Below, piece after piece: positions 1 to 64,000 of a stretch of 64,000 nt of DNA (position 1 is its first letter; each line of letters opens with the position of its first letter). Origin of the DNA: Paraburkholderia ginsengiterrae (GTDB taxonomy: Bacteria; Pseudomonadota; Gammaproteobacteria; Burkholderiales; Burkholderiaceae); NCBI RefSeq assembly GCF_001645125.1, contig NZ_LXKA01000044.1, forward strand, positions 1 to 64,000. Reading direction: 5' to 3'. The translations under genes and the position numbers were made by a program. Under the pieces are notes generated by a model, which was given only the letters and a program-made list of their open reading frames with translations, did no database searches and was not told the DNA's origin.

Positions 1-23
1 GCGCACGTCACCCGCAGCCTGCC

Positions 24-1223
24 TCATCGCCGGTTCGACCCCGACACCACGTCGATCCACACAGCCAGCACGAGGATGCTGCCCTTCACGATCATCTGCC
101 AATAAGCGTCGACATCGAGCATCGACATGCCGTTATCGAGGCTCGCCATCACCAGCGCGCCGATCAGCGCGCCGTACACCGTGCCGGAGCCGCCGCGCAT
201 CGACGTCCCGCCAATGAAGCACGCGGCGATCGCGTCAAGCTCGCCCATCGAGCCTGCCGACGGCGACCCCGCGGCCAGCCGCGCCGTGTTCACGATCCCG
301 CCGAACGCGCACATCAACCCCATCAGCGCGAAGATCGCCAGCTTCACGCGGTTCGTGTTGACGCCCGAGAGCCGCGTCGCTTCGAGATTGGAGCCCACCG
401 CATAGATGCGCCGCCCGAACACCGTCTGCGTCGCGATCCACGTGAAGATGCCGAGCAGCGCGAGCAGCAACAGAACCGGCACCGGAATACCACCATAACG
501 ATCGAGTGTGGCAACAAAACCGGCCAGTATCACACCGGCACCGACCACTTTCACGACATCCTGCCAGACTGGCACGACACGCAACTGATAGCGCTCACGG
601 TTGCGCCGCTGCCGTATCGTCAGGAACGCCAGCAGCAGGAATATCACGACCGCCAGCGTATCACCCGCGACTCGCGGCAGATACCCCTGTCCGACGAACA
701 CAAAACCGTCAGACACCGGCGCAATCGTCGAGCCGCCGGTCACGCCGAGCAGAATGCCGCGATAGGCGAGCATGCCGCCCAGCCCGACAATGAACGACGG
801 CACGCGCCGGTACGTCGACCACCATCCGTTGAACAGTCCGACGAGCACGCCAAGCAGCATCACGGCAGGCAGCGTGACGCCGATCGGCCAATGCCGGTTG
901 ACATCGAGTATTGCCGCGACGCCGCCGAGCAAACCAAGCAGCGACCCGACCGACAAATCGATCTCACCCGCGATGATCACGAACACCATGCCGCATGCAA
1001 GCATGCCGGTAATCGACATTTGCCGCAGCAGATTCGACAGATTGCGCGGCGTGACGAACGCGCCGTGCGTGAGGGCGGAAAAGAAAAACCAGATGGCGGC
1101 CACCGCAATCAGCAACGCCAGAATCTTGTAACGCGCGAATAGTTGCTGAATGCGCTGCGGGCCGCCGAATCCGCCTCGCGGCACCGCATCGTCAGCGCGT
1201 TGGGAAGTCACGTCGGGCGTCAT
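24..1223 (-). CDS. xylH: D-xylose ABC transporter permease XylH
   Basis: Inner-membrane permease that forms the channel of a high-affinity D-xylose importer together with XylG and XylF. The 399-residue protein is strongly hydrophobic. It begins with a soluble stretch of about 30 residues, then has multiple membrane segments typical of the BPD_transp_2 family, including the family motif EIDLSVGS near residues 87-94 and a cytoplasmic loop ([13 protein letters not shown]) near residue 280. Its GTG/ATG start region overlaps the end of xylG by 4 bases, so translation is probably coupled. It is the last visible gene of the minus-strand xylAFGH operon. The identity as a xylose rather than another pentose permease rests on linkage to xylA and xylR. 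Confidence 0.92.
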
Positions 1224-2779
1224 GCGGCACTCGCTTCGGTTGGGTTCGGGGATCGCTGCACGGGACGAATCGCGGCGCTGAGAATGTCCTCCTGCGTGAG
1301 GCCGTCGTTGACGAAATCGCCCCGCAATTCACCCTCGCCGATCACCAGCACGCGATCGCTGATGCCGAGCACTTCGGGCAGTTCCGAGGACACCATCACG
1401 ATCGACATGCCGCGCTGCGCCAACTGAAAAATCAACTTGTAGATTTCGCATTTCGCGCCCACATCGACACCTCGTGTGGGTTCGTCGAGGATCAACACCT
1501 TCGGATCGGTCAGCAGCATGCGTGTCAGCACCGCTTTCTGCTGATTGCCGCCCGACAGGCTGGCAATCGGCAACATAGGGTGCGCGGCGCGTACCGAGAG
1601 CCGCTTCATCTCGGTATGGATCGTGTCGAGTTCGGCTGCGGAGTCGATCCGCCCGGCCGACGCGAAGCGTTGCAGCACCGCCAGCGTGATGTTGTGACCG
1701 ACGCTCAGGCCCGGCACAATGCCGTGGCGCTTGCGATCTTCCGGGACCATGCCGATGCCCGCACGAATCGCGTCGACCGGCTCGCGTATCCTAAGCGGCT
1801 TGCCTTCCATCACCACCGTTGCTTCGCTGACACCGGGATACGCACCGAAGATCGCCTGCATCAACTCCGTGCGGCCCGCGCCCACCAAGCCGGCCACCCC
1901 GAGAATCTCGCCGCGCCGCAGCGCGAACGACACGTCGTTGACCCGCTTGCGACGCGGATTGGTCACGTCGAAGCAGGTCACGTGGCGTGCCTCGAAGATC
2001 ACGTCGCCGATCGGATGCGGCTCGCGCGGAAACAGGTTCTTAATCTCGCGGCCGACCATCAGCGCGATGATCCGGTCAGTGGTCAGCGCGTGCATCGGCT
2101 CCGTCGCCACATGACGGCCGTCTCGAATCACGCTGATCGTGTCGCACACCGCCGCGACTTCGTCGAGCTTGTGCGAGATGTACACGCAGGCCACGCCACG
2201 CCGCTTCAGATCGCGCACAATGTCCAGCAGAATCCGGATTTCCGCCGCCGTCAGCGACGATGACGGTTCATCCAGAATCAACAGCTTGGCGCGCTTGTTC
2301 AGCGCCTTCGCAATCTCGATCAACTGCTGATGGCCGCCGCCATAGTTCATCACCGGCTGCGCGGCATGGATTCCGCTAATGCCGAGTTCGCGCAGCAGTT
2401 CGTCGGCGCGCTGGTACATGGCGGCATAGTTCATACGGCCGCCGGGCAGCGTGATCTCATTGCCGAGAAAAATGTTCTCCGCCACTGACAGTTCCGGCAC
2501 CAGCATCAGTTCCTGGTGAATGATGATGATGCCGGCACGTTCGGTATCGCGCACGCCGGCGGCCTTGAGCGGCTCGCCCTCCCAGATTATTTCGCCCTCC
2601 CAGGTGCCGTGCGGATACACACCCGAGAGCACTTTCATCAGCGTCGATTTGCCCGCGCCGTTCTCACCGCACAGGCCCACGCACTCGCCCGGCGCGACCG
2701 TCAGATCAATGCCGTCGAGCGCCTTCACACCGGAAAACGCCTTGACGATGCCGCGCATCGTCATGAGAGGTTGCGTCAT
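1220..2779 (-). CDS. xylG: D-xylose ABC transporter ATP-binding protein XylG
   Basis: Cytoplasmic ATPase of the xylose importer, with two fused ABC domains as usual for monosaccharide transporters (519 residues). Domain 1 has Walker [10 protein letters not shown] at residues 38-46, a family-specific signature GGGHQQ and Walker [13 protein letters not shown]. Domain 2 has a degenerate Walker A (GLVGAGRTE), a canonical LSGGNQQ signature and [11 protein letters not shown]. Degenerate second P-loops are normal for the RbsA/XylG/MglA family. The ATG at 2779 has a GAGG sequence about 10 bases upstream. It lies 88 bp after xylF, with a strong hairpin in that gap, and overlaps xylH by 4 bases. Confidence 0.93.
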
Positions 2780-2809
2780 TCGCTATGCCTCGCTGCAAGG
2801 CGCGCGACA

Positions 2810-2847
2810 GCGCCGGCTCGCGCGCTATGCACCACGCGAACCGGCGC
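2810..2847 (-). promoter_or_regulatory. Intercistronic stem-loop between xylF and xylG
   Basis: Arms 2810-2822 and 2835-2847 are complementary over 13 bases, with one G-U pair in the minus-strand transcript and a 12-base loop. There is no T tract after it. Hairpins between a binding-protein gene and the downstream ABC genes commonly stabilise the upstream message or cause partial termination, which makes more binding protein than transporter. That role is inferred here. Confidence 0.6.
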
Positions 2848-2867
2848 CCGCCGCGCACTCGTTACGC

Positions 2868-3896
2868 TCATTGGCTCGCGAGCTGGGCCTGGGTATAGAA
2901 GCCGTCCTTGACGACCACATCGACATTGCTCTTGGTGAGCAGCGTGGGTTGCAGGAGCACCGTGTCGACCTTCTTCTTGCCGTTGTCGTATTGCGCGTTA
3001 TAGGCGGGCTTCTCGCCCTTGGCAAGCGCCACGGAGAGCTTGGCCGCTTCGCCGGCAATCAGCTTCAGCGGTTTGTAGACGGTCATGGTCTGCGTACCGG
3101 CAATCACCCGCTTCACGGCCGCGAGGTCCGCGTCCTGGCCCGACACCGGCACCTTGCCCGCCATATGCTGCGCCGCGAGCGCCTGGATCGCGCCGCCTGC
3201 CGTGCCGTCGTTCGAGGCGACGATCGCGTCGATCTTGTTGTTGTTCGCCGTAAGCGCATCTTCGACAATGCGCAGCGCCGTGGAAGCGCTCCATTCCGGC
3301 ACCCACTGCTGACCGACCACCTTGATGTCGCCCTTATCAATGGCGGGCTTCAGGACCTTGAGCTGGCCTTCTCGCAGCATCTTGGCGTTGTTGTCGGTCG
3401 GCGCGCCGCCAAGCAGGAAGTAGTTGCCCTTCGGCTGCGCGTTATAGACGCCCTGCGCCTGCAATTCGCCCACTTTCTCGTTATCGAACGAGATATAGGC
3501 GTCCACGTCGGCATCGAGAATCAGGCGGTCATACGAGACGACCTTGATGCCGGCTTTCTTCGCTTCGGCAACCACGTTGCCCAGCGTCTTCGAATTGAAC
3601 GGCACGATCACGATGACATCGACGCCGCGCGAAATCAGGTTTTCGATCTGCGAAATCTGCCGCTCTTCGCTCGCGTCGGCGGATTGCACGGACACTTTCG
3701 CGCCGAGTTTCTCCGCGGCAGCGACGAAATAGTCGCGATCACGCGACCAGCGTTCGACACGCAGGTCGTCAATGCAGAACCCAATTTCCGGATGGTCCTT
3801 GCTGGCGTGCGCGAGCGGCGCGACGAGCGACAGGCTGGCGAGCACCGCTCCACACACGAGCGAACTCAATACGGTACGACGTGTAGCGAATTTCAT
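2868..3896 (-). CDS. xylF: D-xylose-binding periplasmic protein XylF
   Basis: Periplasmic substrate-binding protein that delivers D-xylose to XylGH. The 342-residue product starts with a signal peptide: a twin-Arg-containing n-region, a hydrophobic core and an AHA cleavage site near residue 31. Two Rossmann-type lobes of the Peripla_BP_4 family follow. Family motifs include GFCIDDLRVERW near the mature N-terminus, VIVIVPFN, and the second-lobe stretch DAIVASNDGTAGG. The ATG at 3896 is preceded by a strong GGAGTGAG ribosome-binding site. It sits 56 bp downstream of xylA and 88 bp upstream of xylG, on the same strand. Confidence 0.93.
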   Translation of the reverse strand: MKFATRRTVLSSLVCGAVLASLSLVAPLAHASKDHPEIGFCIDDLRVERWSRDRDYFVAAAEKLGAKVSVQSADASEERQISQIENLISRGVDVIVIVPFNSKTLGNVVAEAKKAGIKVVSYDRLILDADVDAYISFDNEKVGELQAQGVYNAQPKGNYFLLGGAPTDNNAKMLREGQLKVLKPAIDKGDIKVVGQQWVPEWSASTALRIVEDALTANNNKIDAIVASNDGTAGGAIQALAAQHMAGKVPVSGQDADLAAVKRVIAGTQTMTVYKPLKLIAGEAAKLSVALAKGEKPAYNAQYDNGKKKVDTVLLQPTLLTKSNVDVVVKDGFYTQAQLASQ

Positions 3897-3952
3897 GTCT
3901 CACTCCTTGTTCTGATAGCCGGAATACCGGATTGGACTTCTTGACGCAGCTC

Positions 3953-5275
3953 TTAACGACCGCTGTAAATCGCCTGATTTACGATGTTCTCCATCAACTC
4001 CTGATGCCCGCTTGCATGCTGCGGATTCAAGCCGCGCGCCATTGCATCTGTTGCCAGCGTTGCAAGCGAATAATCGCCGGACAGAATCTTGCGGCCGAAC
4101 TCCGCCTGCCAGCCCGCATAGCGCTGGCGTTTGAATTGATCAAGCCGGTCATTTTCGATCAGCACCGCCGCACGCTCGACCGCGAGCGCGAGATTGTCGA
4201 TCGCGCCGATATGGCCGTAGAACAGATCTTCCGGGTCGACACTTTGACGCCGCACTTTCGCGTCGAAGTTCATGCCGCCCGTCGTGAAGCCGCCGTGTTT
4301 GAGAATCTCGTAGAACGCGAGCGTCAGTTCTTCCACACTATTTGGGAACTGATCGGTATCCCAGCCGTTTTGCGGATCGCCCCGATTCGCGTCGACGCTG
4401 CCGAAAATCCCAAGCGCAAAAGCCGTGGCGATCTCGTGATGGAATGAATGCCCCGCGAGTGTCGCATGATTGGCCTCGATGTTCACGCGAATCGCCTTGT
4501 CGAGCCCGTATTGCAGCAAGAAGCCGTGCACCGTCGCGACATCGTAATCGTATTGATGTTTGGTCGGCTCCTGGGGTTTGGGTTCAATCAGCAACGAGCC
4601 TTTAAAGCCGATCTTGTGCGCATGGTCGACCACCATATGCAGGAAGCGCGCAAGTTGATCGCGTTCGCGCCCGAGATCGGTATTGAGCAGCGTGTCGTAA
4701 CCTTCGCGACCGCCCCACAGCACGTAGTTTTCGCCGCCGAGCCGCTGCGTCGCATCGAGCGCATGGCGCACCTGGGTGGCCGCGAACGCGAAAACCTCGG
4801 GGTCGGGACTGGTCGCCGCGCCGGCCGCATAGCGCGGATGCGAGAACAGATTGGCCGTGCCCCACAGCAGCTTGATGCCGGTATCCGACTGCTTGCGCGC
4901 CAAATAGTCGGCCATGCGCGAGAAGTTCTCGCTGTACTCCTTCAGGTTCGAACCTTCGGGCGCTACGTCGGTATCGTGGAACGTGTAGTACGGGGTGCCG
5001 AGCTTCGAGAAGAACTCGAATGCGGCGTCCGCTTTCTGCTGCGCGCGTTCCATTGCGTCGCCGGCTTGCTGCCATGGCCGCCGGAATGTGCCCTGGCCGA
5101 AGATATCCACGCCGGGCCAGACGAACGTATGCCAGTAGCACACGGCGATCCGCAGATGTTCTTCGAGCGTCTTGCCGAGCACCGTTTTGCTTCTATCGTA
5201 GTGACGGTACGCAAGCGGGTTATCCGACTGCGGGCCTTCGTAACGGATTTCGGGAATGTGTTCGAAGTAAGACAT
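3953..5275 (-). CDS. xylA: Xylose isomerase
   Basis: Converts D-xylose to D-xylulose in the cytoplasm, the first step of xylose use. The product is 440 residues, the normal length for the class II enzyme. Catalytic and metal residues are visible: His100 and Asp103 in TFHDTD, the [12 protein letters not shown] metal-binding stretch, [20 protein letters not shown] and WDTDQFP. The reading frame is open further upstream, but the ATG at 5275 is chosen because it follows a good ribosome-binding site (CTGGAGACGCTG) and gives the family N-terminus [10 protein letters not shown]. It is first in the xylAFGH operon. No xylulokinase gene (xylB) lies in the window. Confidence 0.95.
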
Positions 5276-5368
5276 CAGCGTCTCCAGTTTATGTTGCACC
5301 GCAACTCGCGCGACTTCGCCACGCAAGCCGACAAGGTGACGCCATGCTGCCGCTTGCCAGTGGCATCG

Positions 5369-5384
5369 GCAATTGCGAAATTGC
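5369..5384. promoter_or_regulatory. Inverted repeat between xylA and xylR, candidate XylR site
   Basis: Perfect inverted repeat GCAATT-GCGA-AATTGC in the 248-bp region between the divergent xylA and xylR starts. XylR of Escherichia coli activates from sites between its target genes, so position fits. The match to a XylR consensus was not established. Confidence 0.35.
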
Positions 5385-5523
5385 GCAGCGTGCTTGATGT
5401 TTCTTACCGCCCGCGAATTTGTTTCGCACCGGCGCGCGATTCGCGGCCTAGAATAACCAGACACTTAATACCGGTGCCCCTTGAATTGCGCACTCAACCG
5501 GAGACGAAGGCCTGGCGGGTCCG

Positions 5524-6765
5524 ATGACCCGCGTGCCGCTCACCGCCATGACCCGCCCGCAAACACCACAAACGACCCATCGGATCGCGCTGCTGTTCAA
5601 CGCGAACAAGGTCTATGACCGCGAGATCATTACCGGCATCGGCAATTACCTGCTGTCGACGCGCGTGGCATGGGACCTGTTTCTCGAAGAAGATTTTCGT
5701 TGCCGCCTGACGGGCATTGAACGCTTCGACGGCGACGGCATCATCGCGGATTTCGACGACCCTGCCGTGGGCGAAGCACTGAGCGATTGCCCGTTGCCGG
5801 TGGTGGCGGTGGGTTCGTCGTTTGAAGATCCGGCCCACTACCCCCCGGATTTACCCTATATCGCGACCGACAACAGCAAACTCGTTTCGCTCGCCTATAC
5901 GCACCTGATTGGCGCGGGCCTCGAGCATTTCGCGTTGTATAGCTTGCCGCAGGCGCAGGTCAACCGCTGGGCGCAACAGCGTGAACTTGCATTCGCCCAT
6001 CTGCGCCGCGCGGACGGCCACAGCACCGGGCAGATCGACAGTGAAATCTATCGCGGCTTGTCGACCAGCGCGCCCGCGTGGAACCAGGCTATCGAGCAAC
6101 TCACAGCCTGGCTGCGGGATTTGCCGAAACCGGTCGGCATCATTGCCGTGACCGACGCGCGTGCGCGGCACCTGCTGCAAGCCTGTCTGATTGCCGGCAT
6201 TCCTGTGCCGGAAGAAGTGGCGATCATCGGTATCGACAACGATCCGCTCACGCGAACGCTAACACGTATCCCGCTTTCTTCCGTGATTCAGGGTACTGAG
6301 GAAATGGGCCGCACCGCCGCGCACCTGTTGCATCAGATGCTGCACGGCGCGCGTTTTCCTGGACGGCGCATTCTCGTGCCGCCGGTCGGCATCAACGTGC
6401 TCGAATCGACCCGGCATCAACCGCTTGCCAGTCCGTATGTGATGCGCGCGCGCCACTTCATCCGCCAGTACGCCTGCCAGGGTATTCGCACCGAGCAGGT
6501 GGCCGATTATGTCGGCGTGTCGCGCTCGTCGCTCGAAGAATACTTCCGGCGCGAACGGCAGTGCACCGTGCATCAGGAGATCCTGCGCCACAAACTCGAC
6601 GTCGCCAAATCACTGCTGGCGAAGCGCGATGCGTCGAGTGCGGAAGTGGCGATCCGCTGCGGTTTCACGTCGCTGCAATACATGTACGCGGTGTTTCGCC
6701 GTGAACTTGGTTGTACGCCGCGCGAATACCAGGAGCGGGCGAACTCGACATCAATGCCTGGCTGA
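5524..6765 (+). CDS. xylR: Xylose operon activator XylR (AraC family)
   Basis: Transcriptional activator that senses D-xylose. The 413-residue product has the two-part layout of E. coli XylR. An N-terminal LacI/periplasmic-binding-like sensor lobe (residues about 15-300) contains IALLFNANKVYDREI and IIGIDNDPLTRT. A C-terminal AraC-type double helix-turn-helix (about 312-405) contains VADYVGVSRSSLEEYF and VAIRCGFTSLQYMY. It is transcribed away from xylA, as expected for a regulator of the neighbouring xyl operon. A second in-frame ATG at 5548 could be the true start, because neither start has a strong ribosome-binding site. Confidence 0.9.
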   Translation: MTRVPLTAMTRPQTPQTTHRIALLFNANKVYDREIITGIGNYLLSTRVAWDLFLEEDFRCRLTGIERFDGDGIIADFDDPAVGEALSDCPLPVVAVGSSFEDPAHYPPDLPYIATDNSKLVSLAYTHLIGAGLEHFALYSLPQAQVNRWAQQRELAFAHLRRADGHSTGQIDSEIYRGLSTSAPAWNQAIEQLTAWLRDLPKPVGIIAVTDARARHLLQACLIAGIPVPEEVAIIGIDNDPLTRTLTRIPLSSVIQGTEEMGRTAAHLLHQMLHGARFPGRRILVPPVGINVLESTRHQPLASPYVMRARHFIRQYACQGIRTEQVADYVGVSRSSLEEYFRRERQCTVHQEILRHKLDVAKSLLAKRDASSAEVAIRCGFTSLQYMYAVFRRELGCTPREYQERANSTSMPG

Positions 6766-6798
6766 TCGAGCCTCTTCTCTTCTATTCCCACCGACCAC

Positions 6799-7884
6799 AT
6801 GATCAGCATCGCACAACTTTCTTCCGAGCCGTGGGGCACCTTGCGCAGCGGCGATCCCGTTCGGCTCTTCACGCTGCGCAACGCGCACGGCATGAAAGTC
6901 GTCATCAGCGATCTGGGTGCGACGCTTATCTCGTGGCTCGCGCCGGATCGTGCCGGGGTACTCGGCGACATTCTGCTCGGTCACGACACGCCCGCCGAGT
7001 ATGTCGCGGCCACGACTTACATGGGCGGACTAATCGGCCGCTGGGCGAACCGAATCGCCGATGCGCGCTTCACGCTCGACGGTATCGAGTACACGCTCGA
7101 CCGTAACGAAGGGGCGAACCTTCTGCATGGCGGCACAGCGGGCTTTCATCGCGCGTTGTGGGACGTGAGCGAGGACAATGGCACGCTGCTCATGCGGATG
7201 GAATCGCCCGAAGGCGACGCCGGTTTTCCGGGCAACGTGACCACGCAAGTGCGCTATTCGCTCGATGACGACGGCACGCTCACCATCGCGTATGAAGCCA
7301 TCACCGATGCCGCGACGCCACTCAATCTGACGAGTCATCCGTACTTCAACCTCACGGGCCGGCCCGGTGCGGACGTTCGCGGCCATGTGCTGTCGATCGA
7401 CGCCGACCTGTTCTTCGAAGTTGACGCCGCCCTGATTCCCTGCAAGCTGTCCAACGTGGCCGGCAATGCGTTCGACTTCAGGCAGAGCGCGCCAATCGGC
7501 GCGCGGCTGGACTGGCCGCACGCGCAATTGGCAAGAGCAGGCGGATTCGATCATTGCTACGTGCTGCGCAATGCGCCCGATGCCGGCATGAACGGAGTCA
7601 CGCAGCCGTTGCGTCAGGTGGCTTGCGCTTACGACCCCGGCAGCGGGCGCGAATTGACCGTGTTCACCGACCAGCGAGGCTTGCAGTTCTATAGCGGTAA
7701 CGCATTGAACGGCGACACCGGCCGCGGCGGCATCGCCTATCAGGCGCACGCCGGTTTGTGCCTGGAAGCCGGTGGCTTTCCGAATCAGGTCAATATGCCC
7801 GAGCAGGAAGAGGTCATCGTGCGAACCGGCAACACATACCGGCAAGTGACGGCCTATCGGGTCGGCGTACGCACGGGCGTATGA
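6799..7884 (+). CDS. Aldose 1-epimerase (galactose mutarotase family)
   Basis: Interconverts alpha and beta anomers of aldoses, which speeds delivery of the correct sugar anomer to catabolic enzymes. The 361-residue protein shows the family signatures: GGLIGRWANRI near residue 75, the catalytic-His motif NLTSHPYFNL near residue 180, and the catalytic-Glu motif CLEAGGFPNQVN near residue 322. It starts 33 bp after xylR on the same strand and is probably co-transcribed with it, so its likely role is xylose mutarotation. No signal peptide is seen, so it should be cytoplasmic. Confidence 0.9.
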   Translation: MISIAQLSSEPWGTLRSGDPVRLFTLRNAHGMKVVISDLGATLISWLAPDRAGVLGDILLGHDTPAEYVAATTYMGGLIGRWANRIADARFTLDGIEYTLDRNEGANLLHGGTAGFHRALWDVSEDNGTLLMRMESPEGDAGFPGNVTTQVRYSLDDDGTLTIAYEAITDAATPLNLTSHPYFNLTGRPGADVRGHVLSIDADLFFEVDAALIPCKLSNVAGNAFDFRQSAPIGARLDWPHAQLARAGGFDHCYVLRNAPDAGMNGVTQPLRQVACAYDPGSGRELTVFTDQRGLQFYSGNALNGDTGRGGIAYQAHAGLCLEAGGFPNQVNMPEQEEVIVRTGNTYRQVTAYRVGVRTGV

Positions 7885-8053
7885 CGAGATTGTTCATTTC
7901 TTGCGAACGACATTACATCGCCCCGACTGGTTGTTTGCTGCAAGACTGAATTACTGGATCAGTGGTTACCCCAACAACATTCCCTTCCTAGAATCCGTGC
8001 ATTGGCGCTGAAGATCGCTGCGCCCAATACAACTATTTCCGGAGGGAAGCATC

Positions 8054-8365
8054 ATGAAATCGCTCGTTCAAGCCGTGGCGCTTGTCGTTGTGCTGGCCGG
8101 CCCGGTGGCATCGTTCGCGCAAACCGAGCAACCGCTCACGCGCGCGGAGGTCAAGGCGCAGTTGAAGCAAATCGAACAGGCCGGCTACAACCCGGCGGCA
8201 TCAAGCGACTCCACCTATCCCGCGGACATCCAGGCCGCGGAAGCCCGGGTCGCCGCGCAGAACTCCACGACTGGCTATGGTCCCGCCACTGCCGGCACGT
8301 CGGAAACCGGCTCCAACGTGCCGGCCGGGAACCCCTACCTGCAACCTCCGACGGGTGGTCAATAG
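8054..8365 (+). CDS. Small exported DUF4148 family protein
   Basis: 103-residue protein with a clear signal peptide (hydrophobic core VALVVVLAGPVASFA, cleavage near residue 23). The mature part carries the DUF4148 pattern common in Burkholderia: LTRAEVKAQLKQIEQAGYNP followed by YPADIQAAEARVAA. The function of this family is unknown. The ATG at 8054 follows a strong ribosome-binding site (TTCCGGAGGGAAGC). It stands alone, with a hairpin 24 bp after its stop codon. Confidence 0.8.
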   Translation: MKSLVQAVALVVVLAGPVASFAQTEQPLTRAEVKAQLKQIEQAGYNPAASSDSTYPADIQAAEARVAAQNSTTGYGPATAGTSETGSNVPAGNPYLQPPTGGQ

Positions 8366-8388
8366 CACGCGAACATCCTGCAGTTCGA

Positions 8389-8419
8389 GGCGAGCCACAT
8401 GTCGCGCATGTGGCTCGCC
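8389..8419 (+). terminator. Hairpin terminator-like element after the DUF4148 gene
   Basis: Perfect 13-bp inverted repeat, arms 8389-8401 and 8407-8419, with a 5-base loop. It lies 24 bp past the stop codon. No T tract follows, so it may be a stability hairpin or a Rho-assisted terminator rather than an intrinsic one. Confidence 0.5.
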
Positions 8420-9115
8420 ATCGCGTATTCGACGATACGTCACGCATATTCGGCACACGCCTATGACAGCGCAGTGTCAGAAAGTCCTTTGACGAAAATA
8501 ATGTCTCAGCTATCCTAGTGCGGCAATTCGGTGGTTCTCGCAGCGTTCAACTTAATCAGCGAGGACTTCTACTCAACGTCGCTTCGGGTTCAATCGTGAA
8601 AGTCCGTGGTCCATTGGTGAGATACCAGCGCGGTCGGGAAAGAACGATCCTGTTCGGCTGTCCGATCGCTCATCAGGGGAGCAATACCACTTCGCCATCC
8701 CGTCCCCTGTCCGTCGATACCGTGCTGTCGCGGCGCTCCGTCCGCCGGCATAACGTCATTGCAGCGCCCTCCGCCATTCCGGTGCGCACTGACGAAATCG
8801 CGTCGCTTCTGCCTTAGCCCCCCTCTCTATTCGCGAGCCCGCACTGCAGGCGCGAGACCGTTTATTTAGCGGTCGCGTGCCGGTATGCATTCGCCTGATC
8901 GTGCTTTGCAAGTCCGCCTGCTAGCGCGGGACGGCCTATAGCCCTCGCGTATCTACCTTCGTTATTGCTCTGCTGTGCGCTTGCGCCACCGCAGGCGGCG
9001 TCACGTCTCTCTCTGCTCTCGGCTTTCTCTTTGAATCGCACGAGACGAAGGAGACGGTATGTACGCACGCCTGTGCCGTGCAAAAAATGAGGATCGAAAT
9101 CAAGGAGATTGCAGA
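8420..9115. other. Intergenic region without a supported gene
   Basis: About 700 bp between the DUF4148 hairpin and the polyamine-binding protein. It has one GTG-initiated open frame (8518-8817, plus) with no ribosome-binding site and no recognisable family, which I do not accept as a gene. An AAGGAG ribosome-binding site at 9102-9107 belongs to the next gene. No RNA gene or repeat was recognised. Confidence 0.5.
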
Positions 9116-10234
9116 ATGAAGACTCGTCACGCCACGCTTCTTTCACTCGCCGGCACGATGCTGTGCTCGCTGAGCGCATTGACCGCGATGAATGCCGCGC
9201 GCGCCGCGGACACATCGCTTAATGTCTATAACTGGTCCGACTACATCGCCAAAGACACGATTGCCAACTTCGAAAAACAATCCGGCATAACCGTGAAGTA
9301 CGACAGTTACGACAGCGACGACACCTTGCAGGCCAAACTACTCGCGGGCAGTTCCGGCTACGACATCGTGGTGCCGACTTCGAGCTACATGGCGCGGCAG
9401 ATCGAAGCCGGCGTCTATCAGAAGATCGACAAATCGAAGATGCCGAACCTCGCGAATCTCGATCCCGGCTTGATGAAACTGATTGCCGACGCGGACCCCG
9501 GCAATCAATACGGCGTGCCCTGGGCGTGGGGCACGGATGGCATCGGCTACAACGTGCAAGCGGTCAAAAAAGCACTCGGCGGCGACGCGCCCGTGGATAG
9601 CTGGGCGCTGGTGTTCGACCCGGCCAATCTCTCGAAGATGAAAAGCTGCGGCGTGTCGTTTCTCGACTCGGCTGCCGATGTTTTCCCCGCCGTGCTGCAG
9701 TACATGCATAAGGATCCCAACAGTGCCAATCCAGGTGATTACCAGGCCGCATACGAAGTGCTGAAGAAAGTCCGGCCATATATCACGCAGTTCAACTCGT
9801 CCGGCTATATCAACGATCTGGCAAACAACGACATATGCGTGGCAGTAGGCTATTCGGGCGACGTGGGGATTGCACGGCGTCGCGCTTCGGAAGCCAAGCG
9901 TTCGTACGAGGTGCGATTCTCGAATATCAAGGACGCGGGCCTGCTCTGGATGGACATGATGGTGATTCCGAAAGACGCGCCGCATCCGGAAGCGGCGATG
10001 AAGTGGATGAACTACATCGAAGACCCGAAGGTAAGCGCCGAGATCACGAATGAGGTGTTTTATCCCACGGCGAATCGCGCAGCGCGGCAGTACGTGACAC
10101 CAGCAATCGAACAGGATGCCAATGTGTATCCGCCTGAAGCAGTGCTCAGCAAGATGACGTTGATGCGGCCGCAACCGACGCCGATCATGCGGCTCGAGAA
10201 CCGGCTTTGGGCACAGTTGAAGTCGGGGAGTTGA
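9116..10234 (+). CDS. Polyamine ABC transporter substrate-binding protein, PotF-like
   Basis: Periplasmic protein that binds putrescine or a related polyamine. The open frame extends to 9059, but ATG 9116 is preferred: it follows AAGGAG and opens a signal peptide ending at ARA near residue 30, giving 372 residues. The mature N-terminus LNVYNWSDYIAKDTIANFEK and the motifs SYDSDDTLQAKLL and WAWGTDGIGYNV match the PotF/SpuD family closely. No ATPase or permease gene (potGHI) is adjacent, so it is a solitary binding protein. It could feed a transporter encoded elsewhere or act as a sensor. The next gene is a cupin 130 bp downstream. Confidence 0.88.
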   Translation: MKTRHATLLSLAGTMLCSLSALTAMNAARAADTSLNVYNWSDYIAKDTIANFEKQSGITVKYDSYDSDDTLQAKLLAGSSGYDIVVPTSSYMARQIEAGVYQKIDKSKMPNLANLDPGLMKLIADADPGNQYGVPWAWGTDGIGYNVQAVKKALGGDAPVDSWALVFDPANLSKMKSCGVSFLDSAADVFPAVLQYMHKDPNSANPGDYQAAYEVLKKVRPYITQFNSSGYINDLANNDICVAVGYSGDVGIARRRASEAKRSYEVRFSNIKDAGLLWMDMMVIPKDAPHPEAAMKWMNYIEDPKVSAEITNEVFYPTANRAARQYVTPAIEQDANVYPPEAVLSKMTLMRPQPTPIMRLENRLWAQLKSGS

Positions 10235-10364
10235 GGTTTTAGCGTTTGAGTTGTTCCTCGTTGTGGTGGTATCAGGTGAGCTTCCGGGCGTGGTGCGGGC
10301 AGTGGGTGCAAGTGCCACGCTCCTTTTTGTTTTGCCGTTTTTCTAATCTTTGAGTCGAGACGTT

Positions 10365-10727
10365 ATGAGCATTGTGAACATTGTGGATTTTGCGGCGCCT
10401 GCGAAGGAAAGTGTCGGGTACATGCCCAAAGCGGAAGCGGTACTGTCCGGCAATCCGGTACAGACCGTTCATACGCACTTCACCAGTCCTTGTGGCCAGC
10501 TTGCGGCCGGCGTGTGGGAAGGTGCTTGCGGTCAGTGGTCCGTCAACTTTACCGAGAGTGAGTACTGCGAAATTCTGGATGGCGTGTCGGTGATTCGCGG
10601 CACGGACGGCACGGCGAAAACCGTGCGCGCTGGAGACCGGTTTCTAATTCCGGCGGGGTTCAAGGGAACCTGGGAGGTCGTCGAGCCCTGCAAGAAGATC
10701 TTTGTTTCGGTGGAATTCAAAGGGTAA
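10365..10727 (+). CDS. Cupin domain protein (DUF861/EutQ-like small cupin)
   Basis: 120-residue single-domain cupin. Visible conserved parts are VWEGACGQWSVNFTESEYCEILDG, shown here only as a region near residues 45-68, then the second cupin motif AGDRFLIPAGFKGTWEV. The ATG at 10365 is favoured over the TTG start 15 bases upstream. Small cupins of this family often accompany amine or amino-acid catabolism, and it follows the polyamine-binding gene, but the enzymatic role is unknown. A hairpin lies 30 bp after the stop. Confidence 0.78.
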   Translation: MSIVNIVDFAAPAKESVGYMPKAEAVLSGNPVQTVHTHFTSPCGQLAAGVWEGACGQWSVNFTESEYCEILDGVSVIRGTDGTAKTVRAGDRFLIPAGFKGTWEVVEPCKKIFVSVEFKG

Positions 10728-10756
10728 GTTTTCCCGGTGACCCGCGGTAAGCCGTT

Positions 10757-10778
10757 CCTTTCAGCCAACACTGAAAGG
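10757..10778 (+). terminator. Hairpin after the cupin gene
   Basis: Perfect 8-bp stem CCTTTCAG/CTGAAAGG with a 6-base loop, 30 bp past the cupin stop codon. No T run follows, so termination strength is uncertain. Confidence 0.4.
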
Positions 10779-10961
10779 TCCTCGTTAGCCGCGTCACATG
10801 AATCACGCGACGTGGACATTTTTCTAACCCGTATTGGACACACGGCAAGCCTAACTTTCTCTCCGTTGTAACGCGAGGTAATACAACGAAACGCCCGATC
10901 AGCAAAGCATCGCGAGTGCCAACGACCGGCGTCCCTGTGTCAAACCCGTTTGGAGAGATCC

Positions 10962-12974
10962 ATGAAGCGTGTCGATAACGTCCCACGGAAACCCCTCTTG
11001 CAAGCCTTGCTGGCTTGCGGCGCAGCCGCGCTGGCCACCGGCATGGCGCTGTACCCCTCCATATCCGCCAGCCAGCAGGCCGATGCAGCCTCGTCCGCGA
11101 CGACCTCGCCGATCAAGCATGTCATCGTGATCGTGGGCGAGAACCGTACTTTCGACCATGTGTTCGGCGCCTATACGCCGCGCCACGGGCAATCGGTTTC
11201 GAATCTGCTCTCCAAAGGCATCATCACGCAGGACGGCCAGCCTGGTCCCAACTTCTCGGTAGCCGCGCAGTACACCGCCGACGCGGACAACCCCAAGCGC
11301 TTCGAGATGAGCCCATCGGGCAAGAAGCGCTATACGGTATTGCCGGCACCCAACACGGGCTTTGTAGCGACTGCCCCGAGCGACACCAGCCCCCCGCCCT
11401 TCGCGACCCTTGCGGCTGCCCAAACCGCTGAAAGCGCGGCCCTGTTCCCCCAGGACATCGTGCATTTGACGACCGGCGCGTCGGGCTTGCCGCAGCAGGT
11501 GCCCGATACACGCTTCGGCGCGAACACGTTCAATCTGCCAAATGGCCCCTACCAGATCTCGCGCGTGGGGCCGGATTACGATCAGTACATGAATAGCCCT
11601 GTGCACCGCTTCTATCAGAACTGGCAGCAGTCTGACTGTAACGTCTCACAAGCGACGTACGACAATCCTAGCGGCTGCAGAATGGATCTGTTCGCGTGGG
11701 TCGAGACGTCAGTCGGCGCCGGCACGAACGGCAAGACGAAACCCGCAAACTTCACCGATCAGACGACCGGAGAAGGATCGACAGCGCTCGGCTATTACAA
11801 CGTGAATAGCGGCGACATGCCCTATTTCACCGAGCTCGCACGTAAGTACACGATCAGCGACAACTATCACCAGCCGGTGATGGGCGGTACCGGTGCGAAC
11901 AGCATCATGATCGGTACAGCCGACGCGCTCTACTACACCGACGGCAACGGTAACGCCACGACGCCGCCTAGCGATCAGATCGAAAATCCGCGTCCACAGG
12001 CGGGCACCAATAACTGGTACACCCAGGACGGTTACTCGGGCGGAACCTACAGTAACTGCTCGGACCCGAAGCAACCCGGCGTAGGCGCGATCCGCCATTA
12101 CCTCGGCACGTTGCCGTATCACCCGGACCCGAACTGCGCGGCCAATACCTACTATCTGCTCAACAACTACAACCCTGGCTATAACGGCGACGGCACGGTG
12201 AATACGAGCAGCGCCTTCACGATTCCGCCTTCGCCGGTGCGCACCATCGCGGATTCGCTGCTGGCGAAAAACATTTCGTGGAAGTACTACGGCGAGGGCT
12301 GGAAGACCTTCGTCAGCACGCCGTCTACCAGCGTGTACTGCAATATCTGCAACCCGTTCCTCTACGAAACGGCGATCATGACCAACCCTGCGATCGTATC
12401 CGCGCACTTGCAGGACACAACCGACCTCTATTCGGATATCGCCGCAGGTACCTTGCCGGCTGTGTCGTTCGTGAAGCCGGGCGGTCTGCTGGACGGGCAT
12501 CCGGAATCGTCGAAGTTCGGCTTGTATGAGGCGTTCGTGCACAAGATCATCAGTGCGGTCCAATCCAAGCCGGCGCTGTGGGCGTCGACGGCGATCCTGA
12601 TCACCACCGACGAAGGCGGCGGCTACTACGATTCGGGATACATCCAGCCGGTGGACTTCTTCGGTGACGGCCCGCGGATTCCGATGATCGTGGTGTCGCA
12701 GTACTCGCGCGGTGGCCGCGTGGTGCATCAATATTCGGATCACGCGTCGATCGTCAAGTTCATCGATCGCAACTGGTCGCTGTCGCCGATCACATCGCGC
12801 AGCCGCGACAATCTGCCGAATCCGGTACAACTCGCGGGCAACCCGTACGTACCGGTCAATTCGCCGGCAATCGGCGATCTCTTCGACTCGTTCCAGTTCG
12901 ACCGGGATCGTGACGATCATCGCAAAGACGATGACCACGGCAAGGACGGCGGGTTCGGCTGGTCGCCATTCTGA
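10962..12974 (+). CDS. Exported phosphoesterase (PF04185; acid phosphatase / phospholipase C family)
   Basis: Predicted secreted or periplasmic phosphoesterase of 670 residues. ATG 10962 follows a GGAGAG ribosome-binding site and starts a signal/anchor segment (LLQALLACGAAALATGMALY). The family's metal and catalytic pattern is present: VIVIVGENRTFDHVFGAY near residue 50, GGTGANSIMIG in the middle, LITTDEGGGYYD, and the late motif YSDHASIVKFIDRNW. In this family these bind the catalytic metal, and the Thr of ENRTFDH may act as nucleophile; that is family knowledge. The C-terminus ends in an unusual Asp/His/Arg/Lys-rich tail (DRDRDDHRKDDDHGKD). The next gene, an exported protein with a similar short tail, may be its partner. 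Confidence 0.82.
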   Translation: MKRVDNVPRKPLLQALLACGAAALATGMALYPSISASQQADAASSATTSPIKHVIVIVGENRTFDHVFGAYTPRHGQSVSNLLSKGIITQDGQPGPNFSVAAQYTADADNPKRFEMSPSGKKRYTVLPAPNTGFVATAPSDTSPPPFATLAAAQTAESAALFPQDIVHLTTGASGLPQQVPDTRFGANTFNLPNGPYQISRVGPDYDQYMNSPVHRFYQNWQQSDCNVSQATYDNPSGCRMDLFAWVETSVGAGTNGKTKPANFTDQTTGEGSTALGYYNVNSGDMPYFTELARKYTISDNYHQPVMGGTGANSIMIGTADALYYTDGNGNATTPPSDQIENPRPQAGTNNWYTQDGYSGGTYSNCSDPKQPGVGAIRHYLGTLPYHPDPNCAANTYYLLNNYNPGYNGDGTVNTSSAFTIPPSPVRTIADSLLAKNISWKYYGEGWKTFVSTPSTSVYCNICNPFLYETAIMTNPAIVSAHLQDTTDLYSDIAAGTLPAVSFVKPGGLLDGHPESSKFGLYEAFVHKIISAVQSKPALWASTAILITTDEGGGYYDSGYIQPVDFFGDGPRIPMIVVSQYSRGGRVVHQYSDHASIVKFIDRNWSLSPITSRSRDNLPNPVQLAGNPYVPVNSPAIGDLFDSFQFDRDRDDHRKDDDHGKDGGFGWSPF

Positions 12975-13188
12975 GGGATCTTGAATCAGGCGGTCAGGCA
13001 ACACATTCCGCGGCATGGTGAGCAGCCATGTCGCGGAAGCAGGTGGGTTCACGTATGAGTCTCTCCGCAATTCGCGGTTTGCACCTTAGCCACTGCAATG
13101 ATTCCTTCATGAAGCGTTGCTACGGTTAGCTGTTTTTTGCGTGCTGTGCCGTCTGCGATGAAATCCCCCGTCTGTCCGGAGACTAACG

Positions 13189-14880
13189 ATGAAAACGACT
13201 TCCGTTCCCACGATGATTCACCGCCCTGCATTTGTTCCGCGAGCTATGACAGTCGCGCTGGCGCTCTGCGCCGCAAGCTTGAACACGTATGCCGATGAGC
13301 CCGAATTTCACGGCGGTGGCCGCTTCGAACCAGGTTTGCTGGTCATCAGCCGAAGCGTGTATGACAATCTGTCGAGCAACGTTCAGCCTGGCACCGTGTT
13401 ACCGCCGAATTGCGCCAATACGAAGGCGGGTTGCAGCACGGGCAATGGCGCGCCGAACGATGGTACCTACCCCTATGTATGGAACAACGACGGCTACGAC
13501 GGCAGCTTCGGTATCACTGCGAGAATTTTTCTGGACCAGATTACCCCGTCTGGCGAGCGCGTGAATTCGCTCGAGGTGCCCAATAACTTGCAGAAGCAGT
13601 TTGCACGTGATCAGCTCGTTACGAGCTTCAGCTCCAAGTCGGAACTCGGCCTGCATCTCTCGCTGGACGGCCAGTACCTGACCTTCATGGGCTACGTTGC
13701 ACCTGTCAACACGTTAGACGTCTCCAACTCGAACACGTTCGGCGCCGTCGACCAGACCAATCCGGTAGGACAGAATTTTTATCGCGCGGTGGCTCGCGTC
13801 GATCGCGATGGACACTTCCGCTTTACCGAAACCAACGCGTACAGCGGCAACAATGGGCGCTCCGCAATCCTGAACAACCTCAACGGCCAGGACATCTACT
13901 ACACGGCAGGCAATGCGGGTAACGGCTCCAATCCGCAGCCCGACGGTGTCATCCTCGGCGCCGGCGCGCAACTCATCGCCGCGACGAAACAGCATGAAGC
14001 AGAGCAGAGTCCGGGAACGCCGACACCCGTCGCCAGCTTTTCCGTGACGGAACTCAAGGCGCCGGCCGACAAGATTGGCAAGGACGACAATTTCCGCGGC
14101 ATGGCCGTGTACAACAACGTTCTGTATTTTACGAAGGGCAGCGGCGGCAACGGTGTGAACACGGTGTATTTCGTGGATACAACGGGCAACGCCTGTCCGA
14201 CTGGCGTGGGCGTGCCGGCAGCTAACGCGGCGCTGCCTACCCAACCGCTTGCTTACGATCCGTCTACACTGCAAACCACCGGCTTGCCGAGCAATATGTG
14301 TGTGCTGGCCGGTTTCCCGTCGACGCCGAACAAGACAGCCACCACTCTCTCTTATCCTTTTGGTCTCTGGTTCGCCGACGCCAACACGCTTTATGTCGCT
14401 GACGAGGGTGACGGCTATACCGGCGGTGCCGACCTGTTCACGCATGCCGCGGCGCAGACCGGCGCAGGGCTGCAGAAGTGGGTGTACAACGCCAGTGCCA
14501 AGAAGTGGACGCTCGCGTACACGCTGCAAGCGGGTCTGAACCTCGGCCAGCAATACGTCGTGAAGGGATATCCGACTGGCTCCAACTCCGCGACCGGACT
14601 GCCGTGGGCACCCGCGACCGATGGACTGCGTAACCTGACTGGCCGCGTCGAAAGAGACGGCACGGTCACGATCTGGGCAATTACCTCCACCGTCAGCGGT
14701 AACGGCGACGTGGGTGCGGATCCGAACCAGCTGGTCGTCGTGCGCGATATCCTCAAGAATACGACCGCTTCGGGCGCTGCCCGCGAGAAGTTCGTGACGT
14801 TGCGCAGCGCGCGGTTCGCAGAGGTCTTGCGCGGCGTTTCGTTCGCGCCGGGTACGGATCGGGACCACGACCGTTTCTGA
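13189..14880 (+). CDS. Exported protein of unknown function, probable beta-propeller
   Basis: 563-residue protein with a long signal peptide (core MTVALALCAASLNTYA, cleavage near residue 36). I do not recognise a named family. Repeated short motifs built on LY(V/F)-D/N-T-G and NNVLYFTKGSGG, with VYFVDTTG, LWFADANTLYVADEGDG and ERDGTVTIWAITS, suggest a beta-propeller with NHL/YVTN-like blades. The C-terminus ends GTDRDHDRF, echoing the D/H/R-rich tail of the phosphoesterase upstream. The two genes are 214 bp apart on the same strand and may work together outside the cytoplasm, but this is inference. Confidence 0.7.
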   Translation: MKTTSVPTMIHRPAFVPRAMTVALALCAASLNTYADEPEFHGGGRFEPGLLVISRSVYDNLSSNVQPGTVLPPNCANTKAGCSTGNGAPNDGTYPYVWNNDGYDGSFGITARIFLDQITPSGERVNSLEVPNNLQKQFARDQLVTSFSSKSELGLHLSLDGQYLTFMGYVAPVNTLDVSNSNTFGAVDQTNPVGQNFYRAVARVDRDGHFRFTETNAYSGNNGRSAILNNLNGQDIYYTAGNAGNGSNPQPDGVILGAGAQLIAATKQHEAEQSPGTPTPVASFSVTELKAPADKIGKDDNFRGMAVYNNVLYFTKGSGGNGVNTVYFVDTTGNACPTGVGVPAANAALPTQPLAYDPSTLQTTGLPSNMCVLAGFPSTPNKTATTLSYPFGLWFADANTLYVADEGDGYTGGADLFTHAAAQTGAGLQKWVYNASAKKWTLAYTLQAGLNLGQQYVVKGYPTGSNSATGLPWAPATDGLRNLTGRVERDGTVTIWAITSTVSGNGDVGADPNQLVVVRDILKNTTASGAAREKFVTLRSARFAEVLRGVSFAPGTDRDHDRF

Positions 14881-14917
14881 TTAGCCGACGCGCCTGAGAT
14901 TCCACGGCGCGAACACT

Positions 14918-14955
14918 CGCCCGGCCATCGATGCGCTCGCAACGATGGCCGGGCG
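14918..14955. terminator. Bidirectional terminator between convergent genes
   Basis: Perfect 13-bp inverted repeat CGCCCGGCCATCG/CGATGGCCGGGCG with a 12-base loop, followed on the plus strand by CGGTCTTTCTCCCC. It sits between the ends of the converging exported-protein and flippase genes, the expected place for a shared terminator. Confidence 0.75.
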
Positions 14956-15007
14956 CGGTCTTTCTCCCCTACCCGCCGTGCGACAGACTGAACTCAATCC
15001 GCTTGCT

Positions 15008-16282
15008 TCAGCTCGCCAGCGGATAAGACGGTGCGTCGTGCCGCCGCAAGGTCCGGTAGAGCATCCACGTAGCGGCCGAACCCATGCCGACTGTGATCGA
15101 CCACGCGATACCCGTAACGCCCCAATAGTGTGTAGCGGGCGGCACGATCCCGACGAGGATGACCATCTGTATCAGCGAGGCGTGCGTCGTCGCCTTGGCA
15201 TCGCCGACCGCGCGCAGGTAAGCGACGAGCACCGCGATCAACGCGCCGATCGCCATGTTGATGACAAAGATTTTGAACAAGGGGACGGCCGACATCCACG
15301 CGGGACCGAGAATCAGCGCGAAGAGCGGTTCCGCGGTCATCCGCAGCAGCACGACGAACATTGCGAGACCGGCAGCGACGATCGCGAGGTAGAGCTTGAC
15401 GCGCCGCGCCGCCACGCGCGCATCGTGCCGGTGTTGTGCGGAGAACGTCGGAAAAAGGTATTGCCCCATGGCGAACGCCGCGTCCGTCAGCAGCATTTGC
15501 GCGAGTTTCGACGACATCTGGTAGGCGCCCAGTTGGGCCGGCCCGAGCAGTTTTCCGACCACCACCTTGTCGAACTGGTTGAGCAGTAGATTCACCACGC
15601 TGCCCGCCCAGATCCAGCGGCTAAAGCCAATGTAATGACCGATTCCCGTCCATGCGAGCCGGATCGGCGGCCGCGGCTTCATCGTCGTCCACGTAAGCGT
15701 GCTCTTCAGCATATCGCCGACGACCATGCCGATCAGCAGTGAGTAGGCTCCCGCTCCGCTGAGCGCAAACGCGAGCCCAATGCAGCAATCGACAAACGCC
15801 GCCGCCATTTCGATTCCGGCGATATGCTGGAAGCCGCGATTGCGTTGCACAACGAAGTAAGCGGGTGACGCGAGGCCACGAATCAGCGGCAGTGCGGCCG
15901 CGAGTTGCAGCAGTGCAAGCGCATTGCCGAGGTGAAACTGGCTGTTCATCACCGGCGCGAGTGCAATCAGCACCAGCGCGACCAAAGTGCCGCGCGCGGT
16001 GAGCGTCGTCCATACGGCGGAGAGTTCCGAACGCGTCGGCGCTTCACGCCCCTGGATGACCGCCTGGGGGAGACCTGTGTCGGACAGAGATTCCGCGATG
16101 GCGACCGCGAGTAGCGCAATACTGACGCTGCCGATCGCCGACGGCCCGAGAATGCGCCCGAGCGCGAGAAACTTGACTGCCACGAGACCGCGCACGACGA
16201 CCTGCTGCAGCAGCACCCAAGTGGGCGCACTCGGCCCGAGGCCCACTCGCATCGAGAATGATGCCCCCCTGATCGATCTCAC
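15008..16282 (-). CDS. Oligosaccharide flippase family protein (Wzx-like)
   Basis: Polytopic inner-membrane protein of 424 residues with about 12 hydrophobic segments, matching the polysaccharide_synt/MATE-like flippase fold that moves lipid-linked glycans across the inner membrane. Supporting stretches include the N-terminal VVVRGLVAVKFLALGRILGP, NQFDKVVVGKLLGPAQLGAYQ in the middle (a typical family motif) and a late cluster of membrane segments. No glycosyltransferase or polymerase gene is nearby, so it is an orphan. An in-frame ATG at 16252 is an alternative start. It converges on the exported-protein gene. Confidence 0.82.
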   Translation of the reverse strand: MRSIRGASFSMRVGLGPSAPTWVLLQQVVVRGLVAVKFLALGRILGPSAIGSVSIALLAVAIAESLSDTGLPQAVIQGREAPTRSELSAVWTTLTARGTLVALVLIALAPVMNSQFHLGNALALLQLAAALPLIRGLASPAYFVVQRNRGFQHIAGIEMAAAFVDCCIGLAFALSGAGAYSLLIGMVVGDMLKSTLTWTTMKPRPPIRLAWTGIGHYIGFSRWIWAGSVVNLLLNQFDKVVVGKLLGPAQLGAYQMSSKLAQMLLTDAAFAMGQYLFPTFSAQHRHDARVAARRVKLYLAIVAAGLAMFVVLLRMTAEPLFALILGPAWMSAVPLFKIFVINMAIGALIAVLVAYLRAVGDAKATTHASLIQMVILVGIVPPATHYWGVTGIAWSITVGMGSAATWMLYRTLRRHDAPSYPLAS

Positions 16283-16548
16283 TCTGTCCCCTCCGCGACC
16301 GCTTACGCCCCTGAATGGATTATCTTCTTGGTGACCAGGGCGACACGGCGTCGAACGAATGTGACTGTTCTGCGAAAGACATTATGTGCGGCACCGAACG
16401 CCGCGTGGCAGATTTGTTTCGCAATGCAGCGAGGGGATTTCTTCTGAGGAAATGAAGGGAAGAATATCCGTTTGAAATCAAGACGGTGGCGACCATAGAC
16501 ACGCGCGGCAAGCGCATCAGGCCGCCACCAGCAGCACAGCCCACAACC

Positions 16549-17562
16549 TTAATCAGCAATCTTGATCACAACCTTCCCGAACGCACCACGTGCCAGATGC
16601 TCATACGCTTGCACGGCTTGCGCGAAGGAATACACATGATCGATGACCGGCTCGATCCGATGTTTGTCGAGGAACGGATTCATGCGTTCAAACGAGGCGC
16701 GCGGGGCCACGGCAATTCCCCGGACTGTTGTCTGACGGAAGATTAGCGGCATGAGGTTGAGCGCCGACGTCTGCCCCGTCAGGAAACCCACCTGAGCGAC
16801 GAGGCCGGCCACCTTGGTGGCGGCGATCGATTGGTTCAGACCTTGGCCGCCGGCGACATCGATCGTAATGTCCACACCCTTGCCCTCGGTCAACTCGAGA
16901 ACCTTCTGCTCCCAGTTCGGGCAGGCCTTGTAGTTGATGCCGTCGCTCACGCCAAGCGCCTTGATCTTCGCCAGGTTCGCGTCGCTGCTCGAAGTCGCGA
17001 TGACACGCGCGCCATGCGCGGTTGCAATCTGCGCGGCAAAAATCGAAACGCCGCCGGTGCCTTGCACCAACACGGTCTGACCCGGCTCCAGATGCCCCAG
17101 ATCCATCAATGAATGCCAGGCGGTCAGCGCCGCGATTGGCAGCGTCGCGGCCTGCTCATCGCTCATCATGTCGGGCGCTTTCACCGCGCTTTCTTCATGG
17201 ATGATCATGTATTGGGCCAGACCGCCAGGCAGCGGCATACCGAGGCAATGAGCGGGTTCGTCGGGTCCCGGCGGCCCGTCGATCCAACGCGAGTACAGCG
17301 TCGAGTTCACTCGATCGCCCACCTTGAAGCGGCTGACACCTTCGCCGACTGCCACCACGGTCCCCGCTGCGTCCGACACGGGAATCAGCGGCTTCGGCAC
17401 ACGGTGCGGCTCGTAAATGCCATCGACGATAGCCTTGTCGCGAAAGTTCAGCGACACAGCGCCGACCTTCACCAACAGTTCGCCCGGCCGTGGCACGGGC
17501 GTAGGCACCTCTTCAAGATGCAAATTGCTCAGACCAAAGTCTTTCAACAACCATGCTTTCAT
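16549..17562 (-). CDS. NAD(P)-dependent MDR-family alcohol dehydrogenase / quinone oxidoreductase
   Basis: Cytoplasmic medium-chain dehydrogenase/reductase of 337 residues. The N-terminal GroES-like half has VPTPVPRPGELLVKVGAVSLN, and the Rossmann half has VLVQGTGGVSIFAAQIA near residue 165 for cofactor binding. The cysteine cluster of a structural zinc lobe is not obvious, so it may be a zinc-independent member. The start at 17562 is chosen because CTGGAGAGCGCG precedes it and the N-terminus MKAWLLKDFG is typical. A LysR gene diverges from it 150 bp away and is the likely regulator. The substrate is unknown. Confidence 0.85.
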   Translation of the reverse strand: MKAWLLKDFGLSNLHLEEVPTPVPRPGELLVKVGAVSLNFRDKAIVDGIYEPHRVPKPLIPVSDAAGTVVAVGEGVSRFKVGDRVNSTLYSRWIDGPPGPDEPAHCLGMPLPGGLAQYMIIHEESAVKAPDMMSDEQAATLPIAALTAWHSLMDLGHLEPGQTVLVQGTGGVSIFAAQIATAHGARVIATSSSDANLAKIKALGVSDGINYKACPNWEQKVLELTEGKGVDITIDVAGGQGLNQSIAATKVAGLVAQVGFLTGQTSALNLMPLIFRQTTVRGIAVAPRASFERMNPFLDKHRIEPVIDHVYSFAQAVQAYEHLARGAFGKVVIKIAD

Positions 17563-17712
17563 CGCGCTCTCCAGTGTGCGAATACGTTGATCGTCGTCGG
17601 CAGCTAGTGCCGTCAACCCGCCGTCAACCTGGAGGCAGTCTAATTAGATACCCTGCGTCAAGTTAGCACCTATAATTCCAGAGATTCATTCCTCACATTC
17701 CAGAATCACACC

Positions 17713-18630
17713 ATGGAAGACCGTTTCGCCGGTATCCGGGAATTTGTGGCGGCCATAGACGGAGGCAGCTTTACGGCTGCGGCGGAGACGCTCGCCGTGA
17801 CCGGTTCTGCTGTGGGCAAGAGCATTTCAAGGCTGGAAGCGCGCCTTGGCGTCCAGCTTCTGCACCGGACCACGCGTCGCATCAGCCTGACTACCGAGGG
17901 TGAGGCGTACCTTGGCAGCTGCAGGCGCATCCTTGAAGAACTCGATCAGACGGAAGCGTTTCTTTCTACCGGACATCAGCTGCCCATAGGCAGAGTCCGC
18001 GTCGAGCTGCCCACCACATTCGGCCGCCGCCATATCATGCCGACGCTGCTGAACCTTAGCCTGCGTTATGAGCAACTGGATCTGTCCATCACGCTGCAAG
18101 ACCGCGCTGTCGACATGGTTGGTGAAGGAATTGATTTAGCTATCCGAATCGGTGCGCTGGGAGATTACCCGGATCTCGTCGCGCGCCAACTGGGAGAGCA
18201 GCGTCTCGTGATTTGCGCGTCGCCGGCGTACATCAAGCGTCGAGGCGTCCCCAAAGATCGCGCAGAGCTTGCGAAGCACGATTGTCTGATTGGCTGGCGT
18301 CGAAGCGCGCGGCCCAACTGGCTCATCAATAACGGCAAGGGTCACGGCGAATGGTTCGAGGTTCCGGTCCGTCATGAGCTCACCGACGGCGACGCGTTAC
18401 TGGAAGCATGCCTGTCAGGCTGCGGCCTGGCACAGTTGCCCAATTGGCTGGCTAGCAAAGGCCTCGCCACGGGCCGCCTGCTGCCTGTACTGCCCGAGCT
18501 TTCAGGTGTGGTCATGCCCATTCATGTTGTCTGGCAAAAGACCCGCCATCTGCAACCGAAAGTGAAAATCATCGTCGACGAACTGGTCCGGATGGCATCA
18601 GAAAACCCAGCTGCGTTCAATGCTACGTGA
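17713..18630 (+). CDS. LysR family transcriptional regulator
   Basis: 305-residue regulator with an N-terminal winged helix-turn-helix (AAAETLAVTGSAVGKSISRLEARLG, residues about 20-45; only the region is meant) and the LLHRTTRRISLT wing. The C-terminal LysR substrate-binding lobe has the usual Rossmann-like repeats. It diverges from the MDR dehydrogenase, the classic LysR arrangement, so it probably controls that gene and itself. A good -10 box TATAAT lies at 17671-17676, but no clear -35 was found, consistent with an activator-dependent promoter. Confidence 0.88.
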   Translation: MEDRFAGIREFVAAIDGGSFTAAAETLAVTGSAVGKSISRLEARLGVQLLHRTTRRISLTTEGEAYLGSCRRILEELDQTEAFLSTGHQLPIGRVRVELPTTFGRRHIMPTLLNLSLRYEQLDLSITLQDRAVDMVGEGIDLAIRIGALGDYPDLVARQLGEQRLVICASPAYIKRRGVPKDRAELAKHDCLIGWRRSARPNWLINNGKGHGEWFEVPVRHELTDGDALLEACLSGCGLAQLPNWLASKGLATGRLLPVLPELSGVVMPIHVVWQKTRHLQPKVKIIVDELVRMASENPAAFNAT

Positions 18631-18802
18631 CTAAGGAAGGCGTCAGTGGACCCGTCAGTTTCATTACACGTATAGCGTCCACTCAATGCAGACCATAAAT
18701 AAGTTTTACTTTCCGATTTTCCTGCGCGCCGCCATTGTGTGAACCTTATAGCCGGTCTATAGCCACCGCATCCCCGAGAAACACGGCTATCGCCTCCAAT
18801 CA

Positions 18803-18830
18803 CAATTTCTTAAGATTCCTTAAGAAATTG
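18803..18830. promoter_or_regulatory. 12-bp perfect inverted repeat upstream of the propeller lipoprotein gene
   Basis: Arms CAATTTCTTAAG (18803-18814) and CTTAAGAAATTG (18819-18830) are perfectly complementary with a 4-base loop. It is AT-rich and lies 101 bp before the lipoprotein start and 173 bp after the LysR stop. No T tract follows, so it may be an operator or an mRNA hairpin. The rest of the 300-bp gap shows nothing else. Confidence 0.5.
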
Positions 18831-18930
18831 ATTGATGAATGTCGTCGATCGAGAGCGGAGGTTTGTTGTACTCAGGCCGATCCATGGACCGACGGTCAGG
18901 CCAATAACGGAAAGGAAAGGAGACAAATCG

Positions 18931-20052
18931 ATGGAAAAGCGCGTGATGATCCTGATGTTGCTCGCCGCGGCCGCATTGACCGCCTGCGGAGGCGGAGATA
19001 ACGTCAGCGGACCGACGCCACCCACGCTACTGACGAACATTGCCGTTCCGAATGCTTCGAGCCCGCCATTCAGTTTCGACATTGGCTACGTCGAGGCGGG
19101 AAAGTACTATCTGACCGACCGCAACAACAAAGCGGTTGATGTCGTGGATACCCAATCGAACACCTTGCTCGCACAGATTCCAGGGCCATTCATCGGCGCC
19201 GGCGCCACGACGAACGAGTCCGGTCCCGACGGAATCGTCGGTATCACCGGCACCAACACAATCTACGTAGGCGACGTGGACTCGGTCAAGGTCATCGATA
19301 CGGTTGCGAAGAAAACAGTCAACACGATCGCCATCAGCAACTCCGGATCGCGCGTGGATGAAGGCTGCTACGATCCTGACGATCATCTCGTGATGTATGC
19401 GAGCCCGGGAGATTCGCCGCCGTTCGTCACGTTCATTTCCACGCTGACGCAAACGGCCGTGGTGAAGCTTCCTTTTAACGGCTCGTCCGGGCTCGAAGCG
19501 TGTACTTATGATCATGCCTCGAAGAGCTTCCTGATCAACAACGACGGGACCGCTGCCAACCCCGATGGCGAACTCGACGTCATCACCGCCAGCTCCGCGG
19601 TAGCGGGAACTCCTTCGGTAAGCAAATCATTTCCCCTAGGGAAATGCGGACCGGCGGGAATCGTGCTTGGACCCAATAACGACGTGCTAGTTGGATGCGA
19701 TCCGCCCGCCGGCGACCCGCTCATCACGCTAATCCTCGATCGGACCACCGGCGCAATTCAAGCCAGCTTGCCATTTGGCGGAGTGGACCAGGTCAACTAC
19801 GACCCGGTTTCCAACCGCTATTTCCTGCCGGCCCGGCACTACGTCACAACGGGTATTGCCGCGGCGTCAGGATTCAGCCCGCAGATGGGCGTAGTCGACG
19901 GCGCGTCACGTCAGTTGCTCTTCAAGATTCCGGTGGGCACAGGCGCGCATTCCGTCGCCATCGACAGCTCGCTTGGGCAAGTGTATGTGCCGTTCCAGCC
20001 CGGCGCGTCGGGATTCCCCAACGGCGGCATCTCCGTGTTCTCGACTCACTAA
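18931..20052 (+). CDS. Putative lipoprotein with YVTN/YncE-like beta-propeller
   Basis: 373-residue predicted lipoprotein. ATG 18931 follows AAAGGAGACAAATCG and opens a short type II signal peptide with lipobox LTAC (Cys near residue 19), followed by a Gly-rich linker. The mature part has repeated propeller-type strands: VDVVDTQSNTLLAQI, IYVGDVDSVKVIDTVAKKT and GQVYVPFQPG. Such proteins usually bind partners or ligands at the cell envelope; the function here is unknown. The stop codon overlaps the stop of the convergent cytochrome gene. Confidence 0.78.
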   Translation: MEKRVMILMLLAAAALTACGGGDNVSGPTPPTLLTNIAVPNASSPPFSFDIGYVEAGKYYLTDRNNKAVDVVDTQSNTLLAQIPGPFIGAGATTNESGPDGIVGITGTNTIYVGDVDSVKVIDTVAKKTVNTIAISNSGSRVDEGCYDPDDHLVMYASPGDSPPFVTFISTLTQTAVVKLPFNGSSGLEACTYDHASKSFLINNDGTAANPDGELDVITASSAVAGTPSVSKSFPLGKCGPAGIVLGPNNDVLVGCDPPAGDPLITLILDRTTGAIQASLPFGGVDQVNYDPVSNRYFLPARHYVTTGIAAASGFSPQMGVVDGASRQLLFKIPVGTGAHSVAIDSSLGQVYVPFQPGASGFPNGGISVFSTH

Positions 20053-20885
20053 TAGCGCGCGTCAGCAGGCCTGCCGCCTTTGGGCCAATCTTTGACTTTG
20101 GCTGCATAGTCGGGCCGGGGCTGCTGTGTCACGTAGGCGGCGACGTCAACGGCGTCCTGGTCACTTAGCGTGGCATTGCCAAGCGGCATATTGTTCTTGA
20201 TGAAGCCCGCCGCCGGCCCGAGCCGCGCCATGCTCGCGCCGATGTTGTACGACGCGTCGCCCCACAGCGGCGGTATGGCATAACTGCCGCCGCTGTGCAC
20301 CCCTTCGCCGTTCGCGCCATGACACGACGCGCATTTGTCTGCGTAGATCGCACGGCCATGGACGGGATCGGGCACGAGTGCCGCGTCGGCGATCTTGCCC
20401 ATGCCGCGCCCCGGGCCGAACTGCCCGCCCGGAATGCCGCGCGAGAGGTACGTCATGTAGGCCAGCAAGGCATTCATCTCACGCGAATCGAACGCAAGCG
20501 GTATGCCGTTTTCCGAGCGCTGAAAACAGTTGTTGATGCGCTGGGCAAGCGACTCCACCGTCGCGCTGCGCGCGCTATAGGCAGGCGACACGCCGGTCAT
20601 GCCGATCCACGGCGAGCTGAGCGGCGTGGTGCCGCCACCAATATGGCAGCTCGCACATGACATGGCGCCGCCCGGCACGTGGCCGGCGGCAAATTGCGGC
20701 GTTTCCATCGTGATCTTGCGGCCGAGTTTGATCGCTTCCGTATCCGGCCCTGGCGGGAGCGCTGCAATGCGCGCATCCACGTCATCGGCGGCGGGTGCCG
20801 CGGTTCCCTGAGCGGCACATGTCCCGAGCCCGCTCATTGACAGCGCGAACGCCAGCGCGCAAGCGGAAAAACCGGTTCTTTGCAT
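20049..20885 (-). CDS. Di-haem c-type cytochrome, TsdA-like (thiosulfate dehydrogenase candidate)
   Basis: Periplasmic cytochrome of 278 residues with a signal peptide (core ALAFALSMSGLGTCAAQG). Two haem motifs CASCH occur at residues 77-81 and 185-189. Between them, residues near 115-131 read RINNCFQRSENG, which resembles the segment carrying the axial Cys ligand of haem 1 in TsdA-type thiosulfate dehydrogenases (Cys120 here). A late IKNNMP could supply the Met ligand of haem 2. TsdA couples two thiosulfates to tetrathionate. The assignment is by motif and length, not by search. The open frame continues to 21533, but that part is antisense to the next LysR gene. ATG 20885 starts the signal peptide. 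Confidence 0.75.
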   Translation of the reverse strand: MQRTGFSACALAFALSMSGLGTCAAQGTAAPAADDVDARIAALPPGPDTEAIKLGRKITMETPQFAAGHVPGGAMSCASCHIGGGTTPLSSPWIGMTGVSPAYSARSATVESLAQRINNCFQRSENGIPLAFDSREMNALLAYMTYLSRGIPGGQFGPGRGMGKIADAALVPDPVHGRAIYADKCASCHGANGEGVHSGGSYAIPPLWGDASYNIGASMARLGPAAGFIKNNMPLGNATLSDQDAVDVAAYVTQQPRPDYAAKVKDWPKGGRPADARY

Positions 20886-21099
20886 GATCGATTCCCGTCC
20901 TGAAAGTGTGGTCCCAACGCCGTCGGCCCCCGCGATTCCAGAGCATTGTCGGCGATTCGGACGGTGGCGTCGAACGGTATAGCGCGCTCGGTGACAACCC
21001 GGGTTCACCGGCCGTTTCAATGACTCCCCGCTTGTGTGCGCTCGCCGCTGTAAACTCTGCCCAATCGCGCGCTCAACCCTAACCCAGACCACAGGCAAC

Positions 21100-22026
21100 A
21101 TGGATCGAATCGACGCAATGAAGGTGTTCGTCGCCACCCTGGACGAAGGGAGCCTCGCCGGCGCGAGCCGCCGGCTGGGCCGCTCCCCTGCCGCGGTGAG
21201 CCGGGCCATTGCGTTTCTCGAGGAACATGTCGGCACGGCCCTGCTGCACCGCACGACGCGGACCATCAAACTGAGCGAAGCCGGCGAGCGATATGCCGCC
21301 GCCTGCCGGCGCATTCTCACCGACCTCGAGGAAGCCGATTTGCTGATCGCCGGCGAGCGCTCCGCGCCGCGTGGGCTGCTCACGATTACGGCGCCCGTCG
21401 CGGCTGGCCAGGACATGCTGCGGCCGATCATCGACGATTTCGTCGACCAGTATCCGGCCGTCTCGGTGCGCCTCAATATGCTCGACCGCCCTGTCAGCCT
21501 TATCGACGAAGGGATGGACGTCGCGCTGCGCATCGCTCATTTGCCTGACTCGACGCTCGTGGCGATCCCTGTCGGTGAAGTGCGGCGGGTCGTGGCCGCG
21601 TCGCCGCGCTACCTGGCCGAGCATCCCCATATCAGCGACCCGGCCGATCTGGGCCAGCACCAGATCATCTCCATGACCCACTTTGGTCTGGATTCGTGGA
21701 GCTTTCCGCCCGCCAACGGCGCGACGATTCCGCAAGTCGTGCAGTTCTCCCCGCGCTTCATCGTCAACAGCATTCAGGCCGCGGTCGCTTCGGCCGTCGC
21801 GGGGCATGGCGTCACCCGCATGTTCTCTTATCACATCGCCGAACAGGTCAAGGACGGCTCGCTCAAGATCGTCCTGAGCGATCACGAACCGGCTCCGCTG
21901 CCGGTCCATCTGCTGACGCCTCACGGGCGTCTCGCGGTGCCCAAGGTGCGCGCGTTCGTCGACTTTGCCGCGCCACGCCTGCGCCGGTATTTCACGCAAT
22001 CCCAGCGGGTCACGAAAAACAATTGA
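21100..22026 (+). CDS. LysR family transcriptional regulator
   Basis: 308-residue regulator. ATG 21100 gives the standard N-terminus MDRIDAMKVFVATLDEGSL with helix-turn-helix GASRRLGRSPAAVSRAIAFLE near residues 20-42 and the LLHRTTRTIKLSEAG wing. The C-terminal effector domain is of the CrgA/DmlR-like type. It diverges from the di-haem cytochrome and lies 120 bp upstream of the SDR gene on its own strand, so it may regulate either side. Confidence 0.87.
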   Translation: MDRIDAMKVFVATLDEGSLAGASRRLGRSPAAVSRAIAFLEEHVGTALLHRTTRTIKLSEAGERYAAACRRILTDLEEADLLIAGERSAPRGLLTITAPVAAGQDMLRPIIDDFVDQYPAVSVRLNMLDRPVSLIDEGMDVALRIAHLPDSTLVAIPVGEVRRVVAASPRYLAEHPHISDPADLGQHQIISMTHFGLDSWSFPPANGATIPQVVQFSPRFIVNSIQAAVASAVAGHGVTRMFSYHIAEQVKDGSLKIVLSDHEPAPLPVHLLTPHGRLAVPKVRAFVDFAAPRLRRYFTQSQRVTKNN

Positions 22027-22146
22027 ATCGCCTGGCGGAAGAATGTCTGCCGTACAGCGTGGATTCTCTCTGCAAATGGTTCAATCTAGACTTGCTCCAT
22101 CGAGATCGGGCGCACATCGCAGCCCGTCGATCCTCAGGAGCAGACC

Positions 22147-22857
22147 ATGGGTGCAGAACAGAAAGTCGTTATCGTCACGGGCGCGTCGCAGGGCATTGGC
22201 GCAGGCGTGGTTAAAGCCTACCGGGACCGCAATTACCGCGTCGTAGCCACCTCGCGCACGATCGGCGCAAGCACGGATCCCGACGTGCTGACGGTGCAAG
22301 GCGACATTGCCGATCCCGCTACCGCGCAACGCGTGATCGACACGGCGCTCGAGCGTTTCGGCCGCATCGACACGCTGGTCAACAATGCCGGTATTTTCGT
22401 TGCCAAGCCCTTCACCGAATACTCGCCAGCTGATTACACCGCCGTTATGGCGACCAACGTGACCGGCTTCTTCCATATCACGCAGCGTGCGCTCGAAGTC
22501 ATGAGCAATCAGCGCAGCGGCCATATCGTCAACATCACCGCCAGCATCGTCGATCGGCCGCTGGCAGCCTTGCCGGCCGCCATGGCGGCGCTGACCAAGG
22601 GCGGCCTGAACTCGGTCACGCGTTCACTCGCCATCGAATACGCGTCGCGCGGCATCCGCGTCAATGCAGTCGCACCGGGCGTCGTGCGGACACCGATGCA
22701 TGCTCCCGAGACGCACGCGGCACTCGCGAAGATGCACCCGGTGGGCCGCATCGGCGAAATCGACGACATTGCCGACGCCGTGCTGTACCTCGAATCGGCA
22801 ACCTTCGTCACGGGCGAAATTCTGCGCGTCGACGGCGGCAGCAACGTCGGCGCTTAA
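22147..22857 (+). CDS. SDR family protein lacking the catalytic tyrosine
   Basis: 236-residue classical short-chain dehydrogenase/reductase fold. The cofactor motif TGASQGIG is near residue 12, NNAG near residue 79, the active-site Ser in NITASIVDRP, and the C-terminal GEILRVDGG. In the YxxxK position the sequence reads AALTK (within PAAMAALTKGG), so the catalytic Tyr is replaced by Ala while the Lys is kept. The reading is clean at the DNA level. It may use another residue or be non-catalytic. ATG 22147 follows TCAGGAGCAGACC. It starts a four-gene run with NIPSNAP, nitronate monooxygenase and MFS genes. Confidence 0.85.
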   Translation: MGAEQKVVIVTGASQGIGAGVVKAYRDRNYRVVATSRTIGASTDPDVLTVQGDIADPATAQRVIDTALERFGRIDTLVNNAGIFVAKPFTEYSPADYTAVMATNVTGFFHITQRALEVMSNQRSGHIVNITASIVDRPLAALPAAMAALTKGGLNSVTRSLAIEYASRGIRVNAVAPGVVRTPMHAPETHAALAKMHPVGRIGEIDDIADAVLYLESATFVTGEILRVDGGSNVGA

Positions 22858-22919
22858 GTGTTCGCGTCCGGCACGGAAAACCCTTTGATATTTAATTTGC
22901 AATCCGTAGGAGAAGCATT

Positions 22920-23246
22920 GTGATCTACGAACTTCGCACCTATCGCGCCGTGCCTGGACGCTTGCCGGATGTCACCGCGCGTTTGCGCGAGCGGATCTTG
23001 CCGATCTGGGCGCGCCTCGGCATCAGACAAAGCGGTTTCTGGACGACGCTGATCGGCGAATCCGACGCCCACCTGATTTTCATGCTGGCGTGGGATTCGC
23101 TCGCGGAACGGGAAGTGAAGTGGCAAGCGTTTCTCGACGACCCCGAATGGCATCAGGTGCGCATCGACACGGAAAGCAACGGACCGATCATCGCGAACAT
23201 CACCAACGAGTTGCTCGTTCCAACCGACTTTTCTGCGTTGAAGTAA
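22920..23246 (+). CDS. NIPSNAP family protein
   Basis: 108-residue single ferredoxin-like (dimeric alpha/beta barrel) domain of the NIPSNAP family: N-terminal [17 protein letters not shown], middle [20 protein letters not shown] and the end stretch [12 protein letters not shown] start at 22920 with AGGAGA 7 bases upstream. Small proteins of this type often sit beside oxidoreductases; the biochemical role is unknown. It is in the same operon as the SDR and nitronate monooxygenase genes. Confidence 0.85.
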
Positions 23247-23313
23247 GCGTGGCGCGGCTCGCGCCGCGCGCTCGCCACCTGAATCGTTCAACCACTTGAG
23301 CTGGGAGAACAGC

Positions 23314-24417
23314 ATGATCCGCAAGACACACCTTCTGCATGCGCTCGGCGTGCAGCACCCCATCATTCAGGCACCGATGGCCGGCGTCTCCACGCCCGCA
23401 CTCGCTGCCGCGGTGTCCAACGCCGGCGCGCTGGGCTCCATCGCCGTGGGCGCAAGCACCGCGCAGCAGGCGCGCGAACTGATCGCCGCAACGCGTGCGC
23501 TCACCAGCAAGCCGTTCAACGTGAACGTGTTCTGCCATCTCCCGGCCCATAGTGATCCGCTTCGCGAAGCCACATGGCTCGCGCATCTGCAGCCGTTGTT
23601 TGCCGAGTTCGGTGCCAAGCCGCCCGCGGCGCTCAGCGAGATTTACCAGAGCTTCATGGTCGATGAGGCGCTGCTGCAAGTCCTGATCGACGAACGCCCG
23701 GCTGTCGTCAGCTTCCATTTCGGACTGCCTCCTCGCGAATGGATCGAAGCGCTGCATGACGCCGGCATCCTGCTGCTCGGCTGCGCAACCACGCCGCGTG
23801 AAGCGATGCTGATCGAACAGGCCGGGCTCGACGCCATCGTCGCGCAAGGCGCGGAAGCCGGCGGCCACCGGGGCGTGTTCGACCCGGAGGATGACTTGAT
23901 GATCGGCACCCTGGCGCTGGTCCGGCTGATCGCGAAACAAACGACGCTGCCGGTCATCGCGGCGGGCGGCATCATGGACGGCGAGGGTATTGCCGCTGCC
24001 ATGCTGCTCGGTGCGAGTGCGGTGCAGATGGGCACCGCGTTCGTGGTCGCTCCGGAATCCGGTGCCGATCCCGCTTACCGGAGCGCCTTGACCAGCCAAC
24101 GCACGTACCGCACGGCCGTGACCGCCGCGATCTCGGGCCGGCCGGCGCGTGGACTCATCAACCGGATGCATACCGACGTCGGCTCGACGGACGCGCCGCG
24201 CCTGCCCGACTATCCGATTGCGTACGACGCCGCCAAGGCACTGAACGCCGCGGCCAGGGCGCGCGGCAACACCGACTTCGCCGTGCAGTGGGCCGGCCAA
24301 GGCGCGCCGATGGCAAGAGCATTGCCCGCGGCCGAGCTGGTTGCCACGCTGGTGAGCGAGCTTGCGGAAGCACAGGCTCAGATGCGCTCACCGGCGTTCG
24401 CGGAGCAGACAGCATGA
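23314..24417 (+). CDS. Nitronate monooxygenase (NMO / 2-nitropropane dioxygenase family)
   Basis: FMN-dependent TIM-barrel enzyme of 367 residues that oxidises alkyl nitronates such as propionate 3-nitronate. Family motifs: [20 protein letters not shown] near residue 17, [11 protein letters not shown] near residue 180 with the catalytic His, VIAAGGI, and [11 protein letters not shown] for phosphate binding. ATG 23314 follows CTGGGAGAACAGC. It overlaps the following MFS gene by 4 bases (ATGA), indicating translational coupling. With the SDR and NIPSNAP genes it may form a small detoxification or catabolic operon. Confidence 0.88.
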
Positions 24418-25691
24418 ACGCGCGCGCCAAGCTTGCTTTGCGAGCCAATCTGGTCACGGACAATCTCGATTACGCGGCGCGACATGAACACTACTGGCGC
24501 CGCAATCTGGCAGTGTGCGTGTTCGGCTCGTTCACCACGCTCGTCAGCCTGAGCATGCTGCTGCCGTTTTTACCCCTGTACGTCCAGCAACTCGGCGTGC
24601 AGTCGCAATCGGCCGTGATCCAGTGGTCCGGGATCGCGTTCGGTGCAACGTTTCTTGGAACGGCCGTCACCGCGCCGCTGTGGGGGCGTCTCGCCGATCG
24701 CTACGGCCGCAAGCCGATGCTGGTCCGCGCGGCGGTCGGCATGGCGGTGGTGATGTCGTTGATCGGCATGGCTCACAACGTGCATCAACTTGTCGGGCTG
24801 CGTCTGCTGGCGGGGCTGGTGGGCGGCTATGCATCGGCTTCGACCGTGATGGTCGGCACGCAGGTACCGCGGGAGCGCGCGGGCTGGGCGTTGGGCGTGC
24901 TGTCGACCGGCGCGCTGGCAGGCAATCTGATCGGACCGCTCGTAGGTGGATTTCTGCCGGGATGGTTCGGCATTCGCGGCACCTTCTTTGCCGGCGGCGC
25001 CATGATCGCGGCAGCCGCGTTGCTCACCATCTTCGTCGTCAAGGAAGACTTCGATCCGGCCACCCATGCCACTCGCCGCCCCGCACGCCAGACGCCGACG
25101 GCTGGGCCGCGCAACAACTATCCGGTCATCGGCGCGCTGCTGGTCACGGCGATGATGGTACTGCTCGCCAATATGTCGATCGAGCCGGTCATCACGGTTT
25201 ATGTCGGCAGCCTCGGCGTGCCCTCGGCTCATCTCGCCCGCATTGCGGGCGTCGTGATGGCCTGCTCCGCTTTCGGCAGCATGCTGACGGCCGCGCGTCT
25301 TGGTGCGCTGGCCGACCGGATCGGGAGCTGGAATGTGATCGTCGGCTGCCTGGTGCTGACCGGACTCGTGATGGTCCCGCAGGCGTTCGTTCACGCGTGG
25401 TGGCAACTGGCCGCCTTGCGCGCACTGATGGGTATGACGCTGGCCGGCCTCCTGCCTTCGATTGCGAAGCTCGCGCGCAATGCCGTGGAAGAACACAGGA
25501 CCGGCCAGATGCTCGGTTATCTGCAGTCGGCGCAATTCAGCGGGCAGGTGGCCGGTCCGGTTATCGGCGGTGTGATCGCCGTCCATCTCGGCCTGCATTC
25601 GGTATTTTTCGTCACCGGATCATTGCTGGTGGCGTGCGCCGCGCTCGCCCAATGGGCACGGACGAGCGTCAAGTCGCAACCTTCGACATAA
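24414..25691 (+). CDS. MFS transporter (DHA1 / multidrug-resistance type)
   Basis: 425-residue, 12-segment major facilitator. The motif-A loop [17 protein letters not shown] lies near residue 90 and a second-half counterpart [10 protein letters not shown] near residue 300. It resembles drug/metabolite antiporters of the MdtG type. ATG 24414 overlaps the nitronate monooxygenase stop codon, so they are translated together and the pump may export the substrate or product of that enzyme. Its 3' end overlaps the convergent KfrA-like gene by 23 bp. Confidence 0.86.
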
Positions 25692-28539
25692 CCGCGGTGG
25701 CCGGATCATACCGGTAGCCTTTTTGCGCAAGCTGGTGGGCCATTGTCGTGCCAATCAGCTTTTGCTGGGTTTCCCGGGATATCAGCTCGTGATCCGGTTT
25801 CAGCCGCTCCAGTTCGGATGCGAGCCTGCGCACCAGCGCCACTTCTCCAGTGCTACGCGCGTCGATGAACAATATCCGCTCGCTCGCCACACCGAGCCGC
25901 TGCTTCAGGTCTTTGGCATGCGCCACCCACTGTTCGGCGGTGGAGCGAAGCTCGTCCAGCGCCTTCGTATGGGCTTTGGTCTGCGCCAATATCTGGCGTT
26001 GCAACGCGGCGATTTCTTCCGCGCTATCAGTCTCCGCGGCGCGAGCGCCTGGTTTCTGGGCGGCTTGACGTTCTTTGGCAAGAGCATCAGTTTGCGCGGC
26101 GAGGCGCTGCGTCAACTGGGCTGCATGCTGGTCGGCGGCATCTGCTTGCGCCTTCGCGGTGGCTACGTCTTGCGCAAGCCGGGCCAGATCGGCGCTCGCG
26201 GCGGCTTTCGCTTCGGTCAGCGTCCCGACATGCCGCCGGGTCTCGTCGAGTTCACGGGTCACGCGCTGCAGCTCTTCACGCTGAGCGGCCGCTTCTTCAG
26301 TCCGTGCCGCGACGGCCCGGCGCTCGCTTGTCAGCACGGCGCGAGCGTCGCTGAGTTCAGACTCGAGCGCGGCGAGGCGCGCGAGGCTCTCGTTCGTTTG
26401 CGTGCCGGCGCCTTCCAGGCGTAATGACGCTGCGTTGAGCTGCTCCGACAAACGAGCCACTTCCTGCGACTTCGCCTGACTCACGTCGCCCAGCGCGACG
26501 AGATCTTGCCGTGTCTGGTCGAGTTCTTGAGTGACCCGCGCTATTTCATCCTGCTTGCTTGCGACAGCCGCATCCGCGGTTTCGCGCGCACGGCGTTCCT
26601 CGTAGAGCGACGCCTTCGCGGCTTCCAGCGCTGCGTCATGGGTCGACGCTTGCTGCACGAGTTCTTGTATCCGCGACTCGGCTGACTCAGCGCGCAACGA
26701 AGCCGCGCTTAAGTCTTCCATCAGCCGCACCGCCTCTTGCGACTTCGCCTGGCTGGCATCGCCCAGCGCGGCGAGGTCCAGGCGTGTCTGACCGAGTTCC
26801 TGAGTGACTCGCGCTATTTCATCCTGCTTGCTTGCGACAGCCGCATCCGCGGCTTCGCGCTCACGGCGTTCCTCGTCGAGCAACGCCTTCGCGGCTTCCA
26901 GCGCAGCGTCATGGGCCGACGCTTGCTGCACGAGTTCTTGGATCCGCGACTCGGCCGACTCAGCGCGCAACGAAGCCGCGCTTAGGTCATCCATCAGCCG
27001 CGCCACCTCTTGCGACTTCGCCTGGCTGGCATCACCCAACGCAACGAGGTCGTGACGCGTCTGATCGAGCTCCCGGGTGACTCGCGCAATTTCGTCGCTC
27101 TTGCTGGCGACAGCCGCGTCCGACGCTTCGCGCGCCCGGCGCTCCGCGTCGAGCGACGCCTTCGCGGCTTCCAGCGCAGCGTCATGTGCCGATGCTTGCC
27201 GCACGAGTTCTTGTATCCGCGACTCGGCCGACTCAGCCCGCAACGAAGCCGCGCTCAAGTCCTCCGACAGTCGTGCCACTTCCTGAGACTTCGCCTGGCT
27301 GATATCGCCCAACGCAACGAGGTCCTGACGTGTCTGATCAAGCTCCTGAGTGACTCGCGCAATTTCGTCGCTCTTGCTGGCGACAGCCGCGTCCGACGCT
27401 TCACGCGCCCGGCGTTCCTCGTCGAGCGACGCTTTCGTGGTTTCCAGTTTGCTGTTTTCTTCCGACGCGCGTTGCACGAGTTCGTCGATACGCGACTCGG
27501 CGGCCCCCGCGCGCAACGAAGCCGCGCTTAGCTCGTCCGACAATCGCGCCACTTCCTGCGACTTCGCCTGGCTGACATCGCCCAACGCCACCAGGTCCTG
27601 CCGCGTCTGTTCGAGCTCCTGTGTGACTCGCGCGATTTCATCGTTCCTGCTTGCAACTGCCGCGTCCGACGCTTCGCGGGCCCGGCGTTCCTCATCAAGC
27701 GACGCCTTCGTGGCTTCCAGTCTGGCGTCTTCTTCCGCCGCGCGTTGCACGAGTTCCTCGATACGTGCGCCAGCGGCATCCACGCGCGACGACGCCGCGC
27801 TCAACTCTTCGGACAATCGCGCCACTTCCTGCGACTTCACCTGAAGGTCGTCGCCCAACGTGGTGGCCTCATGCCGCGCCTGATCGAGTTCCTGCGCGAC
27901 CCGTGCGATCTCATCATTCCTGCTCGCGACAGCCGCAGCCAGCAAATCGCGAGCCTTGCGCTCCTCCTCGAGCGACGCCTTCGTGGCCTCCAGAACCGCA
28001 TCCTGCTCCGCGGCACAATGCACGAGCTCGCCGATGCGAGTTTCGGCCACTTCGGCCCGGCCCGCCGCCGCCGCGAGCTCCTCGCCAAGCTGGGTGGCGC
28101 CGCTTTCCGCGGCGCTCAGCGCGTTCGTCAGGCTCTGGATACGCTCGCGGCCCGATTCGACTTCTTCCACCGTCTTCTGGTACTCGGCAAGCGCCTCGTC
28201 CCGTTCCGCGAACGCCGCATCAAGATTCTGGTTCACCGCGGCCATGCGATGATTGAAGGCCCGCTCCGCGTCGTCCTGGGAGGCCGCCCAGATTCGCCCC
28301 GCCGCGCTCATCACGGTGTCGGCGAGGGTCTCCGGCAACGCGGCCTGGACCTTCATTTCCGGCATCTCAGCCTGGCGCGCTTCGCGCCAGCGTTGCAAGG
28401 CCGCGACGACCTCGACCAGCGAGCCGCCCCGAACCTCCTTCCAGATTGTTACTGGCGAAACCCGTATGCCTTCCTCGACCATGCGATCTGCGATTGCAGC
28501 GATCCGTTCGTCGGTGATGATGTCTGTGTCCGTGGACAT
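25669..28539 (-). CDS. KfrA-like DNA-binding protein with long repetitive coiled coil
   Basis: 956-residue protein. Residues about 5-120 match the KfrA_N domain (ITDERIAAIADRMVEEGIR, SPVTIWKEVRGGS), a helix-turn-helix region best known from plasmid partition-associated repressors. The rest is Ala/Glu/Arg-rich alpha-helical coiled coil. Residues 185-730 consist of six copies of a 91-residue unit (13 exact heptads), preceded by a half copy. The last part (about 850-945) is a different conserved domain (AEQWVAHAKDLKQRLGVASERILFIDARS). Chromosomal KfrA-like proteins are thought to bind DNA and form filamentous or nucleoid-associated structures; the role here is unknown. It converges on and overlaps the MFS gene. 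Confidence 0.83.
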   Translation of the reverse strand: MSTDTDIITDERIAAIADRMVEEGIRVSPVTIWKEVRGGSLVEVVAALQRWREARQAEMPEMKVQAALPETLADTVMSAAGRIWAASQDDAERAFNHRMAAVNQNLDAAFAERDEALAEYQKTVEEVESGRERIQSLTNALSAAESGATQLGEELAAAAGRAEVAETRIGELVHCAAEQDAVLEATKASLEEERKARDLLAAAVASRNDEIARVAQELDQARHEATTLGDDLQVKSQEVARLSEELSAASSRVDAAGARIEELVQRAAEEDARLEATKASLDEERRAREASDAAVASRNDEIARVTQELEQTRQDLVALGDVSQAKSQEVARLSDELSAASLRAGAAESRIDELVQRASEENSKLETTKASLDEERRAREASDAAVASKSDEIARVTQELDQTRQDLVALGDISQAKSQEVARLSEDLSAASLRAESAESRIQELVRQASAHDAALEAAKASLDAERRAREASDAAVASKSDEIARVTRELDQTRHDLVALGDASQAKSQEVARLMDDLSAASLRAESAESRIQELVQQASAHDAALEAAKALLDEERREREAADAAVASKQDEIARVTQELGQTRLDLAALGDASQAKSQEAVRLMEDLSAASLRAESAESRIQELVQQASTHDAALEAAKASLYEERRARETADAAVASKQDEIARVTQELDQTRQDLVALGDVSQAKSQEVARLSEQLNAASLRLEGAGTQTNESLARLAALESELSDARAVLTSERRAVAARTEEAAAQREELQRVTRELDETRRHVGTLTEAKAAASADLARLAQDVATAKAQADAADQHAAQLTQRLAAQTDALAKERQAAQKPGARAAETDSAEEIAALQRQILAQTKAHTKALDELRSTAEQWVAHAKDLKQRLGVASERILFIDARSTGEVALVRRLASELERLKPDHELISRETQQKLIGTTMAHQLAQKGYRYDPATAVMSKVAT
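26350..27987 (-). repeat. Six tandem 273-bp repeats inside the KfrA-like gene
   Basis: The unit is 273 bp (91 codons, 13 heptads). For example, 27088-27129 and 27361-27402 are identical over 42 bases at a distance of exactly 273. Units in the protein run 185-275, 276-366, 367-457, 458-548, 549-639 and a more diverged 640-730. Near-identity at the DNA level, not only in protein, points to recent expansion or gene conversion. Confidence 0.85.
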
Positions 28540-28649
28540 AAGCGCCTCAAAAATCGATGTAACCCGGCGAAAGCTAAAACTTCCAATACGTTACTACGTC
28601 TTGCGATGCCCGCACTATACGGTAACCGGCCGCGCATTTCGCACGCCGG

Positions 28650-29342
28650 CTAGTTCACTGAGCGGTGGGTTGCGGCAAGCGCGTCAAGCCCGGCGAACAC
28701 AAAGCGGACGTAGTCGTCCACCAGCGCGGTCTTGTCTTTTGCCAGGGCGGGCAGCATGGCGGTTTGGACCTGTTTTGGCGCGATCATCATCAGGATGCAA
28801 GGCAGCACGGAGAACATCAGCGCGCGCTGCACGGCCGGCTCCTGTGGATCCAGCCGTAGCACCTCGCCGATCAGATGCAGCAGCACGGCGGCTTTCGGCC
28901 GGATTGCCTGCTCGATCAGCGCCGGAATCGCGGGGGACGGCGACAGTACCTCGCGCAACATCAGCATGAATCCCCAAGGCGCGCGGGAGCCGGTCGAGAC
29001 ACCGATGAAACGGGACAGCACCGCCCGCAATCGCTCCCTAGGGTCACCCGGCACTGCGGTGAGCGCCGTTAGTTCGTCCAGACCGACCACCTGCCGGTGC
29101 GCCTCGACGAGCACCGCTTCGTAAAGTGCCTCGCGGCTGCCGAAGTGATAATTCACCGAGGCCATAGGCGTACCGGCCCGCTCGCAAATTTCCTTGCTGG
29201 TTGCGTCCGCGAAACCGCGCTCGGCGAACACCTGCACTGCGGTATCGAGCAAATGCTGACGGGTCGCCGCGCCGTCAGGCCGGCTCGCCCGTTTTGGCTG
29301 CGCTGGCTGTTTCACCGCGGTCTTGGCTGGTTTGGTCGGCAT
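28650..29342 (-). CDS. TetR/AcrR family regulator, CecR-like (DUF1956)
   Basis: 230-residue repressor. After a basic N-terminal tail it has the TetR helix-turn-helix (FADATSKEICERAGTPMASV, then NYHFGSREALYEAVL) at residues about 40-75 and a C-terminal domain of the DUF1956 (CecR/YbiH) type with GVSTGSRAPWGFMLMLREVLSP. In E. coli, CecR controls the ybhGFSR exporter. Here the gene likewise diverges from an HlyD adaptor/ABC exporter operon, so the same relation is likely. A perfect 12-bp palindrome lies between the two starts. Confidence 0.87.
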   Translation of the reverse strand: MPTKPAKTAVKQPAQPKRASRPDGAATRQHLLDTAVQVFAERGFADATSKEICERAGTPMASVNYHFGSREALYEAVLVEAHRQVVGLDELTALTAVPGDPRERLRAVLSRFIGVSTGSRAPWGFMLMLREVLSPSPAIPALIEQAIRPKAAVLLHLIGEVLRLDPQEPAVQRALMFSVLPCILMMIAPKQVQTAMLPALAKDKTALVDDYVRFVFAGLDALAATHRSVN

Positions 29343-29368
29343 GGGCGAACTTGCGGCCTCACAAATAG

Positions 29369-29380
29369 TTTGAATTCAAA
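29369..29380. promoter_or_regulatory. Palindromic operator candidate between CecR-like regulator and exporter
   Basis: Perfect palindrome TTTGAATTCAAA, 27 bp upstream of the regulator start and 131 bp upstream of the adaptor. It is followed by two more TTCAAA half-copies (29375-29390). Position and symmetry fit a TetR-family operator controlling both directions. Confidence 0.6.
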
Positions 29381-29510
29381 TTCAAATTCACATATCATCA
29401 ATTTTACTTCATCTGCGTGAGCGCTGTGGAACGCGGCATGATGTAAACAAGTATGGATTGCTTACTGAGTATGTGCCCATCATCAGGCATGTTCGAGTGG
29501 GACGAAACCG

Positions 29511-30479
29511 ATGCTGACTTCAACCATGAGCCGAGTCGCCGTCGCCTTGCTGCTGGTCGCCGCCAGCCTCGGCGCGGGCTGCTCCCGTCACGACGACAAT
29601 GCCTATCAGGGCTACGTTGAAGGCGAGTACGTCTATCTCGGTTCATCGCAGGCGGGCAAGCTGACGCAGTTGCCGGTCATGCGCGGACAAACGGTGAAGG
29701 CGGATACGCCCCTTTTCGCGCTCGACGCGGTCGACGAAACCGCCGCACTGCAGCAGGCGCAACAACAACTTGCCGCGGCCCGGTCGCAACTCGCCGACAT
29801 CGAAACGGGCAAGCGCGCGCCCGAGGTCGCCGTCAATCGTGCGCAGCTCGCCCAAGCCGTCGCCAACGCGCACAAGGCTTCGCTGCAATTGACGCGCGAC
29901 GAGGCGCAGTTCAGCGCGGGCGGCATTTCCAAGGGGCAACTCGACGATTCGCGCGCGAACGCGGACGCCACCGCGGCACAAGTGCGCGAACTCACCAGCC
30001 AGGTCGACGTGGCGCACCTGCCCGGCCGTTCGCAGCAGATTGCCGCCCAACAGGCCCAGGTCGCGGCCGCCGAAGCCGTCGTCACCCAGGCGCAGTGGAA
30101 AGTGGACCAGAAGCGCGTGAATGCGCCTGCCGACGGACTCGTCTACGACACGCTCTACCGCATCGGCGAATGGGTGTCGGCAGGCAGTCCGGTTGTGCAG
30201 ATGCTGCCGCCGCAGAACATCAAGGTGCGCTTCTTCGCGCCGGAGGCGATTGTCGGCGGGCTCGCGCCGGGGCGCGACGTCACGATCCACTGCGACGGCT
30301 GCGCCGCCGACGTGCTGGCGAAAATCACGTACGTGTCGAAAGAGGCCGAATACACTCCGCCCGTTATTTACAGCAACGAAAACCGGGCCAAGCTGGTTTT
30401 CATGATTGAAGCGCACCCGGCCGTGGCGGATGCAACGAAGCTTCACCCCGGACAGCCGGTTGCCGTGGTGCTGAAATGA
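29511..30479 (+). CDS. HlyD-family membrane fusion lipoprotein (YbhG-like)
   Basis: Periplasmic adaptor linking an inner-membrane ABC exporter to an outer-membrane channel. 322 residues. A lipobox LGAGC places the lipid-modified Cys at residue 24 (19 if the in-frame ATG at 29526 is used). Then come a biotinyl-lipoyl-like domain (GYVEGEYVYLGSSQAGKL), a long coiled-coil hairpin (residues about 75-185) and a beta-barrel region with ALRVNAP-type return strand KRVNAPADGLVYDTLY. It overlaps the ATPase gene by 4 bases. It is first in a four-gene exporter operon. Confidence 0.88.
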   Translation: MLTSTMSRVAVALLLVAASLGAGCSRHDDNAYQGYVEGEYVYLGSSQAGKLTQLPVMRGQTVKADTPLFALDAVDETAALQQAQQQLAAARSQLADIETGKRAPEVAVNRAQLAQAVANAHKASLQLTRDEAQFSAGGISKGQLDDSRANADATAAQVRELTSQVDVAHLPGRSQQIAAQQAQVAAAEAVVTQAQWKVDQKRVNAPADGLVYDTLYRIGEWVSAGSPVVQMLPPQNIKVRFFAPEAIVGGLAPGRDVTIHCDGCAADVLAKITYVSKEAEYTPPVIYSNENRAKLVFMIEAHPAVADATKLHPGQPVAVVLK

Positions 30480-31420
30480 GCAACGGCGCGCTCGAATACG
30501 CCATCGACGTGCGTAACCTGAACAAGCATTTTGGCGACAAGCATGTCGTCAACGACGTATCGCTGCAGGTCGCGCCCGGCGAGATCTTTGGTTTTCTCGG
30601 GCCGAACGGCAGCGGCAAAACCACCTCGATCCGCCTGATGTGCGGACTGCTTACGCCGGATTCCGGCACCGGCACTTGCCTCGGTTACGACATCCTGCGC
30701 GAGAGCGGCCAGATCAAGCGCCACGTCGGCTATATGACGCAGCGGTTCTCGTATTGGGACGACCTGACCATCCGCGAAAATCTCGACTTCGTCGCGCGCG
30801 TCTATCAGATGCGCAACCGGCGCGAAGCCGTGGACCGGTCGCTCGAATCGCTAGGCCTGCAAAGCCGCGCGAATCAGTTGACCGGCTCGCTGTCCGGCGG
30901 CTGGAAGCAACGCCTCGCGCTCGCCGCGTGCATGCTGCACGAACCCCAACTGCTGCTACTCGACGAACCCACGGCGGGCGTCGATCCCACCGCGCGGCGT
31001 GACTTCTGGGAGGAACTCCACCGGCTCGCCGCGCGCGGCATCTCTGTGCTCGTCAGCACGCATTACATGGATGAAGCCGAGCGCTGCCACAAGCTCGCCT
31101 ATATCGCGTACGGCAAGCTGCTGGCGAAAGGCACGGCCGCCGACGTGATTGCGTCGCAGGACCTCGCTACATGGTCGATCTACGGCGACCGTCTGAGCGA
31201 TCTGTCCGAACGGCTCCGCGCGATGCCCGGCGTCGACCAGACGGTCGTTTTCGGCTCCGCGCTGCATGCGAGCGGGCGCGATCACGCCGCGCTGGAGCAG
31301 GCGATCAGGCAGGCGACCGCGGGCACCGCGCTACGAACCGAGCGGATTGGCACCGGACTGGAAGATGTGTTCATCTATCTGATGAACCAGTCGAAAGACA
31401 ATTTCGGGGCGCCGTCGTGA
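30476..31420 (+). CDS. ABC exporter ATP-binding protein (YbhF-like)
   Basis: 314-residue ATPase with one ABC domain. Walker A GPNGSGKT is at residues 42-49, the signature LSGGWKQRLALA near residue 140, Walker B LLLLDEPTAGVD, and the switch His in STHYMDEAE. E. coli YbhF has two ABC domains in about 580 residues, so this version is half-size and must act as a dimer. Start and stop overlap the genes on both sides (ATGA at 30476, GTGA at 31417), giving tight translational coupling with the adaptor and permease. Confidence 0.9.
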   Translation: MSNGALEYAIDVRNLNKHFGDKHVVNDVSLQVAPGEIFGFLGPNGSGKTTSIRLMCGLLTPDSGTGTCLGYDILRESGQIKRHVGYMTQRFSYWDDLTIRENLDFVARVYQMRNRREAVDRSLESLGLQSRANQLTGSLSGGWKQRLALAACMLHEPQLLLLDEPTAGVDPTARRDFWEELHRLAARGISVLVSTHYMDEAERCHKLAYIAYGKLLAKGTAADVIASQDLATWSIYGDRLSDLSERLRAMPGVDQTVVFGSALHASGRDHAALEQAIRQATAGTALRTERIGTGLEDVFIYLMNQSKDNFGAPS

Positions 31421-32559
31421 GCACGCGCACGGTCTTTTCGCTGACGCGCTGGTGGAGCATCGTGCTCAAGGAGTTCCTTCAGCTACGGCGCGATCGCGTG
31501 ACGTTCGCGATGATCGTCGGCATACCGATCATCCAGCTTGCGCTGTTCGGCTTTGCGATCAACACCGACCCCAAGCATCTTCCGACCGCCGTTATCGTGC
31601 ACGACCAGAGCGAGTTCTCGCGCAGCTTCATTGCGGCGATGACCAATTCGGCGTACTTCGACATTGTCGAAACCCTGCCCGACGAGGAAGCGGGACGCCG
31701 GGCACTGGCGCAGGGCCGCGTGCAATTCGTGCTGAGCGTGCCGGTGGATTTCTCGCGCAAGCTGCTGCGCGGCGAACATCCATCATTACTGGTTGAAGCC
31801 GACGCAACCGACCCGACCGCGACGAACATCGCCGTTGCGGCACTGCCGAATCTGGTTCAGCCAGTAGCGGACAAAGACATCACCGGGCCGCTCGCGCATC
31901 TGAACGGCACGCCAGGCGCGTTCGGCGTGCAGGTCCACAATCTGTACAACCCGGAAGGCATCACGCAATACAACGTCGTGCCCGGTCTGATGGGTGTGAT
32001 CCTGACCATGACGCTGGTCATGATGACGGGTCTCGCCATGACACGCGAACGTGAACGCGGCACCATGGAGAACCTGCTTTCGACGCCGGCCTTACCTGTG
32101 GAAGTCGTGACCGGCAAGATCGTGCCTTATGTCGCGATTGGCCTGATTCAGGCAACCATCATTCTGGCCGCGACGCGTTTTGTGTTTCATGTGCCTTTCG
32201 TCGGCAGTCCGGTGGCGATCTATTTCGCGGCGCTGCTCTTCATTGCCGCGAACCTGACGGTGGGCATCACCTTGTCCTCACTCGCGCAAAACCAGTTGCA
32301 GGCCGTGCAGCTCACCATGTTCTACTTCCTGCCGAATATCCTGCTCTCCGGTTTCATGTTTCCATTCGCGGGCATGCCGCAATGGGCGCAGTTCATCGGC
32401 AACCTGTTGCCGCTGACCTATTTCAACCGGCTGATACGCGGCATCTTGCTAAAAGGCGATGGCTGGGCGGATCTGTGGCCGTCGGTGTGGCCCATGGTGC
32501 TCTTCACTGCCGTGGTAATGGCGATTGCACTGCGCTTCTACCGGCGCACGCTCGATTAG
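31417..32559 (+). CDS. ABC-2 type exporter permease (YbhS/YbhR-like)
   Basis: 380-residue inner-membrane permease of the ABC-2 family. It has an N-terminal segment, a large periplasmic domain (residues about 45-190) and five C-terminal membrane segments including GVILTMTLVMMTGLAMTRERERGTMENLL (region near 195-220), where the ERERGT coupling helix is typical. The open frame extends upstream to 31171, but that part overlaps the ATPase gene. GTG 31417, overlapping the ATPase stop, is the sensible start. Only one permease is present, against two in E. coli, so it presumably homodimerises. Confidence 0.88.
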   Translation: MSTRTVFSLTRWWSIVLKEFLQLRRDRVTFAMIVGIPIIQLALFGFAINTDPKHLPTAVIVHDQSEFSRSFIAAMTNSAYFDIVETLPDEEAGRRALAQGRVQFVLSVPVDFSRKLLRGEHPSLLVEADATDPTATNIAVAALPNLVQPVADKDITGPLAHLNGTPGAFGVQVHNLYNPEGITQYNVVPGLMGVILTMTLVMMTGLAMTRERERGTMENLLSTPALPVEVVTGKIVPYVAIGLIQATIILAATRFVFHVPFVGSPVAIYFAALLFIAANLTVGITLSSLAQNQLQAVQLTMFYFLPNILLSGFMFPFAGMPQWAQFIGNLLPLTYFNRLIRGILLKGDGWADLWPSVWPMVLFTAVVMAIALRFYRRTLD

Positions 32560-32571
32560 GAGATCACGTCA

Positions 32572-34032
32572 ATGAGAGTCCTCCTCACTTCGTGCGCTTT
32601 GGTACTGTGTGGCTGCGCAGTCGGCCCGGATTTTCAATCGCCCGCCGCGCCCGACACGCAAACGTATACGCATGACGCATTGCCTGAACGTACCGCTTCG
32701 GCCGGCGGCGTGGCCGGGTCGGCGCAGGCATTCAGCGTTGCGCCCAACGCGGTCCCCGCGTGGTGGCGGCAGTTCCAGTCCGATGCGCTCGATCGTCTGG
32801 TGGATCAGGCGTTGCGTCAAAGCCCGACACTCGACGAAGCACGGGCGAAGCTGCTCGAAGCGCGCGAGAACACCACCGCGCTGGCAGGCTCGACGCAATT
32901 TCCCCGCGTCGATGCCACCCTTTCCGGCACGCGAGAGAAGGTCGATCCCGCTGCATTCGGCGTTCCGCTCGTCCAGAATCCGGGGCCGTTTTCGTTGTTC
33001 AACGCGTCGGTGAGCGTGTCGTATGTGTTCGACATCTTCGGCGGCAACCGTCGCGCGATTGAAGCGAGCCTGGCGCAGGTCGATTACGCATCGTACGAAC
33101 TCGATGCGGCGCGCCTGTCCATCGCGGGCAATGTGGTGTCCACGGCTGTGCGGCGCGCGTCGTTGCAACAGCAGATCACGTTGACGCAACGCCTTGCCGA
33201 TGCGCAGGCACGTCAGCTCTCCATCACCGAAGCCCGCTTCACCGCCGGTGGCGTATCGCAACTCGACGTGCGCAGCCAGCGCACGCTGCTGGCGCAGACG
33301 CGCGCCGCGTTGCCGCCGCTCGCGCAGCAACTGGCCGCAGCCGATCATCAACTTGCGATTCTGCTCGGTATCGCGCCATCGAAAGCGGACTTCAGCGATC
33401 TCACGTTCGACGCCCTCCATTTGCCCGAAGACCTTCCCGTCACACTGCCCTCCACGCTCGCCCACGCGCGCCCGGACATCCGTGCCTCGGAAGCCTTGCT
33501 GCATCAGGCCAGCGCGAACGTCGGCGTAGCGACGGCGAACCTGTATCCGCAGTTCACCTTGTCGGCGGGGATCGGCTCCGAGCGCACCAATGTCAATGAC
33601 ATCGTGAACGGGTTGAACATCTGGAACATTGGTCTCAACCTGACGCAACCCATATTTCACGGCGGAGAATTGCACGCGAAAAAGCGCGCGGCTCAAGCGG
33701 CCTACGACGCGGCGTTCGCGAGTTACCGGCAAACGGTGCTTCAGGCATTGCAACAGGTCGCCGATTCGCTGACTGCCCTGCAGAGCGACGCGCTGGCACT
33801 CCAGGCTCGTGATGTGGCCGCGCAGGAGGCGCAAGCCAGCCTCGATATCGCCCGCCGGCAATATACGGCGGGTGGCATCAGCCAGATCAACCTCATTGAT
33901 GCCGAACGCCAGGCGTTGCAGACCTCACTTGACCGGACGCGTGCGCAAGCTGATCGCTTCACCGATACGGCCGCGTTGTTCCAGGCGCTGGGCGGCGAGA
34001 TGACGGATACGACGCTGGGCGGCACGCCGTGA
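32572..34032 (+). CDS. Outer-membrane factor lipoprotein (NodT/OprM family)
   Basis: 486-residue TolC-like channel protein. The short signal peptide ends in a lipobox with Cys15 (VLCGC), followed by AVGPDF, the standard NodT-family start. Two OEP repeats follow: the first with ARAKLLEARENTTALAGS, the second with AYDAAFASYRQTVLQALQQVADSL. It begins 12 bp after the permease and completes a tripartite adaptor/ABC/outer-membrane exporter. The likely regulator is the divergent CecR-like protein. Confidence 0.9.
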   Translation: MRVLLTSCALVLCGCAVGPDFQSPAAPDTQTYTHDALPERTASAGGVAGSAQAFSVAPNAVPAWWRQFQSDALDRLVDQALRQSPTLDEARAKLLEARENTTALAGSTQFPRVDATLSGTREKVDPAAFGVPLVQNPGPFSLFNASVSVSYVFDIFGGNRRAIEASLAQVDYASYELDAARLSIAGNVVSTAVRRASLQQQITLTQRLADAQARQLSITEARFTAGGVSQLDVRSQRTLLAQTRAALPPLAQQLAAADHQLAILLGIAPSKADFSDLTFDALHLPEDLPVTLPSTLAHARPDIRASEALLHQASANVGVATANLYPQFTLSAGIGSERTNVNDIVNGLNIWNIGLNLTQPIFHGGELHAKKRAAQAAYDAAFASYRQTVLQALQQVADSLTALQSDALALQARDVAAQEAQASLDIARRQYTAGGISQINLIDAERQALQTSLDRTRAQADRFTDTAALFQALGGEMTDTTLGGTP

Positions 34033-34112
34033 TCGTGCCGTTCGGGTTGTGCAGGTCGGGGCGCTGCATTGAGCCCCTACTCGCGTAAATATGAGGGCTG
34101 CGTTTTATCCCC

Positions 34113-34562
34113 TCACCAAGGCGAGCGTTTGTCGCTCCGTCCGAAATGCACCACTCGCGATTCAGCTTCGTCGACCGCGAATACCGGGGCGCTTTGCAAC
34201 TGCTGTTCGTGCAGATCGAGTAAGCGGGTAATCGCCGCGCAATCGGCGGGCGCGATATGCCAGATATTCTGGCTTGCGCCCCGGGCGGCGGCGTCCAGAA
34301 TACGCTCGGCATCGAGATAATGCTCACGCTCGAGCGCGCCGAAACCCGCATCCTGAAGATACCAGGCGAGATAGAGCGCTTTCACCAGTTTGGCCAGCAA
34401 ATCGCCGTTGCCCTTGCCCGCCTGAAACGCCGCCAAGGAAAGATGCCAGCGCAACGACTGTTCCCGTACATAAGCCGCCGAATGCGGTAAAAGCCGGGTT
34501 TTGCCAAGCGGTTTTCTGCGCGACTGATTCCCCGTTGGCCTTTTCTTGCGATTCTGCGGCAT
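34113..34562 (-). CDS. Hypothetical protein with basic N-terminus
   Basis: 149-residue cytoplasmic protein I do not recognise. The first 25 residues are very basic (RKKRPTGNQSRRKPLGKTR). The middle is helical (SLRWHLSLAAFQAGKGNGDL, ALYLAWYLQDAGFGA), and the C-terminal part is helical with HIAPADCAAITRLLDLHEQQL. The basic tail suggests nucleic-acid contact, but there is no known DNA-binding motif. An AT-rich promoter region precedes it. Codon use looks normal for the genome. Confidence 0.6.
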   Translation of the reverse strand: MPQNRKKRPTGNQSRRKPLGKTRLLPHSAAYVREQSLRWHLSLAAFQAGKGNGDLLAKLVKALYLAWYLQDAGFGALEREHYLDAERILDAAARGASQNIWHIAPADCAAITRLLDLHEQQLQSAPVFAVDEAESRVVHFGRSDKRSPW

Positions 34563-34804
34563 GGATCGTTTATCTGCTTGATGCTATTTTTAATTCCAGC
34601 ATCGTAATGCATATAACAGACAAAAATCCATCGTCGAGCCGATTTGACATGATTTATTAATATGCCTTACGCATATCAATACTGCATCGAAAATATTTTA
34701 ATTAATCAGACTCAATTAACTTGTTGTGTTAATTAGATTTTCACAATACACGAGAATACTCGTCGACCGACGAGTTCGGCGCCCCTCCTTTCTGATTTCG
34801 ACCG
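34563..34804. other. AT-rich intergenic island with inverted repeat
   Basis: About 240 bp of clearly lower GC than its surroundings, between the hypothetical gene and the BPSS1780-type membrane-protein gene. It contains the inverted repeat AATTAAC/GTTAATT at 34714-34734 (7-base spacer) and ATATGC/GCATAT near 34660-34677. It is the promoter side of the hypothetical gene and could attract an H-NS-like silencer. Confidence 0.55.
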
Positions 34805-35608
34805 CTACCCGAATATGTCGCGATATGCGCCGTACCTCGACAGTACAATCAGCGAGCTGACCAGCGGCATCGCCACCAATCCACGCACGAGCAACGCTGC
34901 CGGATCGGCCAGCAAGGCATTACCCACAACGACCGCTGCAATCACAATCCCATACAAAGACGCAATTCGCCAGTTGCGTACGACAGCACGCAAACTTGCT
35001 GCCACCGCGGCCAGCGGCGAAACGTTGTTCAGTACAACCAGCGTCGGCGCAAACCAGACAAGCGACGCCGCGAGCGCATAGCCGGCAACATCGAATAGCG
35101 GCTCCAGCGCATTGCCCCCGCCATTGTGCGCGCCGTAAACGATTGTCAGATCGTGCATGCCATTGGGCATAACGGATGTCTTCATCGACACATGGAACAC
35201 CGCGAATGCGATCAGTTGTCCCAAGCAAGCCGCGCAAGCGCCGCACACCCCAACTGCGACTAATGCATTGCGATGCACGTTGACGGCCTCGAGCGTCTCG
35301 AGAATCGTCCATGGCCGCGCATTGTTCGACCGTTCCTGCATCAGCACAAGAGCCGCCGCAAAAAACGGCCCGACGAGCACGGCGAGCATGCGTAACGGCG
35401 GCACCAGTTCGAACAACGTCGCCATATCGGCGCAGGCCAGAATCGCCGCCAGCCACATCACCGGATTCATGCGCGCGATATGGAACCCTTGCGCGAGCCA
35501 GCCTGCCACACTCAGTATGCCGACCACGCGGCTGTCCGGACAGTGCGATCCGGACACGCGTTGCGGGTGCATCGGGACTGCCGTACCGCCTGAATAGTGC
35601 ATATTCAT
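34805..35608 (-). CDS. BPSS1780-family membrane protein
   Basis: 267-residue integral membrane protein with about six hydrophobic segments (WLAAILACADMATLFELV, MLAVLVGPFFAAALVLM, LVAVGVCGACAACLGQLIAF and others). It looks like the Burkholderia BPSS1780 family, whose function is unknown. ATG 35608, after AGGGAAGCGGTC, is preferred over the upstream open frame to 35773. It follows the DUF1700 gene by 56 bp on the same strand and may be in the PadR operon. Confidence 0.72.
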   Translation of the reverse strand: MNMHYSGGTAVPMHPQRVSGSHCPDSRVVGILSVAGWLAQGFHIARMNPVMWLAAILACADMATLFELVPPLRMLAVLVGPFFAAALVLMQERSNNARPWTILETLEAVNVHRNALVAVGVCGACAACLGQLIAFAVFHVSMKTSVMPNGMHDLTIVYGAHNGGGNALEPLFDVAGYALAASLVWFAPTLVVLNNVSPLAAVAASLRAVVRNWRIASLYGIVIAAVVVGNALLADPAALLVRGLVAMPLVSSLIVLSRYGAYRDIFG

Positions 35609-35664
35609 GACCGCTTCCCTGTTGTCGAATTGAGCGCAAGACGTCAATACATCGGCGCCGTGAT

Positions 35665-36825
35665 TCAGGCGGCGTGCCCTTCGTCGAGCCGGGCAGTAAT
35701 CAGATCGAGTTGACGCTGAACGTAACGGACCAGGCCGCGCCAGGTGATGCGCGTCAGCCACAAACACAGCCACAAACCGACGATACCGGCGACCAGCATT
35801 GCGAATCCATAGATCATCGCGCCGATACCCGAACCATGCGACCCGACGATCACGGCACTATCCGAACCGTCCCGGATCGCCACGTGGTCGCGATCGATCA
35901 CGACCGATTCCGACCCGCTCCGGACCGTCAGACTCTTGCCGCTGCCATCCGGACCTTGTACGAAGGACACATGGTAGCCGTGGTGCCTGATATCCCACGC
36001 CATCGACTTCGCACCGGTTCCAATGCGCGCGACCGACACTTTGTCCCCTTCGTCATCCTTAAGATCGAGCGCAATAACGTCGGCGGATGCGATAGACCAT
36101 GTACCATCCGGATCGACTTTGAACAGATCGCGCGCACCGCCGACGGAACTGATCTTCAGTTTGCCATCGTCATTCCTGATGTCGATCGGACCGGCAAGCG
36201 TCACGATGGAAATCCGCGTGGCTGCATCCGGCCGCAGCACGAAGCGCTCGCCGTCCACCCGGAATGCCTTCATGTCGGCGGTTGCCTGGCGTGCGTCGCC
36301 CTGTGCGGGAGCGTGATCCGTGTCGATATCGTCTTTCGACGCGTTGTCGTTGCCGCTCGCCTTCTGATCCGTTCTCGCGCTGCTGTGCTCGAAGGAGAAC
36401 GGCACCGCCTTGAACGGCGGCCATCCAAACACGTGGTGACTCCCGAGTGCGACCACCGTTACGAGCCCCGCCACCGTCAGCGCACCCGAAACCGCATAGC
36501 CGATCGTCAGCATCAGCAGATAGAACATGAACGGGATCAACAGCAGCAATTGCAACAAGCCAAGCCCCGCGATCGACACGATCACTCGCATCAGGTTGCC
36601 GAACGAGCGCCGCGTCTCCCACTGGCGGAAGGTCGCCTGCGCCTTCAGTTCGCGTGCGAGCTTGACCGGGTCGCCAAGGGCTGCGACCACTTCCGCCTCA
36701 CTGCGCCCCGCTGCAAGCGCGTCGCCGAAGTACTCCCGATAGTCGGCGACAATCTCGTCGACCACCTGCTTCGGCAAACTCCGCAGTTCGTGGCGCAATT
36801 GCTGGATAAATGCGTCCTGCGTCAT
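35665..36825 (-). CDS. DUF1700/HAAS-domain membrane protein with DUF4097-like region
   Basis: 386-residue protein. The N-terminal helical HAAS/DUF1700 domain (FIQQLRHELRSLPKQVVDEI, ALGDPVKLARELKAQ) is followed by two or three membrane segments (residues about 80-135). A beta-rich region follows (RISIVTLAGPIDIRNDDG, KISSVGG) resembling DUF4097, then a C-terminal membrane segment near 340-365. HAAS proteins are normally encoded next to PadR regulators and are thought to take part in envelope signalling. Its ATG overlaps the PadR stop codon (TGATG), so the two are coupled. Confidence 0.85.
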   Translation of the reverse strand: MTQDAFIQQLRHELRSLPKQVVDEIVADYREYFGDALAAGRSEAEVVAALGDPVKLARELKAQATFRQWETRRSFGNLMRVIVSIAGLGLLQLLLLIPFMFYLLMLTIGYAVSGALTVAGLVTVVALGSHHVFGWPPFKAVPFSFEHSSARTDQKASGNDNASKDDIDTDHAPAQGDARQATADMKAFRVDGERFVLRPDAATRISIVTLAGPIDIRNDDGKLKISSVGGARDLFKVDPDGTWSIASADVIALDLKDDEGDKVSVARIGTGAKSMAWDIRHHGYHVSFVQGPDGSGKSLTVRSGSESVVIDRDHVAIRDGSDSAVIVGSHGSGIGAMIYGFAMLVAGIVGLWLCLWLTRITWRGLVRYVQRQLDLITARLDEGHAA

Positions 36826-37163
36826 CACTGTTCCCCTGTTCCTGAGGGCGCACGGGACAAGGCCAGCACGCCATTGACTTCATCGACAAAACTGCGCCAT
36901 TCGCTTTGCATTTCCACCAGACTGTCGCGGCCTGCCGCCGTCAGCGAGTAATACTTGCGCGGCGGCCCCGAGCTGGATTCCACGAAATATGTCGACACCC
37001 AAGCCTCGGCCTGCAAGCGGCGCATCAACGGGTAGATCGTGCCCTCGCTGATCTCCATGGTTTCCGACAGCGTGGAGACGAGCTCATACGCATAGCTGTC
37101 GCCGCCGGCGAGGACAGCTAACACGCACATGTCGAGGGTTCCCTTCTTGAGCTGCGTTTTCAT
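36825..37163 (-). CDS. PadR family transcriptional regulator
   Basis: 112-residue winged-helix repressor: KGTLDMCVLAVLAGGDSYAYEL near residue 8, ISEGTIYPLMRRLQAEAWV as recognition helix, and PRKYYSLTAAGRDSL as the wing and dimer helix. It is first in the operon with DUF1700 and probably the BPSS1780-type membrane protein. Two inverted 28-bp sites in its upstream region are the likely operators, so it should be self-regulated. Confidence 0.9.
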   Translation of the reverse strand: MKTQLKKGTLDMCVLAVLAGGDSYAYELVSTLSETMEISEGTIYPLMRRLQAEAWVSTYFVESSSGPPRKYYSLTAAGRDSLVEMQSEWRSFVDEVNGVLALSRAPSGTGEQ

Positions 37164-37182
37164 TCAGTTCCATTACATTAGC

Positions 37183-37210
37183 GTGCATAACACAGTACCT
37201 TGCTATGCAC
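37183..37210. promoter_or_regulatory. PadR operator candidate, site A
   Basis: 28-bp imperfect palindrome with arms GTGCATA and TATGCAC, starting 20 bp upstream of the PadR start codon. Its reverse complement matches site B at 37266-37293, sharing GCAAGGTACTGT and TTATGCAC exactly. Confidence 0.65.
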
Positions 37211-37265
37211 TGGTGTCGAACGTACCTATCCCTGTGACGATGGACGAACTCTAGCATTCAGTATT

Positions 37266-37293
37266 GTTTAATGCAAGGTACTGTTTTATGCAC
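37266..37293. promoter_or_regulatory. PadR operator candidate, site B
   Basis: 28-bp copy of site A in inverted orientation, 55 bp away. It keeps GCAAGGTACTGT and the TTATGCAC arm; the other arm has decayed (GTTTAAT). The region between and beyond, up to the XRE gene start, shows no gene. A TTATTAT-type -10 at about 37517 may serve the XRE gene. Confidence 0.6.
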
Positions 37294-37573
37294 AGGACAG
37301 ATTCGTGATGTCATCACCGCCCGGTGATACGCCGACGCTGTGTCCTCTCGACAAGCCCCGTTTCCGATCCGAAAAAGGCACCCGGGTACCCCACTTGCCC
37401 CGATCGCGCCTTCCCATGATAGCGCTTAAGCCTCGCACGACCGAGCAACGCGCCGCCCGTCGTTTCCGCTTCTACCCGCGATCAGCCATTGCCAGACTTG
37501 CGCGCCGCCCCAAATGTTATTATCGGAAACACAACCACCGCCCAAAAAGCGAGCATTCGAAGCATCAAGCCCC

Positions 37574-38206
37574 ATGGACACTCACCTGACCAAGCCCGCC
37601 GACCCGTCCATCACCGATCTCGGCCGGCGCGTACGCGCCGCCCGCCAGGCGCAGGACCTTACGCTGGAAACCGCTAGCCGCCTGTGCGGCGTGTCCCGCT
37701 CGACGCTCTCTAAAGTCGAAAACGGCCTGATGTCCCCCACGTTCGACGTCCTGCAGAAGATTGTCCTCGGCCTGAAGATTGAAATCGGCGAGTTGTTCGG
37801 CTCCACGCCGAAAGTGAGCGCCAGCGGCCGCCGCGCGCTGACCCGCAAAAATGAAGGGCAGCGCCACGCGTATCGCGGCTACCAGATGGAGCTGCTCGCC
37901 ACCGATCTCGCGCACAAAGCGATGCTGCCGTTTCGCATCCGCATTTCCGCGCACACGCTCGACGCGTTCGACGACTGGGGCCGCCACGAAGGCGAGGAAT
38001 TCCTGTACGTGATCAGCGGCAGCGTGTGCCTCTACTCGGAGCTGTACGCGCCCACTCATCTGAACGCCGGCGACAGTCTCTACTTCGACAGCCGCACCGG
38101 CCACGCCGCCGTCTCCACCAGCGAAGAAGACGCCGAAGTATTGTGGATGGCCACCAGCGCCGACATTCCGCAAGCGCCGGTCACCGTCGATTCGAACAAG
38201 AAATAA
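37574..38206 (+). CDS. XRE-family regulator with C-terminal cupin domain
   Basis: 210-residue regulator. An N-terminal helix-turn-helix (LGRRVRAARQAQDLTLETAS, then CGVSRSTLSKVENGLMSPTF) lies at residues about 15-70. A C-terminal cupin (HEGEEFLYVISGSVCLYSEL, LNAGDSLYFDSRTGH) lies at about 135-195 and would sense a small ligand. ATG 37574 is used because the domain starts soon after; an in-frame ATG at 37514 is possible. It converges on the D-2-hydroxyglutarate dehydrogenase gene, so its target is unclear. Confidence 0.85.
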   Translation: MDTHLTKPADPSITDLGRRVRAARQAQDLTLETASRLCGVSRSTLSKVENGLMSPTFDVLQKIVLGLKIEIGELFGSTPKVSASGRRALTRKNEGQRHAYRGYQMELLATDLAHKAMLPFRIRISAHTLDAFDDWGRHEGEEFLYVISGSVCLYSELYAPTHLNAGDSLYFDSRTGHAAVSTSEEDAEVLWMATSADIPQAPVTVDSNKK

Positions 38207-38246
38207 CGCAGGCCCTAAAGCGCGCGCTGGTGTACCTTGGCGCGAC

Positions 38247-41200
38247 CTAGCGCGCCGCCAGCGCCCGCTGCGCGAGTTGCGCGATATGCATGGCGTGACG
38301 CCCCGTGCCTTGCTCGATCTGTTCACGGCAACTGAAGCCGTTGGTCAATACGATCGTCTCGGCATTCGCGGCACACGCCGCCCGCACCGCGGGAAACAGC
38401 GTGTCCTCGCCAATCTTCTCGGACAATTCGTGGTGCGCCGAGTTAAAGCCGAACGATCCCGCCATCCCGCAGCACCCCGTATCGAGCATCTTCCACTGCA
38501 CGCCGAGCTTGCTCAACAGCGCGGTGTCGCCCTGCATGCCGAATAGCGCTTTCTGATGGCAATGTCCGTGCACGATCACGTTAGCGTCAAGCCTCGGCCA
38601 GTCGAACGGCTGACGCGCGACGAAATCGGAGAACAGGAACGTCTGCGCCGACAGCTTCTTCGCCAATGCGTGATCGGGTAGCTGCTTCAGCAGTTCGTCC
38701 TTGAACACGGACAAACAGCCGGGTTCGAGACCGACCAGCGGCACGCCGGCGGCGATATCGTCCGCGAGGTCGTCGAGAATATGCGTCAGCAGTTCGCGCG
38801 CCCGTTCGAGCAGGCCGAAGTCATACAGCGGGCGCCCGCAGCACAAACGGTTCTTCGGCAGCACGACGTGCCAGCCCAGTTGCTTCAACACGTCGGCAGC
38901 GGCCTCGGCGATCTCGGGCGTGAAGTGATCGTTGAAGGTATCGACCCACAGAATGACTTTCTTCACGTCGCCGCGCGCATCGCGCGCCGTGTGCGGCGAG
39001 CGCCGCGCAATCTGGCGGTATGTGGCGCCCGCGAACCGGGGTAATTCACGCGCTTGCGCGACACCAGCCACCCATTTTCCGAACGACGAAAGGCCCGGCG
39101 CGGACATCATGAAGTTCGTCAAACGCGGAAAGCGCGCCGCCCACGGCGCCCATTCGCCGATTCGCCCCATGAACATGGCCTGGCGCGGGCGGCGATTCGT
39201 TTCATAGTAGTGCGACAGAAACTCCGCCTTGTATGAAGCCATATCGGTGTGCGTCGGGCAATCGGATTTGCAGCCCTTGCACGCGAGACAGGTATCGAGC
39301 GCTTCCTTGACCTCCCGGCTTTGCCAGCCATCGGCGATCACGTCGCCTTGCAGCATCTCCCAGAACAGATGCGCGCGGCCACGCGTTGAATATTTCTCTT
39401 CACGTGTGGCGCGATAGCTCGGGCACATCGTGCCGCCTTCGAGCGAGCGGCACTTGCCCATGCCGATGCATCGCTCGACCTCGCGCTGGAAACCCTCGCC
39501 TTCCTGGCTGGCGAACGTGAGCCGCGTTTGCAGCGTGACCGGCTTGTAGGCCGGTCCCATGCGCAGGTTTTCATCGGCGCGATACGCGTGGACGACCTTG
39601 CCCGGATTCAGCCGGTTCGCCGGATCCCAGATCGCCTTGAACTGCTCCATGGCCTGCATCAATTCCGGGCCGTACATGATCGGCAGAAACTCGGCTTTCG
39701 CCTGGCCGTCGCCGTGCTCCCCCGAGAGCGAACCGCCGAATTCGACCACCAGTTCCGCCGCTTCGCGCAGAAACCGGCGCCACGTGGCGACACCTTCCGC
39801 ACTGCGCAGATCGAAGGTGATGCGCGCATGCACGCTGCCGTCGCCGAAATGGCCGTACAGGCTCGTCTCGTAGCCGTAGCGGTCCACGAGCGCCTGAAAC
39901 GCGCGCAGATAGTCGCCGAGGCGCATGGGATCGACCGCCGCGTCCTCCCATCCGACCACGGGATCAGGCACGCCGGAATCGACCGACAAGGCCACCGCCG
40001 ACGCCCCCGTCTCGCGAATCGACCAGACTTTCGCCTGCAACGCGCGATCTTCGACGAGCATCGCCGTGACGTTCGGACCGCCTTCACCTGATGAAAAGTA
40101 CGCCGCAGCCGCTTGCGCCTTCTGCATCACGGCATCTTGCGTATCCGCGCCGAATTCGAGCACGACCCAGGCGTCACCTGGCGGCAGCAGCGCGATCTCA
40201 TCCTTTTTCAGACCTCGCGCCTGCAAACCGCGAATGATGGCGCGGTCCAGCCCTTCGACGGCAATCGGCCCGCAGCGCATGAAATGCGGCACGGCATCCG
40301 CCGCCGTGTAGATATCCGTGAATCCGACCACGACGATCACGCGCTTCGCCGGACTCTTCACGAGGCGCACCTTCGCCTGCAAGGTGAGCGCGCAGGTGCC
40401 CTCGGTGCCGACCAAAGCACGCGCGACGTTAAACCCGTTCTCGGGCAACAGCTGATCGAGATTGAAGCCCGACACACGGCGTTTGATCTGCGGGAATTTC
40501 GCGCGAATCTGCTCGGCGTAGGTGTCGCGCAACTGCCTGAGCGCGGCATAGATTTCGCCCTGGCGGCCACCCGCGGCGATGATGCGTTCGAGTTCTTCGT
40601 CTGAGGTCGGGCCGACCCAGAAACGCGCGCCGTCGAAGGTCGCGATTTCCAGTGCCTCGACGTTTTCGACCGTCTTGCCGGCCATCACCGAATGCGCGCC
40701 GCACGAGTTGTTGGCGATCATGCCGCCCAGCGTGCAGCGGCTATGCGTGGCCGGATCGGGCGCGAACGTGAGACCGTGCTGCTCGGCGGCATCGCGCAAG
40801 GTATCGCAGACCACGCCCGGCTCGACGATCGCCACGCGCGCAGCCGGATCGACCGACACCACGCGGTTCACATACTTGCTCGCGTCGGCCACGACCGCGA
40901 CGTTGACGCATTGGCCGTTCTGCGACGTGCCGCCGCCGCGCGGCAGGAACGGCACGTCGTTGCGGCGGCAGACGGCGAGCGTAGCCAGCAGATCGTCGAC
41001 ATCCGACGGCACGACGACGGCGAGCGGCACCTGCCGATAGTTCGACGCATCCGCCGCATACAGCGCCTTCGAGCCCTGATCGAAACGCACTTCGCCGCGC
41101 ACGTGGCGGCGCAAATCCGCTTCGAGCGCCTGCATCACCGCGGTGCTGGCCGCAAAAGGCACGGCCACGCGCGGGGCGTTCATCGGGCGAGGCCCGGCCT

Positions 41201-41252
41201 CGTCCCTCGCTTTCACGCCCACACCTTGCTGTTCATCCAGCGACGTTCCCAC
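38247..41252 (-). CDS. FAD/Fe-S D-2-hydroxyglutarate dehydrogenase candidate (YdiJ-like)
   Basis: 1001-residue fusion of an FAD-linked oxidase and an iron-sulfur/CCG-domain protein, close to the length of E. coli YdiJ. N-terminal FAD-binding motifs: FLPRGGGTSQNGQ and GGMIANNSCGAHSV. The C-terminal half has two ferredoxin-type Cys clusters, CIGMGKCRSLEGGTMCP (residues about 595-615) and CLACKGCKSDCPTH (near 656), and a CCG motif GCCGMAGSFGF. YdiJ-type enzymes oxidise D-2-hydroxyglutarate to 2-oxoglutarate. The upstream gene is an HglS-type enzyme making D-2-hydroxyglutarate, which strongly supports this substrate. GTG 41252 or ATG 41183 may be the start. Confidence 0.83.
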   Translation of the reverse strand: MGTSLDEQQGVGVKARDEAGPRPMNAPRVAVPFAASTAVMQALEADLRRHVRGEVRFDQGSKALYAADASNYRQVPLAVVVPSDVDDLLATLAVCRRNDVPFLPRGGGTSQNGQCVNVAVVADASKYVNRVVSVDPAARVAIVEPGVVCDTLRDAAEQHGLTFAPDPATHSRCTLGGMIANNSCGAHSVMAGKTVENVEALEIATFDGARFWVGPTSDEELERIIAAGGRQGEIYAALRQLRDTYAEQIRAKFPQIKRRVSGFNLDQLLPENGFNVARALVGTEGTCALTLQAKVRLVKSPAKRVIVVVGFTDIYTAADAVPHFMRCGPIAVEGLDRAIIRGLQARGLKKDEIALLPPGDAWVVLEFGADTQDAVMQKAQAAAAYFSSGEGGPNVTAMLVEDRALQAKVWSIRETGASAVALSVDSGVPDPVVGWEDAAVDPMRLGDYLRAFQALVDRYGYETSLYGHFGDGSVHARITFDLRSAEGVATWRRFLREAAELVVEFGGSLSGEHGDGQAKAEFLPIMYGPELMQAMEQFKAIWDPANRLNPGKVVHAYRADENLRMGPAYKPVTLQTRLTFASQEGEGFQREVERCIGMGKCRSLEGGTMCPSYRATREEKYSTRGRAHLFWEMLQGDVIADGWQSREVKEALDTCLACKGCKSDCPTHTDMASYKAEFLSHYYETNRRPRQAMFMGRIGEWAPWAARFPRLTNFMMSAPGLSSFGKWVAGVAQARELPRFAGATYRQIARRSPHTARDARGDVKKVILWVDTFNDHFTPEIAEAAADVLKQLGWHVVLPKNRLCCGRPLYDFGLLERARELLTHILDDLADDIAAGVPLVGLEPGCLSVFKDELLKQLPDHALAKKLSAQTFLFSDFVARQPFDWPRLDANVIVHGHCHQKALFGMQGDTALLSKLGVQWKMLDTGCCGMAGSFGFNSAHHELSEKIGEDTLFPAVRAACAANAETIVLTNGFSCREQIEQGTGRHAMHIAQLAQRALAAR

Positions 41253-41305
41253 TATTGCGCCCTCATGTCGTACGCCCTGCAGTCGGGCGCTGTTGCTCGA
41301 TACGC

Positions 41306-42343
41306 TCAGGCGGCCTGGCTCGCGGTCATCTTGAAGATGCCCTGTGCGTTGCCCGCGTCGAAACGCAGGTCCGTTTCCCAGCGGCGCGCGTCCTGATCGA
41401 ACGTCCGCTTGCGCGTGATGAATTCATAGAACGAGCCCGGCACGTCGCGCGTCACGATGCCGCCATCGGCCGCGCGGAACTCGCGCCGCACGACGTCCGC
41501 GCGATACGCGGTCTGGAACACGCGGCCCGAGCGCGATCGCTCGACTTCCGGTTTCATCGGCCGGCCCTTGGCCTTTTCGTCATCGGACAGTTTGAAGACG
41601 TCCGCGACGCGGTCGGTGGCGTGATTGAAGGCGTTGCCTTCGGTGGCGATCCACGCCATTTCCGCCGACTCCTTCAACAATACTTCGTAATCGGCTTCGT
41701 GCGGCATTTCGTGCTGACGTGCAAACGCACCGACGATGACCGGCAGCAATTCATGCGCCACCTCGAGCGGCAGCACACCGTCGCGCTCGAGCTCCCACAA
41801 CTGGCCGACAGCGCGCGGAGTCAGTGGATCGCGCGACGCGCCAATCACGTTCGTCACCGCGTGCTGAAACTCGGCCGAAAAACGCTCGGGGTGCAATTCG
41901 CTGACGAAGAACTGCGCGATTTCATCGGCCGCGTCCTCATGAGCCCACGCGCGGCCGGTCATGCCGAGCCGGTCGAGCGGATAGCGCCCGTTGATGCGAA
42001 AGCCCAGCGGACGCAGGATGCGCGCGAAAGCGGCTTCGCCCGTGGGCAGCGCGCCGCTGTGCGGCCAGCGCACCGCGCGCAAGGCCCCGTGGTCGAAGTA
42101 CACGCTGCCGCCCGCCGCGACCGTCTCCTCCGTGTACTGGCGGCCATTCGGCGAGCGCGTCAGCAGGTCTTCGAACAGCGCCATATTCATGGCCTGAGCG
42201 AGTTCCGCGCGCGTGACGATGCCGTCTTCCCACTCGTTCAGAATCCGCGGATGGTTCAGCGTCGCGAAAAGCCGGGCGGTTTTGTCCGCGCCGAGCAGTT
42301 TCAGCAGCAGTTGTTCGAGATTCGCATTCTTGATGTTTCGCAT
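41306..42343 (-). CDS. hglS: 2-oxoadipate dioxygenase/decarboxylase (HglS, DUF1338)
   Basis: Fe(II) enzyme of 345 residues that converts 2-oxoadipate to D-2-hydroxyglutarate in D-lysine/pipecolate catabolism. Probable metal ligands are His85 (YFDHGAL), His241 (NAFNHATDRV) and Glu307 (FYEFITRK). The 85-241 spacing of 156 residues equals that of the reported ligands in Pseudomonas putida HglS, and 241-307 is 66 against 68. It lies 53 bp upstream of the D-2-hydroxyglutarate dehydrogenase gene on the same strand and diverges from a LysR gene, the arrangement also known for the P. putida gene. Confidence 0.88.
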   Translation of the reverse strand: MRNIKNANLEQLLLKLLGADKTARLFATLNHPRILNEWEDGIVTRAELAQAMNMALFEDLLTRSPNGRQYTEETVAAGGSVYFDHGALRAVRWPHSGALPTGEAAFARILRPLGFRINGRYPLDRLGMTGRAWAHEDAADEIAQFFVSELHPERFSAEFQHAVTNVIGASRDPLTPRAVGQLWELERDGVLPLEVAHELLPVIVGAFARQHEMPHEADYEVLLKESAEMAWIATEGNAFNHATDRVADVFKLSDDEKAKGRPMKPEVERSRSGRVFQTAYRADVVRREFRAADGGIVTRDVPGSFYEFITRKRTFDQDARRWETDLRFDAGNAQGIFKMTASQAA

Positions 42344-42519
42344 ATCGGTTCTCTACGAGGCGCCATGTCGTGCTTCAAGCGCTCGTTCGTGCGCTCAAGG
42401 GGCCCAGCCGGCAATGATGCGGGGCATGGCAAGGCAATGTTGAAAGCGTGATTATTCAAATTCGCCGGGTTGCCGTAAAGCGAGATAAAATCGCCACTTG
42501 ATGCGTTTTTGGAATTAAC

Positions 42520-43452
42520 GTGCGTAAATTCAAGATCCCCAACATGGGCGCGCTGCTCGCTTTCGAAGCTGCCGCGCGGCACGAGAGCTTCACGCATGCG
42601 GCGCGCGAGCTGTTTCTCACCGAAAGCGCGGTCTCGCGGCAGATCAACACGCTGGAGAGCAATCTCGGCGTGCGCCTGTTCGTGCGCGTCAAGCAACGCG
42701 TGGTGCTGACTAAAGCGGGCAAGGTGTACGGCGCGCAGGTGCGGCGCTCGCTGGAACAGCTCGACCGCGACACGCTGTCCATCATTGCGCATGGCAGCGG
42801 CGGCGGTTATCTGGAACTGGCTGTCCTGCCGACATTTGCATCGCAATGGCTGATTCCGCGGCTTGCGGCATTCAATGAACGGTATCCGGACGTGCGTGTG
42901 AACATGGGTGTGCGAACCGGCACGTTCCCGTTCGCGGAGACGCACTTCGAAGCGGCGATCCATTACGGCAAGCCCACGTGGCCGGGCACTTCAGCGGATT
43001 TTCTGTTCAGCGAGGAGGTCGTGCCGGTGTGCGCGGCGAGCCTGCTGAAGCAGCCCGTGCGAAGCGCCGCCGATCTTCTGGACTACCCGCTGCTGCACTC
43101 CACCACGCGGCCGGACGGCTGGGCAACGTGGTTCGCCAACCTGGGGATCGACGACAACCGGACCATGCAGGGCGTACGCTACGAACTGCACACCATGCTG
43201 ATTAGCGCGGCGGCGGCCGGACTCGGCATCGCGCTGGTGCCGCGCTTTTTCGTCGATGCGCAACTGGAGCAGCTCGGACTCGCGATCCCGCTCGACGCCC
43301 CGGCTGTCGCTGACTCCGCGTATTACCTCGTCTATCCGACCGAATTGAGTCACGGCAAGCCGCTGACCTGTTTCCGCGAGTGGTTGTTGCAGGAGGCTGC
43401 GGCCTATAGCGCGGTCAATCCGGAACTGGCCGGCATTCCTGATCCCGATTGA
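42520..43452 (+). CDS. LysR family regulator, GcvA-like
   Basis: 310-residue LysR protein with a GTG start after GGAATTAAC. Helix-turn-helix region THAARELFLTESAVSRQINT lies at residues about 24-43, followed by LEQLDRDTLSII and a C-terminal GcvA-type effector lobe (LEQLGLAIPLDAP). It diverges from hglS with a 176-bp gap and is the likely regulator of the D-lysine/2-oxoadipate steps. Confidence 0.88.
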   Translation: MRKFKIPNMGALLAFEAAARHESFTHAARELFLTESAVSRQINTLESNLGVRLFVRVKQRVVLTKAGKVYGAQVRRSLEQLDRDTLSIIAHGSGGGYLELAVLPTFASQWLIPRLAAFNERYPDVRVNMGVRTGTFPFAETHFEAAIHYGKPTWPGTSADFLFSEEVVPVCAASLLKQPVRSAADLLDYPLLHSTTRPDGWATWFANLGIDDNRTMQGVRYELHTMLISAAAAGLGIALVPRFFVDAQLEQLGLAIPLDAPAVADSAYYLVYPTELSHGKPLTCFREWLLQEAAAYSAVNPELAGIPDPD

Positions 43453-43509
43453 TTCCGATTGATCGCGAAGAGAGGCGAGCATCGAGCGCAGCCCCGGCGA
43501 GTCCCGGCT

Positions 43510-44643
43510 TCAGCCGCCGGATTGCTCCCGCGCCTGCGCCAGTGCGCTCAGATTGCCTTCGCCGAAACCGTGATGTCCCTTGCGTTGCACGATCTCGAAG
43601 AAAATCTCGCCGGTCCGGCGCCGCACGAAGGTCTGGAAAAACAGTTGCGGCACGCCGTCCGCGCCGATTTCGCCATCCACCAGTACGTGCGTGCGCTTGA
43701 GCCGCTCGACATCCAGCCCGTGGCCCGGCAAACGCGCGTCGAGTTGCTCGTAGTAACGCGGCGGCGGCTCGACGAACTCGACGCCATTGGCGAGCAGCTG
43801 TTCGACGCACGCGAAAATGTCGTCGGTCGCGAGGGCGATATGTTGCACGCCCTCGCCCGGATGGTCCGGCAAATACTCGTGCATCAGATTGGTCCGGCGC
43901 GTGCCCTCCTCGTATAACGGCACGCGGATCGCGCCGCACGGCGACACCATCACACGCGATTCGGCCGACACATGCCAGTTCGCGTGCAGCTCGTGAATCT
44001 CACGGAAGTTGAGCAGGTCGCGATAAAAGTCGAGCCATTCCTGCATCCGGCCTTCACCGACCGTTTGCGTCAAATGGTCGACGGCCACGAGGCCCGTGCC
44101 CGCGTGAGTCAGATCGGCATGGGCCGTGTCGATCTCGATCGGCCGGAAGTCGATGTCGAAGATCGAAATATCGCCGAGGCCGCCACGCTGGCCGCCGCGT
44201 CCGCGCCAACGGTCGACAAAATAGATGTGCGAGTCGCCAATGCCCTGGATCGCGGGAATCAACAGTTCACCCACGCCGATCTTCTCGCCTTCGAACGCCC
44301 AGGCGCCGAGTTCGATCGCGCGGTCGAAGGCGCGCTGTGCGTCCGCCACGCGAATGCCAATCGCGCAGATGCCCACGCCGTATTCCTCCGCATATCGCGC
44401 AGCGAACGAATCCGGCTCGGCGTTGACGAGGAACTGCATCTCGCCCTGGCGGTACAGCGTGACGTCTTTGCTGATATGGCGCGCAACTGCCTTGAAGCCG
44501 AGTTTGACGAAGGTCTCGCCGAGCGCCTGCGGATCGCGTGCGGCGAACTCCACGAATTCGAGGCCGGCGGTGCCGAGCGGATTGTGCTCCGGCGCCGACA
44601 CGCCGCGCAGCGCGGCGTCTGGTGTGGGCAAGTCGCTGGGCAT
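43510..44643 (-). CDS. hppD: 4-hydroxyphenylpyruvate dioxygenase
   Basis: Fe(II) enzyme that turns 4-hydroxyphenylpyruvate into homogentisate in tyrosine breakdown. 377 residues, within the bacterial range. The iron-binding triad is visible: His190 (AVDHLTQTV), His268 (GVQHIALATDDI) and Glu350 (GEIFFEIVQRKG), with the family C-terminus GFGEGN. Start ATG 44643 follows GGAGATTGCC. No other gene of the homogentisate route is in the window. Its upstream region is a long gene-free stretch. Confidence 0.93.
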   Translation of the reverse strand: MPSDLPTPDAALRGVSAPEHNPLGTAGLEFVEFAARDPQALGETFVKLGFKAVARHISKDVTLYRQGEMQFLVNAEPDSFAARYAEEYGVGICAIGIRVADAQRAFDRAIELGAWAFEGEKIGVGELLIPAIQGIGDSHIYFVDRWRGRGGQRGGLGDISIFDIDFRPIEIDTAHADLTHAGTGLVAVDHLTQTVGEGRMQEWLDFYRDLLNFREIHELHANWHVSAESRVMVSPCGAIRVPLYEEGTRRTNLMHEYLPDHPGEGVQHIALATDDIFACVEQLLANGVEFVEPPPRYYEQLDARLPGHGLDVERLKRTHVLVDGEIGADGVPQLFFQTFVRRRTGEIFFEIVQRKGHHGFGEGNLSALAQAREQSGG

Positions 44644-45206
44644 GGCAATCTCCTTTACCGTCTTTCGACGCGGTTTCCGGTAGTTCTGGTGTTCGGTCCA
44701 AGCCGCCGATCACCCGCAGGGCGGTATCGGATGCGTGATGTGCAGCAGCATGGCTGACCGCGACGGCTTTCGCTAGTTCTTCACAATAAAGTTGAAAACT
44801 GTGAGTTCCGCTGAGCACCGTTCGGGGACATTCCGGGTGTGGTTTCAAGTGTTCGTAACGTTGCGAATCAATGCCGTCGACTGCCATGTATTGCTGCATG
44901 CATGTCAATTAAGTGGAGAATCGGCCATCCTGCATGCAGCCGATCGGGCCATGTCGAGGCGACATGGCGGGAAAACATCCACGAGAATTCCGCGCTGATC
45001 CGACCGACCTGCATTTCAAGGAGGCTTAGTTCCCCAGCAAACTTGACGGTGCAGAGCGCGCTGAACCGGTCCCAATGGCCGTATCACCCAGCACTGACAT
45101 GGCGCTGTCGTCGAGCGTTGATGTCTGAACATTATGCCTGGCTTTGTAGGCTGCGTCTGGTCCAGTATTTGCCGTCCACGAATCATGTCAGACATTCGGC
45201 ACAGGA
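44644..45206. other. Gene-free region upstream of hppD
   Basis: About 560 bp with no supported gene. It holds two palindromic octamers TGCATGCA (44895-44902 and 44931-44938, 36 bp apart) and a perfect 8-bp hairpin CCATGTCG/CGACATGG at 44949-44967. These could be regulatory sites for hppD or remnants next to the chemoreceptor pseudogene. Short open frames here have no family resemblance. Confidence 0.45.
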
Positions 45207-45760
45207 ATGCCACATCTTCTGCCACCTCATCCATACATCTCACGGCTATTGCGAGAAGTAGACCTCCACCGATTGGAGGATAACCTGGAGAAATTCAATG
45301 CCATGGTGGCTAACGCTTCCGACATGAGTGACAAGGCACGATCCCTGGCGTCTGAACTCCCGCGCGTCGAAGCGCGTTACCGTCCGGTGGCCCAGGAAAT
45401 TTACCGGCTTGCCCTGAATAATCAGCGTGACACAGCCATTGCAGAAATTGGCATCAAATGCAGGCCGTTGCTTTCGGCCTTGATTAAGGCGCCCAACGAC
45501 TATGTGGACTTTACTCATGAACGTGCGGAGCAAATGCTCAAGCAGTCGGCGGATCAATTCCAGACCAATATCCTCGCGCTGAATGCGGCCGTCGAGGCGG
45601 CCCGGGCGGGTGAACAGGGACGCGGCTTCGCCGTCGTCGCGAGCGAGGTGCGTAGCCTCGCCCAGCGTTCGTCCAGCGCGGCGAAGGAAATCAAGGATCT
45701 GATTAACGCATCGGTGCAGATGATCCGGGACGGCTCGTCGCTCGCGAACGCGGTCATGGG
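45207..45760 (+). pseudogene. Methyl-accepting chemotaxis protein remnant with internal deletion
   Basis: The frame joins part of a 4HB sensor domain ([40 protein letters not shown]) directly to the conserved signalling tip ([40 protein letters not shown]). In intact receptors these are separated by the second membrane segment, a HAMP domain and a long coiled coil, roughly 200 residues. The N-terminal membrane segment and the final part are also missing: the frame runs out of homology at about 45760. It cannot work as a receptor. Confidence 0.8.
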
Positions 45761-45932
45761 GGGCCGTGGGTCAGAGACCCGGCAACGCCGGGCGCCATTA
45801 CAGCCACGGAGTGTCGCAACGCGTTGTAATCGACTGCTAAGTCGCGGACCGCAGCCCGGTGGCGAAACATAACGTCCGTGTCTTCGATGAGCGTTCAGAC
45901 CTCTCGACTGACGCTTCGACGACCTGTGCGCG

Positions 45933-46673
45933 TTAGAACGTATAGGCGACGTTCACAAAGACGGTAACCGGATTGAGACGGAGCGTCGATCTGGAAACGA
46001 TCTGCGTTCCAGCCGCGGTCTGTCCGTATAGCGTCAGTTTGGTCTTCACCGGCATATAGTTGACAGAGGCTCCGACAGACCAGTGTTTTGCAATCGCGTA
46101 ATTTACCCCGATCTCGAATACCGGATTCCACGATGAACTGAGTGTCGCGTGTGTCGAACCACCGGGACCCAAGCTATCGGTGACAAACTGGCTATTGGTC
46201 TCGCGAACCTGGGTGAACCACGTATAGTTCACGCCAAGTCCGACGAACGGACGGAATTTCGATTCGGCTGAAAACAGGTGGTATCGAAGTTCGATAGCGG
46301 GCGGCATCGGCCTTGTCGTGCCGAGCTTGCCATACTTCTGTAGCGTCCCGTCGCCAATCAGATTCACCTTCATTGGTAGACCAAAAAGCGTGGCGACACC
46401 AATGTTGTCTGTGACATAGTACTCCGTGGTAATTCCCGCCGTGTCCGTTGAACTGGCATGCGCCCCGGTACCGGCTAGCTGCTGATTCACCGCTACGCCG
46501 CCAATGCTTTCCACAGTTAGTGGCGTTGCGTTGCCCTGCGGCGCAATGTGAAGCCATCCTGTCGACAGCGTTATGCTGCCGGCCGACTGCGCATTGGCAT
46601 TGTCGATAAGCCCAGCCGAGCAGATGCAAGCCGCCATACCGACCGAACCGAACGCGCGTTTGTAATTCCTCAT
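45933..46673 (-). CDS. OmpW family outer-membrane protein
   Basis: 246-residue beta-barrel protein with a signal peptide (cleavage after NANA near residue 28). OmpW-type features: GWLHIAP near the mature N-terminus, ELRYHLFSAESKFRPFVGLG, the repeat NPVFEIGVNYAIAKHWSVGAS and a C-terminal Phe (VNVAYTF) for outer-membrane insertion. The small barrels of this family let hydrophobic molecules pass. It lies upstream of the aromatic-degradation operon, on the same strand as the operon but separated from its end. Confidence 0.87.
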   Translation of the reverse strand: MRNYKRAFGSVGMAACICSAGLIDNANAQSAGSITLSTGWLHIAPQGNATPLTVESIGGVAVNQQLAGTGAHASSTDTAGITTEYYVTDNIGVATLFGLPMKVNLIGDGTLQKYGKLGTTRPMPPAIELRYHLFSAESKFRPFVGLGVNYTWFTQVRETNSQFVTDSLGPGGSTHATLSSSWNPVFEIGVNYAIAKHWSVGASVNYMPVKTKLTLYGQTAAGTQIVSRSTLRLNPVTVFVNVAYTF

Positions 46674-46705
46674 GTCTCTTCTCCTGCCTCTTTGTTTGGA
46701 AATTT

Positions 46706-46918
46706 TTATGAATCAGTGGTGTTTCTTTTCGAACTGCTCAATTGGTTGTTGTCCACCTTTCGTATAGCTACGTCGCCTACTCCGACAGCCCCGGACTCGA
46801 GTAAGCGTGCATTGCCAGGCGTTCTGTCTCGGGCGGGAACACGCACCGGCGTCGAAGAAGTCGGTCCGAGCCGTTTTTCAACCTGCGAACGCAAAGACCT
46901 TTCTGATGCACTGCTCAT
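46706..46918 (-). CDS. Small hypothetical protein upstream of ompW
   Basis: 70-residue frame (MSSASERSLRSQVEKRLG start). The ATG at 46918 is well placed after GGAGGGCGAGAGG, the main reason to list it. The protein is basic and Ser-rich and shows no known motif. It is on the same strand as ompW, 33 bp before its start. It may be spurious. Confidence 0.35.
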   Translation of the reverse strand: MSSASERSLRSQVEKRLGPTSSTPVRVPARDRTPGNARLLESGAVGVGDVAIRKVDNNQLSSSKRNTTDS

Positions 46919-47059
46919 CCTCTCGCCCTCCAAACCATTAGGTGTTCTAATCTATAGACACCGGCAGGCATTTGAATCACGGCATCCCTGCACGTATGTC
47001 TGATTAACCTTTAATGCGGGCGCATGACCGAACGCGTCACTTTGGTATCGTGGCTCCTC

Positions 47060-49081
47060 TCACGTTGGCCTGCTGGGCACACCAATTGCTGCCGGGTCCG
47101 TCCCCGTCGGTTGCTCCGCCCGTGCTGGCCTTGCGGCGGCCGAGATCGAAAATGCGAATGGAAAGCACCCGAGCGCGGAAGTCGCCAACGCTTCGAACGC
47201 GGGGTCGGCAAGTTTCACGTAGAGTGAAATCCCGCGCGAGGTGTCATCAATGAGGATAACGGTTGCATCCTCGACGCCAGCCTCTACAAGGGCCGACTTT
47301 AGGGCGTCTTCCGTTTCGCTCCGTTTGAGCGCCGGCTTGAAGATTTTGCCGACGCCCGTCAGCGGCATCGCGTCCACAATCCGTATCCCCTTTGGCAACG
47401 CTGCGCGTTCGTGGATCTCGTGACGCAGAAACTCGACCAATTCCGCTTCGGTGGTGGTTGTGCCTGGCTTTAGCTGGACATAGGCGACCGGCAACTCGCC
47501 CGCATGCATATCGGGGCGCCCTACAGCTGCGGCGATCTGGACTGCGGGATGGCGATGCAGTGCTTCCTCGATTGCCGCAGGGTCGATGTTGTGTCCGCCC
47601 CGGATAATCAGTTCCTTCTGCCGGCCGGTGAGCCAGAAGTAACCTTCGGGGTCGCAGCGTCCGAGATCGCCAGTATTGAGCCAGAGTTCGCCCTCACCAC
47701 CTTCCATCCAGATGCCACTGTTCTGCTCCGGCCGGGTATAGCCAACGAACACGTTTGGACCGGAGATAATCAGTTGACCGACCTCATCCGCAACGCAATC
47801 CCGCACATACCGGCCGGTTTCATCGACCACCACTGCTTTCATCGCCTGACCGGGCAGACGAAGACCAATCGAACCGACCCTGCGCTCGCCAAGCGGAGGG
47901 TTCACGCTGCTAACGCAGGTACCTTCCGTGAGGCCGTAGCCCTCAAGGATTCTTATCCCTGTACGATCCTGGAAAGTGCGAAGTAATTCCACCGGCATCG
48001 GGGCGGCGCCGCACAGGCCATACTCGAGCGAGCTGATATCGTGCTCGCCGACAGGAATGTCCAGTAGCGATCCGTAGAGTGTCGGAACAGCGCTGAAGAA
48101 GTTGATGCGGTAATGCTCGACAATTTCCCAGAAGCGCTTTACAAGGCCCTCGCCCCGATACCCTTGCGGTGTGCCGAGCACGACGTGGGCACCACGCGAG
48201 AACGCCAGCAGACCTGTCACCATCACGGCGTTGACGTGGAAAAGCGGCAGTCCGCAAAAAATCGTTTTCCCCGGACCAATGCTTTCGCCGAAGAATTGAC
48301 CCGCGTTCCACGCATTGGCCACTTCGTTGCCGTGCCGCCGAACCGCAATCTTCGGCAGTCCGGTGGTGCCCCCCGTGCAGAAGAAGGACGATACATCATC
48401 GGTGCTCGTTCGACGCGTGCTACTGAGCGCCACTCCGGACTCTTTCGCGATGGCTGTGCCGAAATCGTGGATGCCGATATGCGAAGGAACGGCACTGTGA
48501 ACGCCGCCAGGCCCGTACAGTTTTGAACACTCGCCACGCTGAAGAGCCCGGGCCGCGAATCCCTTTTCGCCCGGCATGCGGTCGGCCGGATTCACGAGCA
48601 CCAGATGCTGCAGGCAAGGGAGCCTGTGCAGCACCGCGTGCACCTTCTGCCAAAGGTCGGTTCCGGGAAACGGCGCCAGGGCTACGAGCACGCTCGCGCC
48701 TGAGGCGTTGAGCAGTTCGCCGATGGCTTCACTCTCAAGCAGCGGATTGATCGCGCAGACAATCCCGGCGGCCTCGCCGCCCCAGATCACAAAGTGCGTT
48801 TCGGGGAGGTTGGGCAGAACGTATGCGACCACCGAGTCGCGCTGTACTCCCAGACGCGCAAGCATATTCGCGGTGCGCGTGACATCGCGCACGAATTCAC
48901 TGTAAGTCCAACACTCGGCGCTCCGGTGTTCGTCGGCTGTTGCAAAGAACGAAAGTGCGGGTGCCGATGGATTGATGGCGGCGCCCCGACAGATCATCTC
49001 GTAGGTACTCGACGGAAGATCCGCCGGGTGCCCCTGCGTTTCAATGGCAAGGACATCGTGTACGCTTGCGACGCTTTTCAT
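47060..49081 (-). CDS. AMP-forming acyl-CoA synthetase (fatty/aryl acid-CoA ligase)
   Basis: 673-residue ligase that activates a carboxylic acid as its CoA thioester. Motifs: P-loop-like FFCTGGTTGLPKIAVRRHG, GYGLTEGTC, LNTGDLGRCDPEGYFWLTGR with the hinge, and the catalytic Lys region GVGKIFKPAL. A C-terminal extension of about 50 residues after the usual end is Ala/Pro-rich. It overlaps the FAH-family gene by 4 bases and is last in the operon with the hydroxylase, VOC enzyme and hydrolase. It probably activates the acid product of ring cleavage. Confidence 0.87.
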   Translation of the reverse strand: MKSVASVHDVLAIETQGHPADLPSSTYEMICRGAAINPSAPALSFFATADEHRSAECWTYSEFVRDVTRTANMLARLGVQRDSVVAYVLPNLPETHFVIWGGEAAGIVCAINPLLESEAIGELLNASGASVLVALAPFPGTDLWQKVHAVLHRLPCLQHLVLVNPADRMPGEKGFAARALQRGECSKLYGPGGVHSAVPSHIGIHDFGTAIAKESGVALSSTRRTSTDDVSSFFCTGGTTGLPKIAVRRHGNEVANAWNAGQFFGESIGPGKTIFCGLPLFHVNAVMVTGLLAFSRGAHVVLGTPQGYRGEGLVKRFWEIVEHYRINFFSAVPTLYGSLLDIPVGEHDISSLEYGLCGAAPMPVELLRTFQDRTGIRILEGYGLTEGTCVSSVNPPLGERRVGSIGLRLPGQAMKAVVVDETGRYVRDCVADEVGQLIISGPNVFVGYTRPEQNSGIWMEGGEGELWLNTGDLGRCDPEGYFWLTGRQKELIIRGGHNIDPAAIEEALHRHPAVQIAAAVGRPDMHAGELPVAYVQLKPGTTTTEAELVEFLRHEIHERAALPKGIRIVDAMPLTGVGKIFKPALKRSETEDALKSALVEAGVEDATVILIDDTSRGISLYVKLADPAFEALATSALGCFPFAFSISAAARPARAEQPTGTDPAAIGVPSRPT

Positions 49082-50034
49082 GCCGCCTCTTCCATAACGA
49101 CGTTGTGCTGCACCCCCAGATTAATCGAGCCGTCATAGCTGGCGATCTGTGCCTCCACGACGTCGCCCACGCGCAGGTACTGCGGCCTTTCCTCCTGCAT
49201 TTTCAGGAACAGACGCCATTTTTCCGCTTCAGGCAGTTGAGCCGCGGCACGCATCTTTTCCGGTGACGGAATGCTCAGGGCACAACCGGAGGGTGTGCCG
49301 GTTGCGAGCAGGTCCCCGGCGTGAAGGTCTTGTACGCCTGAAAGCTCCGTCAAGGTCTCTGCCGGTCCGTAGACGAGGCCCGCTGTGGAGTCATTCTGGC
49401 GAACAGTTCCGTTGACCGTCAGCGTCAGCACAAGCTCCTTCAGCTTCGGAACATCCTGTTTCTCCAGCAGGCACAGGTACGGACCGACAGGGCCAAATGT
49501 GCGATAGCTCTTGCCCTTGTAGAACTGCATTTGCGGGATCTGGACATCGCGCGCGGAATAGTCGTTGACGATCACAGCACCGGCGATGTACTCGTGCAGA
49601 TTCTCCTCGGTGACAGTTTCGCGTGACGTAATGTCGCGTTTGAGGACGAGACCGAGTTCGATCTCGTAGTCGAGGAAACGCACCTCACTCGGCTTCACCA
49701 CGGGGGAGTCGGCCGGAACGATACAGCTCGTCGCCTTCGTGAAGATCATGTTGAATTTCTTCACATCCGGGTCCATGCCGGACTCGATCATATGCTGGCG
49801 ATAATTCGCGCCCTGGCAGATGAACTGCTGGTTGGCAGTCACGGGCGACAACCATTGCACCTCCGACTCGGGAATCGTCGGACCGCCTAGGACCAGCAGC
49901 CGTTCAACCGAATTGGCCTCGATAAACTCGGCAGTCGACTTGAACTCGCCGGGAATCGGCGTGATAGCGCCATTAGCGACCACGCCCCATCGGGCGCGGC
50001 CTTGATGCAAATAGTGCAGAACGTGAAGTGTCAT
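49078..50034 (-). CDS. Fumarylacetoacetate hydrolase family protein
   Basis: 318-residue FAH-domain enzyme. Metal-binding acidic residues are visible in YEIELGLVL (ExE) and the following Asp in NDYSARDVQ. Other family parts are QGANYRQHMIE and GDLLATGTPSG. Family members cleave C-C bonds or hydrate/decarboxylate ring-cleavage products. Its place between the VOC dioxygenase and the ligase fits hydrolysis of a meta-cleavage product. It overlaps the ligase gene by ATGA. Confidence 0.87.
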   Translation of the reverse strand: MTLHVLHYLHQGRARWGVVANGAITPIPGEFKSTAEFIEANSVERLLVLGGPTIPESEVQWLSPVTANQQFICQGANYRQHMIESGMDPDVKKFNMIFTKATSCIVPADSPVVKPSEVRFLDYEIELGLVLKRDITSRETVTEENLHEYIAGAVIVNDYSARDVQIPQMQFYKGKSYRTFGPVGPYLCLLEKQDVPKLKELVLTLTVNGTVRQNDSTAGLVYGPAETLTELSGVQDLHAGDLLATGTPSGCALSIPSPEKMRAAAQLPEAEKWRLFLKMQEERPQYLRVGDVVEAQIASYDGSINLGVQHNVVMEEAA

Positions 50035-50068
50035 TTTTCGATCTCCGGATTCTATGGAAGGGATTGGT

Positions 50069-51139
50069 TCAGGCGAAAATCTTTGCCAGCGTGCGCAGCT
50101 TGCTCAGCGTCAGGTCGGGGCTGCGGCGCAGGTTCCTGAAGAGCGCCACGATGCTCGCAGGCGTGAATTTGGGCTTCGTGAAACTGCGCGGCATTGTCGG
50201 TCCCCATTGCGCCATCGCCTCACGGCTCACGGCATGGACGCCGGTTGGCGCATCGGCCGTAAAGAGATCGCCGTCGCAATAATGCTCGTGCTTGTCGCCC
50301 CACGAGTCCTGCCAGTAGTCGAAGATCTGGCTGCCCAGGATATGGCGGCCGATCCCCCACGCGTGCGTCCAGCCCTTCTCGCGCAGGACGCGCTGGCCCA
50401 TGCCGACCGCGTCGGCATCGACGACTTCGTACGCGCTATGGCTGTAGGTGGGTAGAAAGCCTTGTGCAAGCGCCAGCGTATGGTGATCGGTCGGCTTGTC
50501 ACCCAGATCGAGCCGCATGAACGCGACGACGGGCGAGCCATCGGGAAGCACCTGCACATCGCTCGGGATCAAACCGAAATGCTGCGTATACCATGCGCAG
50601 GTTTCCTGATAGTCGGCAAGTTCGAGCACGACGTGCCCGAGCCGGATAACTTCTGGCGCGCACTCGGGCGGTCGCTGCGTCCCGTTAATCCTGACGGCCC
50701 CATCCACGGAGTTGAACGACAATGGCGGCCGATGGGACAGCGTCGAAACTGGCGCCTGGCCCCATACTGCATCGACGCGAAACCCGGAAGGGTCGGTCAA
50801 CCGTACGATATAGCCGCCGCCGGGCAAGGGCGACCGTTCGGCCTCAGACGCGCCAGGCAGCTTTGCAAGCGCATCAAGATCGGCCCTGCTGTCGACCTGC
50901 AGTCCAAAACCGACGAACCGGGATTTCGGCGCCTTCCGGACGACATAGCAGAAATGCGAAGCACCGGTTCCCCGCAGAAGCAATAGTGCTTCACCGCGCG
51001 ATACGGTTTGTAGCCCGAAATCATTGAGAAATTGCTCGGCTTTCACAAGATCCGGCCGATCGAATATCAGGTAGGTCAATGCCGATGCTTTCGTCGTGGG
51101 GTTGGGATGACGAGCCGGCTGCGCAGTGGTCAGTTTCAT
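50069..51139 (-). CDS. VOC-superfamily extradiol dioxygenase candidate
   Basis: 356-residue protein with two vicinal-oxygen-chelate modules. The second one has the metal triad pattern: His in RLGHVVLELADY, His in TYSHSAYEVVD and an acidic/His cluster KHEHYCDGD where extradiol dioxygenases place the metal Glu. This matches catechol-type ring-cleaving enzymes. ATG 51139 starts 13 bp after the flavin hydroxylase stop. It likely opens the ring hydroxylated by that enzyme. Confidence 0.82.
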   Translation of the reverse strand: MKLTTAQPARHPNPTTKASALTYLIFDRPDLVKAEQFLNDFGLQTVSRGEALLLLRGTGASHFCYVVRKAPKSRFVGFGLQVDSRADLDALAKLPGASEAERSPLPGGGYIVRLTDPSGFRVDAVWGQAPVSTLSHRPPLSFNSVDGAVRINGTQRPPECAPEVIRLGHVVLELADYQETCAWYTQHFGLIPSDVQVLPDGSPVVAFMRLDLGDKPTDHHTLALAQGFLPTYSHSAYEVVDADAVGMGQRVLREKGWTHAWGIGRHILGSQIFDYWQDSWGDKHEHYCDGDLFTADAPTGVHAVSREAMAQWGPTMPRSFTKPKFTPASIVALFRNLRRSPDLTLSKLRTLAKIFA

Positions 51140-51152
51140 AACGGATAAGAAA

Positions 51153-52850
51153 TCAGGCGGTTCGAATAGCGGTTTCGGCTTCCGGTGTCCGCACGCTCAA
51201 GGGATTACCCAGCAAGGCAAGACTCTCGCGCACGATACGGTTTGCATCGGTGGCCGGGCCATCGTGGACAATCGTCTTGTCTGGCCGGATTACGGCAGCC
51301 CACCCGAGGGGCACCAGCCCGGGAAGAAATACGCCTTCGAGGTCTTCCCATCTGTCGCGCGGGGCAAGATGCAGCCGTTGCCCCCGATGGGCAATCTGGA
51401 CAATGCGCCCTCCGGCACGTGCAAACGCTGCGGCCGTCGCGTGCTCGAGCACAGCCGCCGCATCCACGCCAAACCCGATCAGCGTGAGGCCCTGCCCGAA
51501 CACGTCGTCGCTCAGACGCGTGGTGCCATCCGAACCTCTCACCCAGCCTTGCGCGATGACAGCACCACGAACAAGCTTCGTCGACGAGCGGCCCTGGACG
51601 AACAGTCCCCGAAGAAATGCATTCTTCGGCTTGATCTGCAGCTCCTCGAATTGCGCGCGCAAGCGCGGTACCAGTCTCGACAGACGCATCAACCCGTGAG
51701 TCAATAAGGCGACGCCCCTGCTCCGGGGCATGACGAGCTTGCCCATAAACTTCGCGAGGTTGATCATCGCCTTCGCGTGGGGGCGCCGCTCCTCGTCATA
51801 GGTATCCAGAATCGCTGGATTCGCACGTCCCTTCACCACCCATGCGAGCTTCCAGCAAAGGTTAGCGGCGTCCCGAAGACCTGCGACCAACCCCTGCCCG
51901 ACGAATGGGGGCGTGATGTGGGCCGCGTCGCCCGCCAGGAACACCCGCCCCTTGCTGAACGCATCGACAGCGCGCGCATGGAAGCGATACACGGCCTTGC
52001 GCTCGATGATCATGTCTTCCAGATTGCCCCAGGGCGAAAGCAACTCGCGGATACGCGTCTCGGATTCCATATCCTCGCGACGCTCGCCAGGCCGGAGCAT
52101 GAATTCCCAGCGTTCGCGGCCGCCAGGCGCGACCATATGTGGGATCGGCCGACGGTGATCGCAGATGAACTCGATGTGATCGATCGGACGCGGTACGTGG
52201 CGGGCATCGACGATCAGCCAGTCCTCAGCGAACGTCTTGCCCTTGAATTCCTGCCCGATGAGCTGGCGTACCAATGAACTCGCCCCGTCCGCGCCGACCA
52301 GATAGCGGGCCCGTACCGCGTGGGTGCGCCCCTGGCCAAGATCTAATGATGCGACGACAAGATCCCGTTCCTCCGTGAAGCTCTTGAGCTCGACCCCCAA
52401 CGCGATATGCACACAGTCGTATGTCTCGAGCCGGGCGCGCAGGCACCGTTCCAGGTCTGGCTGGTAGAACGTGACGAGCTTCGGATGACCATCCAGGCTG
52501 CCAAGCGAATTCACCCTGCCGAACAGTCCCAGCATGGGCGACCTCATGCGAACGTGCGGTATGGCAATCGTCTCGAAATCACTCTCCGCAACGCCGGCAA
52601 GCTGAAGGATGCGCAGCGCTTCGTTATCGAGCGCGATCGCACGGGGCGCCATGAATATCTCAGTCGACCTGTCGACAACCATCACGTTCACTCCGTGTCG
52701 TGCCAACAGATTCGCAATCGTGGCCCCCACCGGTCCGCAACCCACCACTAAAACATCTACGGCCGACGGATATGCCCCGATCGGCGCACGACCCTCACCA
52801 TGCCGACTGCACGGCGCGGATCCATCTTTTGCTGCTGTCTCCACAGTCAC
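51153..52850 (-). CDS. FAD-dependent aromatic hydroxylase (MhpA-like)
   Basis: 565-residue flavoprotein monooxygenase of the PHBH/MhpA class. N-terminal GxGxxG in VLVVGCGPVGATIANLLARHG lies near residue 31; DG motif LVGADGASSLVRQLIG near residue 185; GD motif VFLAGDAAHITPPFVGQGL near residue 300. The C-terminal thioredoxin-like extension is typical of phenol/MhpA hydroxylases. It is first in the operon, directly behind a divergent promoter controlled by the neighbouring TetR. The substrate is probably a hydroxylated aromatic acid or phenol. Confidence 0.88.
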   Translation of the reverse strand: MTVETAAKDGSAPCSRHGEGRAPIGAYPSAVDVLVVGCGPVGATIANLLARHGVNVMVVDRSTEIFMAPRAIALDNEALRILQLAGVAESDFETIAIPHVRMRSPMLGLFGRVNSLGSLDGHPKLVTFYQPDLERCLRARLETYDCVHIALGVELKSFTEERDLVVASLDLGQGRTHAVRARYLVGADGASSLVRQLIGQEFKGKTFAEDWLIVDARHVPRPIDHIEFICDHRRPIPHMVAPGGRERWEFMLRPGERREDMESETRIRELLSPWGNLEDMIIERKAVYRFHARAVDAFSKGRVFLAGDAAHITPPFVGQGLVAGLRDAANLCWKLAWVVKGRANPAILDTYDEERRPHAKAMINLAKFMGKLVMPRSRGVALLTHGLMRLSRLVPRLRAQFEELQIKPKNAFLRGLFVQGRSSTKLVRGAVIAQGWVRGSDGTTRLSDDVFGQGLTLIGFGVDAAAVLEHATAAAFARAGGRIVQIAHRGQRLHLAPRDRWEDLEGVFLPGLVPLGWAAVIRPDKTIVHDGPATDANRIVRESLALLGNPLSVRTPEAETAIRTA

Positions 52851-52896
52851 TCCGTCTGTTGTTTGTTAGACCGACGCTAGGTGCGCCGTTAGTGAC

Positions 52897-52947
52897 ATTA
52901 AAGTCATAGATGATTGTTTTGTCAACATAGACAATAGAATCTATACT
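52897..52947. promoter_or_regulatory. Divergent promoters and shared dyad, aromatic operon / tetR1
   Basis: Plus promoter for tetR1: -35 TTGTCA (52919-52924), 17 bp, -10 TATACT (52942-52947). Minus promoter for the hydroxylase operon: -35 TTGACA (52925-52920), 17 bp, -10 TTTAAT (52902-52897). The dyad TTGTC-AACATA-GACAA (52919-52934) covers both -35 boxes. A GTGACATTA element lies at 52892. The layout recurs upstream of the second TetR at 60311. Confidence 0.75.
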
Positions 52948-52973
52948 TCGGTATGGCCAAAACTGGACCGATC

Positions 52974-53729
52974 ATGCCGAACACCTCAAATCGCCCGACA
53001 GCAAAGCGTCCTACCCGTGCGGCGCCAGCCTCCCCGGTTGCCGCTCCCGAAGAACGCGAGCCGCGCGGTGCCCGTCGCAAGCGCGAGACGCGCGCTCGCC
53101 TGCTCGATGCTGCCCTCAGGCTGATGGCCGAAAAGGGCATGGAAGGTGTAGCCATCAACGAAATCACCGAGGCCGCCGACGTCGGCTTCGGATCGTTCTA
53201 CAACCACTTCGAGTCGAAGGAAGCCATCTACGCGACGCTTGTGGACAACGTGTTCGAGGAGTTCGGCGACAGGCTCGATCGCCTCACCGGGGGCCTGTCC
53301 GACCCCGCTGAAGTGATCGCCGTCTCGGTGCGCCATACCCTGATGCGTGCGCGGCGCGATCCCGTCTGGGGACGCTTCCTGATACGCGAAGGCTTTTCAG
53401 CGGGCGTCCTGAGCCGCGGGCTGGGTCAGCGACTGCTGCGGGATATCGGCAATGGCATCGCCGCCAAGCGCTTTATGGTCGCCGACCCCTTCATCGGCTT
53501 TCTTTCGGTGGGCGGCACGGTGCTCGCGGCAGTTGCAGCCGAACTGAATTTCGTCGCGCCGGGAGCACCGGCGGCGCATTTGCTCGACGAACTTGGCTTC
53601 AGCGGAGAGCACTTCGCCGAGCGCACGGCAGCAACGCTTCTGCAAACACTCGGGCTCAAGCGCGCGGAGGCGGAGAAGATTGCAATGCGAGCGTTACCGC
53701 TCGTTGAGGTTGAAGTCGATGGGGATTGA
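52974..53729 (+). CDS. TetR family regulator of the aromatic operon (tetR1)
   Basis: 251-residue TetR/AcrR protein. After a basic, Pro-rich tail come RRKRETRARLLDAALRLMAE and the helix-turn-helix INEITEAADVGFGSFYNHFESKEAIY near residues 58-80 (only the region is meant). The rest is a C-terminal ligand domain with VRHTLMRARRDPVWGRFLIREGF. The ATG at 52974 is chosen over 52953 because it aligns with the start of the paralogue at 60395. It diverges from the hydroxylase operon and overlapping -35 boxes imply it represses both. It is a close paralogue of the TetR gene at 60395. Confidence 0.85.
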   Translation: MPNTSNRPTAKRPTRAAPASPVAAPEEREPRGARRKRETRARLLDAALRLMAEKGMEGVAINEITEAADVGFGSFYNHFESKEAIYATLVDNVFEEFGDRLDRLTGGLSDPAEVIAVSVRHTLMRARRDPVWGRFLIREGFSAGVLSRGLGQRLLRDIGNGIAAKRFMVADPFIGFLSVGGTVLAAVAAELNFVAPGAPAAHLLDELGFSGEHFAERTAATLLQTLGLKRAEAEKIAMRALPLVEVEVDGD

Positions 53730-53779
53730 GGCGGGCGACGATAAGGTAAGTGACGGAATTGGAGTCATCGCCTCAGCAC

Positions 53780-54058
53780 GATGAGCAACGGTGCTTTCTG
53801 GCTGGCCTTGTCTATCAATCTGTTTCGGGGTCTGGACTCCATTCAACCGCCGACGCGATGCATGCCTTTCAGACCCGCTCCGCAGCGCGTGCAACGCGCA
53901 ACCAACCCTCCCAGCCGTGGACGTTTGCGGAATAGCAGATCGCACTCCTCGCAGGCAATCAGATTCGGATGTTCCATACTGGCACGCGACAAGCGAAATT
54001 TCGATGCCATCCGATGCAGGCGGTAGCGCCGGCTCAATTCCGTTAGCCAACGGCGCAC
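53780..54058 (-). pseudogene. Remnant of a pqiA-type gene (zinc-ribbon part only)
   Basis: A frame ending at 53843 reads MEHPNLIACEECDLLFRKRP then ARCTRCGAGLKG: two CxxC knuckles and spacing as in the N-terminal ribbon of PqiA. In PqiA a membrane region follows. Here the frame shifts and a degraded continuation (RNRLIDKASQ) is seen in another frame before it stops near the end of tetR1. The surrounding 53730-54143 contains nothing else. Confidence 0.5.
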
Positions 54059-54143
54059 CCTCTTTCTTGCATAACGAACTGATCTGGCACTGGAGAGCGG
54101 CCTGGTTCATCGTGACGCTCTCCCCGACCTAACGGAATCAAGG

Positions 54144-55607
54144 TCATTCTCTTGACGTCACGTGCGGCGGATCGGCTGGCAATTCGCCCATCGCCTGGAA
54201 CAGTGCGGCGGTATCGCTCATGCGGTGGCTCCCGGCGCGTACGGCGCCAAGCTGTGCATTGAGAAATCGCTGCTCGCTTGCGTGCTGTGCCGATGACGGC
54301 AGGGAACCCAAGCGGGCGCGCGACGTCGTTTCGTCGAATGCCGCATGGGATGCCTGTGCCGCTCCTTCGGTAGATGCCAGCGCCTGCGCGTCGTTGTCCA
54401 GCGCGGCAAGCGAATCCGCGACATCCTGGAATGCCGACAGGACTGTCGATTTGTAATGCAGAACCGCCGCATCGTAGGTATCGATCGAGGCTCTGCGCTG
54501 CGCGAACAACGCCCCTCCATGGAAGAGCGGCTGCGACAGGCCCGCACCGATCGCCCAGAGCCCGCCCGCACCTGAGAGCATGGCGGGCCAGCTAAAGCCG
54601 CCGCGCCCCATCGAGGCCGTCAGCGACAGACTCGGAAAGAGTTGCGCGGTCGCAGCGCCAACGTCGGCCGCGGCGGCCTTCACGGCGGCGTCGGCTGCCT
54701 GAATGTCCGGACGCGAACGCAGGAGGTCCGACGGCACCACGACGGGCACATGGTCTGGCAACGCCAGGCTATCGAGGTCGGGAACGGTCGGTGCATTATC
54801 CGGCGTCCGGCCCATCAGTACCGCCAGCGCGTGGACCGCTGAGGTGCGCCGTTGGCGCAAGGCCGGAAGACTCGCCGCAATCGATTCTGCATCCTCCGTC
54901 GAGTTGAGCGCCTGCACGTGCGAAATGGATCCGAGCGCGTACCGTTGCTGATCCTCGTTTGCGGTTTCGCTCGCCACGGCGACGAGCCGTTCGGTGAGCG
55001 CGATCTGTCGATCGAGCGCCGCCACATTGATCGCAGTGGCGACGATGTTGGCGGCAAGCGCGCGTCGGGCGGCTTCCAGTTCATACCCCTGCACATTCAC
55101 GCGAGCGGTAGCCGCCGCGTTGGCGTAGCGCGTCTGGCCAAATAAGTCGAATGTGTAGTGCGCCTGAAGCTGCCCGGCGAAAAAGTTGTACTGCACCTGC
55201 TCAGGGCCGAGCCCCGGCACGACGGGTGAACGCGCACGTTCAACCTGGGCGACACCGTCGACTGACGGCAGCGTGGATGAGCCGACCTGAGCGCGCAGTC
55301 CCTCTTGCGCGGCCGCGAGCGTTCGCTGCGCACCTGCAAGCGTCGGGCTGTTGCGCAGGCCTTCGTCGACGAGTGCATCGAGCGCGTCGGACCGGTAAAG
55401 CCGCCACCACTGCGGAACGGCCGTCGAGCCGATATCGAACTGCTGCGCAATACCGCCTGCGGCAACCGTCTTCGAGGGCTGCGCCTGCGCCCCGTAGTGC
55501 TCGGGTGAAGGCATCGCCGGCGGCTCGCCGCTAGGGCCGAACGAGCAGGCCGTCAGCGCGAGCGCCGTCGCCACTGCGAGAACGGATGTCTTATAGGCAA
55601 GCTTCAT
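54144..55607 (-). CDS. Outer-membrane channel lipoprotein of the RND pump (NodT family)
   Basis: 487-residue TolC-like protein with lipobox LTACS (Cys near 21) and a NodT start. OEP modules show QRTLAAAQEGLRAQVGS, ALAANIVATAINVAALDRQI and LSAFQDVADSLAALDNDAQA. ATG 55607, after GGAGATCTGATC, is 3 bases past the permease stop. It is the last gene of the RND operon and forms the exit duct. Confidence 0.88.
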   Translation of the reverse strand: MKLAYKTSVLAVATALALTACSFGPSGEPPAMPSPEHYGAQAQPSKTVAAGGIAQQFDIGSTAVPQWWRLYRSDALDALVDEGLRNSPTLAGAQRTLAAAQEGLRAQVGSSTLPSVDGVAQVERARSPVVPGLGPEQVQYNFFAGQLQAHYTFDLFGQTRYANAAATARVNVQGYELEAARRALAANIVATAINVAALDRQIALTERLVAVASETANEDQQRYALGSISHVQALNSTEDAESIAASLPALRQRRTSAVHALAVLMGRTPDNAPTVPDLDSLALPDHVPVVVPSDLLRSRPDIQAADAAVKAAAADVGAATAQLFPSLSLTASMGRGGFSWPAMLSGAGGLWAIGAGLSQPLFHGGALFAQRRASIDTYDAAVLHYKSTVLSAFQDVADSLAALDNDAQALASTEGAAQASHAAFDETTSRARLGSLPSSAQHASEQRFLNAQLGAVRAGSHRMSDTAALFQAMGELPADPPHVTSRE

Positions 55608-55609
55608 GA

Positions 55610-58600
55610 TCAGATCTCCGTATGCTCGACGACAACCGGCTGCATCCCGCACTCGTCGCGCCGGACCTTGAAGCACGTCGCATAGAGTGCCGGCAGGAAG
55701 AAAATGGTCAGTCCCGTGGCGATCGTGATACCCCCCATCAGCGCGGTCGCCATGGGCCCGAAGAAAGCTGAACGCAAGAGCGGAATCAAGGCGAGCACCG
55801 CGGCTGCGGCCGTCAGCATGATCGGCCTGAAACGCCGCACGGTTGCACCGATAATCGCGTCGAAGCGCCCCTGCCCCGCCGCGATGTCCTGGTCGATCTG
55901 GTCGACCAGGATCACGGAGTTGCGCATGATGATGCCGAACATGGCAATCACGCCGAGCAACGCGACGAAACCAAAGGGCTTGCCGAACAGGAGCAGCGCG
56001 GCCACGACGCCGATCAGTCCGAGCGGAGCTGTCAGCACGACGATAAACGTCCGCAGGAAGCTCTTGAGCTGGATCATGAGGAGCGTCAGCACGGCGATGA
56101 TCATGAGCGGCATCTCGGCGTTGATCGAGGTCTGGCCTTTCGCGCTTTCTTCGACCGCACCGCCTACTTCGATGCGATAACCCACCGGCAGTCTCGCGTG
56201 TTCCCCGGCGAGCGCGTGCTCGATATCGCGGGTCACGTCGATGCCCTGCACGTCACCCCGAATGTCAGCCTGCACGGTGATCGTCGGCTGGCGGTCGCGC
56301 TCCCAGATCACCCCATACTCGAGCGCGTCCCGAACGCGTCCGAGGGAACCGAGCGGAACCGGGCCGTTCGGCGTCGGAATCGAGAGGCTCGTGAGTTGCG
56401 CGGGATCAACACGCTCGCTCTTCGGCGCACGCAGATCGACGTTGATCAGCTTGTCCCGCTCACGGTACTGGGTGACTGTGTATCCCGAGAGCGTCATGGC
56501 CAGGAAGTTCGATACGTCCTCCGACGTGACGCCAAGCTGACGCGCCCTGCTCTGATCGATCTCGAACGAGATCGACCGTTCCGCCGGCTCGTCCCAGTCG
56601 AACTGGACATTGCGTGTGCGGGAGTCGGCACGGACCTTCCCGGCGACCGTTTCGGCAATCGAGCGCACGGTTGCAATATCGTTGCCGCTCACCCGAAACT
56701 TGATCGGAAAACCCACGGGCGGACCGTTCTCGAGTCGCGCCACACGCGTGCGCACGCCGGAGAACTCTCGCCCGAGTTTGGCATCGAACCAGCGCATCAA
56801 CTCTTCGCGGTTTTCGACGCTTTTTGCCGTGATTACGAACTGCGCAAAGTTAGGCTGCTGAAGCTGCTGGTCGAGCGGCAGGTAAAAGCGCGGTGCTCCG
56901 GTGCCCACAAAGTCGACGAAGTGGTCGATCCCGGGATTGCCGTCGAGCGCCTTTTCCAGGTGCTTCGCTTCACGCAGCGTCGCCTCGAACGAAGCGCCTT
57001 CCGGCAAGCGCAGGTCCACGAGCAGCTCTGGCCGTTCAGAGTTGGGGAAGAACTGTTGCGGCACGCGCGTGAAGACCACCATCGCAATCGCAAAAAGCAC
57101 GGCAGTGACACCGAGCACTGCCCAGCGACGCTCGATACACCACGAGACCCACCCTGACAGGCGCCGGTAGAAGCCGGTGTTGTAAACATCGTGCTCGTGA
57201 TGGTGCCCGCCACTCTCGTGGCTCTTGTGCTCGGGCAGCATGTGGAAGCCCAGCAAGGGGACCAGCACGACGGCCGCGAACCACGATACGATCAGCGCAA
57301 TGGCCGACACTTCGAAGATCGAGCGCGTGTATTCGCCCGTGCTCGACTTCGCGAGTGCGATCGGCAGGAAGCCCGATACGGTCACGAGCGTGCCGGTCAG
57401 CATAGGGAATGCCGTGCTCGTGTAGGCAAAGGCCGCGGCGCGCGTGCGAGTCCACCCCTGCTCGAGTTTCACCGCCATCGTTTCGACAGCGATAATCGCG
57501 TCGTCGACGAGCAGCCCCAGCGCGAGCACGAGCGTGCCAAGGGAGACCTGGTCCAGCCCGATATTGAACACATGCATGCACAGCGCCGTCACGGCGAGCA
57601 CGATCGGAATCGAGATCACGACGACCATGCCGGTGCGCAGGCCGAGCGAAACGAGGCTCACGACCAGCACGATTGCTACCGCTTCGGCGACCGACTTTAC
57701 GAACTCGTCCACGGAGTGCTTGACCGCGTGAGGCATGCTCGAGACGGGAGCCAGCTTGAGTCCCGCCGGCATGGCCGCCTGCAGTTCGGCGGTTTTCGCG
57801 TCGAGCGCCTTGCCGAGGCTGATCACGTCGCCGCCCTTTTGCATCGTCGCGCCGATACCGAGCACTGCCTGTCCGCCGACCCGCATCTGGGTGGCGGGCG
57901 GATCGTCGTAGCCGCGTGTGATCTTCGCGATGTCACCGAGCCGGAAAGTCCGTTTGTTCACGGTGATGAGCGTGTCGGCGAGCGCCTGCACGTCCTTGAA
58001 CGCGCCGCTCGGTCGCACGAACACCCGGTCGTCCGCCGTCGCAATGGTGCCAACGGGCGCAACGGTATTTTGTGCGTCAATTGCCTGGGCGAGCTGCTGC
58101 GGCGTGATAGAGAGCCCCATCAGCTCCGCATTCGATATCTCGACGAAAATGTGCTGGTCCGGGTCGCCAAAGTAGTCGACCTTGGCGACGCCGGGCACGC
58201 GCAGCAGGATGGTGCGCAACTGGTCCGCGTAGTCGCGCAGTTGCGCAGGCGTAAAGCCGTCGCCTTCAAGCGCATAGATGTTCGTGTAGACGTCACCAAA
58301 CTCGTCGTTGAAAAACGGTCCAACCGTCCCCTTGGGGAGCGTCGCGGCGATGTCGCCCACTTTCTTGCGCACCTGGTACCAGGTTTCGGGGACTTCCTTG
58401 ACCGGGGCCGAGTCCTTCATTGCAAAGAAGATCATCGACTCGCCGGGCCGCGAGTAACTCTTGATGTTGTCGACGTACGGCGCCGCCTGCAACTGACGGC
58501 CGATCCGGTCCGTGATCTGTTCCTGCACCTCGCGGGCGGTCGCGCCCGGCCAGTAAGTCTTGACCACCATGGTCCGGAAAGTGAACGGCGGGTCCTCCGA

Positions 58601-58783
58601 CTGCGCAAGCTGCGTATAACCGATCACGCCGAACAGGGTTGCAAGCCCGATCAGAAAGATCACGAGCTGCTGATGGCGCAACGCCCACGCGGAGAGATTA
58701 AAGCCGCCTTCGCCATGTACCTCGGCGTCGGACGGGGTGACGGGCGCGCTGTCACACGCGGTTTCACGGTCGCGTGCGTTCAT
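55610..58783 (-). CDS. RND efflux permease
   Basis: 1057-residue inner-membrane pump of the HAE/AcrB-like RND superfamily, normal length. Twelve membrane segments with two large periplasmic loops. TM4 contains LGLLVDDAIIAVE, with the two acidic residues of the proton relay. The mid-protein RND repeat begins near ERRWAVLGVTAVLFAIAM, and the second half has MFGIIMRNSVILVDQI. It overlaps the adaptor gene by ATGA. The predicted cargo is a toxic organic compound; the linked aromatic operon suggests aromatics. Confidence 0.9.
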   Translation of the reverse strand: MNARDRETACDSAPVTPSDAEVHGEGGFNLSAWALRHQQLVIFLIGLATLFGVIGYTQLAQSEDPPFTFRTMVVKTYWPGATAREVQEQITDRIGRQLQAAPYVDNIKSYSRPGESMIFFAMKDSAPVKEVPETWYQVRKKVGDIAATLPKGTVGPFFNDEFGDVYTNIYALEGDGFTPAQLRDYADQLRTILLRVPGVAKVDYFGDPDQHIFVEISNAELMGLSITPQQLAQAIDAQNTVAPVGTIATADDRVFVRPSGAFKDVQALADTLITVNKRTFRLGDIAKITRGYDDPPATQMRVGGQAVLGIGATMQKGGDVISLGKALDAKTAELQAAMPAGLKLAPVSSMPHAVKHSVDEFVKSVAEAVAIVLVVSLVSLGLRTGMVVVISIPIVLAVTALCMHVFNIGLDQVSLGTLVLALGLLVDDAIIAVETMAVKLEQGWTRTRAAAFAYTSTAFPMLTGTLVTVSGFLPIALAKSSTGEYTRSIFEVSAIALIVSWFAAVVLVPLLGFHMLPEHKSHESGGHHHEHDVYNTGFYRRLSGWVSWCIERRWAVLGVTAVLFAIAMVVFTRVPQQFFPNSERPELLVDLRLPEGASFEATLREAKHLEKALDGNPGIDHFVDFVGTGAPRFYLPLDQQLQQPNFAQFVITAKSVENREELMRWFDAKLGREFSGVRTRVARLENGPPVGFPIKFRVSGNDIATVRSIAETVAGKVRADSRTRNVQFDWDEPAERSISFEIDQSRARQLGVTSEDVSNFLAMTLSGYTVTQYRERDKLINVDLRAPKSERVDPAQLTSLSIPTPNGPVPLGSLGRVRDALEYGVIWERDRQPTITVQADIRGDVQGIDVTRDIEHALAGEHARLPVGYRIEVGGAVEESAKGQTSINAEMPLMIIAVLTLLMIQLKSFLRTFIVVLTAPLGLIGVVAALLLFGKPFGFVALLGVIAMFGIIMRNSVILVDQIDQDIAAGQGRFDAIIGATVRRFRPIMLTAAAAVLALIPLLRSAFFGPMATALMGGITIATGLTIFFLPALYATCFKVRRDECGMQPVVVEHTEI

Positions 58784-59949
58784 GACGAAAAATCCTCGGG
58801 ATGCAACGGGGCCACCACCTGTACATGTTGGTCTGCGCTCACTGCGTGCACGCCCTGCATCACGACGCGGTCGCCGTCGTGCAGGCCGCCCGTGACGGAG
58901 ACCGTGCGCTCGTCGTAGCGCGCGATGCTGACAGGGCGCAGCTCAAGGGTGTCGCTACCGGTGCGCACGACCCACACAGCGGGGTCCTCGCCCTTGTGAA
59001 AAAGCGCCGTTTCAGGCAGCGCGAACGAACGCGCCGCTGGCGCGTCGCCGACGGCGTCGAATGTGACATTTGCCGTCATGCCGAGGCGAACTTCGGGGCT
59101 CGGCGCGGCCAGCGTGAGCTTCACGCGCCAGGTGCGGCTTTGCGGGTCGGCAGCCGGTGACACCTCGCGCACGCGCGCCTCGAAGGTCTTACCAGGCAGC
59201 GCAGACAGGCTTACGCGCGCATTGCTGCCAACGGTCAATGCACCAAGCGTCCGCTCGGGCGCGTCGCAGACAACATCCACGTCTCCAGTCCAGTCGAGGT
59301 GATAGACGGCTTGATCTGCCTGAACGTTCTGGCCGGTGTCTGCGTCCTCCGACGTGATGACGCCGTCGTGGTCCGCCGTGAGCGTGGCGTAGCGCAGGTG
59401 ATCCGTGGCGAGCGCCATTTGGGCGAGCGCCGAATCGCGCTGCGCGAGGGCGGAAGCGTAGGCGTCCTGGGTCTGCTCCAGCTGCGCCGTTGCGATCAGG
59501 TTTGCCTGCGCCTGAGCGCGGTCGCGGTCGAGCTGCTGTTTGGCGTACAAGAGACGATGTTCGGCGGCGTCGAGCTGCGCGCGCGCGTTGACCAGGTTAT
59601 TGCGCAGATCGGTAGGGTCGAGCAGCGCAACGGTCTGTCCCGCCTTGACGGTATCGCCGATGCGCACCCGCCGTTCGGTGACCTTGCCTCCAACCCTGAA
59701 CGAAAGAGGTGTCGAATACCGCGCCTGTATCTGAGCCGGCAACGAGGCGCTCGCTGTACGCCCGTCTGGATGAACCGTGACTGCGACGACGGGCTTGGGC
59801 TCGGGAGCGACGGTTTCGCGCTGGTGGCAGGCCGCTACCAGCATTGCGCCGCAAACCACAATCAGAAGACGTCCTCGGAGCGATGACCGGACAACGGACG
59901 GCAGGAAGGAACGCGCAAGCGTCTGCGCGCTAAGACCGAAAAGTTTCAC
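58780..59949 (-). CDS. RND periplasmic adaptor lipoprotein (membrane fusion protein)
   Basis: Adaptor of the tripartite pump, about 389 residues from GTG 59949. The signal ends in a lipobox LVAAC, then AcrA-type modules: RYSTPLSFRVGGKVTERRVRIGD (lipoyl), a coiled coil with AQLDAAEHRLLYAKQQLDRD, then beta-barrel/membrane-proximal domains. The frame is open to 60117, but starts at 60024, 59997 and 59949 all lack a good ribosome-binding site; 59949 gives a typical length. First gene of the RND operon. Confidence 0.84.
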   Translation of the reverse strand: MKLFGLSAQTLARSFLPSVVRSSLRGRLLIVVCGAMLVAACHQRETVAPEPKPVVAVTVHPDGRTASASLPAQIQARYSTPLSFRVGGKVTERRVRIGDTVKAGQTVALLDPTDLRNNLVNARAQLDAAEHRLLYAKQQLDRDRAQAQANLIATAQLEQTQDAYASALAQRDSALAQMALATDHLRYATLTADHDGVITSEDADTGQNVQADQAVYHLDWTGDVDVVCDAPERTLGALTVGSNARVSLSALPGKTFEARVREVSPAADPQSRTWRVKLTLAAPSPEVRLGMTANVTFDAVGDAPAARSFALPETALFHKGEDPAVWVVRTGSDTLELRPVSIARYDERTVSVTGGLHDGDRVVMQGVHAVSADQHVQVVAPLHPEDFSS

Positions 59950-60310
59950 GATGTTTACAAGGCAAATGATGGTCCAGCAATAAAATGGGCGAGGCATCGG
60001 AAGACACGGTGTGTCTGACAGCATGCTTTGCGAAGCGCGGGAGCGCTCGATCCGGCATGCCTGTAACTTAGTATTCCTACTCGCTGCGTCTGATACAAAC
60101 CGCTTGCAACTCTTCATACTTCGTCAGCGCACGCGGCCACTCCCCACGAAACAGCTAGAGAACGAGCGTCAAAGAGATCCTCGTCGCGAGCCCGGCGCTC
60201 ATGGATCGGAACGGCAGTGGACGACTCGTCTTCAGCGCTGTAACACCCTGTTCCAGGCACCGTCGCGACTCAATTCGTCTGTCCATGCGGTCGCTGATCC
60301 GCTCGCGACA
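59950..60310 (-). other. Long leader between the RND promoter and its first gene
   Basis: If the minus promoter at 60316-60345 is used, the RND message has a 5' leader of roughly 360 bases. The in-frame open stretch from 60117 to 59950 could be extra N-terminus or leader. No known riboswitch or attenuator hairpin was recognised. Confidence 0.4.
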
Positions 60311-60315
60311 GTGAC

Positions 60316-60368
60316 ATTACATCCCATAACTGATGATATTGTCAATCATGACGCAAAAATCTACAATA
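60316..60368. promoter_or_regulatory. Divergent promoters and shared dyad, RND operon / tetR2
   Basis: Plus promoter for tetR2: -35 TTGTCA (60339-60344), 18 bp, -10 TACAAT (60363-60368). Minus promoter for the RND operon: -35 TTGACA (60345-60340), 18 bp, -10 TGTAAT (60321-60316). The dyad GTCA-ATCA-TGAC lies at 60341-60352. GTGACATTA at 60311 and ATCTA near 60359 are shared with the tetR1 region. Confidence 0.72.
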
Positions 60369-60394
60369 CACCGCTACAGAAACCTGGACCCGAG

Positions 60395-61195
60395 ATGCCT
60401 GATACCCCGAACTCCCGTGCAACTCGGCAGCGCACACGAAAGCTGCCAGCCCCTGCCGAGGCGACCCAGGGGCGCCAGCCGCGCGGCGTCCGCCGCAAGC
60501 GGGAGACTCGTACCCGCCTGCTCGACGCGACGCTCAGGCTAGTGGCTGAAAAAGGGATAGGTTCAGTGGCCATCAACGACATTACCGAGGCCGCCGACGT
60601 CGGTTTCGGCTCCTTCTACAACCACTTCGAATCGAAGGAAGGGATCTTCGCCGCGCTCGTCGAGTGGGTGTTCGAGGAGTTCGCCGATTCGCTTGACCGT
60701 CTGGCCAGCGGACTTTCCGACCCGGCCGAAGTGGTCGCGGTCTGTGTGCGCCATACGCTGATGCGCGCCCGCCGCGAGCCGGTGTGGGGACAGCTCCTGA
60801 TCCGCGAAGGTTTTTCGGTGCATGCGCTGAACTGGGGTCTCGGTCAGCGACTGCTGCGCGATAGTCAAACTGGCATTTCCGCGCGACGCTTTGTCGTCCC
60901 GGATCACTTCCTGTGTCTCATTTCCGTTACGGGGATCATCTTCGCGGCGATCGCCGCTGAGTTGCACTTTTCCGCCTCCGTCACACCAGCGGTCCAGCGG
61001 CAGAAGGAGACTGGACTCGGAGAACAGAACTTCGCGGAGCGCGCTGCGACGGTCGTGCTACAGGCACTTGGAATCAAGCGCGCGGAGGCTGAGAGCATTG
61101 CGCGGTTGCCGTTACCGGGTAAGCCGGCATCTTTGTCGTCTGGCCGCCAGGATCGCATCCTGCTCGAAAGGTTCGAGTCCTCACTGAACTGCTGA
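60395..61195 (+). CDS. TetR family regulator of the RND operon (tetR2)
   Basis: 266-residue TetR/AcrR protein, very similar to the one at 52974: RRKRETRTRLLDATLRLVAE, INDITEAADVGFGSFYNHFE, AVCVRHTLMRARREPVWGQL and GLGQRLLRD all match, with differences concentrated in the ligand domain and the C-terminal tail. The open frame extends to 60011, but ATG 60395 aligns with the paralogue and follows the promoter. It diverges from the RND operon and should repress it. Confidence 0.86.
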   Translation: MPDTPNSRATRQRTRKLPAPAEATQGRQPRGVRRKRETRTRLLDATLRLVAEKGIGSVAINDITEAADVGFGSFYNHFESKEGIFAALVEWVFEEFADSLDRLASGLSDPAEVVAVCVRHTLMRARREPVWGQLLIREGFSVHALNWGLGQRLLRDSQTGISARRFVVPDHFLCLISVTGIIFAAIAAELHFSASVTPAVQRQKETGLGEQNFAERAATVVLQALGIKRAEAESIARLPLPGKPASLSSGRQDRILLERFESSLNC

Positions 61196-61694
61196 TCGAG
61201 CATTTCGGATAGTTGCCAGTTCTCGGACAAGCCCGCAGAAGAACAATGACTGCATCCCGGACGAATAACGGATGTGTCGAGCGTACTGCCGTTCGGTGCG
61301 TGCCATACAGTCGCGTCACGCACGCTCAACGAACTCGTGCGAGCTGACCTCGCACGCCATGCGCGCCTGCACCGTGAACTGCTCGACGCGTGGAAAGGTC
61401 AGTGACAAGGCGAGTAGGCGTAGTAACCGGAAACGTCCCTCATAACGTTTTCCGACGAAATATCGGCGGTTCCGGCTTACACGCCCACATCGTTTAGCCG
61501 CCTGCCAGATCGCACATATACTGAAACGACGCGCGGCCATGCGAAAACGGGTTGCGCAGTTCCAGTGCCAGCGGGCCTGAGCGCGAGCATCGCGGCCGCT
61601 ACTCTTATTGGACTATGGTCCAATACCGCAGTTGGCAGTTGCGCCGGTTGTCTGCGTCGCGTGAGCCTTGAGGTACCGTACCATGGAGGCAGTG
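61196..61694. other. Intergenic region with a 7-bp inverted repeat
   Basis: About 500 bp with no supported gene. The inverted repeat ATTGGAC-TATG-GTCCAAT at 61607-61624 lies 71 bp before the ABM-family start and could be its operator. A short frame reading TLNELVRADLARHARLHREL near 61320-61380 has no match I recognise. Confidence 0.45.
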
Positions 61695-62048
61695 ATGCAG
61701 AGCGAACAGGTGTACTGGGTTTTCACCGTTACCGTCGATCAGATGGACAAGTTCACGCCGCTGATACCAAAGCTTGTGGCCGAGACAGAGAAGGAGCCGG
61801 GCGCGCTGCAATTTGAGTTCAACATCGCGGACGACCAGAAGACGGTTGACATCTTCGAACGCTACTCGGATTCGAAGGCAGCGCTGTTCCACCAAGCGGA
61901 AAGCTTCGTCCCATTGTCGGAGGAGTTCTTCGCTGTGGCCAAGCTCACTCGCTGGGTGATCTATGGCACGCCCTCGGACGAGTTCAAGAAGGCGAACGCC
62001 GACTTCCATCCGATTTATATGACGCGAACCGATGGCTTTGTCAGGTGA
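61695..62048 (+). CDS. Antibiotic biosynthesis monooxygenase (ABM/YgiN-like) family protein
   Basis: 117-residue dimeric alpha/beta barrel protein: VYWVFTVTVDQMDKFTPLIP, TEKEPGALQFEFNIADD, VDIFERYSDSKAALFHQAES. Such proteins act as cofactor-free quinol oxygenases or haem-degrading enzymes; the substrate is unknown. The start at 61695 is chosen for the GGAGG five bases upstream (an in-frame ATG lies at 61683). Its closeness to the aromatic and RND operons suggests quinone/aromatic metabolism. Confidence 0.8.
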   Translation: MQSEQVYWVFTVTVDQMDKFTPLIPKLVAETEKEPGALQFEFNIADDQKTVDIFERYSDSKAALFHQAESFVPLSEEFFAVAKLTRWVIYGTPSDEFKKANADFHPIYMTRTDGFVR

Positions 62049-62214
62049 CGGGATCGGCTCCTGGGCTTAAGGTCGGGAGGGAGGTAGCGGGTATTAAACT
62101 GGCCCGTGTTACGTTCCGAGCGCAGCGGTAGCAATATCTCTTTAGGGTCTCGGCCGTGCATACTTGCAACGGTCAACCGCGGACTAGCCAGCTTACCCAT
62201 TAAAATTGGGTGAC

Positions 62215-63720
62215 CTACCACCCGTACTTGAGCTCGATGCCGGCGTAGTCGGCGTTGTGCCCGCCCGCCTGACGAATCGAATTCCCCACCTGGAAATGCA
62301 CGGCTTCGATCGCACCGATGAGGTTCGCCGCAATCGTCCAGTCAGCGCGCAACTGCACATACATCCCCGTCCACAGGCTGCCCCTGCCCGCCGTGCCGGG
62401 TACAGCCTGATTCGCCTGCTGATACACGGCGTCGCCGGTAGTCTCGCGCCACTGGAAGCCGAGCGCGCCGAGCAGCGCGAGACTGGCCGTCGGCTTGAGC
62501 GTGATGGACGGTTTGATATGAATGAGGTTCGCATAGCCCGTATAGCCCGCGAGCGTGAAGTAGTAGCCGTTTGAAAACAGCGAGTTGAAGGTTTCGATTC
62601 TTCCGTCGTGCGGGTGCCGGTCGCCTGAAGCCGCGTCGACCTGCACGGCAACTTGCGGCGACCAGGGCATATCGAGCTTGTAGCCGGCGATCGAGCCGAT
62701 CGCCCACGCGAATATCGTGTTGTCTCCCACCGTTCCGGTCTGCAGCATTCCTTCGAAGTCCCAATTGAAGCGACCTTGTGTGCCGGAGTAGCGCAAATCC
62801 CAGACATCGCGGCGCTCGGCGCCGCTTGCATCGAGGAATCGCGCGTTGCTGCGGTTGTAGCGGGACCAGTAGCCGGACAGATCGCCCGGTCCTACGGACT
62901 GGCGCTCGAAACGCACGCCGCTGAACGTGAGGCCGCGATTCGAGACGTCGTCGAACACGGTTGCGTCGCGGTACTGCACGGGCTGCGTCGCGTAGGCGAT
63001 AAAGCGCCACTTCTGATATTCGTAGTCGGCCCAGACGGCATCGTACGCCTGGCGCACGTTCGGGCCGTCACGCACAGAAATGAAACGCTGCAGGTCGAAC
63101 GCCATTTCCTGGCGGCCGACACGAAACTTGAAGGTGCCGCCGCCGAGCGCGCCGGTGTAGGTGACAAACGCCTGTTCGAGATCGAGCGGGTTCTTGTCCA
63201 CCGGCGTGACCACGTTCTTGCCCCACGCGCGTGCATCCTCGATCTGCACAAAAAACTGCCAGTGCTCGCCGAGATGCGCGTCGGCATGAACCTCGACGCG
63301 CTGGATCAGATACGTATCCGACTGCGTGCCGATGCCGAACAGCGAAGCGTTATTGCTTTCGACGCGCTCGCGCATATTCACGCCGAGTGACAGATAAGAT
63401 GCAGGGTCGCCGCCGAGCGGAATGTACTTGAGGCCGTCGAGCGGTTCGCGCGGCACGCACGGATTCGCGAGCACGGACCAGTCTTCCTGCCAGCGGTTGA
63501 ACATGACGACGGGCCGCTTCGCAGTGCAGGCGCCTGCCGCTGTGCCACCGCTCGCAGGCGCTGCTGTATCGGCGGCATCCGCCGCGAGGCTCATTGCGGT
63601 TGCGGGTTGCGCGGCCGGATCCGCGAAGACCGCGTCCGCAGCCGTCAGCAAAAGACCCGTGAAGGCCACGACATGGGTGGCCTTTTCGAATCGATGCCCG
63701 CGCATTGCAGTCGACACCAT
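62215..63720 (-). CDS. Alginate-export-type outer-membrane porin
   Basis: 501-residue beta-barrel protein of the alginate_exp family. The signal peptide ends near residue 34 (AVFADP), followed by an Ala/Thr-rich linker. Barrel-like stretches include HADAHLGEHWQFFVQIEDAR, FKFRVGRQEMAFDLQRFISV and SGYWSRYNRSNARFLD. The final residues KYGW give an aromatic C-terminus as needed for outer-membrane assembly. ATG 63720 follows GAGGGGAATC. Members transport polysaccharide or, in aromatic degraders, small organic acids. Confidence 0.83.
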   Translation of the reverse strand: MVSTAMRGHRFEKATHVVAFTGLLLTAADAVFADPAAQPATAMSLAADAADTAAPASGGTAAGACTAKRPVVMFNRWQEDWSVLANPCVPREPLDGLKYIPLGGDPASYLSLGVNMRERVESNNASLFGIGTQSDTYLIQRVEVHADAHLGEHWQFFVQIEDARAWGKNVVTPVDKNPLDLEQAFVTYTGALGGGTFKFRVGRQEMAFDLQRFISVRDGPNVRQAYDAVWADYEYQKWRFIAYATQPVQYRDATVFDDVSNRGLTFSGVRFERQSVGPGDLSGYWSRYNRSNARFLDASGAERRDVWDLRYSGTQGRFNWDFEGMLQTGTVGDNTIFAWAIGSIAGYKLDMPWSPQVAVQVDAASGDRHPHDGRIETFNSLFSNGYYFTLAGYTGYANLIHIKPSITLKPTASLALLGALGFQWRETTGDAVYQQANQAVPGTAGRGSLWTGMYVQLRADWTIAANLIGAIEAVHFQVGNSIRQAGGHNADYAGIELKYGW

Positions 63721-63811
63721 GATTCCCCTCGCCATTGTCCGCGTGGGATTATCTCTATCCGCCGGTCACGACGGCGGGCGAAGCTGAGGCCGTTTCCGCT
63801 GGCCCGCCATA

Positions 63812-64000
63812 TCAGGCGTGCCCTGGCGTGACGGCGCGCTCCTGTTCTCCAGTGGTCAATGCGAGCACGACAAGCGCGCACGCCGGCGCAATCAGCGCCC
63901 AAAATCCCGCGTAGCGGTAACCCAATGCACCAACCGCCGCGCCGATCGCGAATGCAACGATGGCGGGCATCATCGTCGCGAACCTTGCGCGCGCCGTTGC
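63812..64000 (-). CDS. YoaK/DUF1275 family membrane protein, 3' part
   Basis: The last 62 residues of a membrane protein; the 5' part lies beyond the window. The visible part has AFAIGAAVGALGYRYAGFWA followed by a second hydrophobic segment (ALIAPACALVVLALTTG). This matches the end of the YoaK/DUF1275 family, of unknown function. Stop codon at 63812-63814. Confidence 0.55.
   Translation of the reverse strand, partial: ATARARFATMMPAIVAFAIGAAVGALGYRYAGFWALIAPACALVVLALTTGEQERAVTPGHA

Follow-up and report, generated by a model that had tools for sequence, protein, structure and literature searches.

Adjacent aromatic-degradation and RND-efflux operons with paired, putatively RolR-type TetR regulators and a shared promoter block in Paraburkholderia ginsengiterrae

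The analysed DNA, below called the window, comprises 64,000 nucleotides (positions 1 to 64,000 of the forward strand of contig NZ_LXKA01000044.1, assembly GCF_001645125.1) of Paraburkholderia ginsengiterrae. Two divergent modules lie side by side in it, a catabolic operon facing tetR1 and a set of pump genes facing tetR2 (Table 1). Genes and orientations are as given in a preliminary description of this DNA, to which the link of the regulators to RolR, the OmpW gene, the exchange of the hydroxylase for a molybdenum enzyme in relatives and the lost pqi genes are added here.

Table 1. Features of the two modules in the window
Feature	Coordinates	Strand	Basis or remark
OmpW-family outer-membrane protein	45933..46673	-	PF03922, E 4e-32
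Acyl-CoA synthetase (NF005714/PRK07529)	47060..49081	-	profile match
FAH-family hydrolase	49078..50034	-	PF01557
Two-domain VOC extradiol-type ring-cleavage dioxygenase	50069..51139	-	PF00903
FAD aromatic hydroxylase, MhpA-like	51153..52850	-	NF004829, above cut-off
Second conserved stretch, TCCA-N6-CTCC	52840..52853		65/77 TetR1 upstreams, 0/60 TetR2
Operator/divergent promoter 1 (predicted)	52893..52947		block conservation, column counts
TetR1, RolR-family repressor (predicted)	52974..53729	+	alignment, domain and PDB matches
Decayed pqiA relic	53837..53977	-	51% over 47 aa, E 5e-9
Outer-membrane channel (NodT family)	54144..55628	-	TIGR01845; start uncertain, ORF opens at 55676
RND permease, MexK/TriC type	55610..58783	-	full-length similarity
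Periplasmic adaptor	58780..60117	-	TIGR01730; start uncertain, likely further downstream than 60117
Operator/divergent promoter 2 (predicted)	60312..60367		block conservation, column counts
TetR2, RolR-family repressor (predicted)	60395..61195	+	alignment, domain and PDB matches

In the window the catabolic operon has only five enzyme and porin genes (OmpW, CoA ligase, FAH, VOC and FAD hydroxylase); the OmpW gene follows the CoA ligase gene in relatives too and is part of the conserved gene row. The VOC dioxygenase matches TIGR02295 (HpaD) far under the cut-off. In relatives, a molybdenum enzyme from the pyrogallol/resorcinol hydroxylase family stands in place of the FAD hydroxylase or alongside it, a finding in favour of a resorcinol-class substrate; an enzyme of this RhL/PgtL type was not found in the window. 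The hydroxylase type could be counted in 61 of 140 loci, after exclusion of 29 without the full gene row in the sequence, 30 ending too close to OmpW and 20 duplicates: 29 loci carry the molybdenum enzyme only, 25 the FAD enzyme only, six both and one neither within its sequence. This last locus (L183) has two OmpW genes, and its sequence ends 0.7 kb beyond the second. The molybdenum large subunit of locus L054 carries PF21423, matches 4v4c, the structure of pyrogallol hydroxytransferase, over positions 140-984 (889 bits, E 3e-266) and is accompanied by a Fer4_11 Fe-S partner, as in the transhydroxylase-type enzymes RhL and PgtL. A lipid-binding (SCP2-like) N-terminus suspected for this subunit found no support in Pfam.

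Judged from these genes, the operon beside tetR1 probably breaks down a resorcinol-like phenol, and an alkylresorcinol is a plausible substrate. That NF004829, a subfamily named after MhpA, is matched above its cut-off would fit 3-(3-hydroxyphenyl)propionate or another phenylpropanoid instead, but such a substrate is rather improbable: relatives exchange the hydroxylase for the pyrogallol/resorcinol-hydroxylase-type molybdenum enzyme, the regulators belong to the RolR family, and the operon in the window is confined to the five genes named above.

The permease is closer over its full length to MexK and TriC than to other RND groups; among 59 chains (E 1e-50), MexK scores 1165 bits and 6vej (TriC) 934 bits, followed by the next at 215 bits. 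Export of the phenolic biocide triclosan is a trait of MexK/TriC pumps. Of the 60 pump regions, 41 have pqiB next to the pump genes; at the window locus the pqi genes are, by the sequence, lost, and a pqiA relic remains.

TetR1 and TetR2 are 64% identical (154/242 in a pairwise alignment) and have the recognition segment ADVGFGSFYNHF in common, in agreement with the similarity around the helix-turn-helix described earlier. Among non-redundant relatives, both window proteins included, ADVGFGSFYNHF occurs in 73/77 TetR1 and 46/60 TetR2. Both proteins combine TetR_N with the PF21306 C-domain that marks RolR, the resorcinol repressor of Corynebacterium, and the top PDB match of each is RolR itself (3aqs/3aqt; E 2.5e-36 and 1.7e-29). 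No other PF21306 regulator was found in the 8.5-Mb draft genome of this Paraburkholderia; among 14 control genomes the domain was found in C. glutamicum only. In RolR, resorcinol contacts D94, R145, R148 and D149. Transferred by alignment to RolR, this tetrad is retained in both window proteins and intact in 77/77 TetR1; in the 60 TetR2 the Asp94 position is D in 57 and E in three, and the other three positions are retained in 59, with one gap. The hydrophobic pocket of RolR (F107, L111, L114, L142, F172) is not preserved as such: L142 is retained, L111 is mostly V, and three of the five residues are replaced by smaller ones, namely F107 by I/V, L114 by T and F172 by G in TetR1 and I/T/S in TetR2. 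At pocket position 180, 76/77 TetR1 have Gly, whereas 58/60 TetR2 have Ile/Thr/Ser and two a gap. With the bulky residues replaced, the ligand may be a compound other than resorcinol, and because the pocket differs both proteins are called RolR-family and orthology to RolR is not claimed. The tetrad in both repressors supports a common resorcinol-class effector, in line with the single aromatic effector proposed earlier; at pocket position 180 the two regulators differ.

Upstream of each regulator lies a block that agrees in 38 of 57 aligned columns. The motif GTGACATTA, reported earlier as shared by both promoters, indeed occurs exactly twice in the window (52892 and 60311; 0.22 expected, two reached in 2 of 100 shuffles), but it consists largely of the leftward promoter's -10 region, together with one outer half-site, and the most strongly conserved shared part of the block is TGA(T)-N4-TTGTCAA. 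Back-to-back -35 boxes over a GTC/GAC dyad were likewise found as described, with TTGTCAA at 52919 and 60339 (TTGTCA on the plus, TTGACA on the minus strand) above GTC-N6-GAC. The tetR1 promoter reads TTGTCA(52919)-N17-TATACT, its leftward counterpart TTGACA-N17-TTTAAT and the tetR2 promoter TTGTCA(60339)-N17-TACAAT. Distances of 82 and 84 bp from the motif to the start codons are valid with the tetR1 start at 52974, which aligns with the TetR2 start; an in-frame ATG is also present upstream at 52953. Half-sites lie at 52893 (TGA), 52904 (TCA), 52911 (TGA) and 52922 (TCA) in block 1 and at 60312 (TGA), 60331 (TGA), 60342 (TCA) and 60349 (TGA) in block 2, which has a 1-bp insertion compared with most other TetR2 sites. 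The spacings TGA-N8-TCA and TCA-N4-TGA equal those of the published RolR operator repeats REP1 and REP2.

The nine shared letters alone are weak evidence, and conservation in relatives is the decisive test. Neighbouring genes decided the class of each non-redundant TetR row; 21 of the 158 belonged to neither. The block lies upstream of 77/77 non-redundant TetR1 genes adjoining the catabolic operon and 59/60 TetR2 genes adjoining the pump, the one without a site being at locus L048; the anchoring rule accepts a bare TTGTCAA, and presence of the whole block rests on per-column counts. When rows are aligned at the TTGTCA box, TGA(18) with TCA(29) is found in 77/77 TetR1 and 59/59 TetR2 sites, and together with CA at 12-13 in 77/77 and 53/59; the half-site TCA at position 11 has its T in 77/77 sites of TetR1 and just 15/59 of TetR2. 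With a matrix built from TetR1 promoters only, 57/60 TetR2 upstreams outscore each of the 1200 control pieces; the TetR2 site of the window, at 20.2, barely exceeds the best control (20.1), an effect that probably comes from the 1-bp insertion of its clade. On cross-relative conservation and this matrix, a chance origin of the shared letters was rejected. Two perfect matches to the core pattern occur in the draft genome; four further sites with 1-2 mismatches, against one control match, were treated as chance, and a longer pattern with up to three mismatches detected the TetR1 site only, missing the TetR2 site because of its insertion. Of the unclassed TetR relatives, seven have the block and 14 do not, several of the latter being TetR1 genes that adjoin a pump and not the catabolic operon.

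Much of the block consists of -35 and -10 elements at 17-bp spacing, and it might be mainly a strong divergent sigma-70 promoter with TetR operators elsewhere. A candidate is the second stretch, TCCA-N6-CTCC at 52840, which is present in 65/77 TetR1 upstreams, both at loci that have the FAD hydroxylase gene and at loci that lack it. Its place downstream of the leftward promoter is like that of the RolR operator in C. glutamicum; it could be a leader, a ribosome-binding or an extra regulatory site. This reading is very improbable, as TCA(11) and TGA(18), spacer positions of the leftward promoter, are invariant in 77/77 TetR1 sites and the half-site spacing equals the RolR repeats; TCCA-N6-CTCC occurs in 0/60 TetR2 upstreams and so cannot be a shared operator.

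The paired layout recurs in other genomes: pump and catabolic genes occur together in 52 of 80 genome regions. Catabolic genes without the pump were found in 18 regions, each with a single TetR. Among the 60 pump regions, 53 have two TetRs, five have three (in one, L184, two pieces of a single interrupted TetR2 account for the count) and two have one. Eight regions show the pump but, within the fetched stretch, no catabolic genes, and seven of these genomes encode the VOC enzyme elsewhere; G141 has the pump, and no VOC gene was found in it at the threshold used. The tree keeps TetR1 apart from TetR2 across several genera of Burkholderiaceae, so by sequence the duplication is old; a recent tandem event, or gene conversion, within the strain was rejected, each paralogue grouping with its own orthologues. 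Since both paralogues keep the same block and separate across genera, the duplication of a regulator-operator unit suggested earlier is well supported.

After so long a separate history each repressor might serve its own operon only, perhaps with different effectors, TetR2 and its operator having diverged. The differences at position 11 and at pocket position 180 fit this, as does the joint absence of TetR2 and the pump operator in L056/L176, where the pump is retained. Such insulation is nevertheless unlikely, for the recognition segment is identical in most members of both classes, the TetR1-only matrix still detects 57/60 TetR2 sites, and P. phenazinium retains the pump operator and pump despite a broken tetR2.

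We therefore favour, with a probability of about 0.68, a two-branch regulon in which twin RolR-family repressors, released by a phenol, co-switch catabolism and pump and, after an old duplication of regulator and operator, bind each other's sites to some degree. Each repressor would occupy the TGA/TCA half-site array, probably as more than one dimer; as the array spans the divergent promoter pair, its own gene and the opposite operon would both be repressed. What the sequences show is homology, retained residues, a retained block, an early split of the paralogues and a recurrent layout; repression, effector class, joint induction and cross-binding are inferred. A resorcinol-class phenol entering the Asp-Arg-Arg-Asp pocket of both repressors would release them, so that one compound may turn on both operons: uptake and ring cleavage through OmpW, FAD hydroxylase, extradiol dioxygenase, FAH hydrolase and CoA ligase, and simultaneously removal of excess phenol by the MexJK/TriABC-like pump. 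Cross-binding is probable, given the remaining likeness of recognition segment and operator core; specificity may have diverged, as half-site position 11 and pocket position 180 differ. Several observations count against the regulon: pumps without TetR2 and operator (L056/L176) or without a VOC gene (G141), the 14 of 21 block-less unclassed relatives, the TetR1-side-only TCCA-N6-CTCC stretch as a possible further regulatory site, and the published RolR operator, which lies downstream of start sites and not over -35 boxes.

A narrower reading, possible though doubtful, is that the regulon serves the breakdown of 5-alkylresorcinols, phenolic lipids of plants. Their ring would be hydroxylated by the O2-dependent FAD enzyme or the interchangeable O2-independent molybdenum enzyme and cleaved in an orcinol-like manner, the released fatty acid would be activated by the CoA ligase, and pump and PqiABC membrane-lipid transporter would protect the envelope; twin RolR-type repressors with cross-talk would control all of this.

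The nearest known system is RolR-rolHMD of C. glutamicum, which has the same TetR_N and PF21306 domains, resorcinol tetrad, regulator divergent from an aromatic operon and operator repeat spacing (TGA-N8-TCA, TCA-N4-TGA). REP1 and REP2 overlap in rolO. Here there are two regulators instead of one, a less bulky pocket, an added pump branch, and extradiol cleavage with FAH and CoA-ligase genes in place of rolHMD. RolR binds resorcinol and then leaves the DNA, and its operator lies downstream of the start sites as a roadblock, whereas the block here lies over the -35 boxes. MexJK of Pseudomonas aeruginosa, repressed by MexL, and TriABC resemble the window pump, whose permease is closest to MexK; here the outer-membrane channel is encoded beside the permease, the regulator is of RolR type and the pump is linked to a catabolic operon. 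The molybdenum enzyme of relatives resembles PgtL and RhL (pyrogallol transhydroxylase/resorcinol hydroxylase) but shares its gene row with an O2-needing ring-cleavage dioxygenase. The portions available of the literature on alkylresorcinol, sorgoleone, olivetol and orcinol catabolism, on TetR, RND, Burkholderia and resorcinol, and on pqiABC with RND describe no matching system.

The locus offers a testable case in which catabolism and efflux of one toxic substrate may be coordinated by duplicated regulators keeping one operator, with dozens of natural variants for comparison, and would extend the operator logic of RolR from an actinobacterium to the Burkholderiaceae. Because FAD and molybdenum hydroxylases exchange within one gene row, the substrate class would be named for a widespread pathway of which no description was found in the available parts of the literature searched.

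The two divergent modules, a catabolic operon with tetR1 and a pump operon with tetR2, have in the window the layout and gene content given in the preliminary description, and the proposed likeness of the two regulators holds at 64% identity across 242 residues in a pairwise alignment. GTGACATTA, described as common to both promoter regions, has two copies in the window; downstream of each lies TTGTCAA, usable as two overlapping -35 boxes, in agreement with the back-to-back arrangement proposed earlier. The rightward promoters are TTGTCA-N17-TATACT for tetR1 and TTGTCA-N17-TACAAT for tetR2, and the leftward promoter of the catabolic operon, on the opposite strand, is TTGACA-N17-TTTAAT. Coordinates are summarized in the table.

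Coordinates of regulator genes, promoter elements and neighboring genes in the window
Feature	Position	Remark
4-hydroxyphenylpyruvate dioxygenase-like gene	43510-44643	just past OmpW; 275 bits vs TIGR01263 cut-off of 277
TCCA-N6-CTCC	52840-52853	
Block upstream of tetR1	52893..52947	
tetR1	52974-53729	
Predicted pump promoter to adaptor start	60117-60316	about 190 bp or more; long leader (catabolic operon, about 45 bp)
Block upstream of tetR2	60312..60367	
tetR2	60395-61195	
Small protein	61668-62048	just past tetR2; ABM-domain match below cut-off
Alginate_exp-family porin	62215-63735	just past tetR2

Among 158 non-redundant TetR relatives, each collected together with the DNA preceding it, the block, a shared divergent promoter and putative operator, precedes all 77 TetR1 genes adjoining the catabolic operon, 59 of the 60 TetR2 genes adjoining the pump adaptor and 7 of the 21 relatives in neither class (absent from 14). 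With a matrix built from TetR1 promoters only, window excluded, 57/60 TetR2 upstream regions outscored every one of 1200 control pieces taken from these loci, and 59/60 outscored 1200 shuffles. The TetR2 site of the window ranks in the weaker part of this set, at 20.2 where the highest control reached 20.1, and its clade carries a 1-bp insertion in the block. Across the 8.5-Mb genome the core pattern is matched perfectly at two places, the tetR1 and tetR2 blocks.

The conserved letters form a regular array of TGA (position 0), TCA (11), TGA (18) and TCA (29), to which TetR2 sites add TGA (36). TCA(11), TGA(18) and TCA(29) are each present in 77/77 TetR1 sites, and TGA(18), TCA(29) and TGA(36) each in 59/59 TetR2 sites, where position 11 is T in only 15/59. 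TCA(11) and TGA(18) lie within the leftward promoter's spacer, so their conservation cannot be put down to RNA polymerase alone. The two operator repeats of RolR, the resorcinol repressor of Corynebacterium glutamicum, overlap. Downstream of the leftward promoter, 65 of 77 TetR1 upstream regions share another conserved stretch, TCCA-N6-CTCC, also at loci without the FAD hydroxylase gene; 0/60 TetR2 upstream regions have it. It may act as a leader or in ribosome binding, or as an additional site of regulation.

The best solved-structure match of both TetR1 and TetR2 is 3aqs/3aqt, named as RolR in PMC3086911. PF21306, the C-domain of RolR-type regulators, matches in this genome at tetR1 and tetR2 only and, among 14 control genomes, in C. 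glutamicum only. Four RolR residues hold resorcinol, according to the same paper; in the alignment each is kept in 77/77 TetR1 proteins, while TetR2 has 57 Asp and 3 Glu at the first position and keeps the other three in 59/60, with one gap. The hydrophobic pocket is less bulky than in RolR, with F107 replaced by Ile/Val and L114 by Thr in both regulators; F172 is replaced by Gly in TetR1 and by Ile/Thr/Ser in TetR2. Since the contact residues are kept and the pocket is less bulky, the ligand may be read from sequence as a resorcinol-class compound, possibly carrying a substituent. At four relatives' loci (L142, L145, L146, L151) a third RolR-family TetR adjoins TetR2 on the opposite strand, and at two others (L203:2294, L204:1666) operator-like sites precede the gene of a predicted membrane protein adjoining TetR2.

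A tree with 155 rows, built by a quick method and rooted at its midpoint for display, places 58 TetR2 rows and one unclassified TetR2 piece on one side and 77 TetR1 rows with 19 unclassified on the other; support for the split is 94, just below the tool's 95 mark. As each side covers several genera, the duplication is, judging from the tree, old. Pump and catabolic genes occur together in 52 of the 80 fetched genome regions; 18 have catabolic genes without the pump, in each case with one TetR, 8 have the pump without catabolic genes, and 2 have neither. For 7 of the 8 pump-only regions the VOC enzyme lies elsewhere in the genome, in five of those just past TetR2 by coordinates; in genome G141, the exception, no VOC gene came up at the threshold used. 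Most simply, TetR1 and the catabolic operon would form the core, to which the pump and TetR2 were added. P. phenazinium, which with P. lacunae holds the nearest named relatives of TetR1, in line with a Paraburkholderia-like window, has a broken tetR2, yet keeps pump operator and pump, which fits control of the pump by TetR1; the joint loss of TetR2 and pump operator at two further loci (L056/L176) is no help to that idea.

The permease is nearest to MexK and to 6vej, which we take to be TriC. Triclosan export by MexJK and TriABC is reported in PMC9323910, where, however, MexJK made no difference in a wild-type background. In 41/60 pump regions pqiB shares the stretch with the pump, and PqiA, PqiB and PqiC were identified at one locus (L054); the window retains only a 47-residue pqiA relic.

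The hydroxylase of the window is MhpA-like by family; in relatives a Mo enzyme replaces or joins the FAD hydroxylase. The large subunit of the Mo enzyme, examined at L054, has a match to pyrogallol hydroxytransferase (E 3e-266; PF21423), a family that also includes resorcinol hydroxylase according to PMC10100899. The 61 countable non-redundant loci comprise 29 with Mo only, 25 with FAD only, 6 with both and 1 with neither, the last (L183) with two OmpW genes and a sequence ending 0.7 kb past the second. Weaker operator-like sites occur beyond the Mo Fe-S subunit gene (L054:617, L061:418, L067:83, L074:190, L086:85, L144:30); in two cases checked, L200 and L202, such a site lies between this gene and a different type of TetR-like gene.

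Two unrelated hydroxylases in one slot, together with a RolR-type switch, point to a substrate ring of the resorcinol class. As a hypothesis, the set of hydroxylase, extradiol dioxygenase, FAH hydrolase and acyl-CoA ligase would suit an orcinol-like route that releases a side chain as fatty acid, and a lipophilic substrate would likewise suit the OmpW protein and the PqiABC of relatives. The system is real, conserved and biologically sensible, and belongs as a variant with the RolR type instead of forming a type of its own.
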